Source of the DNA: Comamonadaceae bacterium
GTDB lineage: Bacteria; Pseudomonadota; Gammaproteobacteria; Burkholderiales; Burkholderiaceae_C
DNA: 49,020 bases
Direction: 5' to 3'
Assembly (NCBI GenBank): GCA_947452635.1
Contig: CANGEE010000002.1
Span: 1 to 49,020, forward strand
The notes under the pieces are model-generated. The model saw only the letters and a list, made by a program, of their open reading frames with translations. It ran no database searches and had not been told where the DNA came from. Each line of letters begins with the position of its first letter. The first letter of the stretch is position 1. The translations under genes and the position numbers were made by a program. Below, piece by piece: positions 1-49,020 of this stretch.

Positions 1-675
1 GGAGTAGTTCTGGATCACGTTGGTCAAGTTGTCGGCTGCATAGGTCAACTGGTTCACACCTGCACCAATGGAGGCGCGGGCTGAGTTCAAAGTGTCCAGT
101 GCATCATTGATGGTGGTGATGGCTGTAGACGCGCCAGACGCTGTGCTGATGTCACCAGAGACGCCGAGTCCGCTCACAGACACATTGGCAATGGTCACGG
201 TGATGGTCTGGCCACTCACTGCACCCACTTGAATATCAAAAGAGCCAGAGTTGGTAGAACCGTCCAAAATGCTCATGCCGTTCCATGTGGTTTGGCTGGC
301 GATGTTGTCGATCTGCGAGCTCAGTGCAGAAAATTCAGTCTGCAAGTAACCGCGTTGGGCAGACGAGTAAGTGGCGGTAGAGGCTTGCACAGCCAATTCA
401 CGCATGCGTTGCAAGATGTTGGACTGCTCGTTCATCGAGCCTTCAGCGGTTTGCAACATGCTGATGCCGTCATTGGCATTGCGCACCGCTTGTGTCAAAC
501 CGCGAATTTGGGCGGTCATGGTTTGGCCGATGGCCAAACCGGCTGCATCATCTGCAGCGGAATTGACGCGTGAACCTGTCGACAACTGCTGCATGGCTTG
601 CGACAAATTGCGCCCGTTCACTTTCAAAGCGCCTTGGGCAAACATTGCATTGACGTTGGTGTTAATGACTGGCAT
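1..675 (-). CDS. fliC: Flagellin, N-terminal part (cut by left edge)
   Basis: The first 225 codons of a flagellin, the filament subunit exported by the flagellar type III apparatus. The start ATG (675-673) follows a strong AGGAG ribosome-binding site. The N-terminal D0/D1 signature is clear: VINTNVNAM at the start, LSTGSRVNSAADDAAGLAI at about residues 28-46, then QRMRELAVQAS. The visible part already reaches a C-terminal D1-like stretch (ARASIGAGVNQLTYAADNL, about residues 200-218), so the central variable region is very short and the full protein is probably near 270 residues. The reading frame is open to base 1 and the C terminus is missing. It has its own sigma-28 promoter and a structured leader. 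flaG lies just upstream on the same strand. Confidence 0.96.
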   Translation of the reverse strand, partial: MPVINTNVNAMFAQGALKVNGRNLSQAMQQLSTGSRVNSAADDAAGLAIGQTMTAQIRGLTQAVRNANDGISMLQTAEGSMNEQSNILQRMRELAVQASTATYSSAQRGYLQTEFSALSSQIDNIASQTTWNGMSILDGSTNSGSFDIQVGAVSGQTITVTIANVSVSGLGVSGDISTASGASTAITTINDALDTLNSARASIGAGVNQLTYAADNLTNVIQNYS

Positions 676-721
676 GGTATTTCTCCTGAAGAAATTGGAA
701 AGGTTGGTTTCTAGCTCTCTA

Positions 722-760
722 TTAAGAGGTTCTTTACCTTTAGGTGTGTGAACCTCTTAA
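722..760 (-). promoter_or_regulatory. Long perfect hairpin in flagellin leader
   Basis: The 11-base arms TTAAGAGGTTC (722-732) and GAACCTCTTAA (750-760) are perfect inverted repeats. The 17-base loop holds a second small inverted repeat, ACCT-TT-AGGT (736-745). It lies between the predicted sigma-28 start (about 788) and the flagellin ATG, so it is transcribed as a leader stem-loop. No U-run follows, so it does not look like a terminator. A role in mRNA stability or translation is inference. Confidence 0.75.
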
Positions 761-794
761 CTCAGAAAGCTTGAAACACTCCCTGATACTTGAT

Positions 795-821
795 GATTCG
801 GTGCAGTTGGAAATTTCTTTA
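795..821 (-). promoter_or_regulatory. Sigma-28 promoter of flagellin
   Basis: Reads TAAAGAAA-N11-ACCGAATC on the minus strand, against the enterobacterial FliA consensus TAAAGTTT-N11-GCCGATAA. The spacing is exact. The -10 block matches that of the giant repeat gene and flgP-like promoters in this window. Predicted start is near 788, leaving a leader of about 113 bases. Confidence 0.85.
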
Positions 822-837
822 GTCTCAACTGCAAAAA

Positions 838-1233
838 TTAAGCTTTGGCGTTGTAAAGAATGCCCTTGAGCTCATCGAGTCGGTGCGCCAAACGGATCAG
901 ATCCGTCGAGGGGATTTGCCTCACCACCTGGCCAGACTCCAGATTGCGCACCGTCACAACCGGTGTTTTGGTGCTGTCGTCGTAGGAAAAGCCCAGACCT
1001 TGCGTGGTGGAAGTCATTTGTGCATTCAGCAGATTGATGGCATCTTTCAAGCTTCTTTCCATGGCCGAGCGGTCGTATTGGATGTTGGACGTGGGCGTCG
1101 GCGTCAACTCCACCTTTTTCAAGGCTTGAGGCGTCACATTGTGCGCAATGCCGTTCGCAGCGTTACCTTGGCCGCTCAAGCCAGGAAAGGGACCGGCAGA
1201 AATGCCGCTCGTGGAAATAATTTCTGTAGACAT
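838..1233 (-). CDS. flaG: FlaG family protein
   Basis: 131 residues. FlaG proteins are small, poorly understood factors linked to filament length control. The conserved C-terminal half is visible: LGFSYDDSTKTPVVTVRN, then SGQVVRQIPS and a final LxxRLDELKGILYNAKA stretch. I chose the ATG at 1233 over upstream in-frame starts because an AGGAT ribosome-binding site precedes it and because the sigma-28 promoter lies at 1307-1333, so longer versions would start inside or before the promoter. The N-terminal half is low-complexity and variable, as usual for the family. It precedes the flagellin gene by about 160 bases on the same strand. Confidence 0.9.
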   Translation of the reverse strand: MSTEIISTSGISAGPFPGLSGQGNAANGIAHNVTPQALKKVELTPTPTSNIQYDRSAMERSLKDAINLLNAQMTSTTQGLGFSYDDSTKTPVVTVRNLESGQVVRQIPSTDLIRLAHRLDELKGILYNAKA

Positions 1234-1306
1234 GCGAAATCCTGTTCTGTCAGCCATGGCATCTTCGGCTCGATAGAGGGATTGAATGCGCAGGTTAACG
1301 AATAGT

Positions 1307-1333
1307 GAATCGGCTGCAGAGGGGAAAACTTGA
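1307..1333 (-). promoter_or_regulatory. Sigma-28 promoter of flaG
   Basis: Reads TCAAGTTT-N11-GCCGATTC on the minus strand, one of the best FliA matches here. Predicted start is near 1300, about 67 bases before the flaG ATG. Confidence 0.88.
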
Positions 1334-1388
1334 GCGTGGAAATAATTAAAACTGCGTTGGCGTTGCAGGGCGCGCCAATGGCAAACCT

Positions 1389-2192
1389 TCAATAGCCTTG
1401 CTTGTGAATTTCGGGTAAAAATTTCAATGCGATGTCGTCATAGACATCGTTGACATTGTCTCTGTGCCAAAGATCGTCTGAACGAACAGCTTGTGCACCT
1501 GCATCGGCCATGCCACTGTGCTGCTTGAAATTTTTGAAATACTCCAGACTTTGGCAAACGTAGTGGTTGATGCGCAAAAAATCATAGGTGGGAGTGACGT
1601 CCGGCATATAACCACCTTGGAGTGGACGCAGATGTTCATCCACTGTACCGTAGCGTGTCTTGAAAGTATGCGCATTCATCCCCACAGCGAACTCGCTGCC
1701 TTGTCGCCCCCGAACGATACATTTGAAGTGACGGTTATTCAAATGACTCAACTCGGGTCGGCGAAGATAATTTTGGATGATGTAACCATCAGGTTCTGCA
1801 ACATGGTTGTTGCTGCCGTAGCAGACCCACCAAACACCTAAAGCAGATATTTTTTCATAGTGGTAGCGCTGCATCACATCTTGAAGTGATTGGTTTTGGG
1901 TAGGGAAAATAAATTCATCACCATCGATGAAGGCCATCCAATCAACCTCATGCTCATAATTTTGGTAGGCATGTTGGTAGGCCGCAAGCTGCGGTCGCTG
2001 AACATCGGCAGTTAACACAAAACAGCGTATGTCAAAGTCGCGCTGCAACTGGCGTACCACCTCTTGCGAGTCGTCTTGGCACCGATGCAGAAAAATATAG
2101 AACTTAGTGAAGCCAACAGCATGGTGAAAGGCAACCCATTCTTTGAGCCATCTTCCTCGGTCGCGCTGGATGGTACAAATTCCAAGTTTCAT
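1389..2192 (-). CDS. GT92-like (DUF23-type) glycosyltransferase
   Basis: 267 residues. The N-terminal MKLGICTIQRDRGRWLKEWV, the central WMAFIDGDEFIFP motif (the acidic DGDEF is the likely metal/nucleotide-sugar site, near residue 90) and the C-terminal RINHYVCQSLEYFKNFKQ stretch fit the GT92/Glyco_tranf_2_4 type of GT-A enzyme. The ATG at 2192 is preferred to a TTG five codons upstream; neither has a strong ribosome-binding site. No signal peptide or membrane segment is seen, so it is probably cytosolic. It lies after the giant repeat gene and before flaG, separated from the former by a perfect 18-base hairpin, with no promoter of its own that I can see. The acceptor is unknown; flagellin or the repeat protein are the obvious candidates (inference). 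It is visibly more AT-rich than the flg genes. Confidence 0.82.
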   Translation of the reverse strand: MKLGICTIQRDRGRWLKEWVAFHHAVGFTKFYIFLHRCQDDSQEVVRQLQRDFDIRCFVLTADVQRPQLAAYQHAYQNYEHEVDWMAFIDGDEFIFPTQNQSLQDVMQRYHYEKISALGVWWVCYGSNNHVAEPDGYIIQNYLRRPELSHLNNRHFKCIVRGRQGSEFAVGMNAHTFKTRYGTVDEHLRPLQGGYMPDVTPTYDFLRINHYVCQSLEYFKNFKQHSGMADAGAQAVRSDDLWHRDNVNDVYDDIALKFLPEIHKQGY

Positions 2193-2226
2193 AAAGTCAT
2201 CTACCAATGTTGACGGGATTCACATG

Positions 2227-2266
2227 CGATTCGAGCACGGCACCTGAGGGTGCCGTGCTCGAATCG
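2227..2266 (-). terminator. Perfect 18-bp hairpin after giant repeat gene
   Basis: The arms CGATTCGAGCACGGCACC (2227-2244) and GGTGCCGTGCTCGAATCG (2249-2266) are perfect complements around a TGAG loop. It lies 30 bases after the stop codon of the giant repeat gene. Neither strand has a U-run next to it, so it is either a terminator without the classic tail or an RNA-stabilising or attenuating element between the repeat gene and the glycosyltransferase gene. Confidence 0.75.
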
Positions 2267-2295
2267 TGGACTGACTTTGTCGTTCTGGTTTTAGA

Positions 2296-5200
2296 TCAGA
2301 ATGGCAATGCGGTCAGTTGATCAGAGGTCATATTGTCGATTTGATCTGAAGTCAAGGCTGAAGTTTGTGCCGTTGTCAAGGCGGCCACTTGTTCAGTCGA
2401 GAACTGCGAGATCTGATCTGTGCTGATCGTACTGATCTGAGCCGTGGTCAGTGCCAACACTTGTGCCGTGGTCAAGGCGACAATGTCAGCGCTTTCCATG
2501 TTATTGATTTGAGCCGATGTCAGCGAAGCCACTTGTGCCGTGCTCAACGCTTCCACTTGATCGGTGGTCAGTGCAACCACTTGATCGGTGCTCAACAGAA
2601 CCAGCTGCGCTGTGCTCAGATTGCGGATCTGCGCGGTACTCATCTCAGCCAGATCGGCGACTTCGATGGCGGCCAATTGGTCGCTGGTCAAAGCGTTCAA
2701 CGCAGAGCTGGTCAGGGCTTGGATCTGGTCAGTGGTCAAGGCTGCAATGGCATCCGTCGACAAAGCCTTGGCTTGTGCCGATGTCAGGGCAGCAATGTCG
2801 GCCGTTTCCATCTCAGAGACTTGTGTGCTGCTCAGGTCAGTCAACTGGGCCGTGGTCAGACTGCGGATTTGGGCTGTGGTCAGGGCAGCGACGTCATCAC
2901 TTTCCATGTTGTTGAGTTGTCCCGATGTCAAGGCCGCCACTTGCTTGGTGCTCAGGGCTTGAACTTGCTCGGTGGTCAACGCAACCACCTGGTCCGTACT
3001 CAACAGTACCAACTGCGCTGTGCTCAAAGTATTGATCTGCGCGGTGGTCATAGCAGCCAAGTCATCGACTTCGATGGCGGCCAATTGGTCGCTGGTCAAA
3101 GCGTTCAACGCAGAGCTGGTCAGGGCTTGGATCTGGTCAGTGGTCAAGGCTGCAATAGCATCTGTCGACAAAGCCTTGGCTTGTGCCGAGGTCAGAGCCG
3201 CAATGTCACGGGTTTCCATCACTGCGGTCTGTGTGCTGCTCAGGTCAGCCAGTTGCTCTGTCGTCAAGGCGCGGATCTGGGCCGTTGTAAACGCAACGAT
3301 GTCATCGCTTTCCATGCTGTTGAGTTGCTCTGATGTCAACGCGGCCACTTGAGTGCTACTCAAGGCTTGGACTTGCTTGGTTGTCAATGCCACGACTTGG
3401 TCTGTGCTCAACAACACCAATTGTGCTGTGCTCAAAGTGTTGATTTGAGCTGTGGTCATGGCAGCCAGATCATCCACTTCAATAGCACCCAGTTGATCGC
3501 TGGTCAGTGCGTTCAGTGCAGAGCTGGTCAAGGCTTTGATTTGGTCAGTGGTCAATGCGGCCACAGCATCTGTCGACAAGACCTTGGCCTGTGCCGAGGT
3601 CAGTGCGGCGATGTCGGCAGTCTCCATCACAGCCACTTGTGTGCTGCTCAAGTCTTCCAGTTGTGCGGTGGTCAAAGCACGAATCTGAGCTGTTGTGAAG
3701 GCAACAATGTCATCGCTCTCCATGCTGTTGAGCTGATCCGATGTCAACGAGGCCACTTGGTTGTTGCTCAGTGCTTGTACTTGCTTGGTCGTCAGCAACG
3801 CGATCTGATCGGTGCTGATGTTGCTGACCTGCGCGGTCACCAGGGCGCGAACCTGTGCAGTTGTCAGGGATTGCAGATTGTCACTGGCCAAGCCATTCAA
3901 TTGCTCCGAAGTGAGGGTGATCACTTGCGAGGTCGTCATGGCCTGGATTTGCTTGGATGTCATCAAAGCCAATTGGTCTGTGCTCAGCGTGCTGATCTGG
4001 GCAGTTTTCAGGCTGGCGACTTGCGTCGTGCTGAGAATCTGCAAATCGTCACTGGACATCGTGTTCAATTGCTCAGAAGTCAGCGAAACAATCTGGCTGG
4101 TGCCCAAGGCTTTCACCTGTGCCGTCGTCAAGTTGCTGATCTGCAGCGTGGTCAAAGTCGACAACTGCGCAGTGCTCAGTTTGCTCACTTGTGCTGTGGT
4201 CAATGCAGCCAGATCGTCGGTTTCCATGGCGGTGAGTTGACCGCTGTCCAGTGCATTCAGTGCGGCGCTGGTCAAGGCCGTGGCTTGCGCCGTGGTCAGT
4301 GCCACGATAGCGTCTGTGGACAACATGGCCGCTTGCGCCGCAGAAAGGGCTGCAATGTCACGTGTTTCGATCAGAGCGAGTTGGTCCGCACTCAGGGTGC
4401 TCAGCTGGTCTGTGCTCAACGCGTGAACTTGTGCGGTGGTCAAGGCTTGCAGATTGTCGCTGGTCAAGGCGTTGATCTGGTCGGAGGTGAATGCCGTGAC
4501 CTGAACCGTTGTCAAGCCTTGCATCTGACCGGTGGTCAACAAGGCCAGCTGATCTGTACTGAGCGTGCTCAGTTGATCAGAAGTCAAGCCACGGATTTGG
4601 CTGGTCGAGATGGTTTGCAAATCATCGCTCGACAAGGTGTTCAACTGGTCCGAGGTCAGTGCAGCAATCTGGCTGGTGCTCAGGGCTTTGACTTGTGCGG
4701 TGGTCAGGTTGCTGACCTGGTCGGTGCTCAAGAGCGCCAGTTGGGCCGTAGACAGCTTGCTCACTTGTGCCGTGGTCAATGCGGCCACGTCGTCTGTTTC
4801 CATGGCGGTCAGTTGACCGCTGTCCAACGCATTCAGTGCGGCGCTGGTCAAGGCCTGAGCCTGTGCGGTGGTCAGCGCCACGATGGCGTCTGTCGACAAA
4901 ACTGCGGCTTGATCGCTCGTCAAAGCGGCAACGTCACGGGTTTCTAACAGAGCCATTTGATCGCTGCTGAGCGTGCTCAATTGGTCGGTGCTGAGGGCGC
5001 GTACTTGCGCCGTGGTCAAAGCCTGCAGATCATCACTGGACAGGGTGTTGATTTGGTCTGACGTCAGCGCTGTGATTTGGTTGGTACCCAAAGCCTGGAT
5101 TTGCGCGGTGGTCAAGTTGCTGGTCTGGTTCGTGGTCAACAAAGCCAGTTGCGCGGTGTCCAATTTGCTCACTTGCGCTGTGGTCAATGCAGCCACATCT

Positions 5201-7467
5201 TCTGTTTCCATCGATGTGAGTTGGTCGCTGGTCAGTGCATTCAGCGCGGCGGTGGTCAATGCTTTGACTTGCGCGGTGGTCAGTGCCACGATGGCATCAG
5301 TCGACAACACAGCGGCTTGGGCGCTGGACAAAGCGGCCACGTCGCGGGTTTCCATCAACGACATTTGATCGCTGCTGAGCGCGCTCAACTGGTCTGTGCT
5401 GAGGGCGCGCACTTGGGCTGTGGTCAAAGCCTGCAAATCATCGCTGGACAAGGTATTGACTTGATCCGAGGTCAAAGCGGTGATTTGGTTGGTACCCAAA
5501 GCTTGGATTTGCTTGGTGGTCAAGTTGCTGGTCTGATCGGTCGTCAACAAAGCCAGTTGGGCCGTGTCCAACTTGCTCACTTGTGCCGTGGTCAGAGCGG
5601 CCACATCCTCGGTTTCCATGGATGTCAGTTGGTCACTGGTCAGCGCATTCAGTGCCGCGGTGGTCAAAGCCTGTACCTGTGCGGTTGTCATGGCCACGAT
5701 GGCATCCGTGGACAATACTGCGGCTTGGGCACTCGACAAGGCGGCGACGTCACGGGTTTCCAGCAGTGCCATTTGATCGCTGGTCAATGCGCTCAGTTGG
5801 TCTGTGGTCAAAGCACGCACCTGGGCAGTCGTCAAGGCTTGCAGGTTGTCACTGGCCATCGTGTTGATTTGGTCTGATGTCAAGGCCGTGATTTGGGCCG
5901 TGCTCAGAGCTTGAACTTGCAGGGTGGTCAACAAAACCATTTGATCGGTAGTCACCACGGCCAATTGGTCCGACGTCAGGCTGCGGATTTGACCAGTTCC
6001 CAATGTTTGCAAATCATCGCTGCTCAGGGTGTTGAGCTGATCAGAGGTCAAAGACACGATCTGGTTGGTGGTCAGTGCTTTGACTTGCTCTGTGGTCAAG
6101 TTGCTGGTCTGGCCAGTGGTCAACAAAGCCAATTGGGCCGTGTCCAATTTGCTCAATTGCGCCGTGGTCAGCGCAGCCACATCTTCTGTTTCCATCGATG
6201 TGAGTTGATCGCTGGTCAAAGCGTTCAAAGCGGCGCTGGTCAAGGCTTGGGCTTGCGCGGTGGTCATCGCCACAATGGCGTCGGTAGACAACACTGCAGC
6301 TTGGGCGCTGGACAATGCGGCCACGTCACGCGACTCCATCAGCGACATTTGGTCGCTGCTCAAGGCGCTCAATTGGTCGGTGGTCATGGCGCGCACCTGG
6401 GCCGTGGTCAGCGCCTGCAGGTTGTCGCTGACCATGGTATTGATTTGATCGGAAGTCAAAGCCGTAATTTGCGCGGTGCTCAAGGCTTGAACCTGCAAAG
6501 TGGTCAACAACACCAATTGGTCGGTGTTGATGGCGGCCAATTGCTCCGATGTCAGACTGCGAATTTGGCTGGTGCCCAGTGTCGTCAAATCATCGCTGTT
6601 GAGGCTGTTGAGCTGGTCTGAGGTCAGTGCCACCATTTGGCTTGTGGACAGCGCTTTGGCTTGCGCGGTGGTCAAGTTGCTGACTTGGCCGGTGGTCAAG
6701 ACCGCCAATTGCGCTGTTGCAAGCTTGCTCAATTGCGCTGTTGTCAAGGCCGCTACATCCTCAGTCTCCATCGAGGAAATCTGGTCGCTGGACATCGCAT
6801 TCAGCGCTGCAGTGGTCAAGGCCTTGACCTGTGCTGTGGTCAAGGCAATCACCACGTCGGTGGATAACAAGGCAACTTGTGCTGAAGAAAGAGCTGCGAC
6901 ATCACGGGTTTCCAGCACACCAACTTGTGCGGTGCTCAAGCTGTTGAGTTGATCTGAACCCAGGGCGCGAATTTGCGCGGTGGTCAGCGCCTGCAGCGCA
7001 TCAGTGGAAAAATTTGAAAACTGGTCCGTGCTCAACCCACTGATTTGCAAGGTGGTCAAGGCTTGCACTTGCAATGTGCTCAACGTCGCAATCACATCTG
7101 TTTGAAAGCTGTTGAGTTGTAAAGTGCTCAACTTAGAGATGTCTTGTGTATTGAAATAGGATAAGTTTTCAGAGGTGAAAGCGCTCAGCTGAGCGGTCGT
7201 CATGCCGACCACTTGCGAGCCTGAAATCAGACCCACTTTGCTGTAAGTCAACATGCCATCCGAAAAGTTGGTTGCATCAAAGGCACCAACTTGCGAGCTG
7301 CTCAGGTACAGAATGTCACTCGTGCCGATGGCCGCTATTTGACCGCTGGTCATCACCGCAATTTGTGCGGTGGACAGCAATTTGATGTCGGATGACGACA
7401 GATTTTGAATCTGCGTGGTGGACAACGTGGCGAACCGAGAGGCCGAAATAGAACTGATGAGCGACAT
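2296..7467 (-). CDS. Giant octapeptide-repeat protein, sigma-28 controlled
   Basis: 1723 residues of unknown function. Nearly all of it is an uninterrupted array of about 210 octapeptides with consensus L-(T/S)-(T/S)-(A/D)-Q-(V/I/L)-x-(A/S), for example LTTAQVRA-LSTDQLSA. Special octads recur in order, such as ETRDVAAL, ALNALTSD and ETEDVAAL, giving higher-order units of 17 or 24 octads. Only about the first 90 residues and the last few (ending ALPF) are less regular. I see no cysteine or tryptophan and a single proline, near the C terminus. The protein is rich in Ser, Thr, Ala and Gln and is acidic. The N terminus (MSLISSISASRFATLSTTQ) has no Sec signal or lipobox and no membrane segment is seen. 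The ATG at 7467 has only a weak purine-rich site upstream. A strong sigma-28 promoter and a leader hairpin precede it. Export by the flagellar apparatus or another Sec-independent route, and a surface or filament role, are inference. Confidence 0.85.
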   Translation of the reverse strand: MSLISSISASRFATLSTTQIQNLSSSDIKLLSTAQIAVMTSGQIAAIGTSDILYLSSSQVGAFDATNFSDGMLTYSKVGLISGSQVVGMTTAQLSAFTSENLSYFNTQDISKLSTLQLNSFQTDVIATLSTLQVQALTTLQISGLSTDQFSNFSTDALQALTTAQIRALGSDQLNSLSTAQVGVLETRDVAALSSAQVALLSTDVVIALTTAQVKALTTAALNAMSSDQISSMETEDVAALTTAQLSKLATAQLAVLTTGQVSNLTTAQAKALSTSQMVALTSDQLNSLNSDDLTTLGTSQIRSLTSEQLAAINTDQLVLLTTLQVQALSTAQITALTSDQINTMVSDNLQALTTAQVRAMTTDQLSALSSDQMSLMESRDVAALSSAQAAVLSTDAIVAMTTAQAQALTSAALNALTSDQLTSMETEDVAALTTAQLSKLDTAQLALLTTGQTSNLTTEQVKALTTNQIVSLTSDQLNTLSSDDLQTLGTGQIRSLTSDQLAVVTTDQMVLLTTLQVQALSTAQITALTSDQINTMASDNLQALTTAQVRALTTDQLSALTSDQMALLETRDVAALSSAQAAVLSTDAIVAMTTAQVQALTTAALNALTSDQLTSMETEDVAALTTAQVSKLDTAQLALLTTDQTSNLTTKQIQALGTNQITALTSDQVNTLSSDDLQALTTAQVRALSTDQLSALSSDQMSLMETRDVAALSSAQAAVLSTDAIVALTTAQVKALTTAALNALTSDQLTSMETEDVAALTTAQVSKLDTAQLALLTTNQTSNLTTAQIQALGTNQITALTSDQINTLSSDDLQALTTAQVRALSTDQLSTLSSDQMALLETRDVAALTSDQAAVLSTDAIVALTTAQAQALTSAALNALDSGQLTAMETDDVAALTTAQVSKLSTAQLALLSTDQVSNLTTAQVKALSTSQIAALTSDQLNTLSSDDLQTISTSQIRGLTSDQLSTLSTDQLALLTTGQMQGLTTVQVTAFTSDQINALTSDNLQALTTAQVHALSTDQLSTLSADQLALIETRDIAALSAAQAAMLSTDAIVALTTAQATALTSAALNALDSGQLTAMETDDLAALTTAQVSKLSTAQLSTLTTLQISNLTTAQVKALGTSQIVSLTSEQLNTMSSDDLQILSTTQVASLKTAQISTLSTDQLALMTSKQIQAMTTSQVITLTSEQLNGLASDNLQSLTTAQVRALVTAQVSNISTDQIALLTTKQVQALSNNQVASLTSDQLNSMESDDIVAFTTAQIRALTTAQLEDLSSTQVAVMETADIAALTSAQAKVLSTDAVAALTTDQIKALTSSALNALTSDQLGAIEVDDLAAMTTAQINTLSTAQLVLLSTDQVVALTTKQVQALSSTQVAALTSEQLNSMESDDIVAFTTAQIRALTTEQLADLSSTQTAVMETRDIAALTSAQAKALSTDAIAALTTDQIQALTSSALNALTSDQLAAIEVDDLAAMTTAQINTLSTAQLVLLSTDQVVALTTEQVQALSTKQVAALTSGQLNNMESDDVAALTTAQIRSLTTAQLTDLSSTQVSEMETADIAALTSAQAKALSTDAIAALTTDQIQALTSSALNALTSDQLAAIEVADLAEMSTAQIRNLSTAQLVLLSTDQVVALTTDQVEALSTAQVASLTSAQINNMESADIVALTTAQVLALTTAQISTISTDQISQFSTEQVAALTTAQTSALTSDQIDNMTSDQLTALPF
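2310..7420 (-). repeat. 24-bp tandem array with 408/576-bp super-repeats
   Basis: The coding DNA of the giant protein is a tandem array with a 24-base period. Tracking the ETRDVAAL-type octad gives marks at 6905, 6329, 5753, 5345, 4937, 4361, 3617, 3209 and 2801. The intervals are 576, 576, 408, 408, 576, 744, 408 and 408 bases, all exact multiples of 24. This shows block duplications of 17 or 24 octads with the frame always kept. Confidence 0.9.
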
Positions 7468-7483
7468 GGTGTGTCTTTCTTGT

Positions 7484-7505
7484 CAATTGCCTTGTCAGGC
7501 AATTG
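7484..7505 (-). promoter_or_regulatory. Hairpin just before giant gene start
   Basis: CAATTGCC (7484-7491) and GGCAATTG (7498-7505) pair perfectly around TTGTCA. TTGTCA itself occurs three times at this site. The hairpin sits 17-38 bases upstream of the ATG, directly against the ribosome-loading region, so translational control is possible. Confidence 0.65.
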
Positions 7506-7572
7506 TCAAAAGGGAATGTTCACTGGGCAACGAACGCGAAAGACAATTCCAAGCCCAGTGGTCTCATCAGGT

Positions 7573-7599
7573 GATTCGGACCTGCTTTGTAAAACTTGA
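7573..7599 (-). promoter_or_regulatory. Sigma-28 promoter of giant repeat gene
   Basis: Reads TCAAGTTT-N11-TCCGAATC on the minus strand, with exact spacing and the same blocks as the flaG, flgP-like and flagellin promoters. Predicted start is near 7566, about 100 bases before the ATG. Confidence 0.87.
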
Positions 7600-7626
7600 G
7601 TGAATTACCGGCAATCTTTGAAAAAA

Positions 7627-7644
7627 GCGGCAATATTTTGCCGC
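7627..7644. promoter_or_regulatory. Inverted repeat between divergent promoters
   Basis: GCGGCAA-TATT-TTGCCGC is a 7-base perfect inverted repeat midway between the sigma-28 and sigma-54 sites. It could bind a regulator or be a chance structure; no known operator was recognised. Confidence 0.4.
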
Positions 7645-7743
7645 ATGAGTACTTATTGCATATAAATAAAACCGTACGGCGCTTGAATCGGGTGAGATTG
7701 GCCGTTGCAGGGCCTTGGCCAGCGCAGGCCCGTCAACATTAAT

Positions 7744-7760
7744 TTGGCCTGTATTTTGCT
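7744..7760 (+). promoter_or_regulatory. Sigma-54 promoter of OGT-like gene
   Basis: TTGGCCTGTATTTTGCT has GG and GC exactly 10 bases apart and agrees well with the -24/-12 consensus TTGGCACG-N4-TTGCT. Predicted start is near 7771, about 60 bases before the ATG. Confidence 0.78.
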
Positions 7761-7829
7761 TAAATTAACTGAGTTGCCGCATGCGACTTTGTTCGACACA
7801 AGTTAACCTAACCTGAAGGTGCCCCATTG

Positions 7830-10538
7830 ATGAACGCTGACATTTCGAATCAAGTGCCTGAAGAAATGGATCACTCAGAGGCTACATCTGAAGAACTCAA
7901 AAACGACATTGTTTCCGGACACATGTCGCAAATTGATTTGATGCGGCATGTTCAGAATTTGGAGTCCATGGGAGAAACCCGGGCGGCTGCCAATTTATGT
8001 GTTTTGTGGATCAACCACGCGCCTGCAACCGGTAAGCACTTTGCGCTGTTCAATTACGGCGGCTTGTTGCAGACCTTGGGCCGCTTTGACGACGCGCAAG
8101 TGGCCTACGAGTCTTGCATCTCATTGCAAGATGACTTTCCTCAGGCGTATATCAATCTGGGGTTGATGCTCGAAAAACTCGGCAAGACGGAGCAGGCTTT
8201 AAATACCTGGTTGCTGTTGATTGGACGTCGCTACCTCAACAAGCCACCGCCTGTGGAATTTCTTGCGATGGCGTTGAACCACGTCGGGCGAGTACAAGAA
8301 ACCTTGAAAAATTATGCGCAGGCGGAGGAGGCATTGGAGCAAAGTTTGCTTTTGCAGCCCAAGCAGCCTGGTGTCATTCAGCATTGGGTCCATATACGTC
8401 AAAAGGCCTGCAAATGGCCGGTTTACAAAGCACTGCCAGGCATCAGTTTGGCGGAGTTACGTCGGTGTACGTCACCGCTGGCCATGCTGGCATTGACAGA
8501 AGAGCCGGCTGAACAGCTGGCCATATCTCAGGCCTTTGTCGCCAGAACCTATGGATTTAAAGAGGAATTTTTGTTCCACGGCCATTCTTGGAAACATGAC
8601 AAGGTGCGTGTGGGCTATGTGTCTGGTGATTTCCGTGAGCATGCGGTGGGCTTTTTGTTGCCCCCATTTCTCAAAGGACACAGCCGAGACCAGTTTGAAC
8701 TGTATGCCTATGACTTCAGCCGAGAAGAGGCAACTCCGCTGAGAATGCAACTCAAAAATCAATTCGATCATTTCAAATCAATAGTGAAAGTATCCGATCG
8801 ACAAGCGGCTGAGATCATATTGAGTGATGAGATTGATGTACTGATTGATTTGCACGGATTGAGTTCCGGTGCACGCCCTGGCATATTTGCACTTCACCCC
8901 GCACCTAAGCAAGGCACCTATTTGGGATTCATTGGCCCGACAGGAATGCCCTGGTTTGACTTTGTGATGGCGGACCCGCATGTGTTGCCTGCCGAGTTGG
9001 CGAATTATTTCTCTGAGAAGCCGATCTATTTAGAGGGCTCTTTTCTGCCCATGGTTTCAAACGCAGACCCCAGTTTGCGTGTCACAAGGCAAGAGTTGGG
9101 TTTGCCTGAAACTGCCTTTGTGATGGCCAGTTTTGGGAACTCTTACAAAATAACCCCTGAGATGTTCACCGCTTGGCTGCGTTTATTAGAGCGCATGCCT
9201 GACGCGGTGTTGTGGTTGATTGATGACAATGAAGTTGGCACGCGCAATCTGCGGGCACATGCCCAGCAATTGGGTATTTCAGCAGAGCGTTTGTTCTTCA
9301 TGCCCAGAACAACGCATGTCCAGTTCTGTGCCAGGCTCAAACTGGCTGATGTTTTCCTGGACACCTACCCTTATAACTGCGGTTCAACCAGCAACGATGT
9401 GATTGCTGCAGGGGTGCCTTTGGTGACAAGATATGGTCGCACCATGGTTTCGCGCATGGGGTTGAGCCTGATGCAAGCCATGCACGTACCTGAAATGGCC
9501 ACCCGCTCGTTAGCGGACTATGAAGATAAGGTGCTGGAGATTTATTTGAAAAATAAAGCCGGGGTCTTGGCTCCTCGGTACCGCAGCGAAGACGCTATGA
9601 ATATCGATCTGGCGCTGTCGCAAATTGTCAATGATGTTCACCTTCAGGAGCCAGTTGCCAAGTTGGAAGTCAAGTCGCAACCGAAACTGCGATTGCACCA
9701 GATTTGCTATTCAGACGAGACGACACAAAACATCCCCGCTCAGTTTTTGGCTCTTGAGAACCTGAATAACCATCGACCCGACTGGCGAGAATACTGGCCT
9801 ATTCGTCAATTCTTATTGAACCATACGCTGGAAGACGACACGTTTTATGGATTTTTGTCGCCCAGATTCACTTACAAAACCGGATTGGATTTTGAAAAAA
9901 TTAGAAATTTTGTGCATCAACATGGCCGTGCGCATGACGTGCTCATCTTCAGCCCATTTTGGGATCTAAACAGTTTCTTTTTGAACCCGTTTTTGCAAGG
10001 TGAATTCTTTCACCCTGGGCTTTTAGAATCGATGCAAAAATTCTCAGACCATGCTGGATTGCAGCTGAACTTGAATACGGTAGTGATGCATACAGACAAT
10101 ACAGCTTTTTGCAATTACTTCATTGCCAAAAAGAAATTTTGGTTGCATTGGCTAGAGTTAGGCGAGAAGTTGTTTCAGGTGGCTGAATCTGGGCAAGGTG
10201 ATGTTGCGAAATCTTTGCAGCAAAATACTTTGTATTCACAAGAGTATTTGCCGCACAAGATTTTTGTTCAAGAACGCTTGGTCAATTTGGTGCTGGCGCA
10301 AGCGACATTCAAGTCCAAGGCCTTCAATGTATTTGACATGCCGGGCTCGGTCACGCCATTGAATCAATTCATGCCTCAAGCTGTGATCGCCAATGCTTTG
10401 AAACTGGCACATGTGCAATTGGGGGCACAGGAATACCTGGATGCCTATGGACACACCCGTGAACTGGTGTGGGAGCAAAGTGGCATGGCCAAGTTGGCAG
10501 AACTGCGAGATGGGTTGAAAGAGCCGCCAGCCGCCTAA
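7830..10538 (+). CDS. TPR/OGT-type glycosyltransferase with extra C-terminal domain
   Basis: 902 residues. The ATG at 7830 has AGGTG eight bases upstream; the TTG directly before it is less likely. Residues about 50-190 look like tetratricopeptide repeats (for example FDDAQVAYESCISLQDDFPQA). Residues about 255-590 match the catalytic region of the O-GlcNAc transferase/SPINDLY (GT41) family: VRVGYVSGDFREHAVGFLL with the conserved His, DVLIDLHGLSSGARPGIFAL, PAPKQGTYLGFIGPTGMPW, SFGNSYKI with a Lys at the nucleotide-sugar position, and LADVFLDTYPYNCGSTSND. Residues about 630-900 form a further domain (YGFLSPRFTYKTGL, DVLIFSPFWDLNSFFLNPF, DNTAFCNYFIAKKKFW) whose function I do not know. No signal peptide is seen, so it is cytosolic. 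The family adds sugars to Ser/Thr of proteins; flagellin or the neighbouring Ser/Thr-rich repeat protein are likely targets (inference). A sigma-54 promoter places it in the flagellar hierarchy. Confidence 0.87.
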   Translation: MNADISNQVPEEMDHSEATSEELKNDIVSGHMSQIDLMRHVQNLESMGETRAAANLCVLWINHAPATGKHFALFNYGGLLQTLGRFDDAQVAYESCISLQDDFPQAYINLGLMLEKLGKTEQALNTWLLLIGRRYLNKPPPVEFLAMALNHVGRVQETLKNYAQAEEALEQSLLLQPKQPGVIQHWVHIRQKACKWPVYKALPGISLAELRRCTSPLAMLALTEEPAEQLAISQAFVARTYGFKEEFLFHGHSWKHDKVRVGYVSGDFREHAVGFLLPPFLKGHSRDQFELYAYDFSREEATPLRMQLKNQFDHFKSIVKVSDRQAAEIILSDEIDVLIDLHGLSSGARPGIFALHPAPKQGTYLGFIGPTGMPWFDFVMADPHVLPAELANYFSEKPIYLEGSFLPMVSNADPSLRVTRQELGLPETAFVMASFGNSYKITPEMFTAWLRLLERMPDAVLWLIDDNEVGTRNLRAHAQQLGISAERLFFMPRTTHVQFCARLKLADVFLDTYPYNCGSTSNDVIAAGVPLVTRYGRTMVSRMGLSLMQAMHVPEMATRSLADYEDKVLEIYLKNKAGVLAPRYRSEDAMNIDLALSQIVNDVHLQEPVAKLEVKSQPKLRLHQICYSDETTQNIPAQFLALENLNNHRPDWREYWPIRQFLLNHTLEDDTFYGFLSPRFTYKTGLDFEKIRNFVHQHGRAHDVLIFSPFWDLNSFFLNPFLQGEFFHPGLLESMQKFSDHAGLQLNLNTVVMHTDNTAFCNYFIAKKKFWLHWLELGEKLFQVAESGQGDVAKSLQQNTLYSQEYLPHKIFVQERLVNLVLAQATFKSKAFNVFDMPGSVTPLNQFMPQAVIANALKLAHVQLGAQEYLDAYGHTRELVWEQSGMAKLAELRDGLKEPPAA

Positions 10539-10559
10539 CTGATTGCTTTGCTGCATGGT

Positions 10560-10582
10560 CCGAGGCATGTCCGTGGCCTCGG
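10560..10582. terminator. Possible hairpin between convergent genes
   Basis: CCGAGGC and GCCTCGG form a 7-base perfect stem in the 118-base gap between the convergent OGT-like gene and fliD. A second weak stem, ACTCC/GGAGT, follows. No U-run is present, so the terminator call is weak. Confidence 0.35.
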
Positions 10583-10656
10583 CGCAGATGGCTGAACGGT
10601 CGTGGCCGTGAAGTTGGGTTGCGACTCCTGAAGGGGAGTGAAGCACTCAACGCAGA

Positions 10657-12153
10657 TCAGTTATTTTTGTACATGTTCGACATGCCCGCAAAAGTGCTGG
10701 TCAGGCTGGTGCCCAAACTCTTTGATTCGCCGACGATGCTCTCCATCGCCGAGAATTGTTTGTTGTAGCGGGCCAGCAGCATGTCCATGCGGTCGCTGAG
10801 TTTTTGCAGGTCGTCTTGGTAACTTTGCACTTGCTTGTCGGCGTTCTTGCTGTTGACAAACAAGACGCCACTTTTGTCGCCATTGGAGGAATCCAATAGG
10901 CTGGTCAAACTGACAATGGCATCGCCTGCAATGCCAGCGGTGGTCGCGCTGGTCACGTAGGTGCCATTGGCGATGTTGTTACTGAACATGGTGACCACAT
11001 CACCGAAGGAGTTGGTGAGTGCCGTGTCCAAGGCGGTCTGGTCCAGTTTCATATCGCCGTTGGACTGCACCGTGATCCCAACGTCCCTCAAAGCAGTCAT
11101 GCTGCCCGAAGCTGCCGCTGACGAGGCATCATCCATGAACATGCTGCGCACCTGTGACTTGATGGTGTCAACCACGGAGTCACCCACCAATGTTGCGCCG
11201 TATAAATCCACTTTGGATTTAGGATCTGTCGCATCTTTCATGATGGACATCAGATCGTTGTAGGCTGAAACCAATGCTTGCACATTGGTTTTGACTTGAC
11301 CGACATCACGTGCCAGTCCCAGTTTCCCGGGTGCATCAGTGATCGCCAATAAATTCAAGTTGACGCCCGTGATGGCATCGTCAATTTGATTGCTGCTGCG
11401 TGTCAAGGTCAGGCCATCGACGGTGATGACGGCATCGGCAGCAGCTTGCCCTGAGATGACACCAAAATCCAAAACGGAGGGCTCATCACTGGTTAATGTG
11501 AAGGCATTGCTGGTACCCGATTCACCCGTCACAATCAATTGGTAACCACTGGTCGAGTTGATATACACCACGGAGGCGGTCACGCCCGCGTTGGCTGAAT
11601 TGATTGAGTCTGCGATCCCGGTAAGACTGTCATCCGCGGAAAGGGCAATTTTTTTGGCTGTACCGCCGTTCACCGTCAAGTAAAGATCGGTCGCACTGGA
11701 CAGCCCAATGGAAGCCGATGAATCGGTGATGACTGTGCTGCCTGCGCCAATCGAACTTTGGCTGCGCTGAGGCGCCGCTAAGGCGCTGACCGACACGGTG
11801 TGGTTGCCGGCCGTGGCATTCGAGTCTGAAGTGGCGGTGAAATAGCTGCTTTTGTTGTTGGTGAGCGTGACCGAGTTGAAATCGGTTTTATTGTTCAAGG
11901 CACTGAAAGCCGTTTTGAGCTGATCCAAGCCGAAGCGCAAAGCCGAATAGCCGGAAATGCGCGCATTGGCTTTGTCAATTTTTTTGTTGATGGCCGCTTC
12001 ACGAGGTTGGCGCTCGACATCCACCAAGGATTGGGCCAAGGCTTTGACATCCATGCCTGAGCCAGCACCCATCACATTGACAATGTTGGGCTTGGCTGCG
12101 GCAGTCACGCTGCCAGTCGAATTGACCGAAGAACTGACAGAAGAAGTGGCCAT
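10657..12153 (-). CDS. fliD: Flagellar filament cap protein FliD (HAP2)
   Basis: 498 residues. FliD forms the cap at the filament tip that folds incoming flagellin. The FliD_N region is seen at about residues 27-125 (GAGSGMDVKALAQSLVDVE, then SGYSALRFGLDQLKTAFSAL), and the FliD_C region from about 230 to the end (LTRSSNQIDDAITGVNLNL, ALVSAYNDLMSIM, LLARYNKQFSAMESIVGE). No Sec signal is present, as expected for an export substrate of the flagellar apparatus. It starts 43 bases after flgL and appears to be the last gene of the flg operon rather than sitting beside the flagellin and fliS, which is the common place. The gap before it shows no convincing promoter. Confidence 0.95.
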   Translation of the reverse strand: MATSSVSSSVNSTGSVTAAAKPNIVNVMGAGSGMDVKALAQSLVDVERQPREAAINKKIDKANARISGYSALRFGLDQLKTAFSALNNKTDFNSVTLTNNKSSYFTATSDSNATAGNHTVSVSALAAPQRSQSSIGAGSTVITDSSASIGLSSATDLYLTVNGGTAKKIALSADDSLTGIADSINSANAGVTASVVYINSTSGYQLIVTGESGTSNAFTLTSDEPSVLDFGVISGQAAADAVITVDGLTLTRSSNQIDDAITGVNLNLLAITDAPGKLGLARDVGQVKTNVQALVSAYNDLMSIMKDATDPKSKVDLYGATLVGDSVVDTIKSQVRSMFMDDASSAAASGSMTALRDVGITVQSNGDMKLDQTALDTALTNSFGDVVTMFSNNIANGTYVTSATTAGIAGDAIVSLTSLLDSSNGDKSGVLFVNSKNADKQVQSYQDDLQKLSDRMDMLLARYNKQFSAMESIVGESKSLGTSLTSTFAGMSNMYKNN

Positions 12154-12196
12154 GGTGTGTCCGGATCTTTAGGTCTCTATCGACAGCAAGCCGAAA

Positions 12197-13120
12197 TTAT
12201 TTAATGAAGTTGAACAAATTCAACTGCGTGATCTTGGCAAAGCTGCTTTGCGAGGCTTCCAGCGACAGCATCTGCTTGTTCATCTTGGTGATGGCTTCGG
12301 CCATGTCCAAATCTTCGACATTCGACAGCGTGGTCTTGAGCGTGAGTTTGGTGTCGTCAATCACCTGATTTTGCTGCTCCACCACATTCAGATCGGTACC
12401 TACTTTGGCTTGGGCCAGGCTCACGCCGTTGAGCAAGGTGTCCATTTCGCCAACACCTTGCGTCATCGCCTTATGATCTGAATTGTTGATGCCAGCGATC
12501 AAGTCATCCATTGCACCAAAAAACTCACGGTTGGCTTTTTGCCCTGTGCTGTCCGTGCGTGTCACGCCAACAAAGGCTTCAGAGCCACTGCGGTTCAGCG
12601 GGATGCTGCGCTGGTCACCCACTTGCACATACATGCGGGTTTGGTCACCTTGGTAGGTGGCCTCGCCATGGGTGTCTTGGAAAAACGGGGGCTGTTTCAG
12701 GCGGCTGCCTGAAAAATAGAAATTGCCATTGGAGTCTTTGGAGTTGGCCAGACTGAGCATTTGATCGCGCACAGCTTTGAGTTCCACGCCCAAGGCTTGG
12801 CGGTTTTGCGTGCTCAAGGTGTCGTTGGATGCTTGGACCGAAATTTCTTTGGCGCGAATCAGCAAGTCACTCACGCTTTTCAGGGTGGTGTCTTCACCCT
12901 CCAGGCGGGCTTTGACGGTGGTCAGCGTCTTGGCATAACTGTCTTGTTTGGCCAGCACGGTTTTCAGGCGTTGAATGGCGGCGGCTTGATCCGGCGCGTC
13001 CGAAGGGGTCAGCACTTGTTTGCCCGCCGACACCTGCGCTTGGGTATGCGCCAGATCGGTTTGTACCGTGCTCATTTGCGTGACCGAACGGTCAAAGAGG
13101 TAAGAGGTCGAAATTTTCAT
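12197..13120 (-). CDS. flgL: Hook-filament junction protein FlgL (HAP3)
   Basis: 307 residues, the usual length. FlgL is the second junction protein between hook and filament. The flagellin-like N terminus (MKISTSYLFDRSV, then SAGKQVLTPSDAPDQAA) and the C-terminal helix (NVEDLDMAEAITKMNKQML, ending TQLNLFNFIK) are clear. The start ATG is at 13120, 14 bases after the flgK stop, so the genes are cotranscribed. No Sec signal is present, as expected for a type III export substrate. Confidence 0.96.
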   Translation of the reverse strand: MKISTSYLFDRSVTQMSTVQTDLAHTQAQVSAGKQVLTPSDAPDQAAAIQRLKTVLAKQDSYAKTLTTVKARLEGEDTTLKSVSDLLIRAKEISVQASNDTLSTQNRQALGVELKAVRDQMLSLANSKDSNGNFYFSGSRLKQPPFFQDTHGEATYQGDQTRMYVQVGDQRSIPLNRSGSEAFVGVTRTDSTGQKANREFFGAMDDLIAGINNSDHKAMTQGVGEMDTLLNGVSLAQAKVGTDLNVVEQQNQVIDDTKLTLKTTLSNVEDLDMAEAITKMNKQMLSLEASQSSFAKITQLNLFNFIK

Positions 13121-13134
13121 GGCTCAAGTCCGTT

Positions 13135-16100
13135 TCAGCGCACTTGCAAAATGCTGTCAAACAACTGGCTGCCCACTTGCAGCACTTTGGCGGCGGCTTG
13201 GTACGCTTGTTGGAAGCGAATCAAATCGGCCGCCTCTTGGTCCAGGCTGACACCCGAGACCTGGTCTTTGGCCGTGACCGCTTGCTCATGCACCACTTTC
13301 AACGCCGCTTGGGCAATGGTGGCTTGGCGTGCAATATTGCCCACGTTGTTGACGTGATCGATATACGCGGTGCTCAGGGTTTTGTTGCCCACAAAACTTT
13401 TATTCTCCAGCGCCGCCACGGCCAGCATGTTCTCGTTATTGCCGGTGCCGTCGGCGTTGCCATCTACTTTGTAAATGTCACCGGCAGCGGGCGGCTTGAC
13501 GAAAGAAATTTGCAAACCCTGAAAAGTGATGCCTGGGTCCAATTGCGTGGGATCTAAGTCCCGTTCAGCCAAGATGGTGTCGGTGTTGACATCGCGAATG
13601 CGGTAATGCGTGGCGGAGGTGAAATTCAAATCCAAGGGTTGTGCGCGCAGTGATTGGCGCGCGTCTGCGGGCTTGCCTGAATACGAGGCCGCCACTCTGG
13701 CGGTCCCTGCGCCGGTCACAAAAACCAACAAATCATCTTTGGCTGCGCCTTCAATGTAGACACCTGTGCGCATGCCCAACTGGGCCAAGTCCGCTGGGGT
13801 GCCCGTGCCAAAACCCAGTTCAATGGGCGTGTCGGCCACAGTGGACTTCGTTGCGGCTGCCGTGATTGCACTTCTAAAGACCTGCGCGGGTAAGCCCAAA
13901 GCATTGCCGATCGCATTATCCCCGGCGCTGTTGGTCGCGATTTGTATGCTGTTGTTGTCAGGACCGTTGAGACTGGTCAAGTTCAAACTACCATCTAAGC
14001 CCACTGAGGCGGTTACCACCGATTGGGCTTTGTTGATCGCCGCTGCTAAATTTTGTACCGAACCAAAACCAATGCCGATTTGACCAATGGTTTGCCCGTT
14101 GATCGCCAAAGGCAGCGATAAATTGAGTTGGCCCGCCGGAATTTTGATCTGATTCAGATTGCTCTGTGTGACCGGCGCGGCGGCAAGCGGTCTTTTGAGC
14201 GTGATGGATCCGCCGTACATGCCAGGGGTGAGGCCCAAAGCATTGCCGGGGGCGTTGGAGACAAGTTGCGCTTGAATGTCGATATTGCTGCCATCGGCGC
14301 TACTGAGCACAAATGAGCCATCGATACCCAGGCTGGCCGTCACACCTGCAATGTTCTTGCTGTTGATGGCATCGACCAGGGCTTTTTTGTTGTCAAACGG
14401 GCCAGCGCCAATAGGGGTGTCGTTGATAACCAAACTGGCATCAAGATTCAATTGCCGATCCGGCACATGAATCTCATTCATGGCCGTTGCTGTAACCCCT
14501 GAGGGTTTGGGTTGTGTGCCAGGTAGATTGGCCTGATTGAGCCAAGACGCCATGTCTTTGGCGCTGAGCTTGTCGTTGCCGATGGGCACCAAGGCCCCCA
14601 GACTGACGCCATTGAGTACAAAAGCACCCGCAGCGAAGCCTGTGCTTTGCGGATCAATGGGGCCGCCGTTCAGCACAGCCGCCAGCGGCGTACTGCCCAA
14701 AATATGGCCTGAGTTGTCGAAATTGGGTTGCTGCAAAACTGCGGCGCGTGCACCGTAAAAAACGGTCATGTCCTTGTAGCCCGTGGGACCACTTTTATTC
14801 AAATAGTCAGCGCTGTAAGTTGCACCTTCGGCAATGCCGCTGGTGGACATGAGTGCAGCGCCCATCAGCGACGTGGGGTCTATGGCCGCACCCAAAATCT
14901 GACGCCCGTCGCGCGTCATCACCTGCAGTTGCTGGCCCGCCTTGGCATGGTCCAGAAAAATGCTGACATCTTGCATACCGCTTTGCACTGTGGCCACGGC
15001 CATGGCGGGACGGGTTTGATCGATCGTGATCGCGCGACCTGCGCTGGGATTGTCATTGTTGACGAGAATGTCCTGCAGTGCATTAGGCCCAGGCGCAGCG
15101 GTTGAACTGGCCGGGTCTTCAAACCGCACTGTCGTGATGCCGCCACCTGTATTGTTCGGGTCTTGGATGACTCGAAATTGTGCAGCCGCAGAGACTTTCA
15201 TCGGGTCTTCAAAGGCCACCTTCAGACCGCCGGCAATGCTGCTGGCGCTGGCATCGATGCTAAACAAAGGGCCGCCCGGTTGACCATAACCATCAATCCC
15301 TTGGGCATGGACTTTGTTGATTTCTTGACTCAAAGTCTGGGCCAAATTGTCCAAGGCACTGCGCGAGGTGTTCAGCACTTGTTCTTGAAACGCGATCAGA
15401 CCCGACAAACTGCCACTGGTGATACCCGTCAGTGTCGATGGCGTACCGTATTGGTCCAAAACTAAATTGGTTTTGCCAGGCGAGTCTGGGTTTTCTGTGG
15501 TTGAAATCAATTTGCTGTAATTGCCGTCCACCACCACGTCTTGGTTGATGGAGGCACCTAAACTGACTTTGACCGTACCGTTGGAAGTGAAGCTGGCATT
15601 CACATGGACATAAGCTGATAAGTCGCTGAGCAATTTATCGCGTTGGTCTAACAGATCCGGCGGCTGAGCCCCTTCCGTTTGCACCTTGGTCAGCTGTTTG
15701 TTGACGTTGGCCAGCTCACCAAAAATGGTGTTCATCTTGCTGACGCTGCTTTGCACGGCCTGGTCGGTTTCTGATTGGACCATGTCGAGTTGCGAAGACA
15801 ACTCGCCAAAGCGCGAGGTCAGACCTTGTGCATCGCGCACAAAACTGCCGCGCAGCACGTTGGAGGCAGGGTCCGAGGACAGGTCGCGGGCTGAATTGAA
15901 AAACTGGTCCAGCGCCGTGGTCAAACCCGTGGTGGGGCCGCCCATGACATCGATCACGCGGTTGGCGTAATTGACCATGGGTTCTTGGCTGGTCAAATCG
16001 GAGTTGCTGTTGCGCAAATTGGCTTCGGTAAAGGCGTCGTACTGGCGCTTCACGCCGGCGACGATCACGCCTGTACCCAAATACACATTGCCGACCTTGC

Positions 16101-16239
16101 TGACCGGGTTGGCTTCGAGTGTGATTTCTTGGCGAGAGTAACCATCGGTCGACACGTTGGCGATGTTGTTACTCACCGTGCCCAGGGCACGTTGGTAGGC
16201 GGCTACGGCATTACCGGCAACGGCAACCAGATCGGTCAT
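13135..16239 (-). CDS. flgK: Hook-filament junction protein FlgK (HAP1), oversized
   Basis: 1034 residues, far longer than the 550-650 typical of FlgK. The N terminus (VAGNAVAAYQRALGTVSNN, then IANVSTDGYSRQEI) and the C terminus (ALKVVHEQAVTAKDQVSGV, then LIRFQQAYQAAAKVLQVG) are classical. The middle holds an insertion with two related modules, one near residue 590 (DRQLNLDASLVINDTPI) and one near 705 (AGQLNLSLPLAINGQTI). Each is followed by a VTASxGxDGSxxLxS segment and a NALGL segment. These match the 'flagellin hook IN' type of motif found in hook-associated proteins. The start overlaps the flgJ stop (16236-16239), so translation is coupled. The extra modules probably sit on the outer surface of the junction (inference). 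Confidence 0.94.
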   Translation of the reverse strand: MTDLVAVAGNAVAAYQRALGTVSNNIANVSTDGYSRQEITLEANPVSKVGNVYLGTGVIVAGVKRQYDAFTEANLRNSNSDLTSQEPMVNYANRVIDVMGGPTTGLTTALDQFFNSARDLSSDPASNVLRGSFVRDAQGLTSRFGELSSQLDMVQSETDQAVQSSVSKMNTIFGELANVNKQLTKVQTEGAQPPDLLDQRDKLLSDLSAYVHVNASFTSNGTVKVSLGASINQDVVVDGNYSKLISTTENPDSPGKTNLVLDQYGTPSTLTGITSGSLSGLIAFQEQVLNTSRSALDNLAQTLSQEINKVHAQGIDGYGQPGGPLFSIDASASSIAGGLKVAFEDPMKVSAAAQFRVIQDPNNTGGGITTVRFEDPASSTAAPGPNALQDILVNNDNPSAGRAITIDQTRPAMAVATVQSGMQDVSIFLDHAKAGQQLQVMTRDGRQILGAAIDPTSLMGAALMSTSGIAEGATYSADYLNKSGPTGYKDMTVFYGARAAVLQQPNFDNSGHILGSTPLAAVLNGGPIDPQSTGFAAGAFVLNGVSLGALVPIGNDKLSAKDMASWLNQANLPGTQPKPSGVTATAMNEIHVPDRQLNLDASLVINDTPIGAGPFDNKKALVDAINSKNIAGVTASLGIDGSFVLSSADGSNIDIQAQLVSNAPGNALGLTPGMYGGSITLKRPLAAAPVTQSNLNQIKIPAGQLNLSLPLAINGQTIGQIGIGFGSVQNLAAAINKAQSVVTASVGLDGSLNLTSLNGPDNNSIQIATNSAGDNAIGNALGLPAQVFRSAITAAATKSTVADTPIELGFGTGTPADLAQLGMRTGVYIEGAAKDDLLVFVTGAGTARVAASYSGKPADARQSLRAQPLDLNFTSATHYRIRDVNTDTILAERDLDPTQLDPGITFQGLQISFVKPPAAGDIYKVDGNADGTGNNENMLAVAALENKSFVGNKTLSTAYIDHVNNVGNIARQATIAQAALKVVHEQAVTAKDQVSGVSLDQEAADLIRFQQAYQAAAKVLQVGSQLFDSILQVR

Positions 16240-16727
16240 GGCGTGCCCCCGTTAATCGAGCGCTTGGGCGCCGTCAGCAGCATCGCACCTTGCGGGCGGG
16301 GTAACTCGTTGAAGGCTTTCTTGGCCGCTTGCAAAGACAGGCCCACTTGTGCGGGATTCAAAGCCATAGGCTCTTGCGCACTCGGGTCGCGGGCTTTGAG
16401 CACTTCGGCCGTGACAGGGGTGCTGGCTTGGCGCGCTTCGAGGTTTTTCACCAGCATATCGGCCAAGCCCATGCTGTTGCGTTTAGACAGTTGCACCGAC
16501 ACCTCTTTGTCGAACATGGACTCAAATTGGTCCGAGGTGTTGGATTCGATCAGATCGCTTTTGACCACCGAGTCGCGCATCGACTTCATGGTCATTTGCA
16601 AAAACAGCGCTTCAAATTGTTGCGCGGTTTGGCGCAGTGCACCCTTGGAGTCCGTGCGTGCTTGTCCCTTGAGTTGGCCCAGGCCATCAAAGTCAAGGTA
16701 CGAACGAGAAACCGGTTGTGCTTCCAT
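16236..16727 (-). CDS. flgJ: Rod-binding protein FlgJ, without muramidase domain
   Basis: 163 residues. FlgJ caps the growing rod in the periplasm. Only the rod-binding domain is present: TAQQFEALFLQMTMKSMRDS and FESMFDKEVSVQLSKRNSMG at about residues 35-85. Enterobacterial FlgJ has a C-terminal glucosaminidase domain of about 150 residues which is missing here. The C-terminal 60 residues are Ala/Pro-rich and show no catalytic motif. The job of opening the cell wall is probably done by the separate LysM/lytic-transglycosylase-like protein encoded at 24846-26126. It starts 10 bases after flgI and overlaps flgK. Confidence 0.93.
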   Translation of the reverse strand: MEAQPVSRSYLDFDGLGQLKGQARTDSKGALRQTAQQFEALFLQMTMKSMRDSVVKSDLIESNTSDQFESMFDKEVSVQLSKRNSMGLADMLVKNLEARQASTPVTAEVLKARDPSAQEPMALNPAQVGLSLQAAKKAFNELPRPQGAMLLTAPKRSINGGTP

Positions 16728-16736
16728 GAAATTCTT

Positions 16737-17861
16737 TTAAATGATCACCAACTCGGCGCGCAGACTGCCCGAGCTTTTAAGCGCTTCTAGAATCGCAATC
16801 AGCGAAGAAGGCGAGGCGCCCACTTGGTTGACTGCATCCACAATTTGGCGCAGGTCGATACCGGGTTGGAACAAGAACATGGGTTTGTTCGGTTCGGTGA
16901 CTTTCACGTCAGCGTTTTGCACCGCGGCGGTTTGGCCATTGGAAAATGCGCCGGGCTGCGAGACTTCGTTGGTGGCGGCAATCGCCACCGAAATCGTGCC
17001 GTGGCTGACGGCCGCGGCCGTGACTTTGACGTTGCGGCTGATCACCACGGTGCCGGTGCGCGAGTTGATCACCACGCGGGCAGGCGGCTCGCCGGCTTTG
17101 ACATCCATGTTCTCCACCATGCTCATGAAGGCCACACGCTGGCTTAAGTTTTCAGGGGCCTGCAAAGTGATGGTCACGCCGTCCATGGCACGGGCCACAT
17201 CGTCGCCAAATTGTTTGTTGATCGCGTTGACGATCGAGGTGGTGGTGGTGAAGTCGCTTTCACGCACATTGAGCACAATGCGTTCGGATTTCTCGAACGA
17301 GTTCTCGACGATTTTTTCAACCATGGCGCCTGACGGGATGCGCGCCGAAGTGGGCACGCCAACCGCCACTTTGGAGCCGGCCGCTGAGGCGTCAATGCCG
17401 GTGGCCGTCAATGCGCCTTGGGCCAAGGCATAAATTTCGCCGTCCACACCGCGCAAGCTGGTCAAGACCAAACTGCCGCCGCGCAGGTTGCTGGCTTTAC
17501 CGATGGCCGAAACGTTGACGTCAATTTTTTGTCCAGGCTTGGCAAAACCGGGCAGTTCAGCTGTCACCATCACCGCCGCCACGTTTTTCACGTCGATCTT
17601 GCCGGTGGTGGCGCTGGTTTCAAAGTCAGACAGCGGGCCATCCAAATTCACACCCAAACGGGCCAGCAGACTTTTCATGCTTTGCACCGTGAAGGTCACG
17701 TCAGCGCCATCGCCTGTGCCTTGCAAGCCCACCACCAGGCCGTAGCCCACCAGTTGGTTGCTGCGCATGGCGGCGACTTCGGTCAAGTCTTTGATCCGAT
17801 CGGCGTGGGCGGGCAAGCAGGCCAAGAGCCAGGTTGCCAGGGTGATCAGCCAGAATTTCAT
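16737..17861 (-). CDS. flgI: Flagellar P-ring protein FlgI
   Basis: 374 residues, typical for FlgI. It forms the periplasmic P-ring around the rod. The N-terminal Sec signal is clear (MKFWLITLATWLLACLPAHA, then DRIKDLTEVAAMRSNQLVGY). Conserved stretches include GYGLVVGLQGTGDGAD and the C-terminal GIDLRQIVDAVNQVGASPSS. The ATG at 17861 is chosen over a GTG three codons upstream because it gives a compact signal peptide and has GAAGTG upstream. FlgA, encoded at 26152-27036, is the periplasmic chaperone for this ring. Confidence 0.96.
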   Translation of the reverse strand: MKFWLITLATWLLACLPAHADRIKDLTEVAAMRSNQLVGYGLVVGLQGTGDGADVTFTVQSMKSLLARLGVNLDGPLSDFETSATTGKIDVKNVAAVMVTAELPGFAKPGQKIDVNVSAIGKASNLRGGSLVLTSLRGVDGEIYALAQGALTATGIDASAAGSKVAVGVPTSARIPSGAMVEKIVENSFEKSERIVLNVRESDFTTTTSIVNAINKQFGDDVARAMDGVTITLQAPENLSQRVAFMSMVENMDVKAGEPPARVVINSRTGTVVISRNVKVTAAAVSHGTISVAIAATNEVSQPGAFSNGQTAAVQNADVKVTEPNKPMFLFQPGIDLRQIVDAVNQVGASPSSLIAILEALKSSGSLRAELVII

Positions 17862-17888
17862 GGTGTGCACTTCAATGTGTGATCAGAT

Positions 17889-18581
17889 TCAGAAAGGCCA
17901 CAGCTTCATTAAAGCGCTGGTGCCCCAACCGGCTTTGGCTGTGGAAGCCAGATCGCCAGAACCACGGTAGGAAATTTGGGCATTCGCCAAACGGCGAGAC
18001 TGCACGGTGTTGACCGCCGAGATGTCTTCGGGGCGCACGATGCCCGAAACCTGAATGACTTCAGCGCCCTCGGTTAAAGCCACTTGTTTTTCGCCGCGCA
18101 GCACCAAATTGCCATTGGCCATGACGCTGACCACACTGACGGCCACGGAGCCGGTCAAGCTGGCCTCTTGGTCGGCGGTGCCTGTGCCTTTGCTCTTGGT
18201 CGAGTTGTTGCCTAAATTGAGGGGGCTATTAAAGGCCGAACCCAATTGCCCTCCCCACTTGGGCGTGAACGCGGTGCTCATGGCGTTGTTGGTGGACTCA
18301 CGGGACAAGTCGGAGCCTTGTTTACGTGCGGCTTGGGTGGACTCGTTGAGCAACACCGTGATGACGTCGCCGACCTGGAAGTTGCGGCCCCGGCCAAACC
18401 AGCTGTCGCTTTGACGGCCGGCATAAATCGCGCCTGTAGGCATCCGCTCGGCCTGTTTCTCGAGCGGCTGCACCGGCTCGAACCCCGGCGAGTGGGTCAT
18501 GGGCGTGGGGGGCAAGACCGAGCAACTGGCCATGAAAAGGGCGGGCAGCAGGGTGGACAACAGGGTCAAGAGCGTCTTCAT
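17889..18581 (-). CDS. flgH: Flagellar L-ring lipoprotein FlgH
   Basis: 230 residues. FlgH builds the outer-membrane L-ring. The N terminus is a lipoprotein signal with lipobox FMASC (Cys near residue 20). Conserved motifs include GAIYAGRQSDSWFGRGRNFQ, VGDVITVLLNES and the C-terminal SGIVRPEDISAVNTVQSRRL, ending near STAKAGWGTSALMKLWPF. The length is in the normal range. It follows flgG by 9 bases. Confidence 0.96.
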   Translation of the reverse strand: MKTLLTLLSTLLPALFMASCSVLPPTPMTHSPGFEPVQPLEKQAERMPTGAIYAGRQSDSWFGRGRNFQVGDVITVLLNESTQAARKQGSDLSRESTNNAMSTAFTPKWGGQLGSAFNSPLNLGNNSTKSKGTGTADQEASLTGSVAVSVVSVMANGNLVLRGEKQVALTEGAEVIQVSGIVRPEDISAVNTVQSRRLANAQISYRGSGDLASTAKAGWGTSALMKLWPF

Positions 18582-18590
18582 GGCGCCGCC

Positions 18591-19373
18591 TTACATGTTG
18601 TTGTTGATGAATTTGAGCATGCCGTCGACCGCAGAGATGGCCTTGGAGTTGATCTCGTAGGCCCGTTGCGTTTCGATCATGTTCACCATTTCTTCAACCA
18701 CGTTCACGTTCGATGCTTCCAGTGTGCCTTGCATCAAGGTGCCGGCCCCGGTCACACCGGGCTGCAAGACTTGCGGCAAGCCACTGGCAGGCGTGTCTTT
18801 CATCATGTTCTGACCCATGGATTGCAGACCGCCCGGGTTCACGAAACGGGCAATTTGGATCTGACCCAACACCTGCGCACCACCGGCGGCCAGCTCGATC
18901 GACACCGTGCCGTCGCGACCCACCGTCACGCTCGAAGCCGTATTGGGGATGGTGATGGCGGGCTGCAGCAGCATGCCGCTGGAGGTGACCAATTGGCCGG
19001 TATTGGACAGCTTGAAGTTGCCGTCTCGGGTGTAGGCGATGGTGCCGTCAGGTTGGGCAATTTGAAAATAACCTTCGCCGGCAATCGCCACGTCCAACGG
19101 GTTTTGGGTGTTGACCATATTGCCTTGGGCGTGCAGCTTTTCAGTTGCCACCACGCGCACACCGGTACCCAGCATCAAACCCGTTGGGGCCTGGGTGTTG
19201 GCACCGGTTTGGCCGCCGGCTTGGCGGATGTTTTGGTACAACAGGTCTTCGAACACCGCGCGATCACGCTTGAAGCCTGTCGTGTTGACGTTGGCCAAGT
19301 TGTTCGAGATGACGTTCATGCGCGTTTGCTGCGCATCCAGACCCGTCTTCGCTACCCACATCGATGCATCCAT
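18591..19373 (-). CDS. flgG: Distal rod protein FlgG
   Basis: 260 residues, the normal length for FlgG, the distal rod subunit. The N terminus (WVAKTGLDAQQTRMNVISNN, then LANVNTTGFKRDRAVFEDLL) and C terminus (NVVEEMVNMIETQRAYEINS, ending KAISAVDGMLKFINNNM) are classical for rod/hook proteins. No Sec signal is present, as expected for a type III substrate. Confidence 0.97.
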   Translation of the reverse strand: MDASMWVAKTGLDAQQTRMNVISNNLANVNTTGFKRDRAVFEDLLYQNIRQAGGQTGANTQAPTGLMLGTGVRVVATEKLHAQGNMVNTQNPLDVAIAGEGYFQIAQPDGTIAYTRDGNFKLSNTGQLVTSSGMLLQPAITIPNTASSVTVGRDGTVSIELAAGGAQVLGQIQIARFVNPGGLQSMGQNMMKDTPASGLPQVLQPGVTGAGTLMQGTLEASNVNVVEEMVNMIETQRAYEINSKAISAVDGMLKFINNNM

Positions 19374-19411
19374 TTTGGTGCTCCTGTTATCTTGTCATTC
19401 AGCGGCGTTGA

Positions 19412-20182
19412 TTACGCCGGTTTCATCATGCTGGCACCGGCTTCGTCGGCGTCTTTGGCCTGCTTGATGACGTTCACTTGCTGTTCAAAACTGCGGCTTT
19501 GTTCCATCAACTTGACCATCACTTCCAAGGGGTTGACATTGCTGCCTTCCAAGGTTTGAGAGGTCAGTGACGGTAAAGGCCTTCCAGCAATTGCAGCAAT
19601 GTCCGTGCCTGGTGGTTTTCCCAACACCTGAAAAAGGCCATCTGTTCTGCGCTCCAGCGCGGTTTGGCTGGCGTCACGCATCAAAATGCGGTCAATCAGC
19701 ACAGGCGCGGCCGGCCCGGCTTGGGCGGGATTCACGGCAAACACCGAGCCATCGTTATTGATGCTGACTTTGAAACCTGGCGGAATCGTGATGGGGCCGC
19801 CCCCTTGGCCCCGCACCAAATGGCCTGCACCGTTTTCCAAAGCACCTGTCGCTGTCATTTTCAAATCACCGCGGCGCGTAAAAGCCAAGGTGCCATCGGA
19901 CGCCGTGACGCCCATCACGGCTTGCTGATTCATGGCCACATCCATCTCATTGCCGGTGCTCATCGCAATGCCGGGTCTGAGGTTGATGTTGTCTGTGGTT
20001 TGCGACTGCGGTTGCATCCGGGTTTCAAAACCGGGGCCTTCGATTTGGATGGGGCGCATCGCCGCTTCAAAGCTGCGTTTGAAGCCCGGCGTTGACACGT
20101 TGGCCAATTCGTTGGTGGTCATCTGACGGGCAACACGTTGCTCGTTAATGCTGGCCACCGCGTTAAAGGCTAAACGATCCAT
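19412..20182 (-). CDS. flgF: Proximal rod protein FlgF
   Basis: 256 residues. The N terminus (MDRLAFNAVASINEQRVARQ, then TNELANVSTPGFKRSFEA) is a divergent form of the rod signature, and the C-terminal helix NPLEVMVKLMEQSRSFEQQV is recognisable. The last 15 residues (KDADEAGASMMKPA) replace the usual short hydrophobic rod-protein tail. Position between flgE and flgG supports the call. Confidence 0.94.
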   Translation of the reverse strand: MDRLAFNAVASINEQRVARQMTTNELANVSTPGFKRSFEAAMRPIQIEGPGFETRMQPQSQTTDNINLRPGIAMSTGNEMDVAMNQQAVMGVTASDGTLAFTRRGDLKMTATGALENGAGHLVRGQGGGPITIPPGFKVSINNDGSVFAVNPAQAGPAAPVLIDRILMRDASQTALERRTDGLFQVLGKPPGTDIAAIAGRPLPSLTSQTLEGSNVNPLEVMVKLMEQSRSFEQQVNVIKQAKDADEAGASMMKPA

Positions 20183-20207
20183 CTCAAGCTCCTGGCGTCA
20201 ATGGCGC

Positions 20208-23018
20208 TTAAGCGCGCAAGTTGATGATGGCGGACGTCATGGTGGTCGAGGTCTCGATCGCCTTGGCGTTGGCCTGGAAGTTACGTTGTGCGGTGATCAA
20301 GTCCACCAATTCCTGTGTCAAGTCCACGTTGGCCCGCTCAGTCGCACCGGCGCGCAGCGTACCGAAACCGGCCGAACCTGCGTTACCCAGTGTCGCTTTG
20401 CCCGAAGCCGCAGAAGCCAAGAAGGTGGAGTCACCCATCTGGCGCAGACCCACGGGGCTGGAGAAGTTGGCCAACAAGATCTTGGCCAAAGACTTTTGCG
20501 TACCGTTGGAGAACGAGGCCGAGACCAAGCCATCGTTACCGATGGTCACCCCCACCAAGTCACCTTCAGGGGCGCCATCTTGCGATTGCGACAAAACGGC
20601 AAACGGCGAGGTGTACTGGGTCGAGGCGGAGTAGTTGACGTTGATCGTCAAAACACCCTTACCACCGGCGAGGTACACCGGCTCCAACTGCGTACCTTGA
20701 ATGGGCGAGACCAATTTACCGCCGGTACTGAAGGTCAATTCGCCTTTGCTGAGGAAAACAGGTGACCAGGCCGGCAGCGTGGTGAAGCCGTCACCGCTGG
20801 TGGTTTCCAAGCCTTGACCATCGATGAATTTGGGCTGCGAAACTCCGGCCACCGTATCTTTGTGTTGGGTGGGTTTGATCCAGGTGGAGTCGGCGCCGCG
20901 CGCAGCTTCCACTTGGTCCAAGCCCCAGTCCGCACTGCCCGAAATTTTCATAAAGGCATTGTTGCCTGTAGTGCCAGTCGTGAACACAAAATGCTTATTC
21001 ACATCGTCATAAACCACTTTCACACCATTGACTGTCGCAGGGGCGCCGGAATCTGTATTGCCACCCAAGGCATTGATGCCTTTTTGCAGTTCAGCCTTGA
21101 ATTTGTCCAAAGAGTAGTTGGGGTCCACTGGGATGACCACGGTGCCCTTGACACCATCGACGGTCACCACAAATTTGTTGTTGGTTTCATCTACAGCAAA
21201 ATTATTGGAAATGTTTTTGAGCGGTGTGGTGCCCAACGCAATCGCCGGGCTTGATGGAATACCGCGTAAGGCTACGCCCGATGGGGCGACATAATTGTTG
21301 GGCAATTCACCCGATTGGGCATCGGCTGTAAAGCCAAACATTTGTTGACCGATCGAGTTAGGATTAATGCCAAGGACTTGGATGCTGGATTTGTCCCCGG
21401 TCGTTCCCGAATTGATTTTGAAAGTTTTATTCACCGAGTCGTAGGTCATGGACATGCCATAACGTTGCTCCTCAATGGGGCGCATGAAGTCGCCATTAGG
21501 GATCACTTTGGCGTCGTAATGACCGGTCGTATTGTCCAAAATCACCTGTGTGGGCGCCAATTGGAAAAGTGAGTTTTTGGTACCGTCTGCAGTTTTCAAT
21601 CGAATCGAAGAGTTACCATCTTCTTTGAATTTGAAACTGGAGCTCGAGTAGTCGTAGCTCACCGTGATGGGACTCACTGGCGGTGTACCTGTCGCACCCT
21701 CATCGTTTGCATTCAATTGAGATTGAATGGCATTGGCCACTTGCTCAGGCGTCAATTTACTTAAATCACCTGTCGGCAATCCATCTTCGCCGGGCTTCAA
21801 CTCAATGTCGATCCAATTGGCTGCTGGGGGTGTGCCTGTATCGAGGCGAGAATCGCTCAAAGAAAATTTGCGCGTAGTCGTGTCTTTCAAATCAAAATAT
21901 TTGCTGCTGCCAAATTTCTGATTCATTTGCAGGGTGACTTGATTGGCAATATCTGAACCCGTGTATTTTTTATTTGCATCGCTGGTCAAAAAACTCAAGT
22001 CGATGGTCACCGGCTTGGTTGTGCCGTCAATGTTCACACTGAAAGCGGTGGCCAAGCCATCCTTTTCTGCTGTTGTAATGGCCGTAGACGTTGCAAAGTT
22101 GATACCGTCGCTGTAGTTGAATTTCACCGTATTGGTGATGGGCGAGCCACTGACGCCGGCTGGAACAGATGAGCGCTTGTCCGTCAGGTCGGTCAACGAA
22201 ATCAATTCGGTTTTGGCTGTGGTCAGTTCGTCTTTCACCTGGCTATAAGGCTTAAGCTGGCCATATTGGTTGGTGTAGAGTTTTTGACCGTTACTGTCGG
22301 TGGCTTGTTGCAGCGAGGCGTTCACCTGGTCTTCACCCACAAACACGTGTGTCTGCCAAGTGTTGGTCGGGCTGGTCGAGTCAGCGTTTTTGGTTTTAGA
22401 GTAATACACCGTGGCCAAATAGCCGTTACCACCGGCGTCGTACACGGTGAAGGCCGTGCTCTTGTTGTAAGTGGCTGGGTTAGTGCGGTTAAACGGCTCT
22501 GTAATCACCTGCGCATCCGCAGGGAAGTTCAACCCCAGTTTCACTTGGGAAGTCTGTTTGGCTTCACCGGAGGTCTTTTGGGGAATGGTCAAGACCACGC
22601 GGTCGTTGACGTTGGCGCTACCGGTCGAGTCCACCGTTGCCGCCATCAGGCGTTGCCCTGCCGAGTTCACCACGTTGTACTGTTCGTTCAGCAAGAACGA
22701 GCCGTTACGGGTGTAGGTTTCTTGCAGACCGTCGGCCGAGCGCATTGGGAAGAAACCGTCACCGGTCACCGCCAAATCCAGCGCGTTGGACGAGAAAGAA
22801 ATATTACCTTGGCTAAACTCCTGGCTCACCTGCTTCAAGGACACACCCTGACCGACAGTGGACGAGGCTTTTTGCAGTGGCGAAGTGGCGAAAATGTCAC
22901 CAAAGTCAGCACGCGAGCGCTTGAAACCCGTGGTGCCCACGTTGGAGATATTGTTCGAGGTCACGCCCAACATGGCGGTGGCGGCGTTCAGACCGGTGAG
23001 GGAGGTATAGAAAGACAT
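20208..23018 (-). CDS. flgE: Flagellar hook protein FlgE, oversized
   Basis: 936 residues, about twice the length of the enterobacterial hook protein (402). The N terminus (TGLNAATAMLGVTSNNISNV, then GTTGFKRSRADF) and C terminus (TERANVDLTQELVDLITAQR, then NFQANAKAIETSTTMTSAII) are classical. QGNISFSSNALDLAVTGDGF and the RNGSFLLNEQYNVVNSAGQ region follow near residue 80. The extra length lies in the middle (about residues 180-750), which forms the outer domains of the hook and is Asn/Asp/Thr-rich with little resemblance to known hooks that I recognise. A good ribosome-binding site (CCAGGAGTC) precedes the ATG. Confidence 0.95.
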   Translation of the reverse strand: MSFYTSLTGLNAATAMLGVTSNNISNVGTTGFKRSRADFGDIFATSPLQKASSTVGQGVSLKQVSQEFSQGNISFSSNALDLAVTGDGFFPMRSADGLQETYTRNGSFLLNEQYNVVNSAGQRLMAATVDSTGSANVNDRVVLTIPQKTSGEAKQTSQVKLGLNFPADAQVITEPFNRTNPATYNKSTAFTVYDAGGNGYLATVYYSKTKNADSTSPTNTWQTHVFVGEDQVNASLQQATDSNGQKLYTNQYGQLKPYSQVKDELTTAKTELISLTDLTDKRSSVPAGVSGSPITNTVKFNYSDGINFATSTAITTAEKDGLATAFSVNIDGTTKPVTIDLSFLTSDANKKYTGSDIANQVTLQMNQKFGSSKYFDLKDTTTRKFSLSDSRLDTGTPPAANWIDIELKPGEDGLPTGDLSKLTPEQVANAIQSQLNANDEGATGTPPVSPITVSYDYSSSSFKFKEDGNSSIRLKTADGTKNSLFQLAPTQVILDNTTGHYDAKVIPNGDFMRPIEEQRYGMSMTYDSVNKTFKINSGTTGDKSSIQVLGINPNSIGQQMFGFTADAQSGELPNNYVAPSGVALRGIPSSPAIALGTTPLKNISNNFAVDETNNKFVVTVDGVKGTVVIPVDPNYSLDKFKAELQKGINALGGNTDSGAPATVNGVKVVYDDVNKHFVFTTGTTGNNAFMKISGSADWGLDQVEAARGADSTWIKPTQHKDTVAGVSQPKFIDGQGLETTSGDGFTTLPAWSPVFLSKGELTFSTGGKLVSPIQGTQLEPVYLAGGKGVLTINVNYSASTQYTSPFAVLSQSQDGAPEGDLVGVTIGNDGLVSASFSNGTQKSLAKILLANFSSPVGLRQMGDSTFLASAASGKATLGNAGSAGFGTLRAGATERANVDLTQELVDLITAQRNFQANAKAIETSTTMTSAIINLRA

Positions 23019-23073
23019 GGTGTATGACTCCTGGTATCGTTAAGGGGGTACAGATTGAATTTGGTGCGAAGGT

Positions 23074-23811
23074 TTAGCCGTCGATGCGGTTGACGTCGGC
23101 GAGTTTGATGGTCTTGCCGCCGAGGATTTGCAGCACCACCGTTTTGTCGCCAGCTTGGCTCACGCCGACGACCGAGGCCATGGTGCTCACTGAAGGGGTC
23201 GTCGTTTTACCTTGGCTGACGGCGGTGGCTTTGAAGCGGTAAACACCATCTGGCAACGCATTGCCCGCGTCATCAGCGCCGTTCCACGCCCACTTGAGGT
23301 CGCCCACGGTTTGGGCCCCGAGCACTTGGGTGTTGACCAAAACGCCTTTGTCATCAAAAACTTGAAATTGCACGCCGTCGGCACCTGTGGGCAGGTTGAC
23401 AATGCCTTCGACCGGTGTGCCCGCAGTCAGTTGCGCGGGGCCGTCGATCACGGAGACTTTTTTGCCAATCAAATTGGAGCTGGCGGTGATTTGCTGACCG
23501 GCTTGGCTGGTCACAAAATTGTCTAAGCTGCTGGCCATGCCGGTCGTGGCTTCCAGTTGCGAGAACTGCGCAAGCTGGGCCACGAAGGCTTCGTTTTTCA
23601 CCGGATCCAAAGGATCTTGGTTTTTCAATTGGGTGGTGAACAGCGTCAAGAAGTCTTTTTGCCCCATCCCTGAGGAGCCTGTTTTCGCTGTCAGGGCCTC
23701 ATTGGCGGCCTGGGTGGTGGTCTTCAGGCTGGCAGGCACAGCGCTGCTCCAGGCAGCGTTATTGGCTACCGCAGCGGACACGTTGGAGTTGAGCAAATTC
23801 AGATTGGCCAT
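23074..23811 (-). CDS. flgD: Hook cap / scaffolding protein FlgD
   Basis: 245 residues. FlgD is the temporary cap for hook growth. The family signature is clear: QKDFLTLFTTQLKNQDPLDP followed by VKNEAFVAQLAQFSQLEAT at about residues 50-90. The C-terminal part carries the tudor/Ig-like region with WNGADDAGNALPDGVYRFKA. It is encoded between flgC and flgE, as usual. Confidence 0.96.
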   Translation of the reverse strand: MANLNLLNSNVSAAVANNAAWSSAVPASLKTTTQAANEALTAKTGSSGMGQKDFLTLFTTQLKNQDPLDPVKNEAFVAQLAQFSQLEATTGMASSLDNFVTSQAGQQITASSNLIGKKVSVIDGPAQLTAGTPVEGIVNLPTGADGVQFQVFDDKGVLVNTQVLGAQTVGDLKWAWNGADDAGNALPDGVYRFKATAVSQGKTTTPSVSTMASVVGVSQAGDKTVVLQILGGKTIKLADVNRIDG

Positions 23812-23826
23812 GACTTACTTTCTGCG

Positions 23827-24255
23827 TTAGCTCTTGATGATGTCGAGGGTGCGCATCATCAGCTGCCTAGCCGTGTTGATCACTTCGACGTTGTTTTGGT
23901 AAGAGCGGTTGGCGGCCATCATTTCCACCATCTCGGTCATTTCGTTCACGTTCGACAAGTACACATAGCCGTCTTTGTCCGCCTGCGGGTTGCCGGGGTC
24001 GTGCATGCGTTTGATGGGGCTGGGGTCGTCGGCAATCTCGGTGACCTTGACGCCGCCTTTGTTGTTGTCGTTGTTGTTGCCGTTCAACTGATCGTCCAAG
24101 ATGGCTTTGAACACGGCGCGCTTGCCGCGAAAAGCTTCGGCGTCAGAGCCCGCCACAGTGCCCGCGTTGGCGAGGTTGGAAGCGACCGCGTTCATGCGCA
24201 CAGTTTGTGCGTTCAGGGCGGAGCCGCCGATGCCAAAAATATTGTCGAGTGCCAT
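23827..24255 (-). CDS. flgC: Proximal rod protein FlgC
   Basis: 142 residues. The N terminus (FGIGGSALNAQTVRMNAVAS, then NLANAGTVAGSDAEAFRGKR) and C terminus (VNEMTEMVEMMAANRSYQNN, then VEVINTARQLMMRTLDIIKS) are classical for FlgC. A short Asn-rich stretch (LNGNNNDNNKG) near residue 78 is a local insertion in the exposed part. The ATG is 2 bases after the flgB stop. Confidence 0.97.
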   Translation of the reverse strand: MALDNIFGIGGSALNAQTVRMNAVASNLANAGTVAGSDAEAFRGKRAVFKAILDDQLNGNNNDNNKGGVKVTEIADDPSPIKRMHDPGNPQADKDGYVYLSNVNEMTEMVEMMAANRSYQNNVEVINTARQLMMRTLDIIKS

Positions 24256-24257
24256 GC

Positions 24258-24641
24258 TTATTCTCCGCGCAGGGCTTTGCGCAAGCCGCTGATTTCGTCT
24301 TGCAAGAAGTTCACGGTGGCTTGGTATTCCGCCGCCGCTTTACCGTACTGGGCTTGTTCCACGTTCAGTTCGACCGTGTTGCCGTCGAAGGCCACGTTGA
24401 AGGGGATGCGGTACATCATGCCGTCGGGGTTCTCGTCGATCGGCAGCTCCATGTGTTTGCCGTGGGTGGTTTGCATCGTGTCTTCAGAGGCACTTTGAAA
24501 AACCTTTTTGAACTCGATGTCACGGGCTTTGAAGTTCGGGGTGTCGGCGTTGGCAATGTTTTGCGCCAGCACTTCTACGCGCTGACTGCGCACAGCCAAA
24601 GATTTGGCATGGGTGCTCAAGGCTGAATCAAAAATACTCAT
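24258..24641 (-). CDS. flgB: Proximal rod protein FlgB
   Basis: 127 residues and the first gene of the rod-hook operon. The ATG at 24641 is set by an excellent ribosome-binding site, GGAGGTG (24648-24654) six bases upstream; an in-frame extension of 13 codons is rejected for that reason. The signature VEVLAQNIANADTPNFKARD is at about residues 20-39 and the C-terminal helix ends LQDEISGLRKALRGE. A textbook sigma-54 promoter lies about 95 bases upstream. Confidence 0.97.
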   Translation of the reverse strand: MSIFDSALSTHAKSLAVRSQRVEVLAQNIANADTPNFKARDIEFKKVFQSASEDTMQTTHGKHMELPIDENPDGMMYRIPFNVAFDGNTVELNVEQAQYGKAAAEYQATVNFLQDEISGLRKALRGE

Positions 24642-24733
24642 CGCAATCACCTCCATGGTTGGCGCAGGGGCTGTTTTCACATTGCCGGTTTATCGACACT
24701 CAGCGCACTCAAGTTACGCCTTATCAGGTCGAT

Positions 24734-24749
24734 TGCAAAAGCCGTGCCA
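24734..24749 (-). promoter_or_regulatory. Sigma-54 promoter of flgB operon
   Basis: TGGCACGGCTTTTGCA on the minus strand matches the -24 (TGGCAC) and -12 (TTGCA) elements perfectly, with 10 bases between GG and GC. Predicted start is near 24723. It should drive flgBCDEFGHIJKL and probably fliD. Confidence 0.93.
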
Positions 24750-24845
24750 TGGTGTTTGAGGGATTTATGTGCATCTAAATTCACATGCACCGGCGGCAAA
24801 CTGTGTGCGGCGGCAAGGTGTTGCCGCTGGGTTTGCCGCTTTGCT

Positions 24846-26126
24846 TTAACGCACTTGCGTGGACGCGGTGTCGTTGGCGTTGTAGCTGGCGACGCGCTGC
24901 GCTTGCACACGCGTTGTAGCTGGCGCGTTCACATCAGGGGACGCTTGCGACACAGGCGTGGCGGGTGTTTGTGCTCGGTTGTCGGGGCGCTTGACGTCGG
25001 CACGGTCCAAGCCCAGCACCCGTTGAGCGTTTTGTACCAGGCCGCGAATCAGAGATTGGCGCGTGATCGAAGGGTTGTTGTTTTTGTCGTTGTACAAGGC
25101 ACCTGCTTGCGTGCCAGGGATACCCAGGGGCGCATCGGCGCGGGTTTCGCTGCGCGCGGCAGGTTGCAACACCGACAGGTACAAATCGTCGAGTGGCACA
25201 TTGCCCTGTTGTTTGTTCAAACCGGCTTTTTGGAAATAGGTATCAGCCAAATGCAGCTGTTGGTAAACGCTCAAATTCAAAATGGATTTGGGATTGTTGC
25301 CCATGCCGACGGCGGCGGCGCCGCGCGACGGGCCATCACAGAACTGGATGATGCCGTGACAACGTTGGTTGGTGGCCTTGGGGTTCATGCCATCGCTTTC
25401 CATCAAGGTCATGCGGGCAAAGTCATCGGGTGCAAAGCCATGCTTGCTGGCCATTTGCAAGACTTTTTGATAGACGTCTTGTTTTTCATTGGCCGGGATG
25501 AAGCCTTTGCTGACGGCACGGTCCAAGGTTTTGTCCAACACAGGGTGGGGCGTGGCCAGAATACTGGCCCCCACCGCAGGCGCGACACTGCTCTGCCCGC
25601 TGCTGCGCGCAATGGTGGCGTTGCTGGCGCGGTTGGGCACCCATGCCACAGCAGGCGTTGAGGGTTTGGCCGCAGGTGCAGGACGCAGCCCGGTTTTGGC
25701 CGAGAGCACGGCCGCGGTCGACAAGGGCGGTGTGCTGGGCGCAACAGCTGGGGCCGCCTTGGCGGCATCGCCCCCAGCCGCAGGCTCTTGGGCCAGTGCT
25801 TGCCATTGGGCGGTCAGCCCCGCCATGTTCATTTGCTGGCCAGGGAAGATCCGGTTGGCATTGGGCATGCCATTTTGGCTGGCCAAAGTTTGTGCATAAC
25901 GCAGCACTTGCGAGTGGCTCAGGTTGACCCCTTGCTCCTGGGCATGTTGGCGCACGATGCCCACCAGGTTGTCACCCGGCTTCACGGTGCGCACCGATTG
26001 CACTTCGTTGAAGGCCTGCTTGAAAGCGTCTGACGCACTGCCGACATCGTCGCTGGCATACGTGGCCGAGCCACCGGAGCTGGGGGTCAGGTGGGTACTG
26101 GGGTTCAGAGCGTCGTCGAGGCGCAT
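24846..26126 (-). CDS. LysM plus lytic-transglycosylase-like flagellar protein
   Basis: 426 residues. A LysM-like segment is seen at about residues 46-102 (VRTVKPGDNLVGIVRQHAQ, ending RIFPGQQMNMAGL). A Pro/Ala/Ser-rich linker follows. From about 195 there is a domain with the stretch FARMTLMESDGMNPKATNQ, then HGIIQFCDGPSRGAAAVGM. Glu243 in MESDG has the position of the catalytic Glu of lytic transglycosylases, and the GxxQF-type motif follows. No Sec signal is seen at the N terminus, so it may be exported by the flagellar apparatus, as FlgJ is. It lies next to flgB and has its own sigma-54 promoter. It probably supplies the peptidoglycan-cutting activity that FlgJ lacks here (inference). The last 60 residues are disordered. 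Confidence 0.8.
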   Translation of the reverse strand: MRLDDALNPSTHLTPSSGGSATYASDDVGSASDAFKQAFNEVQSVRTVKPGDNLVGIVRQHAQEQGVNLSHSQVLRYAQTLASQNGMPNANRIFPGQQMNMAGLTAQWQALAQEPAAGGDAAKAAPAVAPSTPPLSTAAVLSAKTGLRPAPAAKPSTPAVAWVPNRASNATIARSSGQSSVAPAVGASILATPHPVLDKTLDRAVSKGFIPANEKQDVYQKVLQMASKHGFAPDDFARMTLMESDGMNPKATNQRCHGIIQFCDGPSRGAAAVGMGNNPKSILNLSVYQQLHLADTYFQKAGLNKQQGNVPLDDLYLSVLQPAARSETRADAPLGIPGTQAGALYNDKNNNPSITRQSLIRGLVQNAQRVLGLDRADVKRPDNRAQTPATPVSQASPDVNAPATTRVQAQRVASYNANDTASTQVR

Positions 26127-26141
26127 GGCATTATTTTTGCG
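26126..26141 (+). promoter_or_regulatory. Candidate sigma-54 promoter of flgA
   Basis: TGGCATTATTTTTGCG has GG and GC 10 bases apart and the right -24/-12 blocks. The predicted start is close to 26152, the same place as the chosen flgA ATG, so either the mRNA is almost leaderless or flgA starts at a later ATG (26194). Confidence 0.62.
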
Positions 26142-26151
26142 TGATCAGTGC

Positions 26152-27036
26152 ATGTTCAAAACGCGTGTCAAAAGTTCAACACCTGCCAAAACCATGCAAA
26201 TGCTGTGCCTGGTTGTGGGCTTGGGCCTGGCCGCCTCGGTGGGGGCGGCAACGCCGTCACCTCAAGTCTCGCCGACTGGGGCCGATACTGTCAGTAGCCG
26301 GGTGACCAAACCGGATGCGGCATCGGCGAATGCCACTGCGGCTGAGAAAATGAATTCACAAGTACGCCAATGGGTGGCGCAAAGCAGCGGTATTTCTGCG
26401 GATGAAGTGCAGATCGCCCCCATGGACAACCGTGTGCAGGTCATGCCTTGCGAGCGGGCGTTGTGGATCGATCACCCGTTTGCCTCGCGAGAAACCGTGC
26501 GGGTGCGTTGCCCGGCTGTCAGCGGGACGGCGGCGCAAAATGCCACGGCCCAACCGGTCTGGCAGTTGTACATCAGGATTGCAGCGGGTGCGGGCGTGGC
26601 AGCGGCGAATACCCGGTCTGCCCCAGCGGTCGCTGCGGTGGCCGCGACCAAAATGGTGGTGGCCAGACAGTTATTGCAGCGCGGCACGGTGCTCAAGCCG
26701 GAGATGTTGCAGGAAGTCGACGCTCCGGCGCCAGCGAATGGCCAGATCGATGCCAGCCAGCTGACCTCGATCAAGGACGCTGAAATGGCCGAGTTGGTGA
26801 GGGACTTGACGTCGGGTACTCCGTTGCGAACGCACGACATTCGGCGAGCGGTGCTGGTTAAAATGGGCCAGCAGGTGATGTTGACAGTGGGCAACGGTCC
26901 GGATTTTGAAATCCGGGTGCGGGCCGAGGCGCTGCAAGATGGCCGCATGGGTGAGCAGGTGAGGCTGAAAAACACCGAGTCCGGCAAGAATATTTCCGGC
27001 GTGGTGACGGGGCCGAATGCGGTGAAAGGCCTGTGA
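26152..27036 (+). CDS. flgA: P-ring assembly chaperone FlgA
   Basis: 294 residues. FlgA is a periplasmic chaperone for the FlgI P-ring. The N terminus has a Sec signal (MFKTRVKSSTPAKTMQMLC followed by LVVGLGLAASVGA, cleavage probably before ATPSP). The C-terminal SAF domain is clear: VVARQLLQRGTVLKPEMLQE, then GTPLRTHDIRRAVLVKMGQQ and the final RLKNTESGKNISGVVTGPNA. The start is uncertain: 26152 keeps the positive n-region of the signal, while the promoter position would favour 26194. The 5' end overlaps the promoter of the divergent LysM gene. Confidence 0.93.
   Translation: MFKTRVKSSTPAKTMQMLCLVVGLGLAASVGAATPSPQVSPTGADTVSSRVTKPDAASANATAAEKMNSQVRQWVAQSSGISADEVQIAPMDNRVQVMPCERALWIDHPFASRETVRVRCPAVSGTAAQNATAQPVWQLYIRIAAGAGVAAANTRSAPAVAAVAATKMVVARQLLQRGTVLKPEMLQEVDAPAPANGQIDASQLTSIKDAEMAELVRDLTSGTPLRTHDIRRAVLVKMGQQVMLTVGNGPDFEIRVRAEALQDGRMGEQVRLKNTESGKNISGVVTGPNAVKGL
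26195..26210 (-). promoter_or_regulatory. Sigma-54 promoter of LysM/transglycosylase-like gene
   Basis: AGGCACAGCATTTGCA on the minus strand has GGCAC and TTGCA with the exact 10-base GG-GC interval. Predicted start is near 26184, giving a 58-base leader for the gene starting at 26126. It lies inside the signal-peptide codons of flgA. Confidence 0.68.
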
Positions 27037-27059
27037 GGCAAAAATTTTCAAAAAAACGC

Positions 27060-27086
27060 TCAAGTTATTTGTTCAAGAGCCGATAC
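27060..27086 (+). promoter_or_regulatory. Sigma-28 promoter of flgM
   Basis: TCAAGTTA-N11-GCCGATAC. It lies 24 bases after the flgA stop and about 75 bases before flgM. It allows FliA to raise expression of its own anti-sigma factor and of flgN. Confidence 0.87.
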
Positions 27087-27161
27087 TGAGGATGACCAAC
27101 CTTCAAAGTTGGCGTGAGACCGAGCCGGATGTCCGGCAAAGGACCAGAAAGTGAGCATCCT

Positions 27162-27491
27162 ATGACTGATGGTATTTATAACAATGTCAGGCGCCCCGCG
27201 CCCGACAGCAGTGGTCGCAGCAGTGCGAGCAAGGCCAAAGCCACGTCTGTCTTGTTGTCGACAGATGCGTCCGCGGCTGAAGCGTCGGCGGCAGTCAGCA
27301 CCAAAGCCAAGACCGGCGGGCCGGACCAATTGCACCTGTCGAACGTGAGCAAGCGCTTGGCCGACGAACCCAGCTTTGACAGCGTCAAAGTGGCATCGAT
27401 CAAGCAGGCCATTCAAGACGGCCAGTACCCCTTGGATCCGCGGCGCATTGCCGAGAGCTTCCATGCAATCGAGCAAATGATCCGCGAATAA
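27162..27491 (+). CDS. flgM: Anti-sigma-28 factor FlgM
   Basis: 109 residues. FlgM holds FliA inactive until the hook is complete and is then exported. The C-terminal FliA-binding helices are recognisable: VSKRLADEPSFDSVKVASIK, then QAIQDGQYPLDPRRIAESFH. The N-terminal half is low-complexity (Ser/Ala-rich), as expected for this largely unfolded export substrate. The ATG at 27162 is preferred over an in-frame extension that would run into the promoter leader. Confidence 0.94.
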   Translation: MTDGIYNNVRRPAPDSSGRSSASKAKATSVLLSTDASAAEASAAVSTKAKTGGPDQLHLSNVSKRLADEPSFDSVKVASIKQAIQDGQYPLDPRRIAESFHAIEQMIRE

Positions 27492-27498
27492 GCTGGGC

Positions 27499-27918
27499 AT
27501 GACCGTTTCCGGTGAGTCAGAAGCAGAAATGGCCGCGTCACAAGCGATGGCTTTGCCTGTGGCAGAACAGCTGCAGCAATTGCTGGGTTTGGAGTTTGAA
27601 GCGCTGAAAGCGCAGGATTTGGATCGTTTTGAGCATTTGCAAACGGCCAAAACCGATTTGCTGAGTGAACTGGCACGTTTGTGCCCAGACAGTGAGGTGC
27701 TGCAAGCCCATGCGGACTGGCAGGACTTGAAGGACGTCTTGGTGGATTGCCGAGACATGCATCGGCGCAATGCCATGCTGATCGAGCGCAAATTGGACGC
27801 GATTCGCGGTGCTTTGCGCAGCCTGAGTGCGGGTCACGCCAGCAGCCCGGTGGAAGTGTATGACCGCCTGGGCAAGATGTCCCGTTTTTCCAAAGGCCGT
27901 GGCGTCAACGAAGCCTAG
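27499..27918 (+). CDS. flgN: FlgK/FlgL export chaperone FlgN
   Basis: 139 residues. FlgN is a small helical cytosolic chaperone for FlgK and FlgL. The helical pattern is visible (LQQLLGLEFEALKAQDLDRF, then EHLQTAKTDLLSELARL), with DVLVDCRDMHRRNAMLIERK further on. It starts 7 bases after flgM and shares its sigma-28 promoter. It ends 25 bases from the convergent flhX-like gene, with no clear terminator between. Confidence 0.9.
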   Translation: MTVSGESEAEMAASQAMALPVAEQLQQLLGLEFEALKAQDLDRFEHLQTAKTDLLSELARLCPDSEVLQAHADWQDLKDVLVDCRDMHRRNAMLIERKLDAIRGALRSLSAGHASSPVEVYDRLGKMSRFSKGRGVNEA

Positions 27919-27943
27919 ACCCAGGCCCCTTGGCAGGTGCCGA

Positions 27944-28228
27944 TCAAGACGCCGGTTTCTTCTCGTCGCCCGGGCGCATGCCCTTGAGCCAATACACCCA
28001 AGACAAAATCACCGCCACCGCCGTATACAGCTCGGGCGGAATTTCCTGGTCCACATTCAAACGACTGAGCAAGGCTAACAATTGGGGGTCTTCAGACACG
28101 AAGACGCCTTGCCGCTGGGCTTCTTCCAGCATTTGAATGGCCAGCTCATCTTCTCCTTTGGCCGTCACCACCGGCACCGGGTTGCGGCCATAGGCCAGCG
28201 CGACGGCTTTGCGGTGGTATTTACTCAT
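27944..28228 (-). CDS. FlhB C-terminal paralogue (FlhX/FhlB type)
   Basis: 94 residues. It matches the C-terminal cytoplasmic domain of FlhB after the cleavage site: AVALAYGRNPVPVVTAKGED, then MLEEAQRQGVFVSEDPQLLA and IPPELYTAVAVILSWVYWLK. Such proteins are known to replace or modulate the FlhB C-terminal fragment in substrate switching. The full FlhB is at 35929-37077. It follows a second FliK-like gene by 27 bases, and pairing of the two supports a joint role in the switch. Confidence 0.87.
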   Translation of the reverse strand: MSKYHRKAVALAYGRNPVPVVTAKGEDELAIQMLEEAQRQGVFVSEDPQLLALLSRLNVDQEIPPELYTAVAVILSWVYWLKGMRPGDEKKPAS

Positions 28229-28255
28229 GATTGCCGCCAGCCTGTCTCAAGGGGC

Positions 28256-29479
28256 TCAGGCTGACATGTCCACCACCAGGCCGCGGCCTGTGGGGATAAA
28301 GTCGGCAGGGGCTTCGGGTCGTGCGCCATGCACGATTTGAAAGCTGCGCATGGTCAACCCTGCTTGTCGCAGTTGCTGGCCTAACTCCGAACTGCGCAGG
28401 CGGGCGGAGCTGGCCACATCGGCTTTTTCGGCCCACATGGTCAGGTCGATGTGTTGGCTGCCTTCCAACTGGGTTTTGAGCCAGACCGGCCCATAAAGTT
28501 CACTGCGCGAATGCACATTCACCGTGAGCAAGGGCAATTGGTCGCTGTTGCGAGGCTCGCGGCGGAACACCAACTCCACCGGCTCTGCATCCACAAAAGG
28601 CAAAGTCATGCGAAACAGGACTTCGCGTTGGGCCTGCGCCTGCACCGCTTGCACTTGGGCCGATTCCAATTCGTCAAAGGCATGCTGCAGTTGGGCAAAA
28701 GTGGCGCCAGGGCTGTCCTTGCGCTTGTTGTCTGAGCCCAAGGCCTGAATGGTGTCGTCGGGTTCGTCGTCTTGCAGCATGCGCAATGGGCTGGCGCCTT
28801 TGTCGGGAGACTGCAGCGCCAAAATGGCTTTGCGCAACAACAGTTTAGGGTCGCCTGTGGGCGCTGGTTGGCCACGTGACAGCCACACTTCTGCACCTAA
28901 CGCGTTGGCCAAGGCACGGGAAAGGGCCTCCGGTGTGATTTGCGCCATCGACAGTTGCATGCCGCGCCACTGGGCTTGCAAGTCGGGGCGGGCAATGGTT
29001 TTGAGCAAGGCATCGAGTGTGCCGGGGCGAAACAATTGCGCCACATCTGAGGGGCCGGGGGGCCTGAACAGTAAATTGGCCATGCGCGAATAGACCGCAG
29101 GCAACAAGGCCGGCGGCATGTTGGCCACTTGCGACAAAGAGGGGGTCATTGGCGGTGACAAGGGCGTCACCGCTTGCAGGGCCGCGGTGGGGGGCTCGTT
29201 GGTCGGTTGCAAAGCCCAACCGCCTTGCGGGGTTTGCACCACCTTCATCCACACGGTGGGGGCCAAATGGCCCAGCATCATCACCGGCGTGTTGATGATG
29301 CGCCCACGCAGCATCAACTCCGGCTGACCACCGTTCAAGCGCAAAGTGGCTTGGACGACTTGACCATCGCGCAGTTGCAGTTCTTTGGCGATCGGTGTTT
29401 CGATCGGCAGCAAGTTACCCTCTAACAAAAGAGGGTTGACCCGAGCGGGCAGGCCGAGCGCGTCGGCACCCGTGATCAA
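28256..29479 (-). CDS. Second FliK-like hook-length / switch protein
   Basis: 407 residues. The C-terminal third resembles the FliK switch domain: LLTVNVHSRSELYGPVWLKT, then GSQHIDLTMWAEKADVASSA and LGQQLRQAGLTMRSFQIVHG. The rest is Pro/Ala/Gln-rich with no clear fold. The start appears to be a TTG at 29479, overlapping the TGA of the preceding gene (TTGA), so initiation is likely coupled; no ATG or GTG with a better site was found near it. It is paired with the FlhX-like gene. A canonical fliK lies at 41352-43313. Confidence 0.8.
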   Translation of the reverse strand: MITGADALGLPARVNPLLLEGNLLPIETPIAKELQLRDGQVVQATLRLNGGQPELMLRGRIINTPVMMLGHLAPTVWMKVVQTPQGGWALQPTNEPPTAALQAVTPLSPPMTPSLSQVANMPPALLPAVYSRMANLLFRPPGPSDVAQLFRPGTLDALLKTIARPDLQAQWRGMQLSMAQITPEALSRALANALGAEVWLSRGQPAPTGDPKLLLRKAILALQSPDKGASPLRMLQDDEPDDTIQALGSDNKRKDSPGATFAQLQHAFDELESAQVQAVQAQAQREVLFRMTLPFVDAEPVELVFRREPRNSDQLPLLTVNVHSRSELYGPVWLKTQLEGSQHIDLTMWAEKADVASSARLRSSELGQQLRQAGLTMRSFQIVHGARPEAPADFIPTGRGLVVDMSA

Positions 29480-29898
29480 GGGTACCGGATCCAGTGCCGG
29501 CGCGATGCGGGGTCGCTGGCGCTGTAACCGCTCCGATAAGATGCCTCACTGCCGGGAGGCGCAAAATTGTCCAAGGTGTTGCGCAGCAACACGCTGTGGT
29601 CCGGCAACTGAATCACGCTGCCGGTTTTGAATTTTTGCCCCGCTTTGCCTGTCACCACCTGGGGGTTGGTGTCAGCCAAGGCTTTGCGCAACACATTCGA
29701 ATTCAAAGGGCTGTCGGGCATGGTGTTTTTCAGCACACGCTCGATGGTGTCACCAGCTTTGGTGGTGTAGTTGGCCATGGCGGGCGCAGCCGCCTCGCTG
29801 GAGGCCAAGGCCGGCGCCGCGTACAGAGGCAGGGCACACAGACCCGCCAAAAGCCAGCGCAACAGGGGCGCGTTGAAGTGAGAAACAATGCGGTTCAT
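29476..29898 (-). CDS. Small exported LysM-like protein
   Basis: 140 residues of unknown function. The N terminus is a Sec signal (PLLRWLLAGLCALPLYAAPA, ending ALAS). The following region YTTKAGDTIERVLKNTMPDS, then FKTGSVIQLPD resembles the LysM-like N-terminal part of FimV-type proteins. The C terminus is Ser/Arg-rich. A GGAG site precedes the ATG. It lies between the flgT-like and second FliK-like genes, in the sigma-28 operon, so it probably acts at the cell wall near the flagellar base (inference). Confidence 0.72.
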   Translation of the reverse strand: MNRIVSHFNAPLLRWLLAGLCALPLYAAPALASSEAAAPAMANYTTKAGDTIERVLKNTMPDSPLNSNVLRKALADTNPQVVTGKAGQKFKTGSVIQLPDHSVLLRNTLDNFAPPGSEASYRSGYSASDPASRRHWIRYP

Positions 29899-29919
29899 GG
29901 GGTGCTCCGGTTCAGCGGT

Positions 29920-31029
29920 TCAGCGGTTCAGCAATTCGGCAGGCCAGGCGCGCCAATGGGTTTTGACGGCCTCAGCCGGGCCCGCCAAAACGGCGAGCCG
30001 GGCATTGTGGGTGCTCACTTGCACCACCTTGGCCAAGAGCAGGGCAGAGGCGTTCGCCCCGACCACTTGAGAGGGGAAGGTTTGCGGGTCTGCCAAAAGC
30101 CACTCGTCACCGGTTCGCACACCGGCCAAGCCGCCGGCATTGATTTGGACCTGGTCTGCGCTGCGCTGTGTCACTTGCGGCTGCAGCGGGTCGCAGCCGA
30201 TCCACTGACCGAGTCGCTCGCCCCACAGGTGCACCAGGCTTTGCAGGGGGGCTGCGCCTAATTCGTCCACGGGCAATTGCAAGGTGTGTGAGGCTTGGAA
30301 TTGTTTGTTTTGACCGCTGGTGCCCTGCACCGTCAGCGACAAGCTCAGTTCAGTGCGCGGGCTGCGCCCGATCAGTTTGGCCCAAGTTTTCAGCTCCAAC
30401 GGCTGAGTGCGCACGCGCAAGGTGGCGGTCCAGGGCCAGCTTTTTGTACTCAAACCGGTCAAGGCTTGTTCATAAAGACTCATTTGGCTGCCCGTTGACA
30501 ATACTGGCGCGGCCGTGCTCAGCTCCACCATGCGCCAGGCCGGATCGGGTGCGGCCAGCCATTCGGTGGCAATCTGTTGGCGCACTTGTTTTTGCAGCAC
30601 AAGCGGGGTGCCGGGTTCAAACACCATGCTCAAGCCCATGACATGGCGCAGCGAGGCTGGTTGGTTGCAGCTACCCCCCACAACGGAGGCCGATTCATCT
30701 AGCGTGCGGCCCAAATCTTGGCGTGCGCTCGGGTTGCTGAGTTGGGCTTTGGGCGCGCCATTGCTGTCTCGGGTATAGGAAAGCACCTGTACCCCACGCA
30801 CTTCCATGCCGGAGCGAAAGCTGCTTGCATCACGCAACTGACCTTGTGCGTCCAACCACTGGGTGCTGCGTACCTGGGTGCTGCCTTGCAGGGCGGTTTC
30901 CACCAAACTGTGCCGAATCGCATCCAATCGGTCTTGCGCACTGAAGTTGGCGCTGCTGTTTTGCGCCCAGCCCGTGCCTGAAGCGCACAGCACCAACGCA
31001 GCGAAGAGGGTGTGATTCAGACTTTGCAT
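29920..31029 (-). CDS. flgT: FlgT-like periplasmic flagellar protein
   Basis: 369 residues with a Sec signal (LNHTLFAALVLCASGTGWAQ). The layout and C-terminal SH3-like region (GLAGVRTGDEWLLADP, then LLLAKVVQVSTHNARLAVL) agree with FlgT, which in Vibrio forms the H-ring around the outer basal body. The ATG at 31029 is chosen over a GTG two codons upstream. A two-Cys pattern (Cys near 122 and 287 of the product) could form a disulfide. It follows the flgP-like lipoprotein, as FlgO/FlgP/FlgT genes cluster in Vibrio. I am fairly but not fully sure of the family. Confidence 0.78.
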   Translation of the reverse strand: MQSLNHTLFAALVLCASGTGWAQNSSANFSAQDRLDAIRHSLVETALQGSTQVRSTQWLDAQGQLRDASSFRSGMEVRGVQVLSYTRDSNGAPKAQLSNPSARQDLGRTLDESASVVGGSCNQPASLRHVMGLSMVFEPGTPLVLQKQVRQQIATEWLAAPDPAWRMVELSTAAPVLSTGSQMSLYEQALTGLSTKSWPWTATLRVRTQPLELKTWAKLIGRSPRTELSLSLTVQGTSGQNKQFQASHTLQLPVDELGAAPLQSLVHLWGERLGQWIGCDPLQPQVTQRSADQVQINAGGLAGVRTGDEWLLADPQTFPSQVVGANASALLLAKVVQVSTHNARLAVLAGPAEAVKTHWRAWPAELLNR

Positions 31030-31066
31030 GGCCACAGCGTGCTCACATCAAGGCTTACGAACGGGC

Positions 31067-31540
31067 TCAGCGTCCACGCGCTGTGATTTGACCCAAATAC
31101 AAAGTGCGCAGGTCTTGCACCACGCTCTTGTCCAGCGAGAGCGTGGTTTCGTAAGTGTCTTCGCCCACCGGGGTGATGCTCACCAACGTCGCGCCGTAAA
31201 TCACGCCTTCCACTTTGGCGCGGAAGGTGTCGCTGGTGACCGTCATATCGGCCACTGTGGAGCTGGCGTCAATTTGTTGGCCATAGACCTGTTCGGTCAA
31301 CGCCCGGTAGGCGTCGAGTTTGGAGGCGCGAATGGCCATCAGGCGTTGCTGGGCTGGATTGCGGTGGTTTTGCACGCTCACCACGGCGTAGCCGGTGGCG
31401 GTCAGGGTTTCCCTTTTTTCAACCAACGGCGCCAGCATATTGGCATTGTCAGAGGGCTTGGTCGCTGCGAGGTTGATCGATTTGCAACCGCTCAAAACGA
31501 GCAGTCCGGCGGCCAGGCAGGCTGTTAAAAGTCGGTTCAT
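31067..31540 (-). CDS. flgP: FlgP-like LPP20-family lipoprotein
   Basis: 157 residues. The N terminus is a lipoprotein signal with lipobox VLSGC (Cys near 19). The central region TATGYAVVSVQNHRNPAQQR, then LMAIRASKLDAYRALTEQVY is typical of the LPP20/FlgP family, in which the protein forms a disk or ring under the outer membrane around the basal body. It is the first gene of a five-gene operon with its own sigma-28 promoter. Confidence 0.82.
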   Translation of the reverse strand: MNRLLTACLAAGLLVLSGCKSINLAATKPSDNANMLAPLVEKRETLTATGYAVVSVQNHRNPAQQRLMAIRASKLDAYRALTEQVYGQQIDASSTVADMTVTSDTFRAKVEGVIYGATLVSITPVGEDTYETTLSLDKSVVQDLRTLYLGQITARGR

Positions 31541-31582
31541 ATTGCTTCCTTATCGGGCAGGACACCAAGTCCTTCACCCTCT

Positions 31583-31609
31583 GATTCGGTCTGAAGTGGC
31601 TGAACTTGA
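31583..31609 (-). promoter_or_regulatory. Sigma-28 promoter of flgP-flgT operon
   Basis: TCAAGTTC-N11-ACCGAATC on the minus strand, with exact spacing. Predicted start is near 31576, 36 bases before the flgP ATG. It should drive flgP, flgT, the LysM-like gene, the second FliK-like gene and flhX. Confidence 0.87.
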
Positions 31610-31665
31610 GGGTGAATAGGGCGGCTGACCTGCCTTTTTTGAGCTTGTTGCGAGAATGCAACTGG

Positions 31666-31740
31666 TGATTTTGATGAAAATCATATTGTTGGTGTTTTTG
31701 TTAATTTGTGTTCAAATTCAATCGAATACATTGATGTATT
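31666..31740. promoter_or_regulatory. Two inverted repeats before the sigma-54 activator
   Basis: TGATTTT-GATG-AAAATCA (31666-31683) and AATACAT-TG-ATGTATT (31725-31740) are perfect 7-base inverted repeats in an AT-rich stretch upstream of the activator ATG. They are candidate operators. I found no convincing sigma-70, sigma-54 or sigma-28 promoter for the activator gene here. Confidence 0.45.
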
Positions 31741-31775
31741 GAAAAACTTGATGAAGTGAAGACCCCCTCGCATTC

Positions 31776-32918
31776 ATGTCCAAACCACACCGAATCACAT
31801 CGTTCAAAGGCACCAGCGAAGCCGCTCAGTCCATCCGGGATTTGATCTCTCGCGTGGCGAATTCGAACGCGACCGTGCTCATCACCGGGGAAAGTGGGAC
31901 GGGCAAGGAATTGGTGGCGCGGGCTTTGCACGACGAGTCGCATCGGGCCGGCGGCAATTTTGTGCCGATCAATTGCACGGCGATTCCCAAAGAGTTGATC
32001 GAAAGTGAACTGTTTGGTCACCGCAAGGGCGCCTTCACGGGCGCCATGAATGATCGCATTGGCCGCTTTGAAATGGCCCATGGCGGAACCATCTTTTTGG
32101 ACGAAATTGGCGACTTGTCCTTGGACATGCAGGTCAAGCTGTTGCGCGTTTTGCAAGAACGCACGGTCGATCCGGTCGGCGGCCTCAAGCCTGTGCACGT
32201 GGATGTGCGGGTTGTCGCGGCCACGCATTGCGACTTGGAAGCCTTGATTGCGGCGGGCCGGTTCCGTGAAGACTTGTACTATCGCTTGAACGTTTTGCCT
32301 CTGAAAACCCCGGCCCTGCGCCAAAGGCCGGATGACGTGCCTGAGTTGCTGGCCCATTTTGCCCGCTTGTGTTTACAAAATCAGGCGCAGCCGATTGTTT
32401 TCAGTGACGATTTCTTGGACGCTTTACAGTCGTATGCCTGGCCCGGCAACGTGCGGGAGTTGTCCAATTTGGTTGATCGCTTCAGTACGCTGTTTGCAGG
32501 TCAGACCTTGAGCCTGAGTGCCGTGCCGGCTGATTTGCTGCCCAAGGGCTTGGCGCTGATGCAATCGGAGCGATGCGCTCACCCCGCCACGGCTTTGAAG
32601 CCCATGGCGCCCAAGTCGGCCAAGGTGACCTCGATTTTCAGTGCGGCCACTCCCAGTTTGATCGACGAGCTGGAAGTCAACCCGGTGGAGGACATCATCA
32701 TGCTGGCGCAAGGTTTAGAGAATTTGCCCGCTGAAGGCATCTCCCTCAAAGACCGGTTGGCGGAAATCGAGCGTGACTTGATTGTCCAGGCACTAGCCCG
32801 CACCGAAGGCAATGTGTCACAAACTGCCCGTTTGCTGAACCTGCAGCGCACCACTTTGATAGAGAAGCTCAACAAATACGACTTGCGCCAAGGCGTGCTC
32901 AACGTTTCTGCGGCCTAG
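31776..32918 (+). CDS. Sigma-54-dependent flagellar activator without receiver domain
   Basis: 380 residues. It is an AAA+ enhancer-binding protein of the NtrC/FleQ/FlrC type. Walker A GESGTGKE is at residues 38-45, the sigma-54-contacting GAFTGA loop at 85-90, Walker B FLDEIGD at 107-113, and the arginine-finger region near 163-170. A Fis-type helix-turn-helix is at the C terminus ([20 protein letters not shown]). The AAA+ domain starts almost at residue 10, so there is no receiver or FleQ-type N-terminal domain. It is the likely activator for the five sigma-54 promoters in the window. How its activity is controlled is not visible; regulation by expression or by a partner such as FlhG is possible. 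Confidence 0.9.
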
Positions 32919-32997
32919 CGCCCCCTCCCCATCGCATCTTCCAACCCCAATAGGGGCAACAAGCCAACCCCTGGCGTGGCGCAGCCTTGTGCAGGCC

Positions 32998-33864
32998 TTA
33001 TTTGGCAGGTTGCGTGCTCAGCGCATTGGGGGAGGCCAATGGCGCATCATTGGCCGAGGCACGAGGGTACTGCACCATTTTTTCACGCTGGCGTGCGGCG
33101 GCTGCGGCGGCCGCAGCCGCGGCGTTCTCGCTGGCCTGGCGCTCGCGTTGCATTTTGGCCACGGCTTCCATTTCTTTGCGCAGACCACCCGCATCCCCCA
33201 CCGAGCCCTGGATGCTTTGCAAATTCGTCGCAATCGATTTGAGCGCTGCCGCTTGGGCCTGCAAACGGCCGTCGAGGCTTTGCACTTGTTTGGCCAGCGC
33301 AGGATCGGCCGGGCCCGCTTTGGCTTTTTCTGGTGGCTTTTCTGCGGCTTTGGCGGCCAGTTCTTCGGCCTTTTTCGACATCTCTTCGAGTCGGCTGTCC
33401 ATTTTCGACTGGGCGGCGGCAATCCCTTCTTGTTTACCGACCAACTCTTGCAGGGCTTCGTTCACCGAGCCCACCAGTTCCATTGAGCTGTCCAAGTCAC
33501 CCACACGTTTGCCCACCACGGTGACCATGGTGTCAAGCTGTTTGACGCGGCCGGACAAGGAGTAGGCCATGGCGCCAAAAATGGATGCCGCCACCACCAT
33601 CAACCCGCCGGCAATGCCAAACAGCATCAGGGCTTGTTTTTGTTGCTTGGCCATGCTGAGCGCCACTTGTTGGGTCACCGTGCGCAAATCGGCGGTGGTG
33701 GTGGTCGCCAGCAAGGCGGCACGGTTGGCCAAATCGCCCGAGTCCATGACCGTGCGTTTGATGTCCTGCATTTCAGCGTCGATGAGCGCTTGCTTGTCAG
33801 TGGACGCTGCATCGGCATGCGCGTTGGCTTTTTCAGCGCTGGGTGGCGAGGTGTGTTCGGTCAT
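32998..33864 (-). CDS. Membrane-anchored coiled-coil protein, unknown
   Basis: 288 residues from the ATG at 33864; a TTG eight codons upstream would overlap the preceding stop. There is one membrane segment at about residues 78-103 (ALMLFGIAGGLMVVAASIFG). After it come long heptad-like helices (KMDSRLEEMSKKAEELAAKA and LQAQAAALKSIATNLQSI) and a run of ten alanines near residue 250. I do not recognise the family. It is the last gene of the fliK-flhB operon, with two other unknown genes before it. It may scaffold or position the export apparatus (inference only). Confidence 0.75.
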   Translation of the reverse strand: MTEHTSPPSAEKANAHADAASTDKQALIDAEMQDIKRTVMDSGDLANRAALLATTTTADLRTVTQQVALSMAKQQKQALMLFGIAGGLMVVAASIFGAMAYSLSGRVKQLDTMVTVVGKRVGDLDSSMELVGSVNEALQELVGKQEGIAAAQSKMDSRLEEMSKKAEELAAKAAEKPPEKAKAGPADPALAKQVQSLDGRLQAQAAALKSIATNLQSIQGSVGDAGGLRKEMEAVAKMQRERQASENAAAAAAAAAARQREKMVQYPRASANDAPLASPNALSTQPAK

Positions 33865-33884
33865 GGTGCGTTGTTCTTTGGGGG

Positions 33885-34583
33885 TCAATGGCCTTTGGCG
33901 GGCTTTTTGTCAGATTCTTTGCCTTTGGCCTTGGCCGCAGGGGCTTCAACGGGCACAGGCGGGAAAAGCGGTTTCTCCAACTTTTCGATTTGCCCGCGAA
34001 TTTGGTCATTGGCAATCTTCAGCTTCACGACGCGCGCAGGAAAACTCATCTCTTCCATGTACGTTGCAGCCGTCGCAACTTCGGATGCCTTCTCTGAGGT
34101 ATCGGCCTCAGCAGCGGCTTCTTGAGCGGGCGGGGGTGTTGGGCCGGGTTCTTCAGGTTCAGTGGCTGGTCGAGCAGGCGGTGGTTCGGAAGTCGCATCA
34201 GACGCTGGTAAATCCAGCGAAGGCAAGTCGCTCATCACCTGATCCAGCGGCTTTGCCAATGAGGGTGCTGGGTTGGAGGCATCGCTCGCGCCGTCGTCGC
34301 TGACCATGCGGTCGGGCAATTCGGCACTGGCTTGCGCATGGTGTGTTCTTGCCGCCTCGTCGGCGGCAGGGTTGCCGTGCGCCAGACGGGTTTCTTCTTC
34401 CTTGCTTTTGCTGACCCCCTGGACAATCTCGATCAGTTCCACTTCTTCATCGGGATTGGCGATGGTCTGACGGACTTGAGGCTCCATGGGCACGGCGGTT
34501 TTGTGCACTGCCGTATGACTGCCTTCGGGCAAGTGAACCTCATGGGGGTTGCCACTCGAAATGATTTCTGGGTCATCGGTCAC
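33885..34583 (-). CDS. Acidic, proline-rich disordered protein, unknown
   Basis: 232 residues. I place the start at GTG 34583, which has a strong AAGGAG site seven bases upstream and overlaps the TGA of the preceding gene (GTGACCGATGA); an ATG at 34622 would overlap that gene by 50 bases without a comparable site. The product has no signal or membrane segment. Residues 1-170 are acidic and Pro/Ala/Ser-rich with no clear fold. A short conserved-looking stretch, YMEEMSFPARVVKLKIANDQ followed by IRGQIEKLEKPLFPPVPV, lies near 175-212. A Lys-rich tail ends the protein. No function can be assigned. Confidence 0.75.
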   Translation of the reverse strand: MTDDPEIISSGNPHEVHLPEGSHTAVHKTAVPMEPQVRQTIANPDEEVELIEIVQGVSKSKEEETRLAHGNPAADEAARTHHAQASAELPDRMVSDDGASDASNPAPSLAKPLDQVMSDLPSLDLPASDATSEPPPARPATEPEEPGPTPPPAQEAAAEADTSEKASEVATAATYMEEMSFPARVVKLKIANDQIRGQIEKLEKPLFPPVPVEAPAAKAKGKESDKKPAKGH

Positions 34584-35916
34584 GACGAGGCTCCTTGGGT
34601 TTTTGCGTGGCTTGGGCTTCACTGGGGCTGAGTCGCTCCATCACCAGCCTGGATGGGATGGCGAAAGCCAAGCGAGGGGTTTGGGGGTTTTGGGTGAATT
34701 CGACGGCAGCACTGCGTGATTTGAAGGGGCCTGAGACCAAGGCAAACTGCGCCAACTTTTCGCCAGGCTTGTAAGTGGCCACGATGTGCGCCTCAGCCAG
34801 TTTGGGGTTGGCTTGCTGCCAGGCCGCAACGTTTTTGAAAACGGGCAAGGCCATATGTTGGACCAGATAGCTGTCCGCGGGCAATTTCTTGGCCCAGGCT
34901 TGTCCGGCGGCGGCCTCATTCGGCAGCTCATCGACCAAGTCCGCCGCAGGACGCGACACATTCTCTGTCTTAGGCGTATCAGCCTTGACGGTTTCTGCTG
35001 TTTTGGCGTCGCTGGCTTTGGTGATTTTTTTGCTGTCGGTGGTTTTGCCTTGCACCGCATTCGTGGCCGCTTGGCTGTTGGTAGGCTCGTTGCTTGCGCG
35101 GGCGAGGGGTTTGAGGAAATCGAAGGCGGAAGGATTGAGCCAGTACAAGAACCCCGTCGATGCGGCCAGCAAAGCCAAGGCAGCGCCAACCCATTTGAGG
35201 GTGCGCACCCATGAGGAACTCCCCACTGCGGCCGTTTTTGTCGCCATGCTGCGGTTGCGTTTGGCAAAGGGGTTGGTGAATTTCTTTTTCACCAAGGGCT
35301 CGGGCAAAGAGGCTGTTTCAGACGCATTCAGACGGGTCAAGAAGGCGCGCACTGCTTTTTGCTGCGCCGCCCCTTGCGCCTGCGCAATCAATTGAGCGCG
35401 TTGTTGCGCGTTGGGCAATTCAATTTCCCATCGTGTGATGTTTTTGCCAAACGCACTGAGCGAGGGTTGGGCCTGCCTGGAGGTGTCCAAAAACAAGATC
35501 AGGCGGATATTGGCCCCGGGAAAGTTGTGCACCAAGCTGGCCAGCAGTTGCAGCTCATGCTCGGGCACGGCTGAAGCGTTGTTCAACACCCAAAATTGCG
35601 TGGCTAAAATATTTTTGCGGCCTTGCATCGCCTGCGCCAAAGATTGATGGGCTAAGGCCTGATTGAAACGCCCTAACAAATCATCTGAGCTGGTGGGAAA
35701 ATAAACTTCGACTTTGCTGGTGGGCGTGAACTTGCGTAACCGGGCAATCAACAAGTTGCCGTAATGCTCCAGCGCAGCTGCATGAGAGGCCAAAATCGCA
35801 ACATTCAAACCGTCACGGGTCAAGGCGGTGACACAGCCGTCGACCAGCTCGCGGTCATCAGACTGGAAGTAAAAGTCTTCCAGTTCTGGTGCCATGGGGC
35901 GTGACAGATTGAACAT
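34573..35916 (-). CDS. DamX-like protein: degenerate ATPase, membrane segment, SPOR
   Basis: 447 residues. The N-terminal 200 residues look like a P-loop ATPase fold without a proper Walker A; AILASHAAALEHYGNLLIAR stands where GxxGxGK(S/T) would be expected. A membrane segment lies at about 236-260 (WVRTLKWVGAALALLAASTG). A low-complexity Lys/Thr/Ala linker follows. Residues about 347-430 have a SPOR-like layout (YLVQHMALPVFKNVAAWQQA, then FALVSGPFKSRSAAVEF). SPOR domains bind denuded peptidoglycan at division sites. It starts 13 bases after flhB, so it belongs to the flagellar operon. A link between cell-wall state and flagellar placement is inference. Confidence 0.74.
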   Translation of the reverse strand: MFNLSRPMAPELEDFYFQSDDRELVDGCVTALTRDGLNVAILASHAAALEHYGNLLIARLRKFTPTSKVEVYFPTSSDDLLGRFNQALAHQSLAQAMQGRKNILATQFWVLNNASAVPEHELQLLASLVHNFPGANIRLILFLDTSRQAQPSLSAFGKNITRWEIELPNAQQRAQLIAQAQGAAQQKAVRAFLTRLNASETASLPEPLVKKKFTNPFAKRNRSMATKTAAVGSSSWVRTLKWVGAALALLAASTGFLYWLNPSAFDFLKPLARASNEPTNSQAATNAVQGKTTDSKKITKASDAKTAETVKADTPKTENVSRPAADLVDELPNEAAAGQAWAKKLPADSYLVQHMALPVFKNVAAWQQANPKLAEAHIVATYKPGEKLAQFALVSGPFKSRSAAVEFTQNPQTPRLAFAIPSRLVMERLSPSEAQATQKPKEPRRDR

Positions 35917-35928
35917 GGGGTCCGCTCC

Positions 35929-37077
35929 TTAAGGGTTGATTAAACGGCCATCCGCATCGAACTGCATGTCTTTCGGCAGCTTCGGTGCAGGGCGTTGCAT
36001 AGGTTGTACACCAGGGCGGATTTGCGCCAAGTTAAACACATAAGCCAGCACTTGCGCCACTGCGTAGTACAGGGCTTCTGGAATGTTTCGATCGATGTCG
36101 GTGGTGAAGTAAATCGCCCGCGCCAAGGGGGGCGAAGCGAAAATCTCAATCCCATGCAGCTTGGCTTCCTCCCTGATTTTGGCGGCAATGTGGTCTGCCC
36201 CTTTGGCCAGCAAAATAGGCGCGCCGTCACCTGCAGGGTCGTAGGACAAGGCCACTGCAAAGTGTTCAGGGTTGGTGATCACCACGTCGGCATCTTTGAC
36301 TTTTTGGATCATCCGCGCATTGCTCATTTCGCGTTGGCGTTGTCGGATCTTGGCCTTGACCTCGGGTTTGCCTTCCATGTCCTTCATTTCGTCTTTGACC
36401 TCTTGCTTGGTCATGCGCATGCTTTTGATAAACGCGTAGCGCTGGTAGGGCGCGTCGATCAAGGCAATGAACAACAGGCACAAGGACAGCCACAGTGCAG
36501 ACTCGGCAATCAACAAGCCTGCGGCTTCCAAAGCGGGTTGCAAACTCATCTCGCCCATGTGCAGCAACTCGCCCAAATGGCGGTTGACCAAGATCCACAA
36601 GACGGTACCGATCAAGGTGACCTTGGTCATGGATTTGAGCAACTCGACCCAAGCTTTGGAGCCAAAAATCCTGGCCAATCCGGCGCCGGGATTGAGTTTG
36701 CCGAAATTAGGCAATATGCTTTTGAGTGAAAACAGGTAGCCACCGGTGGCCCCACTGGCCAAAATGGCGGCCACAGCGGTCAACAACAACAAGGGCAGAA
36801 CCAGCAGCAAGCCATCGGCCATTTGCTGACCAAATACCGTCGGCAACAGGTTGGGTGAATCCAAGGTTTTACGATCAAAGGTAAAGCCGGCAGCAAAGTG
36901 CTGAGACAAACGCGCCACCCACACGCCGCCAATCATGAACATGATCATCATGGCCGAAATGGTCACAGCCGCCGCAGGCAATTCGGTGGATCGCGCAACT
37001 TGGCCTTGATCTCGCGCTTGGCGCAGTTTGCGCGCCGTCGGCTCTTCGGTCTTTTCTGATGATTCACTGGCACTCAT
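35929..37077 (-). CDS. flhB: Flagellar export switch protein FlhB
   Basis: 382 residues. FlhB is an inner-membrane export-gate protein whose C-terminal domain cleaves itself to switch substrates. Typical stretches are EKTEEPTARKLRQARDQGQV at the N terminus, four hydrophobic segments between about 35 and 210, and DAPYQRYAFIKSMRMTKQEV before the cytoplasmic domain. The cleavage motif, normally NPTH, is NPEH here (Asn269-Pro270-Glu271-His272). Asn and Pro, the key residues for cleavage, are kept. The C-terminal domain resembles the separate flhX-like gene at 27944-28228. Confidence 0.96.
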   Translation of the reverse strand: MSASESSEKTEEPTARKLRQARDQGQVARSTELPAAAVTISAMMIMFMIGGVWVARLSQHFAAGFTFDRKTLDSPNLLPTVFGQQMADGLLLVLPLLLLTAVAAILASGATGGYLFSLKSILPNFGKLNPGAGLARIFGSKAWVELLKSMTKVTLIGTVLWILVNRHLGELLHMGEMSLQPALEAAGLLIAESALWLSLCLLFIALIDAPYQRYAFIKSMRMTKQEVKDEMKDMEGKPEVKAKIRQRQREMSNARMIQKVKDADVVITNPEHFAVALSYDPAGDGAPILLAKGADHIAAKIREEAKLHGIEIFASPPLARAIYFTTDIDRNIPEALYYAVAQVLAYVFNLAQIRPGVQPMQRPAPKLPKDMQFDADGRLINP

Positions 37078-37090
37078 GGCGTTTCATCCG

Positions 37091-37861
37091 TTAAGGCAAG
37101 CCCACCAGGCTGCGTGTTTGTGACAAGCCTTGAAGCCACATCCATTGAATGCGTGCGCCAATACTGGGTAGGCTCAAAATCATGATCATGAAGCCGGCAA
37201 TCACCATGGCCGGAAACCCGAGCGAAAAAATATTCAAACTGGGTGCTGCACGTGTGGCCACGCCCAGTCCTACGTTGATGAACAACAGTGTCACCATCAC
37301 AGGCAACGCCGTCAACAGACCCCCTAAAAAGATCATGGAGCTCCATGTCACCAGTTGGCCCCAAGCGGCTTGGCCCATCAGACTTTTGCCAATCGGCATG
37401 CTGTTGAAGCTGTCAATCACCAAGCCCAGCAGCAGCGCATGCCCACCCAGACCGACAAAAATCAGGGTGGACATGACCAATAAAAATTGCCCGATCACAG
37501 GCACGTTACCCACGTTGGGGTCAATCATGGTGGCCATCGACAGACCCACGGCATTGGACACGGATTGGCCAGCCACCAAAATGGCCGCCGTCACAACTTG
37601 CAAGATCAAACCCATGACCAAGCCGATCGCCAGTTGATTGAAAATTTCCAGCAACCCCAATGGCGACAGAGGGTCGATGGTGGGCCAATCGTGCAAAGGG
37701 TAGACCAGCCAGGTCAAGGTCAGGGCCAATAAAATGCGAATGCGCAGCGACAGCGCCCGCAATGAAAAAACCGGCGCTGCAAGCAACAGGGCCGAAATGC
37801 GCAGCATGGGCCACAGCAGCGTGTAAAAACGCTCGAGAAGTTCGGTGGCGGCAAAGTTCAT
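37091..37861 (-). CDS. fliR: Flagellar export gate protein FliR
   Basis: 256 residues, normal length. FliR joins FliP and FliQ in the core export gate. Hydrophobic segments alternate along the whole protein. Conserved regions include LRISALLLAAPVFSLRALSL near residue 20 and VFNIAGQ-region equivalents such as LFINVGLGVATRAAPSLNIF near 180. It is encoded between fliQ and flhB, as usual. Confidence 0.95.
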   Translation of the reverse strand: MNFAATELLERFYTLLWPMLRISALLLAAPVFSLRALSLRIRILLALTLTWLVYPLHDWPTIDPLSPLGLLEIFNQLAIGLVMGLILQVVTAAILVAGQSVSNAVGLSMATMIDPNVGNVPVIGQFLLVMSTLIFVGLGGHALLLGLVIDSFNSMPIGKSLMGQAAWGQLVTWSSMIFLGGLLTALPVMVTLLFINVGLGVATRAAPSLNIFSLGFPAMVIAGFMIMILSLPSIGARIQWMWLQGLSQTRSLVGLP

Positions 37862-37888
37862 GGCTTGCGTCTTTGGGGGGCAACCCGC

Positions 37889-38158
37889 TCAAGTGAATAA
37901 GCCAGGAATGCGCTGAAAGATGCTGCGGGTGTAGTCCACCAAGGTGGTCAATTGCCAACTGCCAATCACCGCCAAAGTCAGTGCCAACGCGGCCAATTTG
38001 GGGATGAAGCTCAAGGTCATTTCGTTGATGGACGTGGCCGCTTGCAAAATGCCGATCACCAGACCGACCACCAAGGAAACGCCCAACAGCGGTGCTGAAA
38101 TCAGCACCGTCATCCACAGGGCCTGTCGCCCCAAGTCCACGACCGCAGAGGTATCCAT
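37889..38158 (-). CDS. fliQ: Flagellar export gate protein FliQ
   Basis: 89 residues, the usual size. Two hydrophobic segments are present (ALWMTVLISAPLLGVSLVVG and LALTLAVIGSWQLTTLVDYT). The central loop with GILQAATSINEMTLSFIPKL is the conserved FliQ signature. It is encoded between fliP and fliR. Confidence 0.96.
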   Translation of the reverse strand: MDTSAVVDLGRQALWMTVLISAPLLGVSLVVGLVIGILQAATSINEMTLSFIPKLAALALTLAVIGSWQLTTLVDYTRSIFQRIPGLFT

Positions 38159-38175
38159 GTTCAGTTCCCCAAAGT

Positions 38176-38919
38176 TCAGGTGACAAAACTGGCGGCCAAG
38201 GACCCCAGGATCAGGCTCCAGCCGTCGACCAAGACAAACAACATCAATTTGAAAGGCATTGAAATCATCATGGGCGAGAGCATCATCATGCCCATCGACA
38301 TCAGCACGCTGGCGACAATCAGGTCAATCACAACGAAGGGGATGTAGATCAAAAAGCCAATGGTGAACGCGCTTTTCAGCTCCGACGTGATGAACGCGGG
38401 CACCAAGGTGGTGAAGGGCACATTGTCTGGGCTGATGGCATCGGCCTTGCGTGCCATTTGCATGAAGAGGGCAATGTCATCTTCGCGCGTTTGCTTCATC
38501 ATGAAGCCGCGCAACGGCGCTTCAGCGGCGGCCAGCGCTTTGTCAAAGGACATGCCTTTTTCCATGTAAGGCACCAACGCATTGACATACACATCGTTGA
38601 GCACCGGGCTCATGATGAACAGGGTCAAAAACAGGGCCAAGCCTACCAGCACGGTGTTGGGGGGTGTTTGCCCGGTGCCCAGGGCTTGGCGCAAAATCGA
38701 CAACACGATGATCACGCGGGTGAAAGCGGTCATCATCAACACCAAGGACGGCAGCAGCGTCAGCGACGTCATCAGCGCCAGCAACTGCAGCGTCAAACTG
38801 TATTGCGTCCCCCCTTTGCCGCCGGTGACATTCACCAGTGGCATGCCTTGTGACAGCGCCGCCAAGGGCAGAGCCAACAAGGCGAAAGCAGCCAGCCACA
38901 ATGTCAGTTTACGCGGCAT
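38176..38919 (-). CDS. fliP: Flagellar export gate protein FliP
   Basis: 247 residues. FliP forms the pore of the export gate. The ATG at 38919 has an AGAGG site upstream; a TTG two codons earlier is less likely. A cleavable signal is present (LWLAAFALLALPLAALSQG), as is known for FliP. Conserved segments are LPSLVLMMTAFTRVIIVLSI, LRQALGTGQTPPNTVLVGLA and the C-terminal DLIVASVLMSMGMMMLSPMM. It overlaps the end of fliO by 11 bases. Confidence 0.97.
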   Translation of the reverse strand: MPRKLTLWLAAFALLALPLAALSQGMPLVNVTGGKGGTQYSLTLQLLALMTSLTLLPSLVLMMTAFTRVIIVLSILRQALGTGQTPPNTVLVGLALFLTLFIMSPVLNDVYVNALVPYMEKGMSFDKALAAAEAPLRGFMMKQTREDDIALFMQMARKADAISPDNVPFTTLVPAFITSELKSAFTIGFLIYIPFVVIDLIVASVLMSMGMMMLSPMMISMPFKLMLFVLVDGWSLILGSLAASFVT

Positions 38920-39217
38920 GGTCAACCTCTTGCCGGTTGCTTGCAGGGTTCACTTGCCACTGGCCCAAGGTGTTGATTTGGGTGGGGGTGATGCTGATCA
39001 AAATTTCGTGTTCGTCGACACGCACCAAGGCTATTTTTTGGCGTGTACCCACGCCCAGTGTTTCAAGCATTTGCAAGCGACGGCCGGGTTGACCTGAGGT
39101 CAACATCTTGGTTTGCACGCGCTTGAGGCTCCACAGCACCGCCATCAGCAGTGCGATCACGAGGGCCATGCTGCCCAGCATGCGCAGCACTTCCATGGCA
39201 GTCAGGCCAGCATTCAT
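38909..39217 (-). CDS. fliO: Flagellar export gate assembly protein FliO
   Basis: 102 residues. FliO helps FliP assemble. There is one hydrophobic segment near the N terminus (LGSMALVIALLMAVLWSL), then a short cytoplasmic part with RRLQMLETLGVGTRQKIALV, the typical FliO pattern. It lies between fliN and fliP. Confidence 0.92.
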   Translation of the reverse strand: MNAGLTAMEVLRMLGSMALVIALLMAVLWSLKRVQTKMLTSGQPGRRLQMLETLGVGTRQKIALVRVDEHEILISITPTQINTLGQWQVNPASNRQEVDHAA

Positions 39218-39225
39218 TCACAGGC

Positions 39226-39525
39226 TCACAAATTCTTCATGCGTTCAGAAGCGGGGGCGACGCGGGTCAAGCGAATGCCGTAGCGTTCATTGACCAAAAC
39301 GATTTCACCTTGCGCCACCACGGTGTTGTTCACCAACAAGTCCAGCGGTTCGCCCGCAATGCGGTCGAGTTCGACCACGCTGCCTTGTGACAAGCGCATC
39401 AGGTCGCGAATTTTGATCATGGCGCGGCCCACCTCAATCGATAAAGTGACGGTGATGTTTTGCAGCACGTCGGCATTGATTTGTCCGGACGCGTCGTCTG
39501 TCGCGGTATCGTGTGTGTCGCTCAT
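39226..39525 (-). CDS. fliN: Flagellar motor switch protein FliN
   Basis: 99 residues from the ATG at 39525, which has AGGA upstream; a longer in-frame version of 116 residues is less likely. The SpoA domain is clear: VTLSIEVGRAMIKIRDLMRL, then GSVVELDRIAGEPLDLLVN and EIVLVNERYGIRLTRV. FliN forms the lower part of the C-ring with FliM. It is encoded 19 bases after fliM. Confidence 0.96.
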   Translation of the reverse strand: MSDTHDTATDDASGQINADVLQNITVTLSIEVGRAMIKIRDLMRLSQGSVVELDRIAGEPLDLLVNNTVVAQGEIVLVNERYGIRLTRVAPASERMKNL

Positions 39526-39544
39526 GGTCGTTGTCCTGTGGGGT

Positions 39545-40531
39545 TCATTGCACGTCGGGGATGATGGCCCGCTCAATTTGTACAGCGGTTTGGGTACCTA
39601 AAGTGCCCACCTGGGCTTCAAAAGCCGGGATGCCGTTGATCAAAAGTTTGGCGTTGTCCGGTTTCTTGAAATACAGCAAATCGCCGGCTTGCATGTTTTC
39701 GATCTCGCCAAAAGAAGACTCGATGGCGCCCAGCAAAACCCGCATTTCCACCGCTGCGTTGTCCACCGCGATGGCCAGATCTTCATGCCATTGTTTTTCA
39801 GAGTCTTCGTTGCCATCGCTGGTTTGAGCGCGGTTGCGCAGCAGTTCACGGGCAGGCTTGAGGGAAGCGTAGGGATAGACCAAGTCGATGAAACCGTTGG
39901 CGTTGTTGCCCTCGGAGTCAAAGCGAGTCAGGATGACCAGGTCGTTCTCATCGGCAATTTGCGCGAACTGAGGGTTGATCTCTTGGCTCACCACCTCAAA
40001 GTCCAGCTCCATGACGGGGCCCCAGGCTTCTTTCAGCGAGCGAAAAAAGACATCCAAAATCATCTTGATGATGCGCAGCTCGGTCGGGGTGAATAAACGC
40101 CCAGAAGGCAATTGACCCACGCCACGGCCAAAGCCACCAAAAAAGCTGTCGAGCGAGCTGAACACGACCGTCGGGTCGATCACCACCAAAGAGTTGCCGC
40201 GCAAGGGGTTCATGCGCACGGTGTTGACCGACAGTGGGGGTTTGAGTGTTTTGAGGTAGTCCCCAAAACGCACGATCTCGACCCGTTTGGGGTTGATGCG
40301 CGGGGTGGTGCGCAGCATTTCCAGCAAACCCAATCGAAACGTGCGAATGAACCGCTCGTTGATCATGTCAATCGAGGTGATGTTCACACCCAGACTGGAG
40401 TCTTCGCTGGCCAGGTCGTGTTTTTTCACCCGCGCCGTGGTGTTGAAACCCGTATCGACCGGAATCGAGCCGTCCGTCACGCCTTCGGTCAGGACGTTCA
40501 GTTCGTCTTGGGTCAGCAGTGAAGAGGCCAT
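39545..40531 (-). CDS. fliM: Flagellar motor switch protein FliM
   Basis: 328 residues, normal length. FliM is the C-ring protein that binds phosphorylated CheY. The N-terminal CheY-binding stretch is SSLLTQDELNVLTEG, and the middle domain carries GGFGRGVGQLPSGRLFTP and FTPTELRIIKMILDVFFRSL. The C-terminal SpoA region includes LLYFKKPDNAKLLINGIPAF. Confidence 0.97.
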   Translation of the reverse strand: MASSLLTQDELNVLTEGVTDGSIPVDTGFNTTARVKKHDLASEDSSLGVNITSIDMINERFIRTFRLGLLEMLRTTPRINPKRVEIVRFGDYLKTLKPPLSVNTVRMNPLRGNSLVVIDPTVVFSSLDSFFGGFGRGVGQLPSGRLFTPTELRIIKMILDVFFRSLKEAWGPVMELDFEVVSQEINPQFAQIADENDLVILTRFDSEGNNANGFIDLVYPYASLKPARELLRNRAQTSDGNEDSEKQWHEDLAIAVDNAAVEMRVLLGAIESSFGEIENMQAGDLLYFKKPDNAKLLINGIPAFEAQVGTLGTQTAVQIERAIIPDVQ

Positions 40532-40565
40532 GGCGTGGGTTGCGATCGGGGTGTCACAAGGTGCA

Positions 40566-41288
40566 TCACTGCACGATGAAATTGGTGAAGTAAACGTCTT
40601 CGATACCGCCGAAGTCTTCGTACTTCTCCAGCAAGGTGTTCATCGTGTCACGGATTTTTTGCGCCAGTTCTTTGCGAAACTCAGGTTTCACCAGATCGGC
40701 ATCGGTGGTCATGCGCATCGTGTCCATGATGGCTGAACGCAAAGCGAAGTCGTGCTTTTTGACGTTTTCAAACACCCGATCGTCATAGTGGGTCATGATG
40801 GCCAGCTGCACCGACATGACTTTCTTGGAACCACTGACGTTGACCAAGAATTCACGCTCCACTTGCATGTAGGTGTATTCGAAGCGCGTCAACTCAGGTG
40901 AGTTCTTCGCGACTTTGCCGGGCGGGCCTTTGGGGCAATCCGCCTTGGGTTTTTCGTCTTTGGCCCCATGCTCAGCAGGTTTGGCGTGTGGGTCAGGCTT
41001 GGCGTGAGGGTCGGGTTTGGCGTGCGGGTCGGCTTTTTCGCCATGCGCGTCGCCGCCTTTTTCTTTTTTCTGCGGCAAACAGTCTTCTTTGGCCGCGCCA
41101 TGGCCTTCGGCCGCGGCTTCCAACTCTTCAGGCGTGGGCGGTTTGGGGTTGAACGCGCCTGACAAGAACAAGGTGGCCACCACGGTGGCTGCGACCAACA
41201 CCAACAAGGCGACCACGCCAAGGACGATCATGATGATCGGCTTCTTCGATTTCTTCGGTTCGACTTCCGCTGGGACTTCTTCAGCCAT
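40566..41288 (-). CDS. fliL: FliL with His-rich periplasmic insertion
   Basis: 240 residues, longer than the 150-180 typical of FliL, which surrounds the stators. A membrane segment lies at about 17-43 (PIIMIVLGVVALLVLVAATV). Between it and the conserved C-terminal domain (LVNVSGSKKVMSVQLAIMTH, ending GGIEDVYFTNFIVQ) is an insertion at about 60-127 with the repeat DPHAKP three times, several further His residues and Cys at about 70 and 118. This could bind metal or be a flexible spacer (inference). The main domain looks intact. Confidence 0.94.
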   Translation of the reverse strand: MAEEVPAEVEPKKSKKPIIMIVLGVVALLVLVAATVVATLFLSGAFNPKPPTPEELEAAAEGHGAAKEDCLPQKKEKGGDAHGEKADPHAKPDPHAKPDPHAKPAEHGAKDEKPKADCPKGPPGKVAKNSPELTRFEYTYMQVEREFLVNVSGSKKVMSVQLAIMTHYDDRVFENVKKHDFALRSAIMDTMRMTTDADLVKPEFRKELAQKIRDTMNTLLEKYEDFGGIEDVYFTNFIVQ

Positions 41289-41351
41289 GGGACACCTCTT
41301 GTTTAGTCATCGTCAAACAATCTGCCACCTCGCCTCCACAGGCCTAGGTGC

Positions 41352-43313
41352 TCAAGCCAGGACGTCAAATCCGTCCGTGCTTCGTTTTGGTTGGGAAGCG
41401 GGCGAAACCCCAATTTCAGCCTGCGCTGATTTTGGCGTGTTGATGACGTCCGTGCGATCCCTTTGGGGTGTCGGATTTCCGTCAGATTGACGACCCGCGT
41501 CACTGTTCACCCAGACAGAAGCAACTGCCATGCCTGATTGTGACAAGGTCTCTTTGAGCTTGGGCATGCTTTGCACCATGAGCTCGCGTGTCAGGGGGTT
41601 TTCTGAGCGGAACATGGCGTCTAAGCCTTTGGCATGCATGTCCAATTCCACATCAATACGGCCCAAATTGGCGGGGTTCAGGCGCATTTGCAGTTTCCAT
41701 TCACCCCGCGCAATTTGACTTTGCAGCCGCTCGGCCATGGCCTGACCCAAACGATCGGCCAGTTGCTGGTAATGTTCCTGGCGCAGGGTTTGCGCCATGC
41801 CAGGTGTCGGGGCTGCGCTGGGCAGTGGCGGGCTGATCTGGGGTGTGCGTGCGGTTTCACTGCCCTGCGTCGACCAACCGCTGTCAGTGGAACCCACCGC
41901 GAGCGCGTCTTCGCTGTCGGCGGCCAGTGGGCTGGTCAAGTCCAGGGCCACGGCGCGGATGGGGGCGCCCAAGGTGGTGGCGGTCAAAGCGCCCCAGGCC
42001 GAGGTCATGGCCGTGCCGCTCATTTGCGTGAGTTGTTGCGTCACCAGGGCCCAAGCGGGCACCAGGCGGATACGCATCGCGTCTTGGGGCAATGGCTGAG
42101 CAGGGGCCAACAGGTCCAGCGCCTCGGTCGCGCCGGTTGAGGCCGTCGCCTCGGCTTTGGCGGATCCTTGCAAGTCCAGGGGCAGCGCGGGAACCGCGGC
42201 TGCTGTCAAAACGGGTGCTGGCGACACGGGTGCGGGTGTCACGCCAGGCAGGTTGACCGGCGCTAATGAAAGCGGCGGTACAGAAGTGGCTGTGAAAGCC
42301 GTGGGCGATGTCAAGACGGGTGCTGGCGACACGGGTGCGGGTGTCACGCCAGGCAGGTTGACCGGCGCTAATGTAAGCGGCAGTAAAGAAGGGGCTGTGA
42401 AAGCCGTGGGCGATGTCAAGACGGGTGCTGGCGACACGGGTGCGGGTGTCACGCCAGGCAGGTTGACCGGCGCTAATGTAAGGGGCAGTACAGCAGTGGC
42501 TGTCAAAGCCGAGGGCGATGACAATGCAGAGGTCAGTCCCGTTGCGCTCCCCAAGCCATTGCCGGTGGGCATCTGGCTCACGCCAGCGTCAGGTCCCTGG
42601 CTGGGCGAGGTGCCGAAGTTGCCCAGCGCCACAGGACTCAGTGGCACAGCGTTGGCCATGGCGGCCCAATCCATCATGGTGGCGGAGGGTGTTTCCGACG
42701 TGACCAAGATGGCTGAAGGCAAGGTGGGGCCGCTGGTCCGCGCCGAAGGGGCGGTCGCGGCGTTTTTCAGACCACTGATTTGCATCGAAATTTCGGCCGA
42801 CAACTGACTGGCCAGCCAAGCCAAATCGGATGGCGCCGCCGGCGTCGCAGCGGTGGTCGCCGGGTCGAGGCCTGAGGGGATGATGGTCAGTGCAGCTGCC
42901 GCGTCGCTTTTAACTTGCGTTGGCGCCGCCATTTCGCCAAACAGGGCCTTGACAGCGGCCTCGTCCAAGCCTTGGGCCCTTGCAAAAGCGCTCAAGCTGC
43001 TGGGGTCGGGCAACGCGTTGCTGGTGGTGATCAGGCTGAGTTGCTCACCCAAGACCTCGGTTTTCAGATCCCCAGTTTCGGTGACGGTTGTCTCCGTTGC
43101 AGCGGCAACATCTTGCCGCTCGTGCGTGGGCAACAAGCCGCGCATCAGTCCGGCAAAAATGCGGCCGTTGGGGGTGTTTGCGACGCGACCTGGGTCACCG
43201 GACAACTCGACCCCGTTGGCGGTCTGCGCAGCACTGGCGGCCGTGGCCGAGGCATGCGTTGCAGGCGCTGGCGCGGGCGTTGCAGAAGCTGAAAACATCA
43301 AAGTGGCATCCAT
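41352..43313 (-). CDS. fliK: Hook-length control protein FliK
   Basis: 653 residues, long for FliK (about 400 in enterobacteria). FliK measures the hook and triggers the FlhB switch. The conserved C-terminal core is present at about 535-630: QLADRLGQAMAERLQSQIAR, then LQMRLNPANLGRIDVELDMH and MVQSMPKLKETLSQSGMAVA. The middle carries a three-copy 35-residue Pro/Val-rich repeat (LAPVNLPGVTPAPVSPAPVL). The long disordered N-terminal part is the expected molecular-ruler region. It starts the fliK-flhB operon and is divergent from flhA. Confidence 0.94.
   Translation of the reverse strand: MDATLMFSASATPAPAPATHASATAASAAQTANGVELSGDPGRVANTPNGRIFAGLMRGLLPTHERQDVAAATETTVTETGDLKTEVLGEQLSLITTSNALPDPSSLSAFARAQGLDEAAVKALFGEMAAPTQVKSDAAAALTIIPSGLDPATTAATPAAPSDLAWLASQLSAEISMQISGLKNAATAPSARTSGPTLPSAILVTSETPSATMMDWAAMANAVPLSPVALGNFGTSPSQGPDAGVSQMPTGNGLGSATGLTSALSSPSALTATAVLPLTLAPVNLPGVTPAPVSPAPVLTSPTAFTAPSLLPLTLAPVNLPGVTPAPVSPAPVLTSPTAFTATSVPPLSLAPVNLPGVTPAPVSPAPVLTAAAVPALPLDLQGSAKAEATASTGATEALDLLAPAQPLPQDAMRIRLVPAWALVTQQLTQMSGTAMTSAWGALTATTLGAPIRAVALDLTSPLAADSEDALAVGSTDSGWSTQGSETARTPQISPPLPSAAPTPGMAQTLRQEHYQQLADRLGQAMAERLQSQIARGEWKLQMRLNPANLGRIDVELDMHAKGLDAMFRSENPLTRELMVQSMPKLKETLSQSGMAVASVWVNSDAGRQSDGNPTPQRDRTDVINTPKSAQAEIGVSPASQPKRSTDGFDVLA
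42207..42521 (-). repeat. 105-bp tandem repeat in fliK, three copies
   Basis: Three copies of a 105-base unit (35 codons) lie head to tail, with equivalent points at 42211, 42316 and 42421. The first two are nearly identical; the last one diverges at its end. The unit encodes the Pro/Val-rich stretch of the FliK ruler region. Confidence 0.92.
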
Positions 43314-43455
43314 GGCGTGTCCGTGGGTTAAAGCGTTTTCGGATCTGAAAAACTGCAGATGTCAGAGATGTAGCAAAAACCGTGACCGGACAGGCCTTGC
43401 CACTGACGCCATCGCACAGGACGGGTGGGGTGGACTTCGGTGTCGGATTTCACAG

Positions 43456-43471
43456 TGGCATGGACTTTGCA
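43456..43471 (+). promoter_or_regulatory. Sigma-54 promoter of flhA operon
   Basis: TGGCATGGACTTTGCA matches the -24 and -12 elements with 10 bases between GG and GC. Predicted start is near 43483, about 63 bases before the flhA ATG. It should drive flhA, flhF, flhG and fliA. Confidence 0.88.
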
Positions 43472-43545
43472 AGGTTGAGTGGAACTTTGGTCATTTTTGG
43501 AATGGAAAAAACGCTGTCAGGCTTGTGGCCTGGGGCATCTTCAAT

Positions 43546-45642
43546 ATGAGCACCCTTACCCTGTCAACTCTCCGACAGAACCTGTCCCGGTTTGATTACA
43601 CCGGCCTGGGTCTGCCTGCGTTGGTGCTGCTCATCATGGCGATGCTGGTGTTGCCTTTGCCGCCTTTGTTGTTGGATGTTTTGTTCACCTTCAACATCGC
43701 CACCAGCCTGGTGATCATCATGATCGCCATTGGCACCCGAAAGCCGCTGGAATTTTCTTCTTTCCCCTCGGTGTTGTTGTTTGCCACCATGCTGCGGTTG
43801 GGTCTGAACGTGGCATCCACCCGTGTGATTTTGGTCAACGGCCATGAAGGCCATGAAGCGGCTGGCAAGGTGGTGGCGGCATTTGGCGAGTTCGTGATCG
43901 GCGGCAACTATGTCGTCGGTTTCATCATCTTTGCGATCTTGATGATCATCAACTTCATTGTGGTGACCAAGGGTGCAGGCCGGGTCTCTGAAGTGAATGC
44001 CCGATTCACCTTGGACGCGATGCCGGGCAAGCAAATGTCCATCGATGCCGATTTGAACGCGGGCGTGATTGACCAAGAAACCGCCAAGCGGCGGCGTGAA
44101 GAGTTGGGCCAAGAGTCTGACTTTTTCGGCTCCATGGACGGTGCGTCCAAGTTCGTCAGCGGCGACGCGGTCGCCGGTCTGCTGATTTTGATCATCAACT
44201 TGATTGGTGGCTTGGCGATTGGCATTGGGCAGCACGGTTTGTCGCTCAGCGACGCCGGTCGCATCTACACCTTGCTGACCATCGGTGACGGTTTGGTGGC
44301 GCAAATTCCTTCTTTATTCTTGTCTTTGGCCACCGCCATCATTGTGACGCGTGTGACCACCTCGGAGTCGATGACCGAGCAGGCTTCGACCCAGTTGGCC
44401 AATCCCACAGCCTTGTTCATGGCCGCCGGCATCATGGCCATTTTGGGTGTGGTGCCTGGCATGCCGCATCTGGTGTTTTTGACTTTGGCCCTGGGCGCTG
44501 CGGCCATGGCCTGGCGCATCTTGCAAAAATCAGCCACGCCTGAGGCTGAGCCGGTGAGTGCAGCCGCTCAGGCGGCGTTGGACGAACCTAAAGAACTCGA
44601 TTGGGACGATGTGGACCAAGTGGACCTGATTGGTTTGGAAATTGGCTACGGCTTGATCCCTCTGGTCAATCCTGAAACCGGCGGTCAATTGATGAGCCGT
44701 GTCAAAGGCGTGCGCAAAAAATTGTCGGCGGAGTTGGGCTTTTTGGTGCAACCGGTGCGCATCCGTGATGCTTTGAACATCGATCCTGATGCCTACCACA
44801 TCGTGCTCAAAGGCGTGGCGCGCGGCAAAGGCCAAATCAAGGTGGGCCGTGAGTTGGCGATCAACCCCGGTCAGGTGTATGGACCCTTGGAAGGTCAAGC
44901 GACCAAAGAGCCTGCTTTTGGCTTGGATGCGGTGTGGATTGACCCGGCCGAGCGCGACCATGCACGCACCTTGGGTTACACCGTGGTGGACGCCAGCACG
45001 GCGGTCGCCACCCACTTGAACAAAGTGCTGCGCGACAACGCTTCTGATTTGCTCAGCCATGACGAAGTGCAGCAATTGCTGGACAAATTGGCCGCCAGAT
45101 CGCCCAAGTTGGTCGAAGATTTGGTGCCTGGTAAGTTGTCGCTGGGTGTGGTCACCCGCACCTTGCAGAACTTGTTGAATGAATCGGTGTCGATCCGCGA
45201 TATGCGCTCGATTGTGGAAACCCTGTCGGAGGTGGCCAGCCGCACCCAAGAGCCCGATCAACTCACCGCCCTGGTGCGACCCAAGCTGGGTCGCATGATT
45301 GTGCAAAGCCTGGTCGACGAATCCAATTCTTTGTCAGTGATGACCTTGGACCCTGGTTTGGAGCAATTGCTTCACAACGTCTTGCAGCAGAGTGCACCCG
45401 GCCAAAACATGGCCATTGAGCCCGGTTTGGCTGAGCGGCTGTTTGCGGCATTGCGTGAAGGCGCGCGTGCGGTGGAGGAGTTGGGCCATCCTGCCGTGTT
45501 GGTGGTCTCGCCCACGATCCGTCCTTGGTTGTCGCGCGCTGCGCGCTACCGCGTGAACGATTTGACCTTGCTGTCTTACAGCGAGATTCCGGACGATCAA
45601 AGCGTCAAGGTGGTGCACACCGTGCACGCCGAGACCCGTTAA
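43546..45642 (+). CDS. flhA: Flagellar export platform protein FlhA
   Basis: 698 residues from the ATG at 43546, the normal FlhA length. The frame stays open far upstream, but that part lies opposite fliK and before the sigma-54 promoter, so it is not used. The membrane domain includes RKPLEFSSFPSVLLFATMLR, the conserved loop GAGRVSEVNARFTLDAMPGK followed by QMSIDADLNAGVIDQETAKR, and segments near 200-330. The C-terminal cytoplasmic domain starts near 345 (DVDQVDLIGLEIGYGLIPL) and ends YRVNDLTLLSYSEIPDDQSV. It forms the nonameric docking ring for export chaperones. Confidence 0.97.
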   Translation: MSTLTLSTLRQNLSRFDYTGLGLPALVLLIMAMLVLPLPPLLLDVLFTFNIATSLVIIMIAIGTRKPLEFSSFPSVLLFATMLRLGLNVASTRVILVNGHEGHEAAGKVVAAFGEFVIGGNYVVGFIIFAILMIINFIVVTKGAGRVSEVNARFTLDAMPGKQMSIDADLNAGVIDQETAKRRREELGQESDFFGSMDGASKFVSGDAVAGLLILIINLIGGLAIGIGQHGLSLSDAGRIYTLLTIGDGLVAQIPSLFLSLATAIIVTRVTTSESMTEQASTQLANPTALFMAAGIMAILGVVPGMPHLVFLTLALGAAAMAWRILQKSATPEAEPVSAAAQAALDEPKELDWDDVDQVDLIGLEIGYGLIPLVNPETGGQLMSRVKGVRKKLSAELGFLVQPVRIRDALNIDPDAYHIVLKGVARGKGQIKVGRELAINPGQVYGPLEGQATKEPAFGLDAVWIDPAERDHARTLGYTVVDASTAVATHLNKVLRDNASDLLSHDEVQQLLDKLAARSPKLVEDLVPGKLSLGVVTRTLQNLLNESVSIRDMRSIVETLSEVASRTQEPDQLTALVRPKLGRMIVQSLVDESNSLSVMTLDPGLEQLLHNVLQQSAPGQNMAIEPGLAERLFAALREGARAVEELGHPAVLVVSPTIRPWLSRAARYRVNDLTLLSYSEIPDDQSVKVVHTVHAETR

Positions 45643-45668
45643 TTTTTTGAACACATTGCAGCAACGCC

Positions 45669-47060
45669 ATGGAACTCAAACGCATTCTTGCCCGTGACAC
45701 CCGCAGCGCGACCGAGCGTGCCATGAGTTTGTATGGCCCGGACGTGCTGATCATTGCCAACCACCGTGTGGGTGGTCAAACCGAACTGGTGGTTGCGGTG
45801 GAATTGGCTTCGGCCCGTCCAGATGCCAACGGCCATGTGTTTGACAGTGACAATCCCTTTGCGAAATCGGTCGCCACGCCACGTGAGCCGACCTTGGACA
45901 CCAGCGTCAGTTTCAACGATCAATTGGGCCATGCTTTGCGCGGGCAAGAACCCGTCCAGGCCAGCAGTGCTGGGCGCAAAGATCCGTTGTTGAATGCCAC
46001 GCGTCACGATCCTCTGACGAAAAACGAACCCTTGTTGAAGCCGCCTGAAGCACTGCGCGATCAGGTGCGCAGCCAAGAAATTGTGGCCTTTGTGGTGGAA
46101 GAATTGGCCGCCTTGCGCCGAGAGTTCCGTGTCAGCCAGCAAAGTGCTGAGTGGCAAAGCACGCAGCCGATTGCGCCTGCGGTACAGCCCTTGGTGCAAG
46201 CCATGCATCAGGCCGATGTGCCTGCCGGTCTGCGCACTTTGCTGATCGATGCGATCAAAGACCATGACAGTGAACAAGAGGCTTTGCAATCCATTCGCGA
46301 GATGCTGACTTCCTCTTTGCAACGCGGCGGTGCGCCCGGTGCTTTCGAGGGGGTGCATGCCATCGCAGGCCCCTCGGGCGCTGGTAAAACCTTGATGGCT
46401 GCGCGTTTGGCCTTGCACACCGCAGTCCATGCCAGCACAGAGCAAGTGGCTTTCATCAGTTTCCATGACGCGCGCATCGGTGCCTGGAGTCAAACCCAAA
46501 TGCTGTGTGCGCAAATGGGAGTGGACTGTTACCGTGCCCCCGATGCCGCGACCTTGGGTGTGTTGCTGGCCGAGTTGTCGCAGCGCCAATTGGTCCTGAT
46601 CGACACCCCCGGCGTGCAAATGGTCGAGCGTTTGAAGGACATCAAAAAAATTCATGCCCAAACCATCATGCATGCCGTGCTGCCCGCAGATGCGTCGGCG
46701 GTGAGCGTGCACCGCATCTTGAAAGAGGCCGCCAAGCAAGCCGGCATGGAATGGGACAGTCTGATGATCAGCAAGCTCGATGAATCCAGTGCGCCTTGGG
46801 CCCTGCTGCAATTCATGTGCAACGAAGCCGATGTGCCGGTCTTATCGGCCGCCAGCGGTTCTGAGCGTTTGACCGATTTGGTGATGGGTTTTACCCCTGC
46901 GCAACTGGTCCATTTGGCGGTGAGTCATTTGCTGCCGGGCCTGCCGCCAACCCCATCGTTGCAGGCGTCCAGCAGCGCTAGCCCCTCCATGGGTCTTTCG
47001 GATGCCACGGCGTTCAACGCACGTGCCATGACCTTCAATACGGCCTCGGCCCGTTCATAA
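45669..47060 (+). CDS. flhF: SRP-type GTPase FlhF
   Basis: 463 residues. FlhF fixes the place of flagellar assembly, usually the cell pole. The N-terminal B domain begins MELKRILARDTRSATERAMS. The G domain has Walker A GPSGAGKT near residue 240, a DTPGVQ motif in place of DTAGR-type G3 near 315, and ISKLDESSAPWALLQFM near 370. It follows flhA by 26 bases and precedes flhG. Confidence 0.95.
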   Translation: MELKRILARDTRSATERAMSLYGPDVLIIANHRVGGQTELVVAVELASARPDANGHVFDSDNPFAKSVATPREPTLDTSVSFNDQLGHALRGQEPVQASSAGRKDPLLNATRHDPLTKNEPLLKPPEALRDQVRSQEIVAFVVEELAALRREFRVSQQSAEWQSTQPIAPAVQPLVQAMHQADVPAGLRTLLIDAIKDHDSEQEALQSIREMLTSSLQRGGAPGAFEGVHAIAGPSGAGKTLMAARLALHTAVHASTEQVAFISFHDARIGAWSQTQMLCAQMGVDCYRAPDAATLGVLLAELSQRQLVLIDTPGVQMVERLKDIKKIHAQTIMHAVLPADASAVSVHRILKEAAKQAGMEWDSLMISKLDESSAPWALLQFMCNEADVPVLSAASGSERLTDLVMGFTPAQLVHLAVSHLLPGLPPTPSLQASSSASPSMGLSDATAFNARAMTFNTASARS

Positions 47061-47067
47061 GCCACCC

Positions 47068-47886
47068 ATGCAAAAACTGACTCAAACCCAAGTGATTGGC
47101 ATTGCCAGTGGGAAGGGGGGTGTGGGTAAAACCACCATCTCTGTCAATTTGGCCGTGGCCCTGCAAGGCATGGGTTTCAAAGTCATGCTGTTTGACGCAG
47201 ACTTGGGCTTGGCCAATGCCCAAATTGCCTTGGGCTGCCGCTGCCCATTCAACTTGAGCCATTTTTTGAGCGGTGAGAAAACGCTGGAAGAAATCATCGT
47301 CACCACCCGCTATGGTGTGAAACTGGTGCCGGGGGCTTCGGGCATGCGCGAGATGGCCAATTTGAGCGTGCTGCAAGCCGCACGCATCGTGCAGGCCTTC
47401 AGTGCCCTGGAAGACGATTTGGACTATTTGATTGTGGACATGGCCGCGGGTATCGCCCCAGCGGTGTTGTCTTTCATGGCGGCCACCAGTCGTCGCTTTA
47501 TTGTGGTGCGCGACGACCCTTCTTCGATTGCCGACGCCTATGGCACGATCAAGGTCTTGACCAAAGATTACGGCCTGGAAGACATTTACCTGATTCCCAA
47601 TGGCGTGAGCAACGCCCAAGAGGGACGTAAATTGTTTGAGCGCATCAACCAAGTTTGCACCCGCTTTTTGCATAAATCGATCCAGTACCTGGGTTCGATT
47701 GAGCAGGACGAATTGATTTTGGCGGCCTTGAAAAAACACCAGTCCACCTTGGAGTTCGCGCCCAGCAGTGCCGGTGCGCGTGACTTCAGGCGCTTGGCGG
47801 TGGCCACCAACGATTTGACCCCCGTGGACCATGCCAGTGGCGGGGTGCAGTTTTTTGTAGAGAGGCTGGTCTCCTCCAGGACCTGA
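47068..47886 (+). CDS. flhG: MinD-like flagellar number regulator FlhG (FleN)
   Basis: 272 residues. FlhG is a MinD/ParA ATPase that limits flagellar number and, in FleQ systems, inhibits the activator. The deviant Walker A SGKGGVGKTTISVNLAVAL is at about residues 13-31, VMLFDADLGLANAQIAL follows, and the DLDYLIVDMAAG Walker B region lies near 125. The N terminus has only about 11 residues before the P-loop strand and lacks the DQAxxLR helix that stimulates FlhF in several species. The upstream frame offers no extension. It starts 7 bases after flhF. Confidence 0.94.
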   Translation: MQKLTQTQVIGIASGKGGVGKTTISVNLAVALQGMGFKVMLFDADLGLANAQIALGCRCPFNLSHFLSGEKTLEEIIVTTRYGVKLVPGASGMREMANLSVLQAARIVQAFSALEDDLDYLIVDMAAGIAPAVLSFMAATSRRFIVVRDDPSSIADAYGTIKVLTKDYGLEDIYLIPNGVSNAQEGRKLFERINQVCTRFLHKSIQYLGSIEQDELILAALKKHQSTLEFAPSSAGARDFRRLAVATNDLTPVDHASGGVQFFVERLVSSRT

Positions 47887-47892
47887 AGCACC

Positions 47893-48639
47893 ATGGTTGT
47901 CTCTACACGTTTGTATGCAGAAGTGCAAAACAACAGCGAAGCGCTGGTGTTGGCGCATCTGGGCATGGTCAAACGGGTGGCATTGCATTTAAAGGTGCGC
48001 TTGCCGCCCTTCATGGAATTGGATGAATTGATCCAGGTCGGCATGATTGGCTTGTTGGAGGCCTCACGCGCCTATGACCCGGCCAAGGGCATTGAATTTG
48101 AAAATTTTGCCCACAGTCGCGTGCGGGGCGCCATTTTGGACGAAGTTCGCCGACTGTCTTTTTTACCTCGCTCGGCGGTGGCCATCAACAAATCGCACAG
48201 TGAAGCCACCCATGAATTGGCCGCCGATTTAGGTCGAACGCCCACCCAAGCCGAATTGGCTGAGCACATGGGCAAGGACATTGAGCTGTTTCACAAAGAG
48301 CGCAGCCAAGCGCGTCGCTTTGAAACCTATTCGATGGAAGTGGTCTCTGAAGAGGTCATGAACATCGCCGGAGACGCCTCCAGGCAGCCCGAAGCCATTG
48401 TGGAGCACGAGCAATTCATGCAAGCACTGACAGGGGCGATCGCCGATTTGCCTGAGCGCGAGCAGTTGCTAATGAATTTGTACTACGTTGAAGAGCTGAA
48501 CCTGAAAGAAATTGGTGAAGTTCTGGGCGTGACCGAGTCGCGGGTCAGCCAGTTGCTGACCGCGGTCGTGAAGAAATTGCGCGGCAGCTTGAATGTCACC
48601 CCAGTGGAGACATCCAAGCCGCGTGCGGCGAAAGCGTAA
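47893..48639 (+). CDS. fliA: Flagellar sigma-28 factor FliA
   Basis: 248 residues, normal for FliA. Region 2 includes LVLAHLGMVKRVALHLKVRL, then MELDELIQVGMIGLLEASRA. Region 4 carries the helix-turn-helix NLKEIGEVLGVTESRVSQLL near 205-225. It starts 6 bases after flhG, so it belongs to the flhA operon. It reads the six sigma-28 promoters listed here and is inhibited by FlgM (27162-27491). Confidence 0.97.
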   Translation: MVVSTRLYAEVQNNSEALVLAHLGMVKRVALHLKVRLPPFMELDELIQVGMIGLLEASRAYDPAKGIEFENFAHSRVRGAILDEVRRLSFLPRSAVAINKSHSEATHELAADLGRTPTQAELAEHMGKDIELFHKERSQARRFETYSMEVVSEEVMNIAGDASRQPEAIVEHEQFMQALTGAIADLPEREQLLMNLYYVEELNLKEIGEVLGVTESRVSQLLTAVVKKLRGSLNVTPVETSKPRAAKA

Positions 48640-48667
48640 AGAGTGAGAAATCGCGTGATGAAATCGC

Positions 48668-48694
48668 TCAAGTTTTGGATGGCAGCACCGATAC
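48668..48694 (+). promoter_or_regulatory. Sigma-28 promoter of fliS
   Basis: TCAAGTTT-N11-ACCGATAC, with exact spacing. It lies 29 bases after the fliA stop and about 34 bases before the fliS ATG. Predicted start is near 48701. Confidence 0.87.
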
Positions 48695-48716
48695 CTGTTG
48701 TAGCAGATACAACAGG
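48694..48716 (+). promoter_or_regulatory. Hairpin overlapping fliS ribosome-binding site
   Basis: CCTGTTGTA (48694-48702) and TACAACAGG (48708-48716) pair perfectly around GCAGA. The right arm covers the first bases of the AGGAG ribosome-binding site (48714-48718). The left arm begins inside the -10 block of the sigma-28 promoter, so a transcript starting near 48701 would lack most of it, whereas read-through from fliA would contain it all. Confidence 0.7.
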
Positions 48717-48727
48717 AGCGACAGATC

Positions 48728-49020
48728 ATGCGAGTCAATTTCAAAGCTATCGAAGGTTACGGCGAAGGCAATCGGACGTCACAGGCGTTGGTGGCCAACA
48801 AAGTCGAGCTGATTCAGATGTTGTTCGACGGCTTGATCGAGAGCTTGGTCACTGCGCGTGGTCACATTGAGCATGGATCGATTGAAGATAAGAACAAAAG
48901 CTTGACCCGTGCCGGTCGCATTGTGATTGGTTTGCAAGGTGCTTTGGATTTGGACAAGGGCGGCGAGTTGGCTGGCAACTTGCATGAGCTGTACAGCTAT
49001 GTGACACGCCGCCTGATTCA
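48728..49020 (+). CDS. fliS: Flagellin export chaperone FliS (cut by right edge)
   Basis: The first 97 codons are present. FliS is a small helical chaperone that binds the C terminus of flagellin. Conserved parts are SQALVANKVELIQMLFDGLI, then NKSLTRAGRIVIGLQGALDL and the LAGNLHELYSYVTRRLI stretch. The ATG at 48728 has AGGAG nine bases upstream. It has its own sigma-28 promoter, which separates its control from fliA. Here it lies far from fliC and fliD in this window. Confidence 0.95.
   Translation, partial: MRVNFKAIEGYGEGNRTSQALVANKVELIQMLFDGLIESLVTARGHIEHGSIEDKNKSLTRAGRIVIGLQGALDLDKGGELAGNLHELYSYVTRRLI

Follow-up and report, generated by a model that had tools for sequence, protein, structure and literature searches.

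The locus

The window, a 49,020-nucleotide stretch of a Comamonadaceae metagenome-assembled genome (MAG), carries a gene for a giant octapeptide-repeat protein amid flagellar genes (Table 1). A reading made earlier from the sequence alone had placed an open reading frame of 1723 residues at 2296-7467; the frame exists but its strand needed correcting, as it runs on the minus strand and the plus strand over this interval is broken by stops. A gene for a tetratricopeptide-repeat (TPR) glycosyltransferase of family GT41 is divergent from the octad gene and 360 bp away from it. The 101-nt stretch around the inverted repeat folds at -44.7 kcal/mol (z -6.95); the hairpin is possibly a terminator or a 3' stabiliser, with no clear T run.

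The cluster also contains FlgE, FlgD and FlgI, and homology searches, with seed names partly assigned by us, located FlhA, FlhB, FliI, FliP and FliR in the window. The profile used for the flagellin also finds the annotated flagellins of a Pseudorhizobium plasmid (L111). A sigma-28-type site (1333-1307, minus strand) falls within the 5' portion of the called flaG frame, and the true start may therefore be further in. We note that FlgE (936 residues) and FlgK (1034 residues) are long, exceeding the usual sizes of hook proteins.

Table 1. Features of the window discussed in the text
Feature	Position	Strand	Basis and remarks
Flagellin, 5' part; frame runs past the window end	1..675	-	homologues in L025
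FlaG	838..1392	-	PF03646
Downstream glycosyltransferase (Glyco_transf_92 / Glyco_tranf_2_4)	1389..2207	-	domain search
Perfect 18-bp inverted repeat	2227..2266	-	just past the ALTTAQ stop codon
Giant ALTTAQ octad-repeat protein P0001, 1723 aa	2296..7467	-	start 7467, stop 2296; PF20080, repeat analysis
N-terminal part (residues 1-89) with FSDG[MIL]L[TV]Y insert	7201..7467	-	pattern search, alignment, model
Candidate sigma-28 (FliA) promoter, TCAAGTT-N13-CCGAATC, TCAAGTTTTACAAAGCAGGTCCGAATC	7599-7573	-	motif; about 105 bp before the octad start codon
TPR + GT41 (O-GlcNAc-transferase-like) glycosyltransferase, ~902 aa	7830..10538	+	PF13844 2.5e-62, TPR
FliD	10657-12153	-	domain search
FlgL-type flagellin-domain protein	12197-13120	-	domain search
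FlgK	13135-16239	-	domain search
FlgE	20208-23018	-	
FliA, sigma-28 factor	47893..48639	+	PRK06986, 233 bits, cut-off 201

The octad repeat and its family

From residue 89 to its end the protein consists of 204 octads in a single register with no insertion or deletion, and 202 of them match a loose octad pattern. Identity at a lag of eight residues is 0.345, compared with a mean of 0.114 in 1000 shuffles (s.d. 0.007, maximum 0.136). Octads can also be made out in residues 1-88, where there is one insert; the earlier count of about 210 octads is sound. Ser or Thr occupies octad position 2 or 3 in 201/204 cases. Longer periods of 17 octads (identity 0.573) and 24 octads (0.543) are also present in the sequence, which suggests that the repeat grew by way of larger blocks. 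The protein has no Trp, 46 Lys and Arg, and 157 Asp and Glu; it also has no Cys and so no lipobox. The highest 19-residue Kyte-Doolittle mean, a marginal 1.66 at residue 190, falls within ordinary octads, and the N terminus reaches 0.66; there is no Sec signal and no clear membrane segment, much as claimed earlier.

The N-terminal insert is confined to the window's genus: its pattern occurs in 4 of 53 ALTTAQ open reading frames (window, L024, L058 and L059), at least six of the 53 being without their N terminus. It is common to the ALTTAQ members paired with close orthologues of the window GT41. Compared with the homologue in L025 in the best ungapped register, the octad gene shows 76.5% identity, a dN of 0.168 and a dS of 1.83 (near saturation); this register is not the C-terminal one, and position-for-position orthology is unsure. 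The ratio, which is approximate, is consistent with purifying selection.

The octad repeat is that of Pfam family PF20080 (ALTTAQ), matched at 1222 bits (curated cut-off 26.4) over 65 stretches. A profile search of this kind had been proposed in the sequence-only reading, which recognised no characterised family. The repeat is catalogued and "no family" is thus wrong, while "uncharacterised" may hold: no paper on the function of ALTTAQ/PF20080 was found, those containing the string pf20080 being judged by title and looking unrelated. The PF20080 model covers 38 positions and describes the repeat alone, to which the window member adds a flagellar promoter and the genus-specific insert. An NCBIfam search of P0001 gave no match. 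Matches to Pfam CAAP1, Fibrinogen_BP and Sigma70_r4_2 and sequence matches to leucine-rich repeats and mesothelin were judged composition-driven and set aside; PHROG 15773 (function unassigned) also matched, and tblastn of phage records found no octad protein.

Predicted fold

The run of octads was modelled, as had also been proposed, with AlphaFold2. For residues 185-400, using 21 other windows of the octad protein as the alignment, the model has a pLDDT of 86.9 and a pTM of 0.79; its 216 residues hold 24 helices of at least four residues, the C-terminal end of the model being unreliable. Nearly every octad is modelled as one helix of 4-6 residues and a short turn, and the whole protein is predicted to be a very long, regular alpha-solenoid, a kind of screw. 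A model of residues 1-300 aligned with four homologues (pLDDT 90.9) places repeat helices from about residue 9, the first blocks having mean pLDDT of 86-95.

Foldseek against the PDB returned a single match at E ≤0.001, mesothelin (8cx3_B, E 8.5e-4), which resembles the octad model in being a chain of short helices. With a TM-score of 0.40 and an rmsd of 10 Å the likeness is local and no homology is claimed. The best sequence match in the PDB is HeliScrew4 (9zem; phmmer 1.2e-14, residues 1358-1466), a short chain of 120 residues with the same kind of octads; the name is that of its depositors and no paper was found. It was not among the 50 Foldseek matches listed, and its likeness is known from sequence.

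A sigma-28 promoter sequence upstream of the octad gene

The sequence-only reading gave the gene its own sigma-28 promoter, and the octad gene does carry the promoter sequence of a FliA-dependent late flagellar gene. The strict motif TCAAGTTN13CCGAWNC, which was devised with the sites of the window and of two same-genus genomes (G020 and G026) already known, has five matches in the window against 0.01 expected. These are all the matches of the 2.7-Mb assembly, in which a reversed-pattern control has one; over six genomes searched the motif has 21 matches and the reversed control 6. Looser scoring does not set the site apart: the octad-gene site scores 18, a value reached or exceeded at 39 real sites and at 26 and 38 sites in two shuffles.

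The strict motif recurs before the ALTTAQ homologues of G020 and G026 and, in G035, ahead of the gene orthologous to the window GT41, the last being an out-of-sample case. Among 53 ALTTAQ open reading frames, six of them with at most 3 bp of upstream sequence, it lies upstream of three, all of the window's genus. It is absent before the same-genus genes of G002 (L024), G009 (L061, L062) and G033 (L064) and was not found at ALTTAQ loci outside the genus. Judged from these sequences, the octad gene is probably under FliA control and expressed along with flagellin when the flagella are made.

Distribution and the locus sample

PF20080 was detected in 9/60 genomes of a set of relatives (8 over the cut-off) and 24/397 genomes of a phylum set (20 over the cut-off), the window's own genome included in both, as well as in 64 plasmid records, 57 of which match 80% of the query at a single place. 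Neighbours were surveyed at 45 ALTTAQ locus entries across Proteobacteria. Of the 64 plasmid records, 23, spread over genera, were taken and 22 counted. Loci with few octads (L066 of G007, L067 of G013, L077-L078 of G227) were left out before the count, as were L079 (G140; 21 octads in a gene cut by a contig end) and the Polaromonas locus L126, which failed the octad rule. The entries leave out most octad genes of the other phylum-set genomes and are not independent: L059/L060 and L063/L064 are pairs of contigs from G026 and G033 (possibly one gene each), L061 and L062 both come from G009, on separate contigs, and L107 is closely related to L125, as is L108 to L112.

Two observations concern the family at large. 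In each of three genomes (G124, G156, G163; family f72) several long open frames, lying on separate contigs and reaching 6436 residues, match the octads. The octad protein of Cereibacter sphaeroides 2.4.1 (L107, 11992-16677) is annotated as an "ICE nucleation protein" and in other strains as a "heme utilization protein"; both are likely misnomers.

The GT41 partner

The sequence-only reading missed the commonest neighbour of the family, the adjacent GT41 glycosyltransferase. GT41 lies within 10 kb of ALTTAQ at 24/45 entries and within 1.2 kb at 20/45; it is present at 24/35 evaluable entries (GT41 found, or both flanks reaching 5 kb) and at 16/27 when 5 kb of sequence is required on each side. 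At one further locus (L082, G093) it falls just outside the counted stretch. About 0.15 chance GT41 neighbours would be expected in nine genomes that were chosen for having the neighbour, GT41 gene numbers being taken as half of the GT41 piece counts. No GT41 neighbour was seen in G009, G033, G021 and G390, three of which are on cut contigs, nor at L026, where one flank is 3.7 kb. It is also missing at 11 entries that have 5 kb on each side (L074, L076, L114-L117, L120-L124), so GT41 is not obligatory, which counts against a fixed module. GT41 occurs in 32/60 relatives and 128/397 phylum genomes, own included in both, and in 22/27 ALTTAQ genomes; because such co-presence is a weak argument, we rely on adjacency.

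Among 59 other genomes, four (G002, G020, G026 and G035) have a close orthologue of the window GT41, at 57-68% identity. In the first three the orthologue adjoins ALTTAQ, as in the window. G035 was scored ALTTAQ-negative; its contig breaks off immediately ahead of where ALTTAQ should begin and the shared sigma-28 site is present, and it is therefore not counted as a negative. G009, G021 and G033 have octad genes and no close orthologue of the window GT41. FlhA is present in 31/36 same-genus genomes, own included, so the window GT41 tracks the octad gene rather than flagella at large.

From about residue 575 to 902 (9549-10538, plus strand) the GT41 enzyme has no Pfam match. A 429-residue open frame on contig C195 of G035 matches its residues 617-881 at 47% identity, and this C-terminal part may thus be a fused separate protein. 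Other glycan genes accompany the family: a homologue of the second window glycosyltransferase lies directly downstream of ALTTAQ in L065, UDP-galactopyranose mutase is near ALTTAQ at 5/45 entries, and gmd, dTDP-rhamnose and UDP-glucuronate decarboxylase genes are near some loci.

The gene order suggests that the GT41 enzyme O-glycosylates the Ser/Thr rows of the octad protein in the cytoplasm; its TPR part would recognise the octad repeat and the GT92-type downstream enzyme may extend the glycan. As a counter-point, Ser/Thr at the helix start may serve folding as N-caps instead of being glycosylated. FlmG of Caulobacter, a TPR plus GT-B enzyme, is described as modifying flagellins in the cytoplasm (PMC7591256). 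By description the window enzyme would be like FlmG, a cytoplasmic TPR and GT-B enzyme acting on a surface protein exported independently of Sec, and unlike it in its proposed substrate, the octad protein in place of flagellin. Probable flagellin glycosylation is also described for Rhizobium (PMC2936354). With the FlmG precedent, and with its gene sitting among flagellar genes, the window GT41 could instead glycosylate flagellin, the ALTTAQ protein being a mere neighbour or a cytosolic helper. We consider this quite improbable, given that the GT41-ALTTAQ pair is kept with no flagellar genes near it in Pseudomonas (L023), Rhodobacter (L027), Cereibacter (L107) and Rhizobium (L108), and that within the genus, most members of which have FlhA, every close orthologue seen sits either with ALTTAQ or where the contig is broken.

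Linkage to export systems

A type I secretion (T1SS) ABC transporter of at least 500 residues lies within 10 kb of ALTTAQ at 12/45 entries and flagellar genes at 9/45; no entry has both. Seven of the nine flagellar entries are Burkholderiales (window, L025, L029, L059 and L060 of one genome, L065 and G020), and flagellar linkage may thus be mostly that of one lineage. The other two are alphaproteobacterial plasmids. On that of Rhodovastum the octad gene lies beside a flagellar system; that of Pseudorhizobium (L111, NZ_LR723674.1, 4245-14729) has a cassette of two flagellins, FlgE, GT41 and an octad gene, adjoined by glf, and the features listed for about the first 50 kb of its 107 kb include none for flagellar export. 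The earlier proposal of flagellar export gains from these two plasmids and loses from the greater number of T1SS entries; it finds no support as a general rule for the family.

Two members of the window's genus, G009 and G033, have T1SS-linked octad genes. At L061 (2242-6768, G009) HlyD, a T1SS ABC transporter and a MotB-plug/OmpA protein adjoin the octad gene. The same-genus genomes G002, G020, G021 and G026 have T1SS adaptors away from it. A C-terminal DxWF segment, which we take to be linked to T1SS, occurs in the frames of L023, L028, L062, L063, L070, L105 and L106, of which L028 and L062 have a Ca-binding-like stretch as well; the segment is absent from the window protein.

That the window gene has no secretion gene other than flagellar ones near it, as had been read from the sequence, agrees with our searches: there is no T1SS gene within 10 kb, and the assembly has no HlyD adaptor over the cut-off (TIGR01843 best 34 bits, cut-off 208.65), the sole exception among 13 ALTTAQ genomes searched. 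Because the MAG is 84% complete this absence may be a gap and is suggestive at most. The best ABC match of the assembly, the only one classified, is a cyanophycin-associated transporter; a cyanophycin synthetase gene lies beside it (L127, 6446-11093).

The same glycoprotein might accordingly be secreted by an unlinked T1SS, with the flagellar neighbourhood giving FliA timing alone. The T1SS-linked entries, those of G009 and G033 included, speak for this route, as does the HlyD adaptor in 12/13 ALTTAQ genomes. The short hydrophobic C-terminal ends, ALPF in the window protein and ALFL or ALFM in the T1SS-linked L027, L107, L110 and L118, could be a C-terminal export signal, though they may be no more than the final half octad. 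We regard the T1SS route as somewhat unlikely for the window gene, in view of the weak HlyD score and the cyanophycin-associated ABC match (weaker ABC matches being left unclassified) and of the separation of T1SS and flagellar genes over all 45 entries. Giant adhesins of the LapA/RTX type, which use T1SS, are likewise giant, repetitive and free of a Sec signal, and ABC, HlyD and TolC genes lie beside some ALTTAQ homologues. The ALTTAQ protein differs from these adhesins in its helical octads and in the lack of a T1SS gene near the window gene; a Pfam scan of it reported no RTX repeat.

Of dedicated Sec-independent exporters, the flagellar apparatus alone was found in the assembly, so it is the leading, unproven route. 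Flagellar export substrates usually have a long unstructured N-terminal tail or signal, and the fold predicted from about residue 9 is unlike a typical flagellar signal, an indirect counter-point drawn from a model. The sequence and model, with no Sec signal, clear membrane segment or disordered N-terminal tail, would also suit a protein that stays in the cytosol and is never exported, serving there as a scaffold or as a solenoid for binding. This we think improbable, as it leaves aside the repeated linkage of the family to T1SS ABC, HlyD, TolC and glycan genes.

Interpretation

Tentatively, we favour a surface solenoid that is O-glycosylated in the cytoplasm, exported independently of Sec and controlled by FliA within the flagellar regulon of the window's genus. 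FliA would transcribe the octad gene along with flagellin, and the product would leave through a Sec-independent channel to form a glycan-bearing rod outside the cell, on its surface or on the flagellar filament, where it may serve adhesion or shielding. Ancestrally the gene probably had a type I secretion system as its export partner, and its recruitment to the flagellar regulon would have come in the window's genus. It is doubtful, though conceivable, that the GT41 enzyme is dedicated to the giant helical-screw protein across interchangeable exporters, an undescribed glycoprotein system in which the flagellum is the exporter in the window's genus.

A catalogued repeat family thereby gains a testable hypothesis that gives it a partner enzyme and a Sec-independent exporter, to which flagellar control is added in the window's genus. 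If true, bacterial GT41 enzymes would have a new class of substrate, and a surface protein of T1SS type would have been re-wired into the flagellar regulon. On the doubtful reading of a dedicated system with interchangeable exporters, the cell would build, together with its filament, a sugar-coated superhelical rod that could act as a filament coat or tether.
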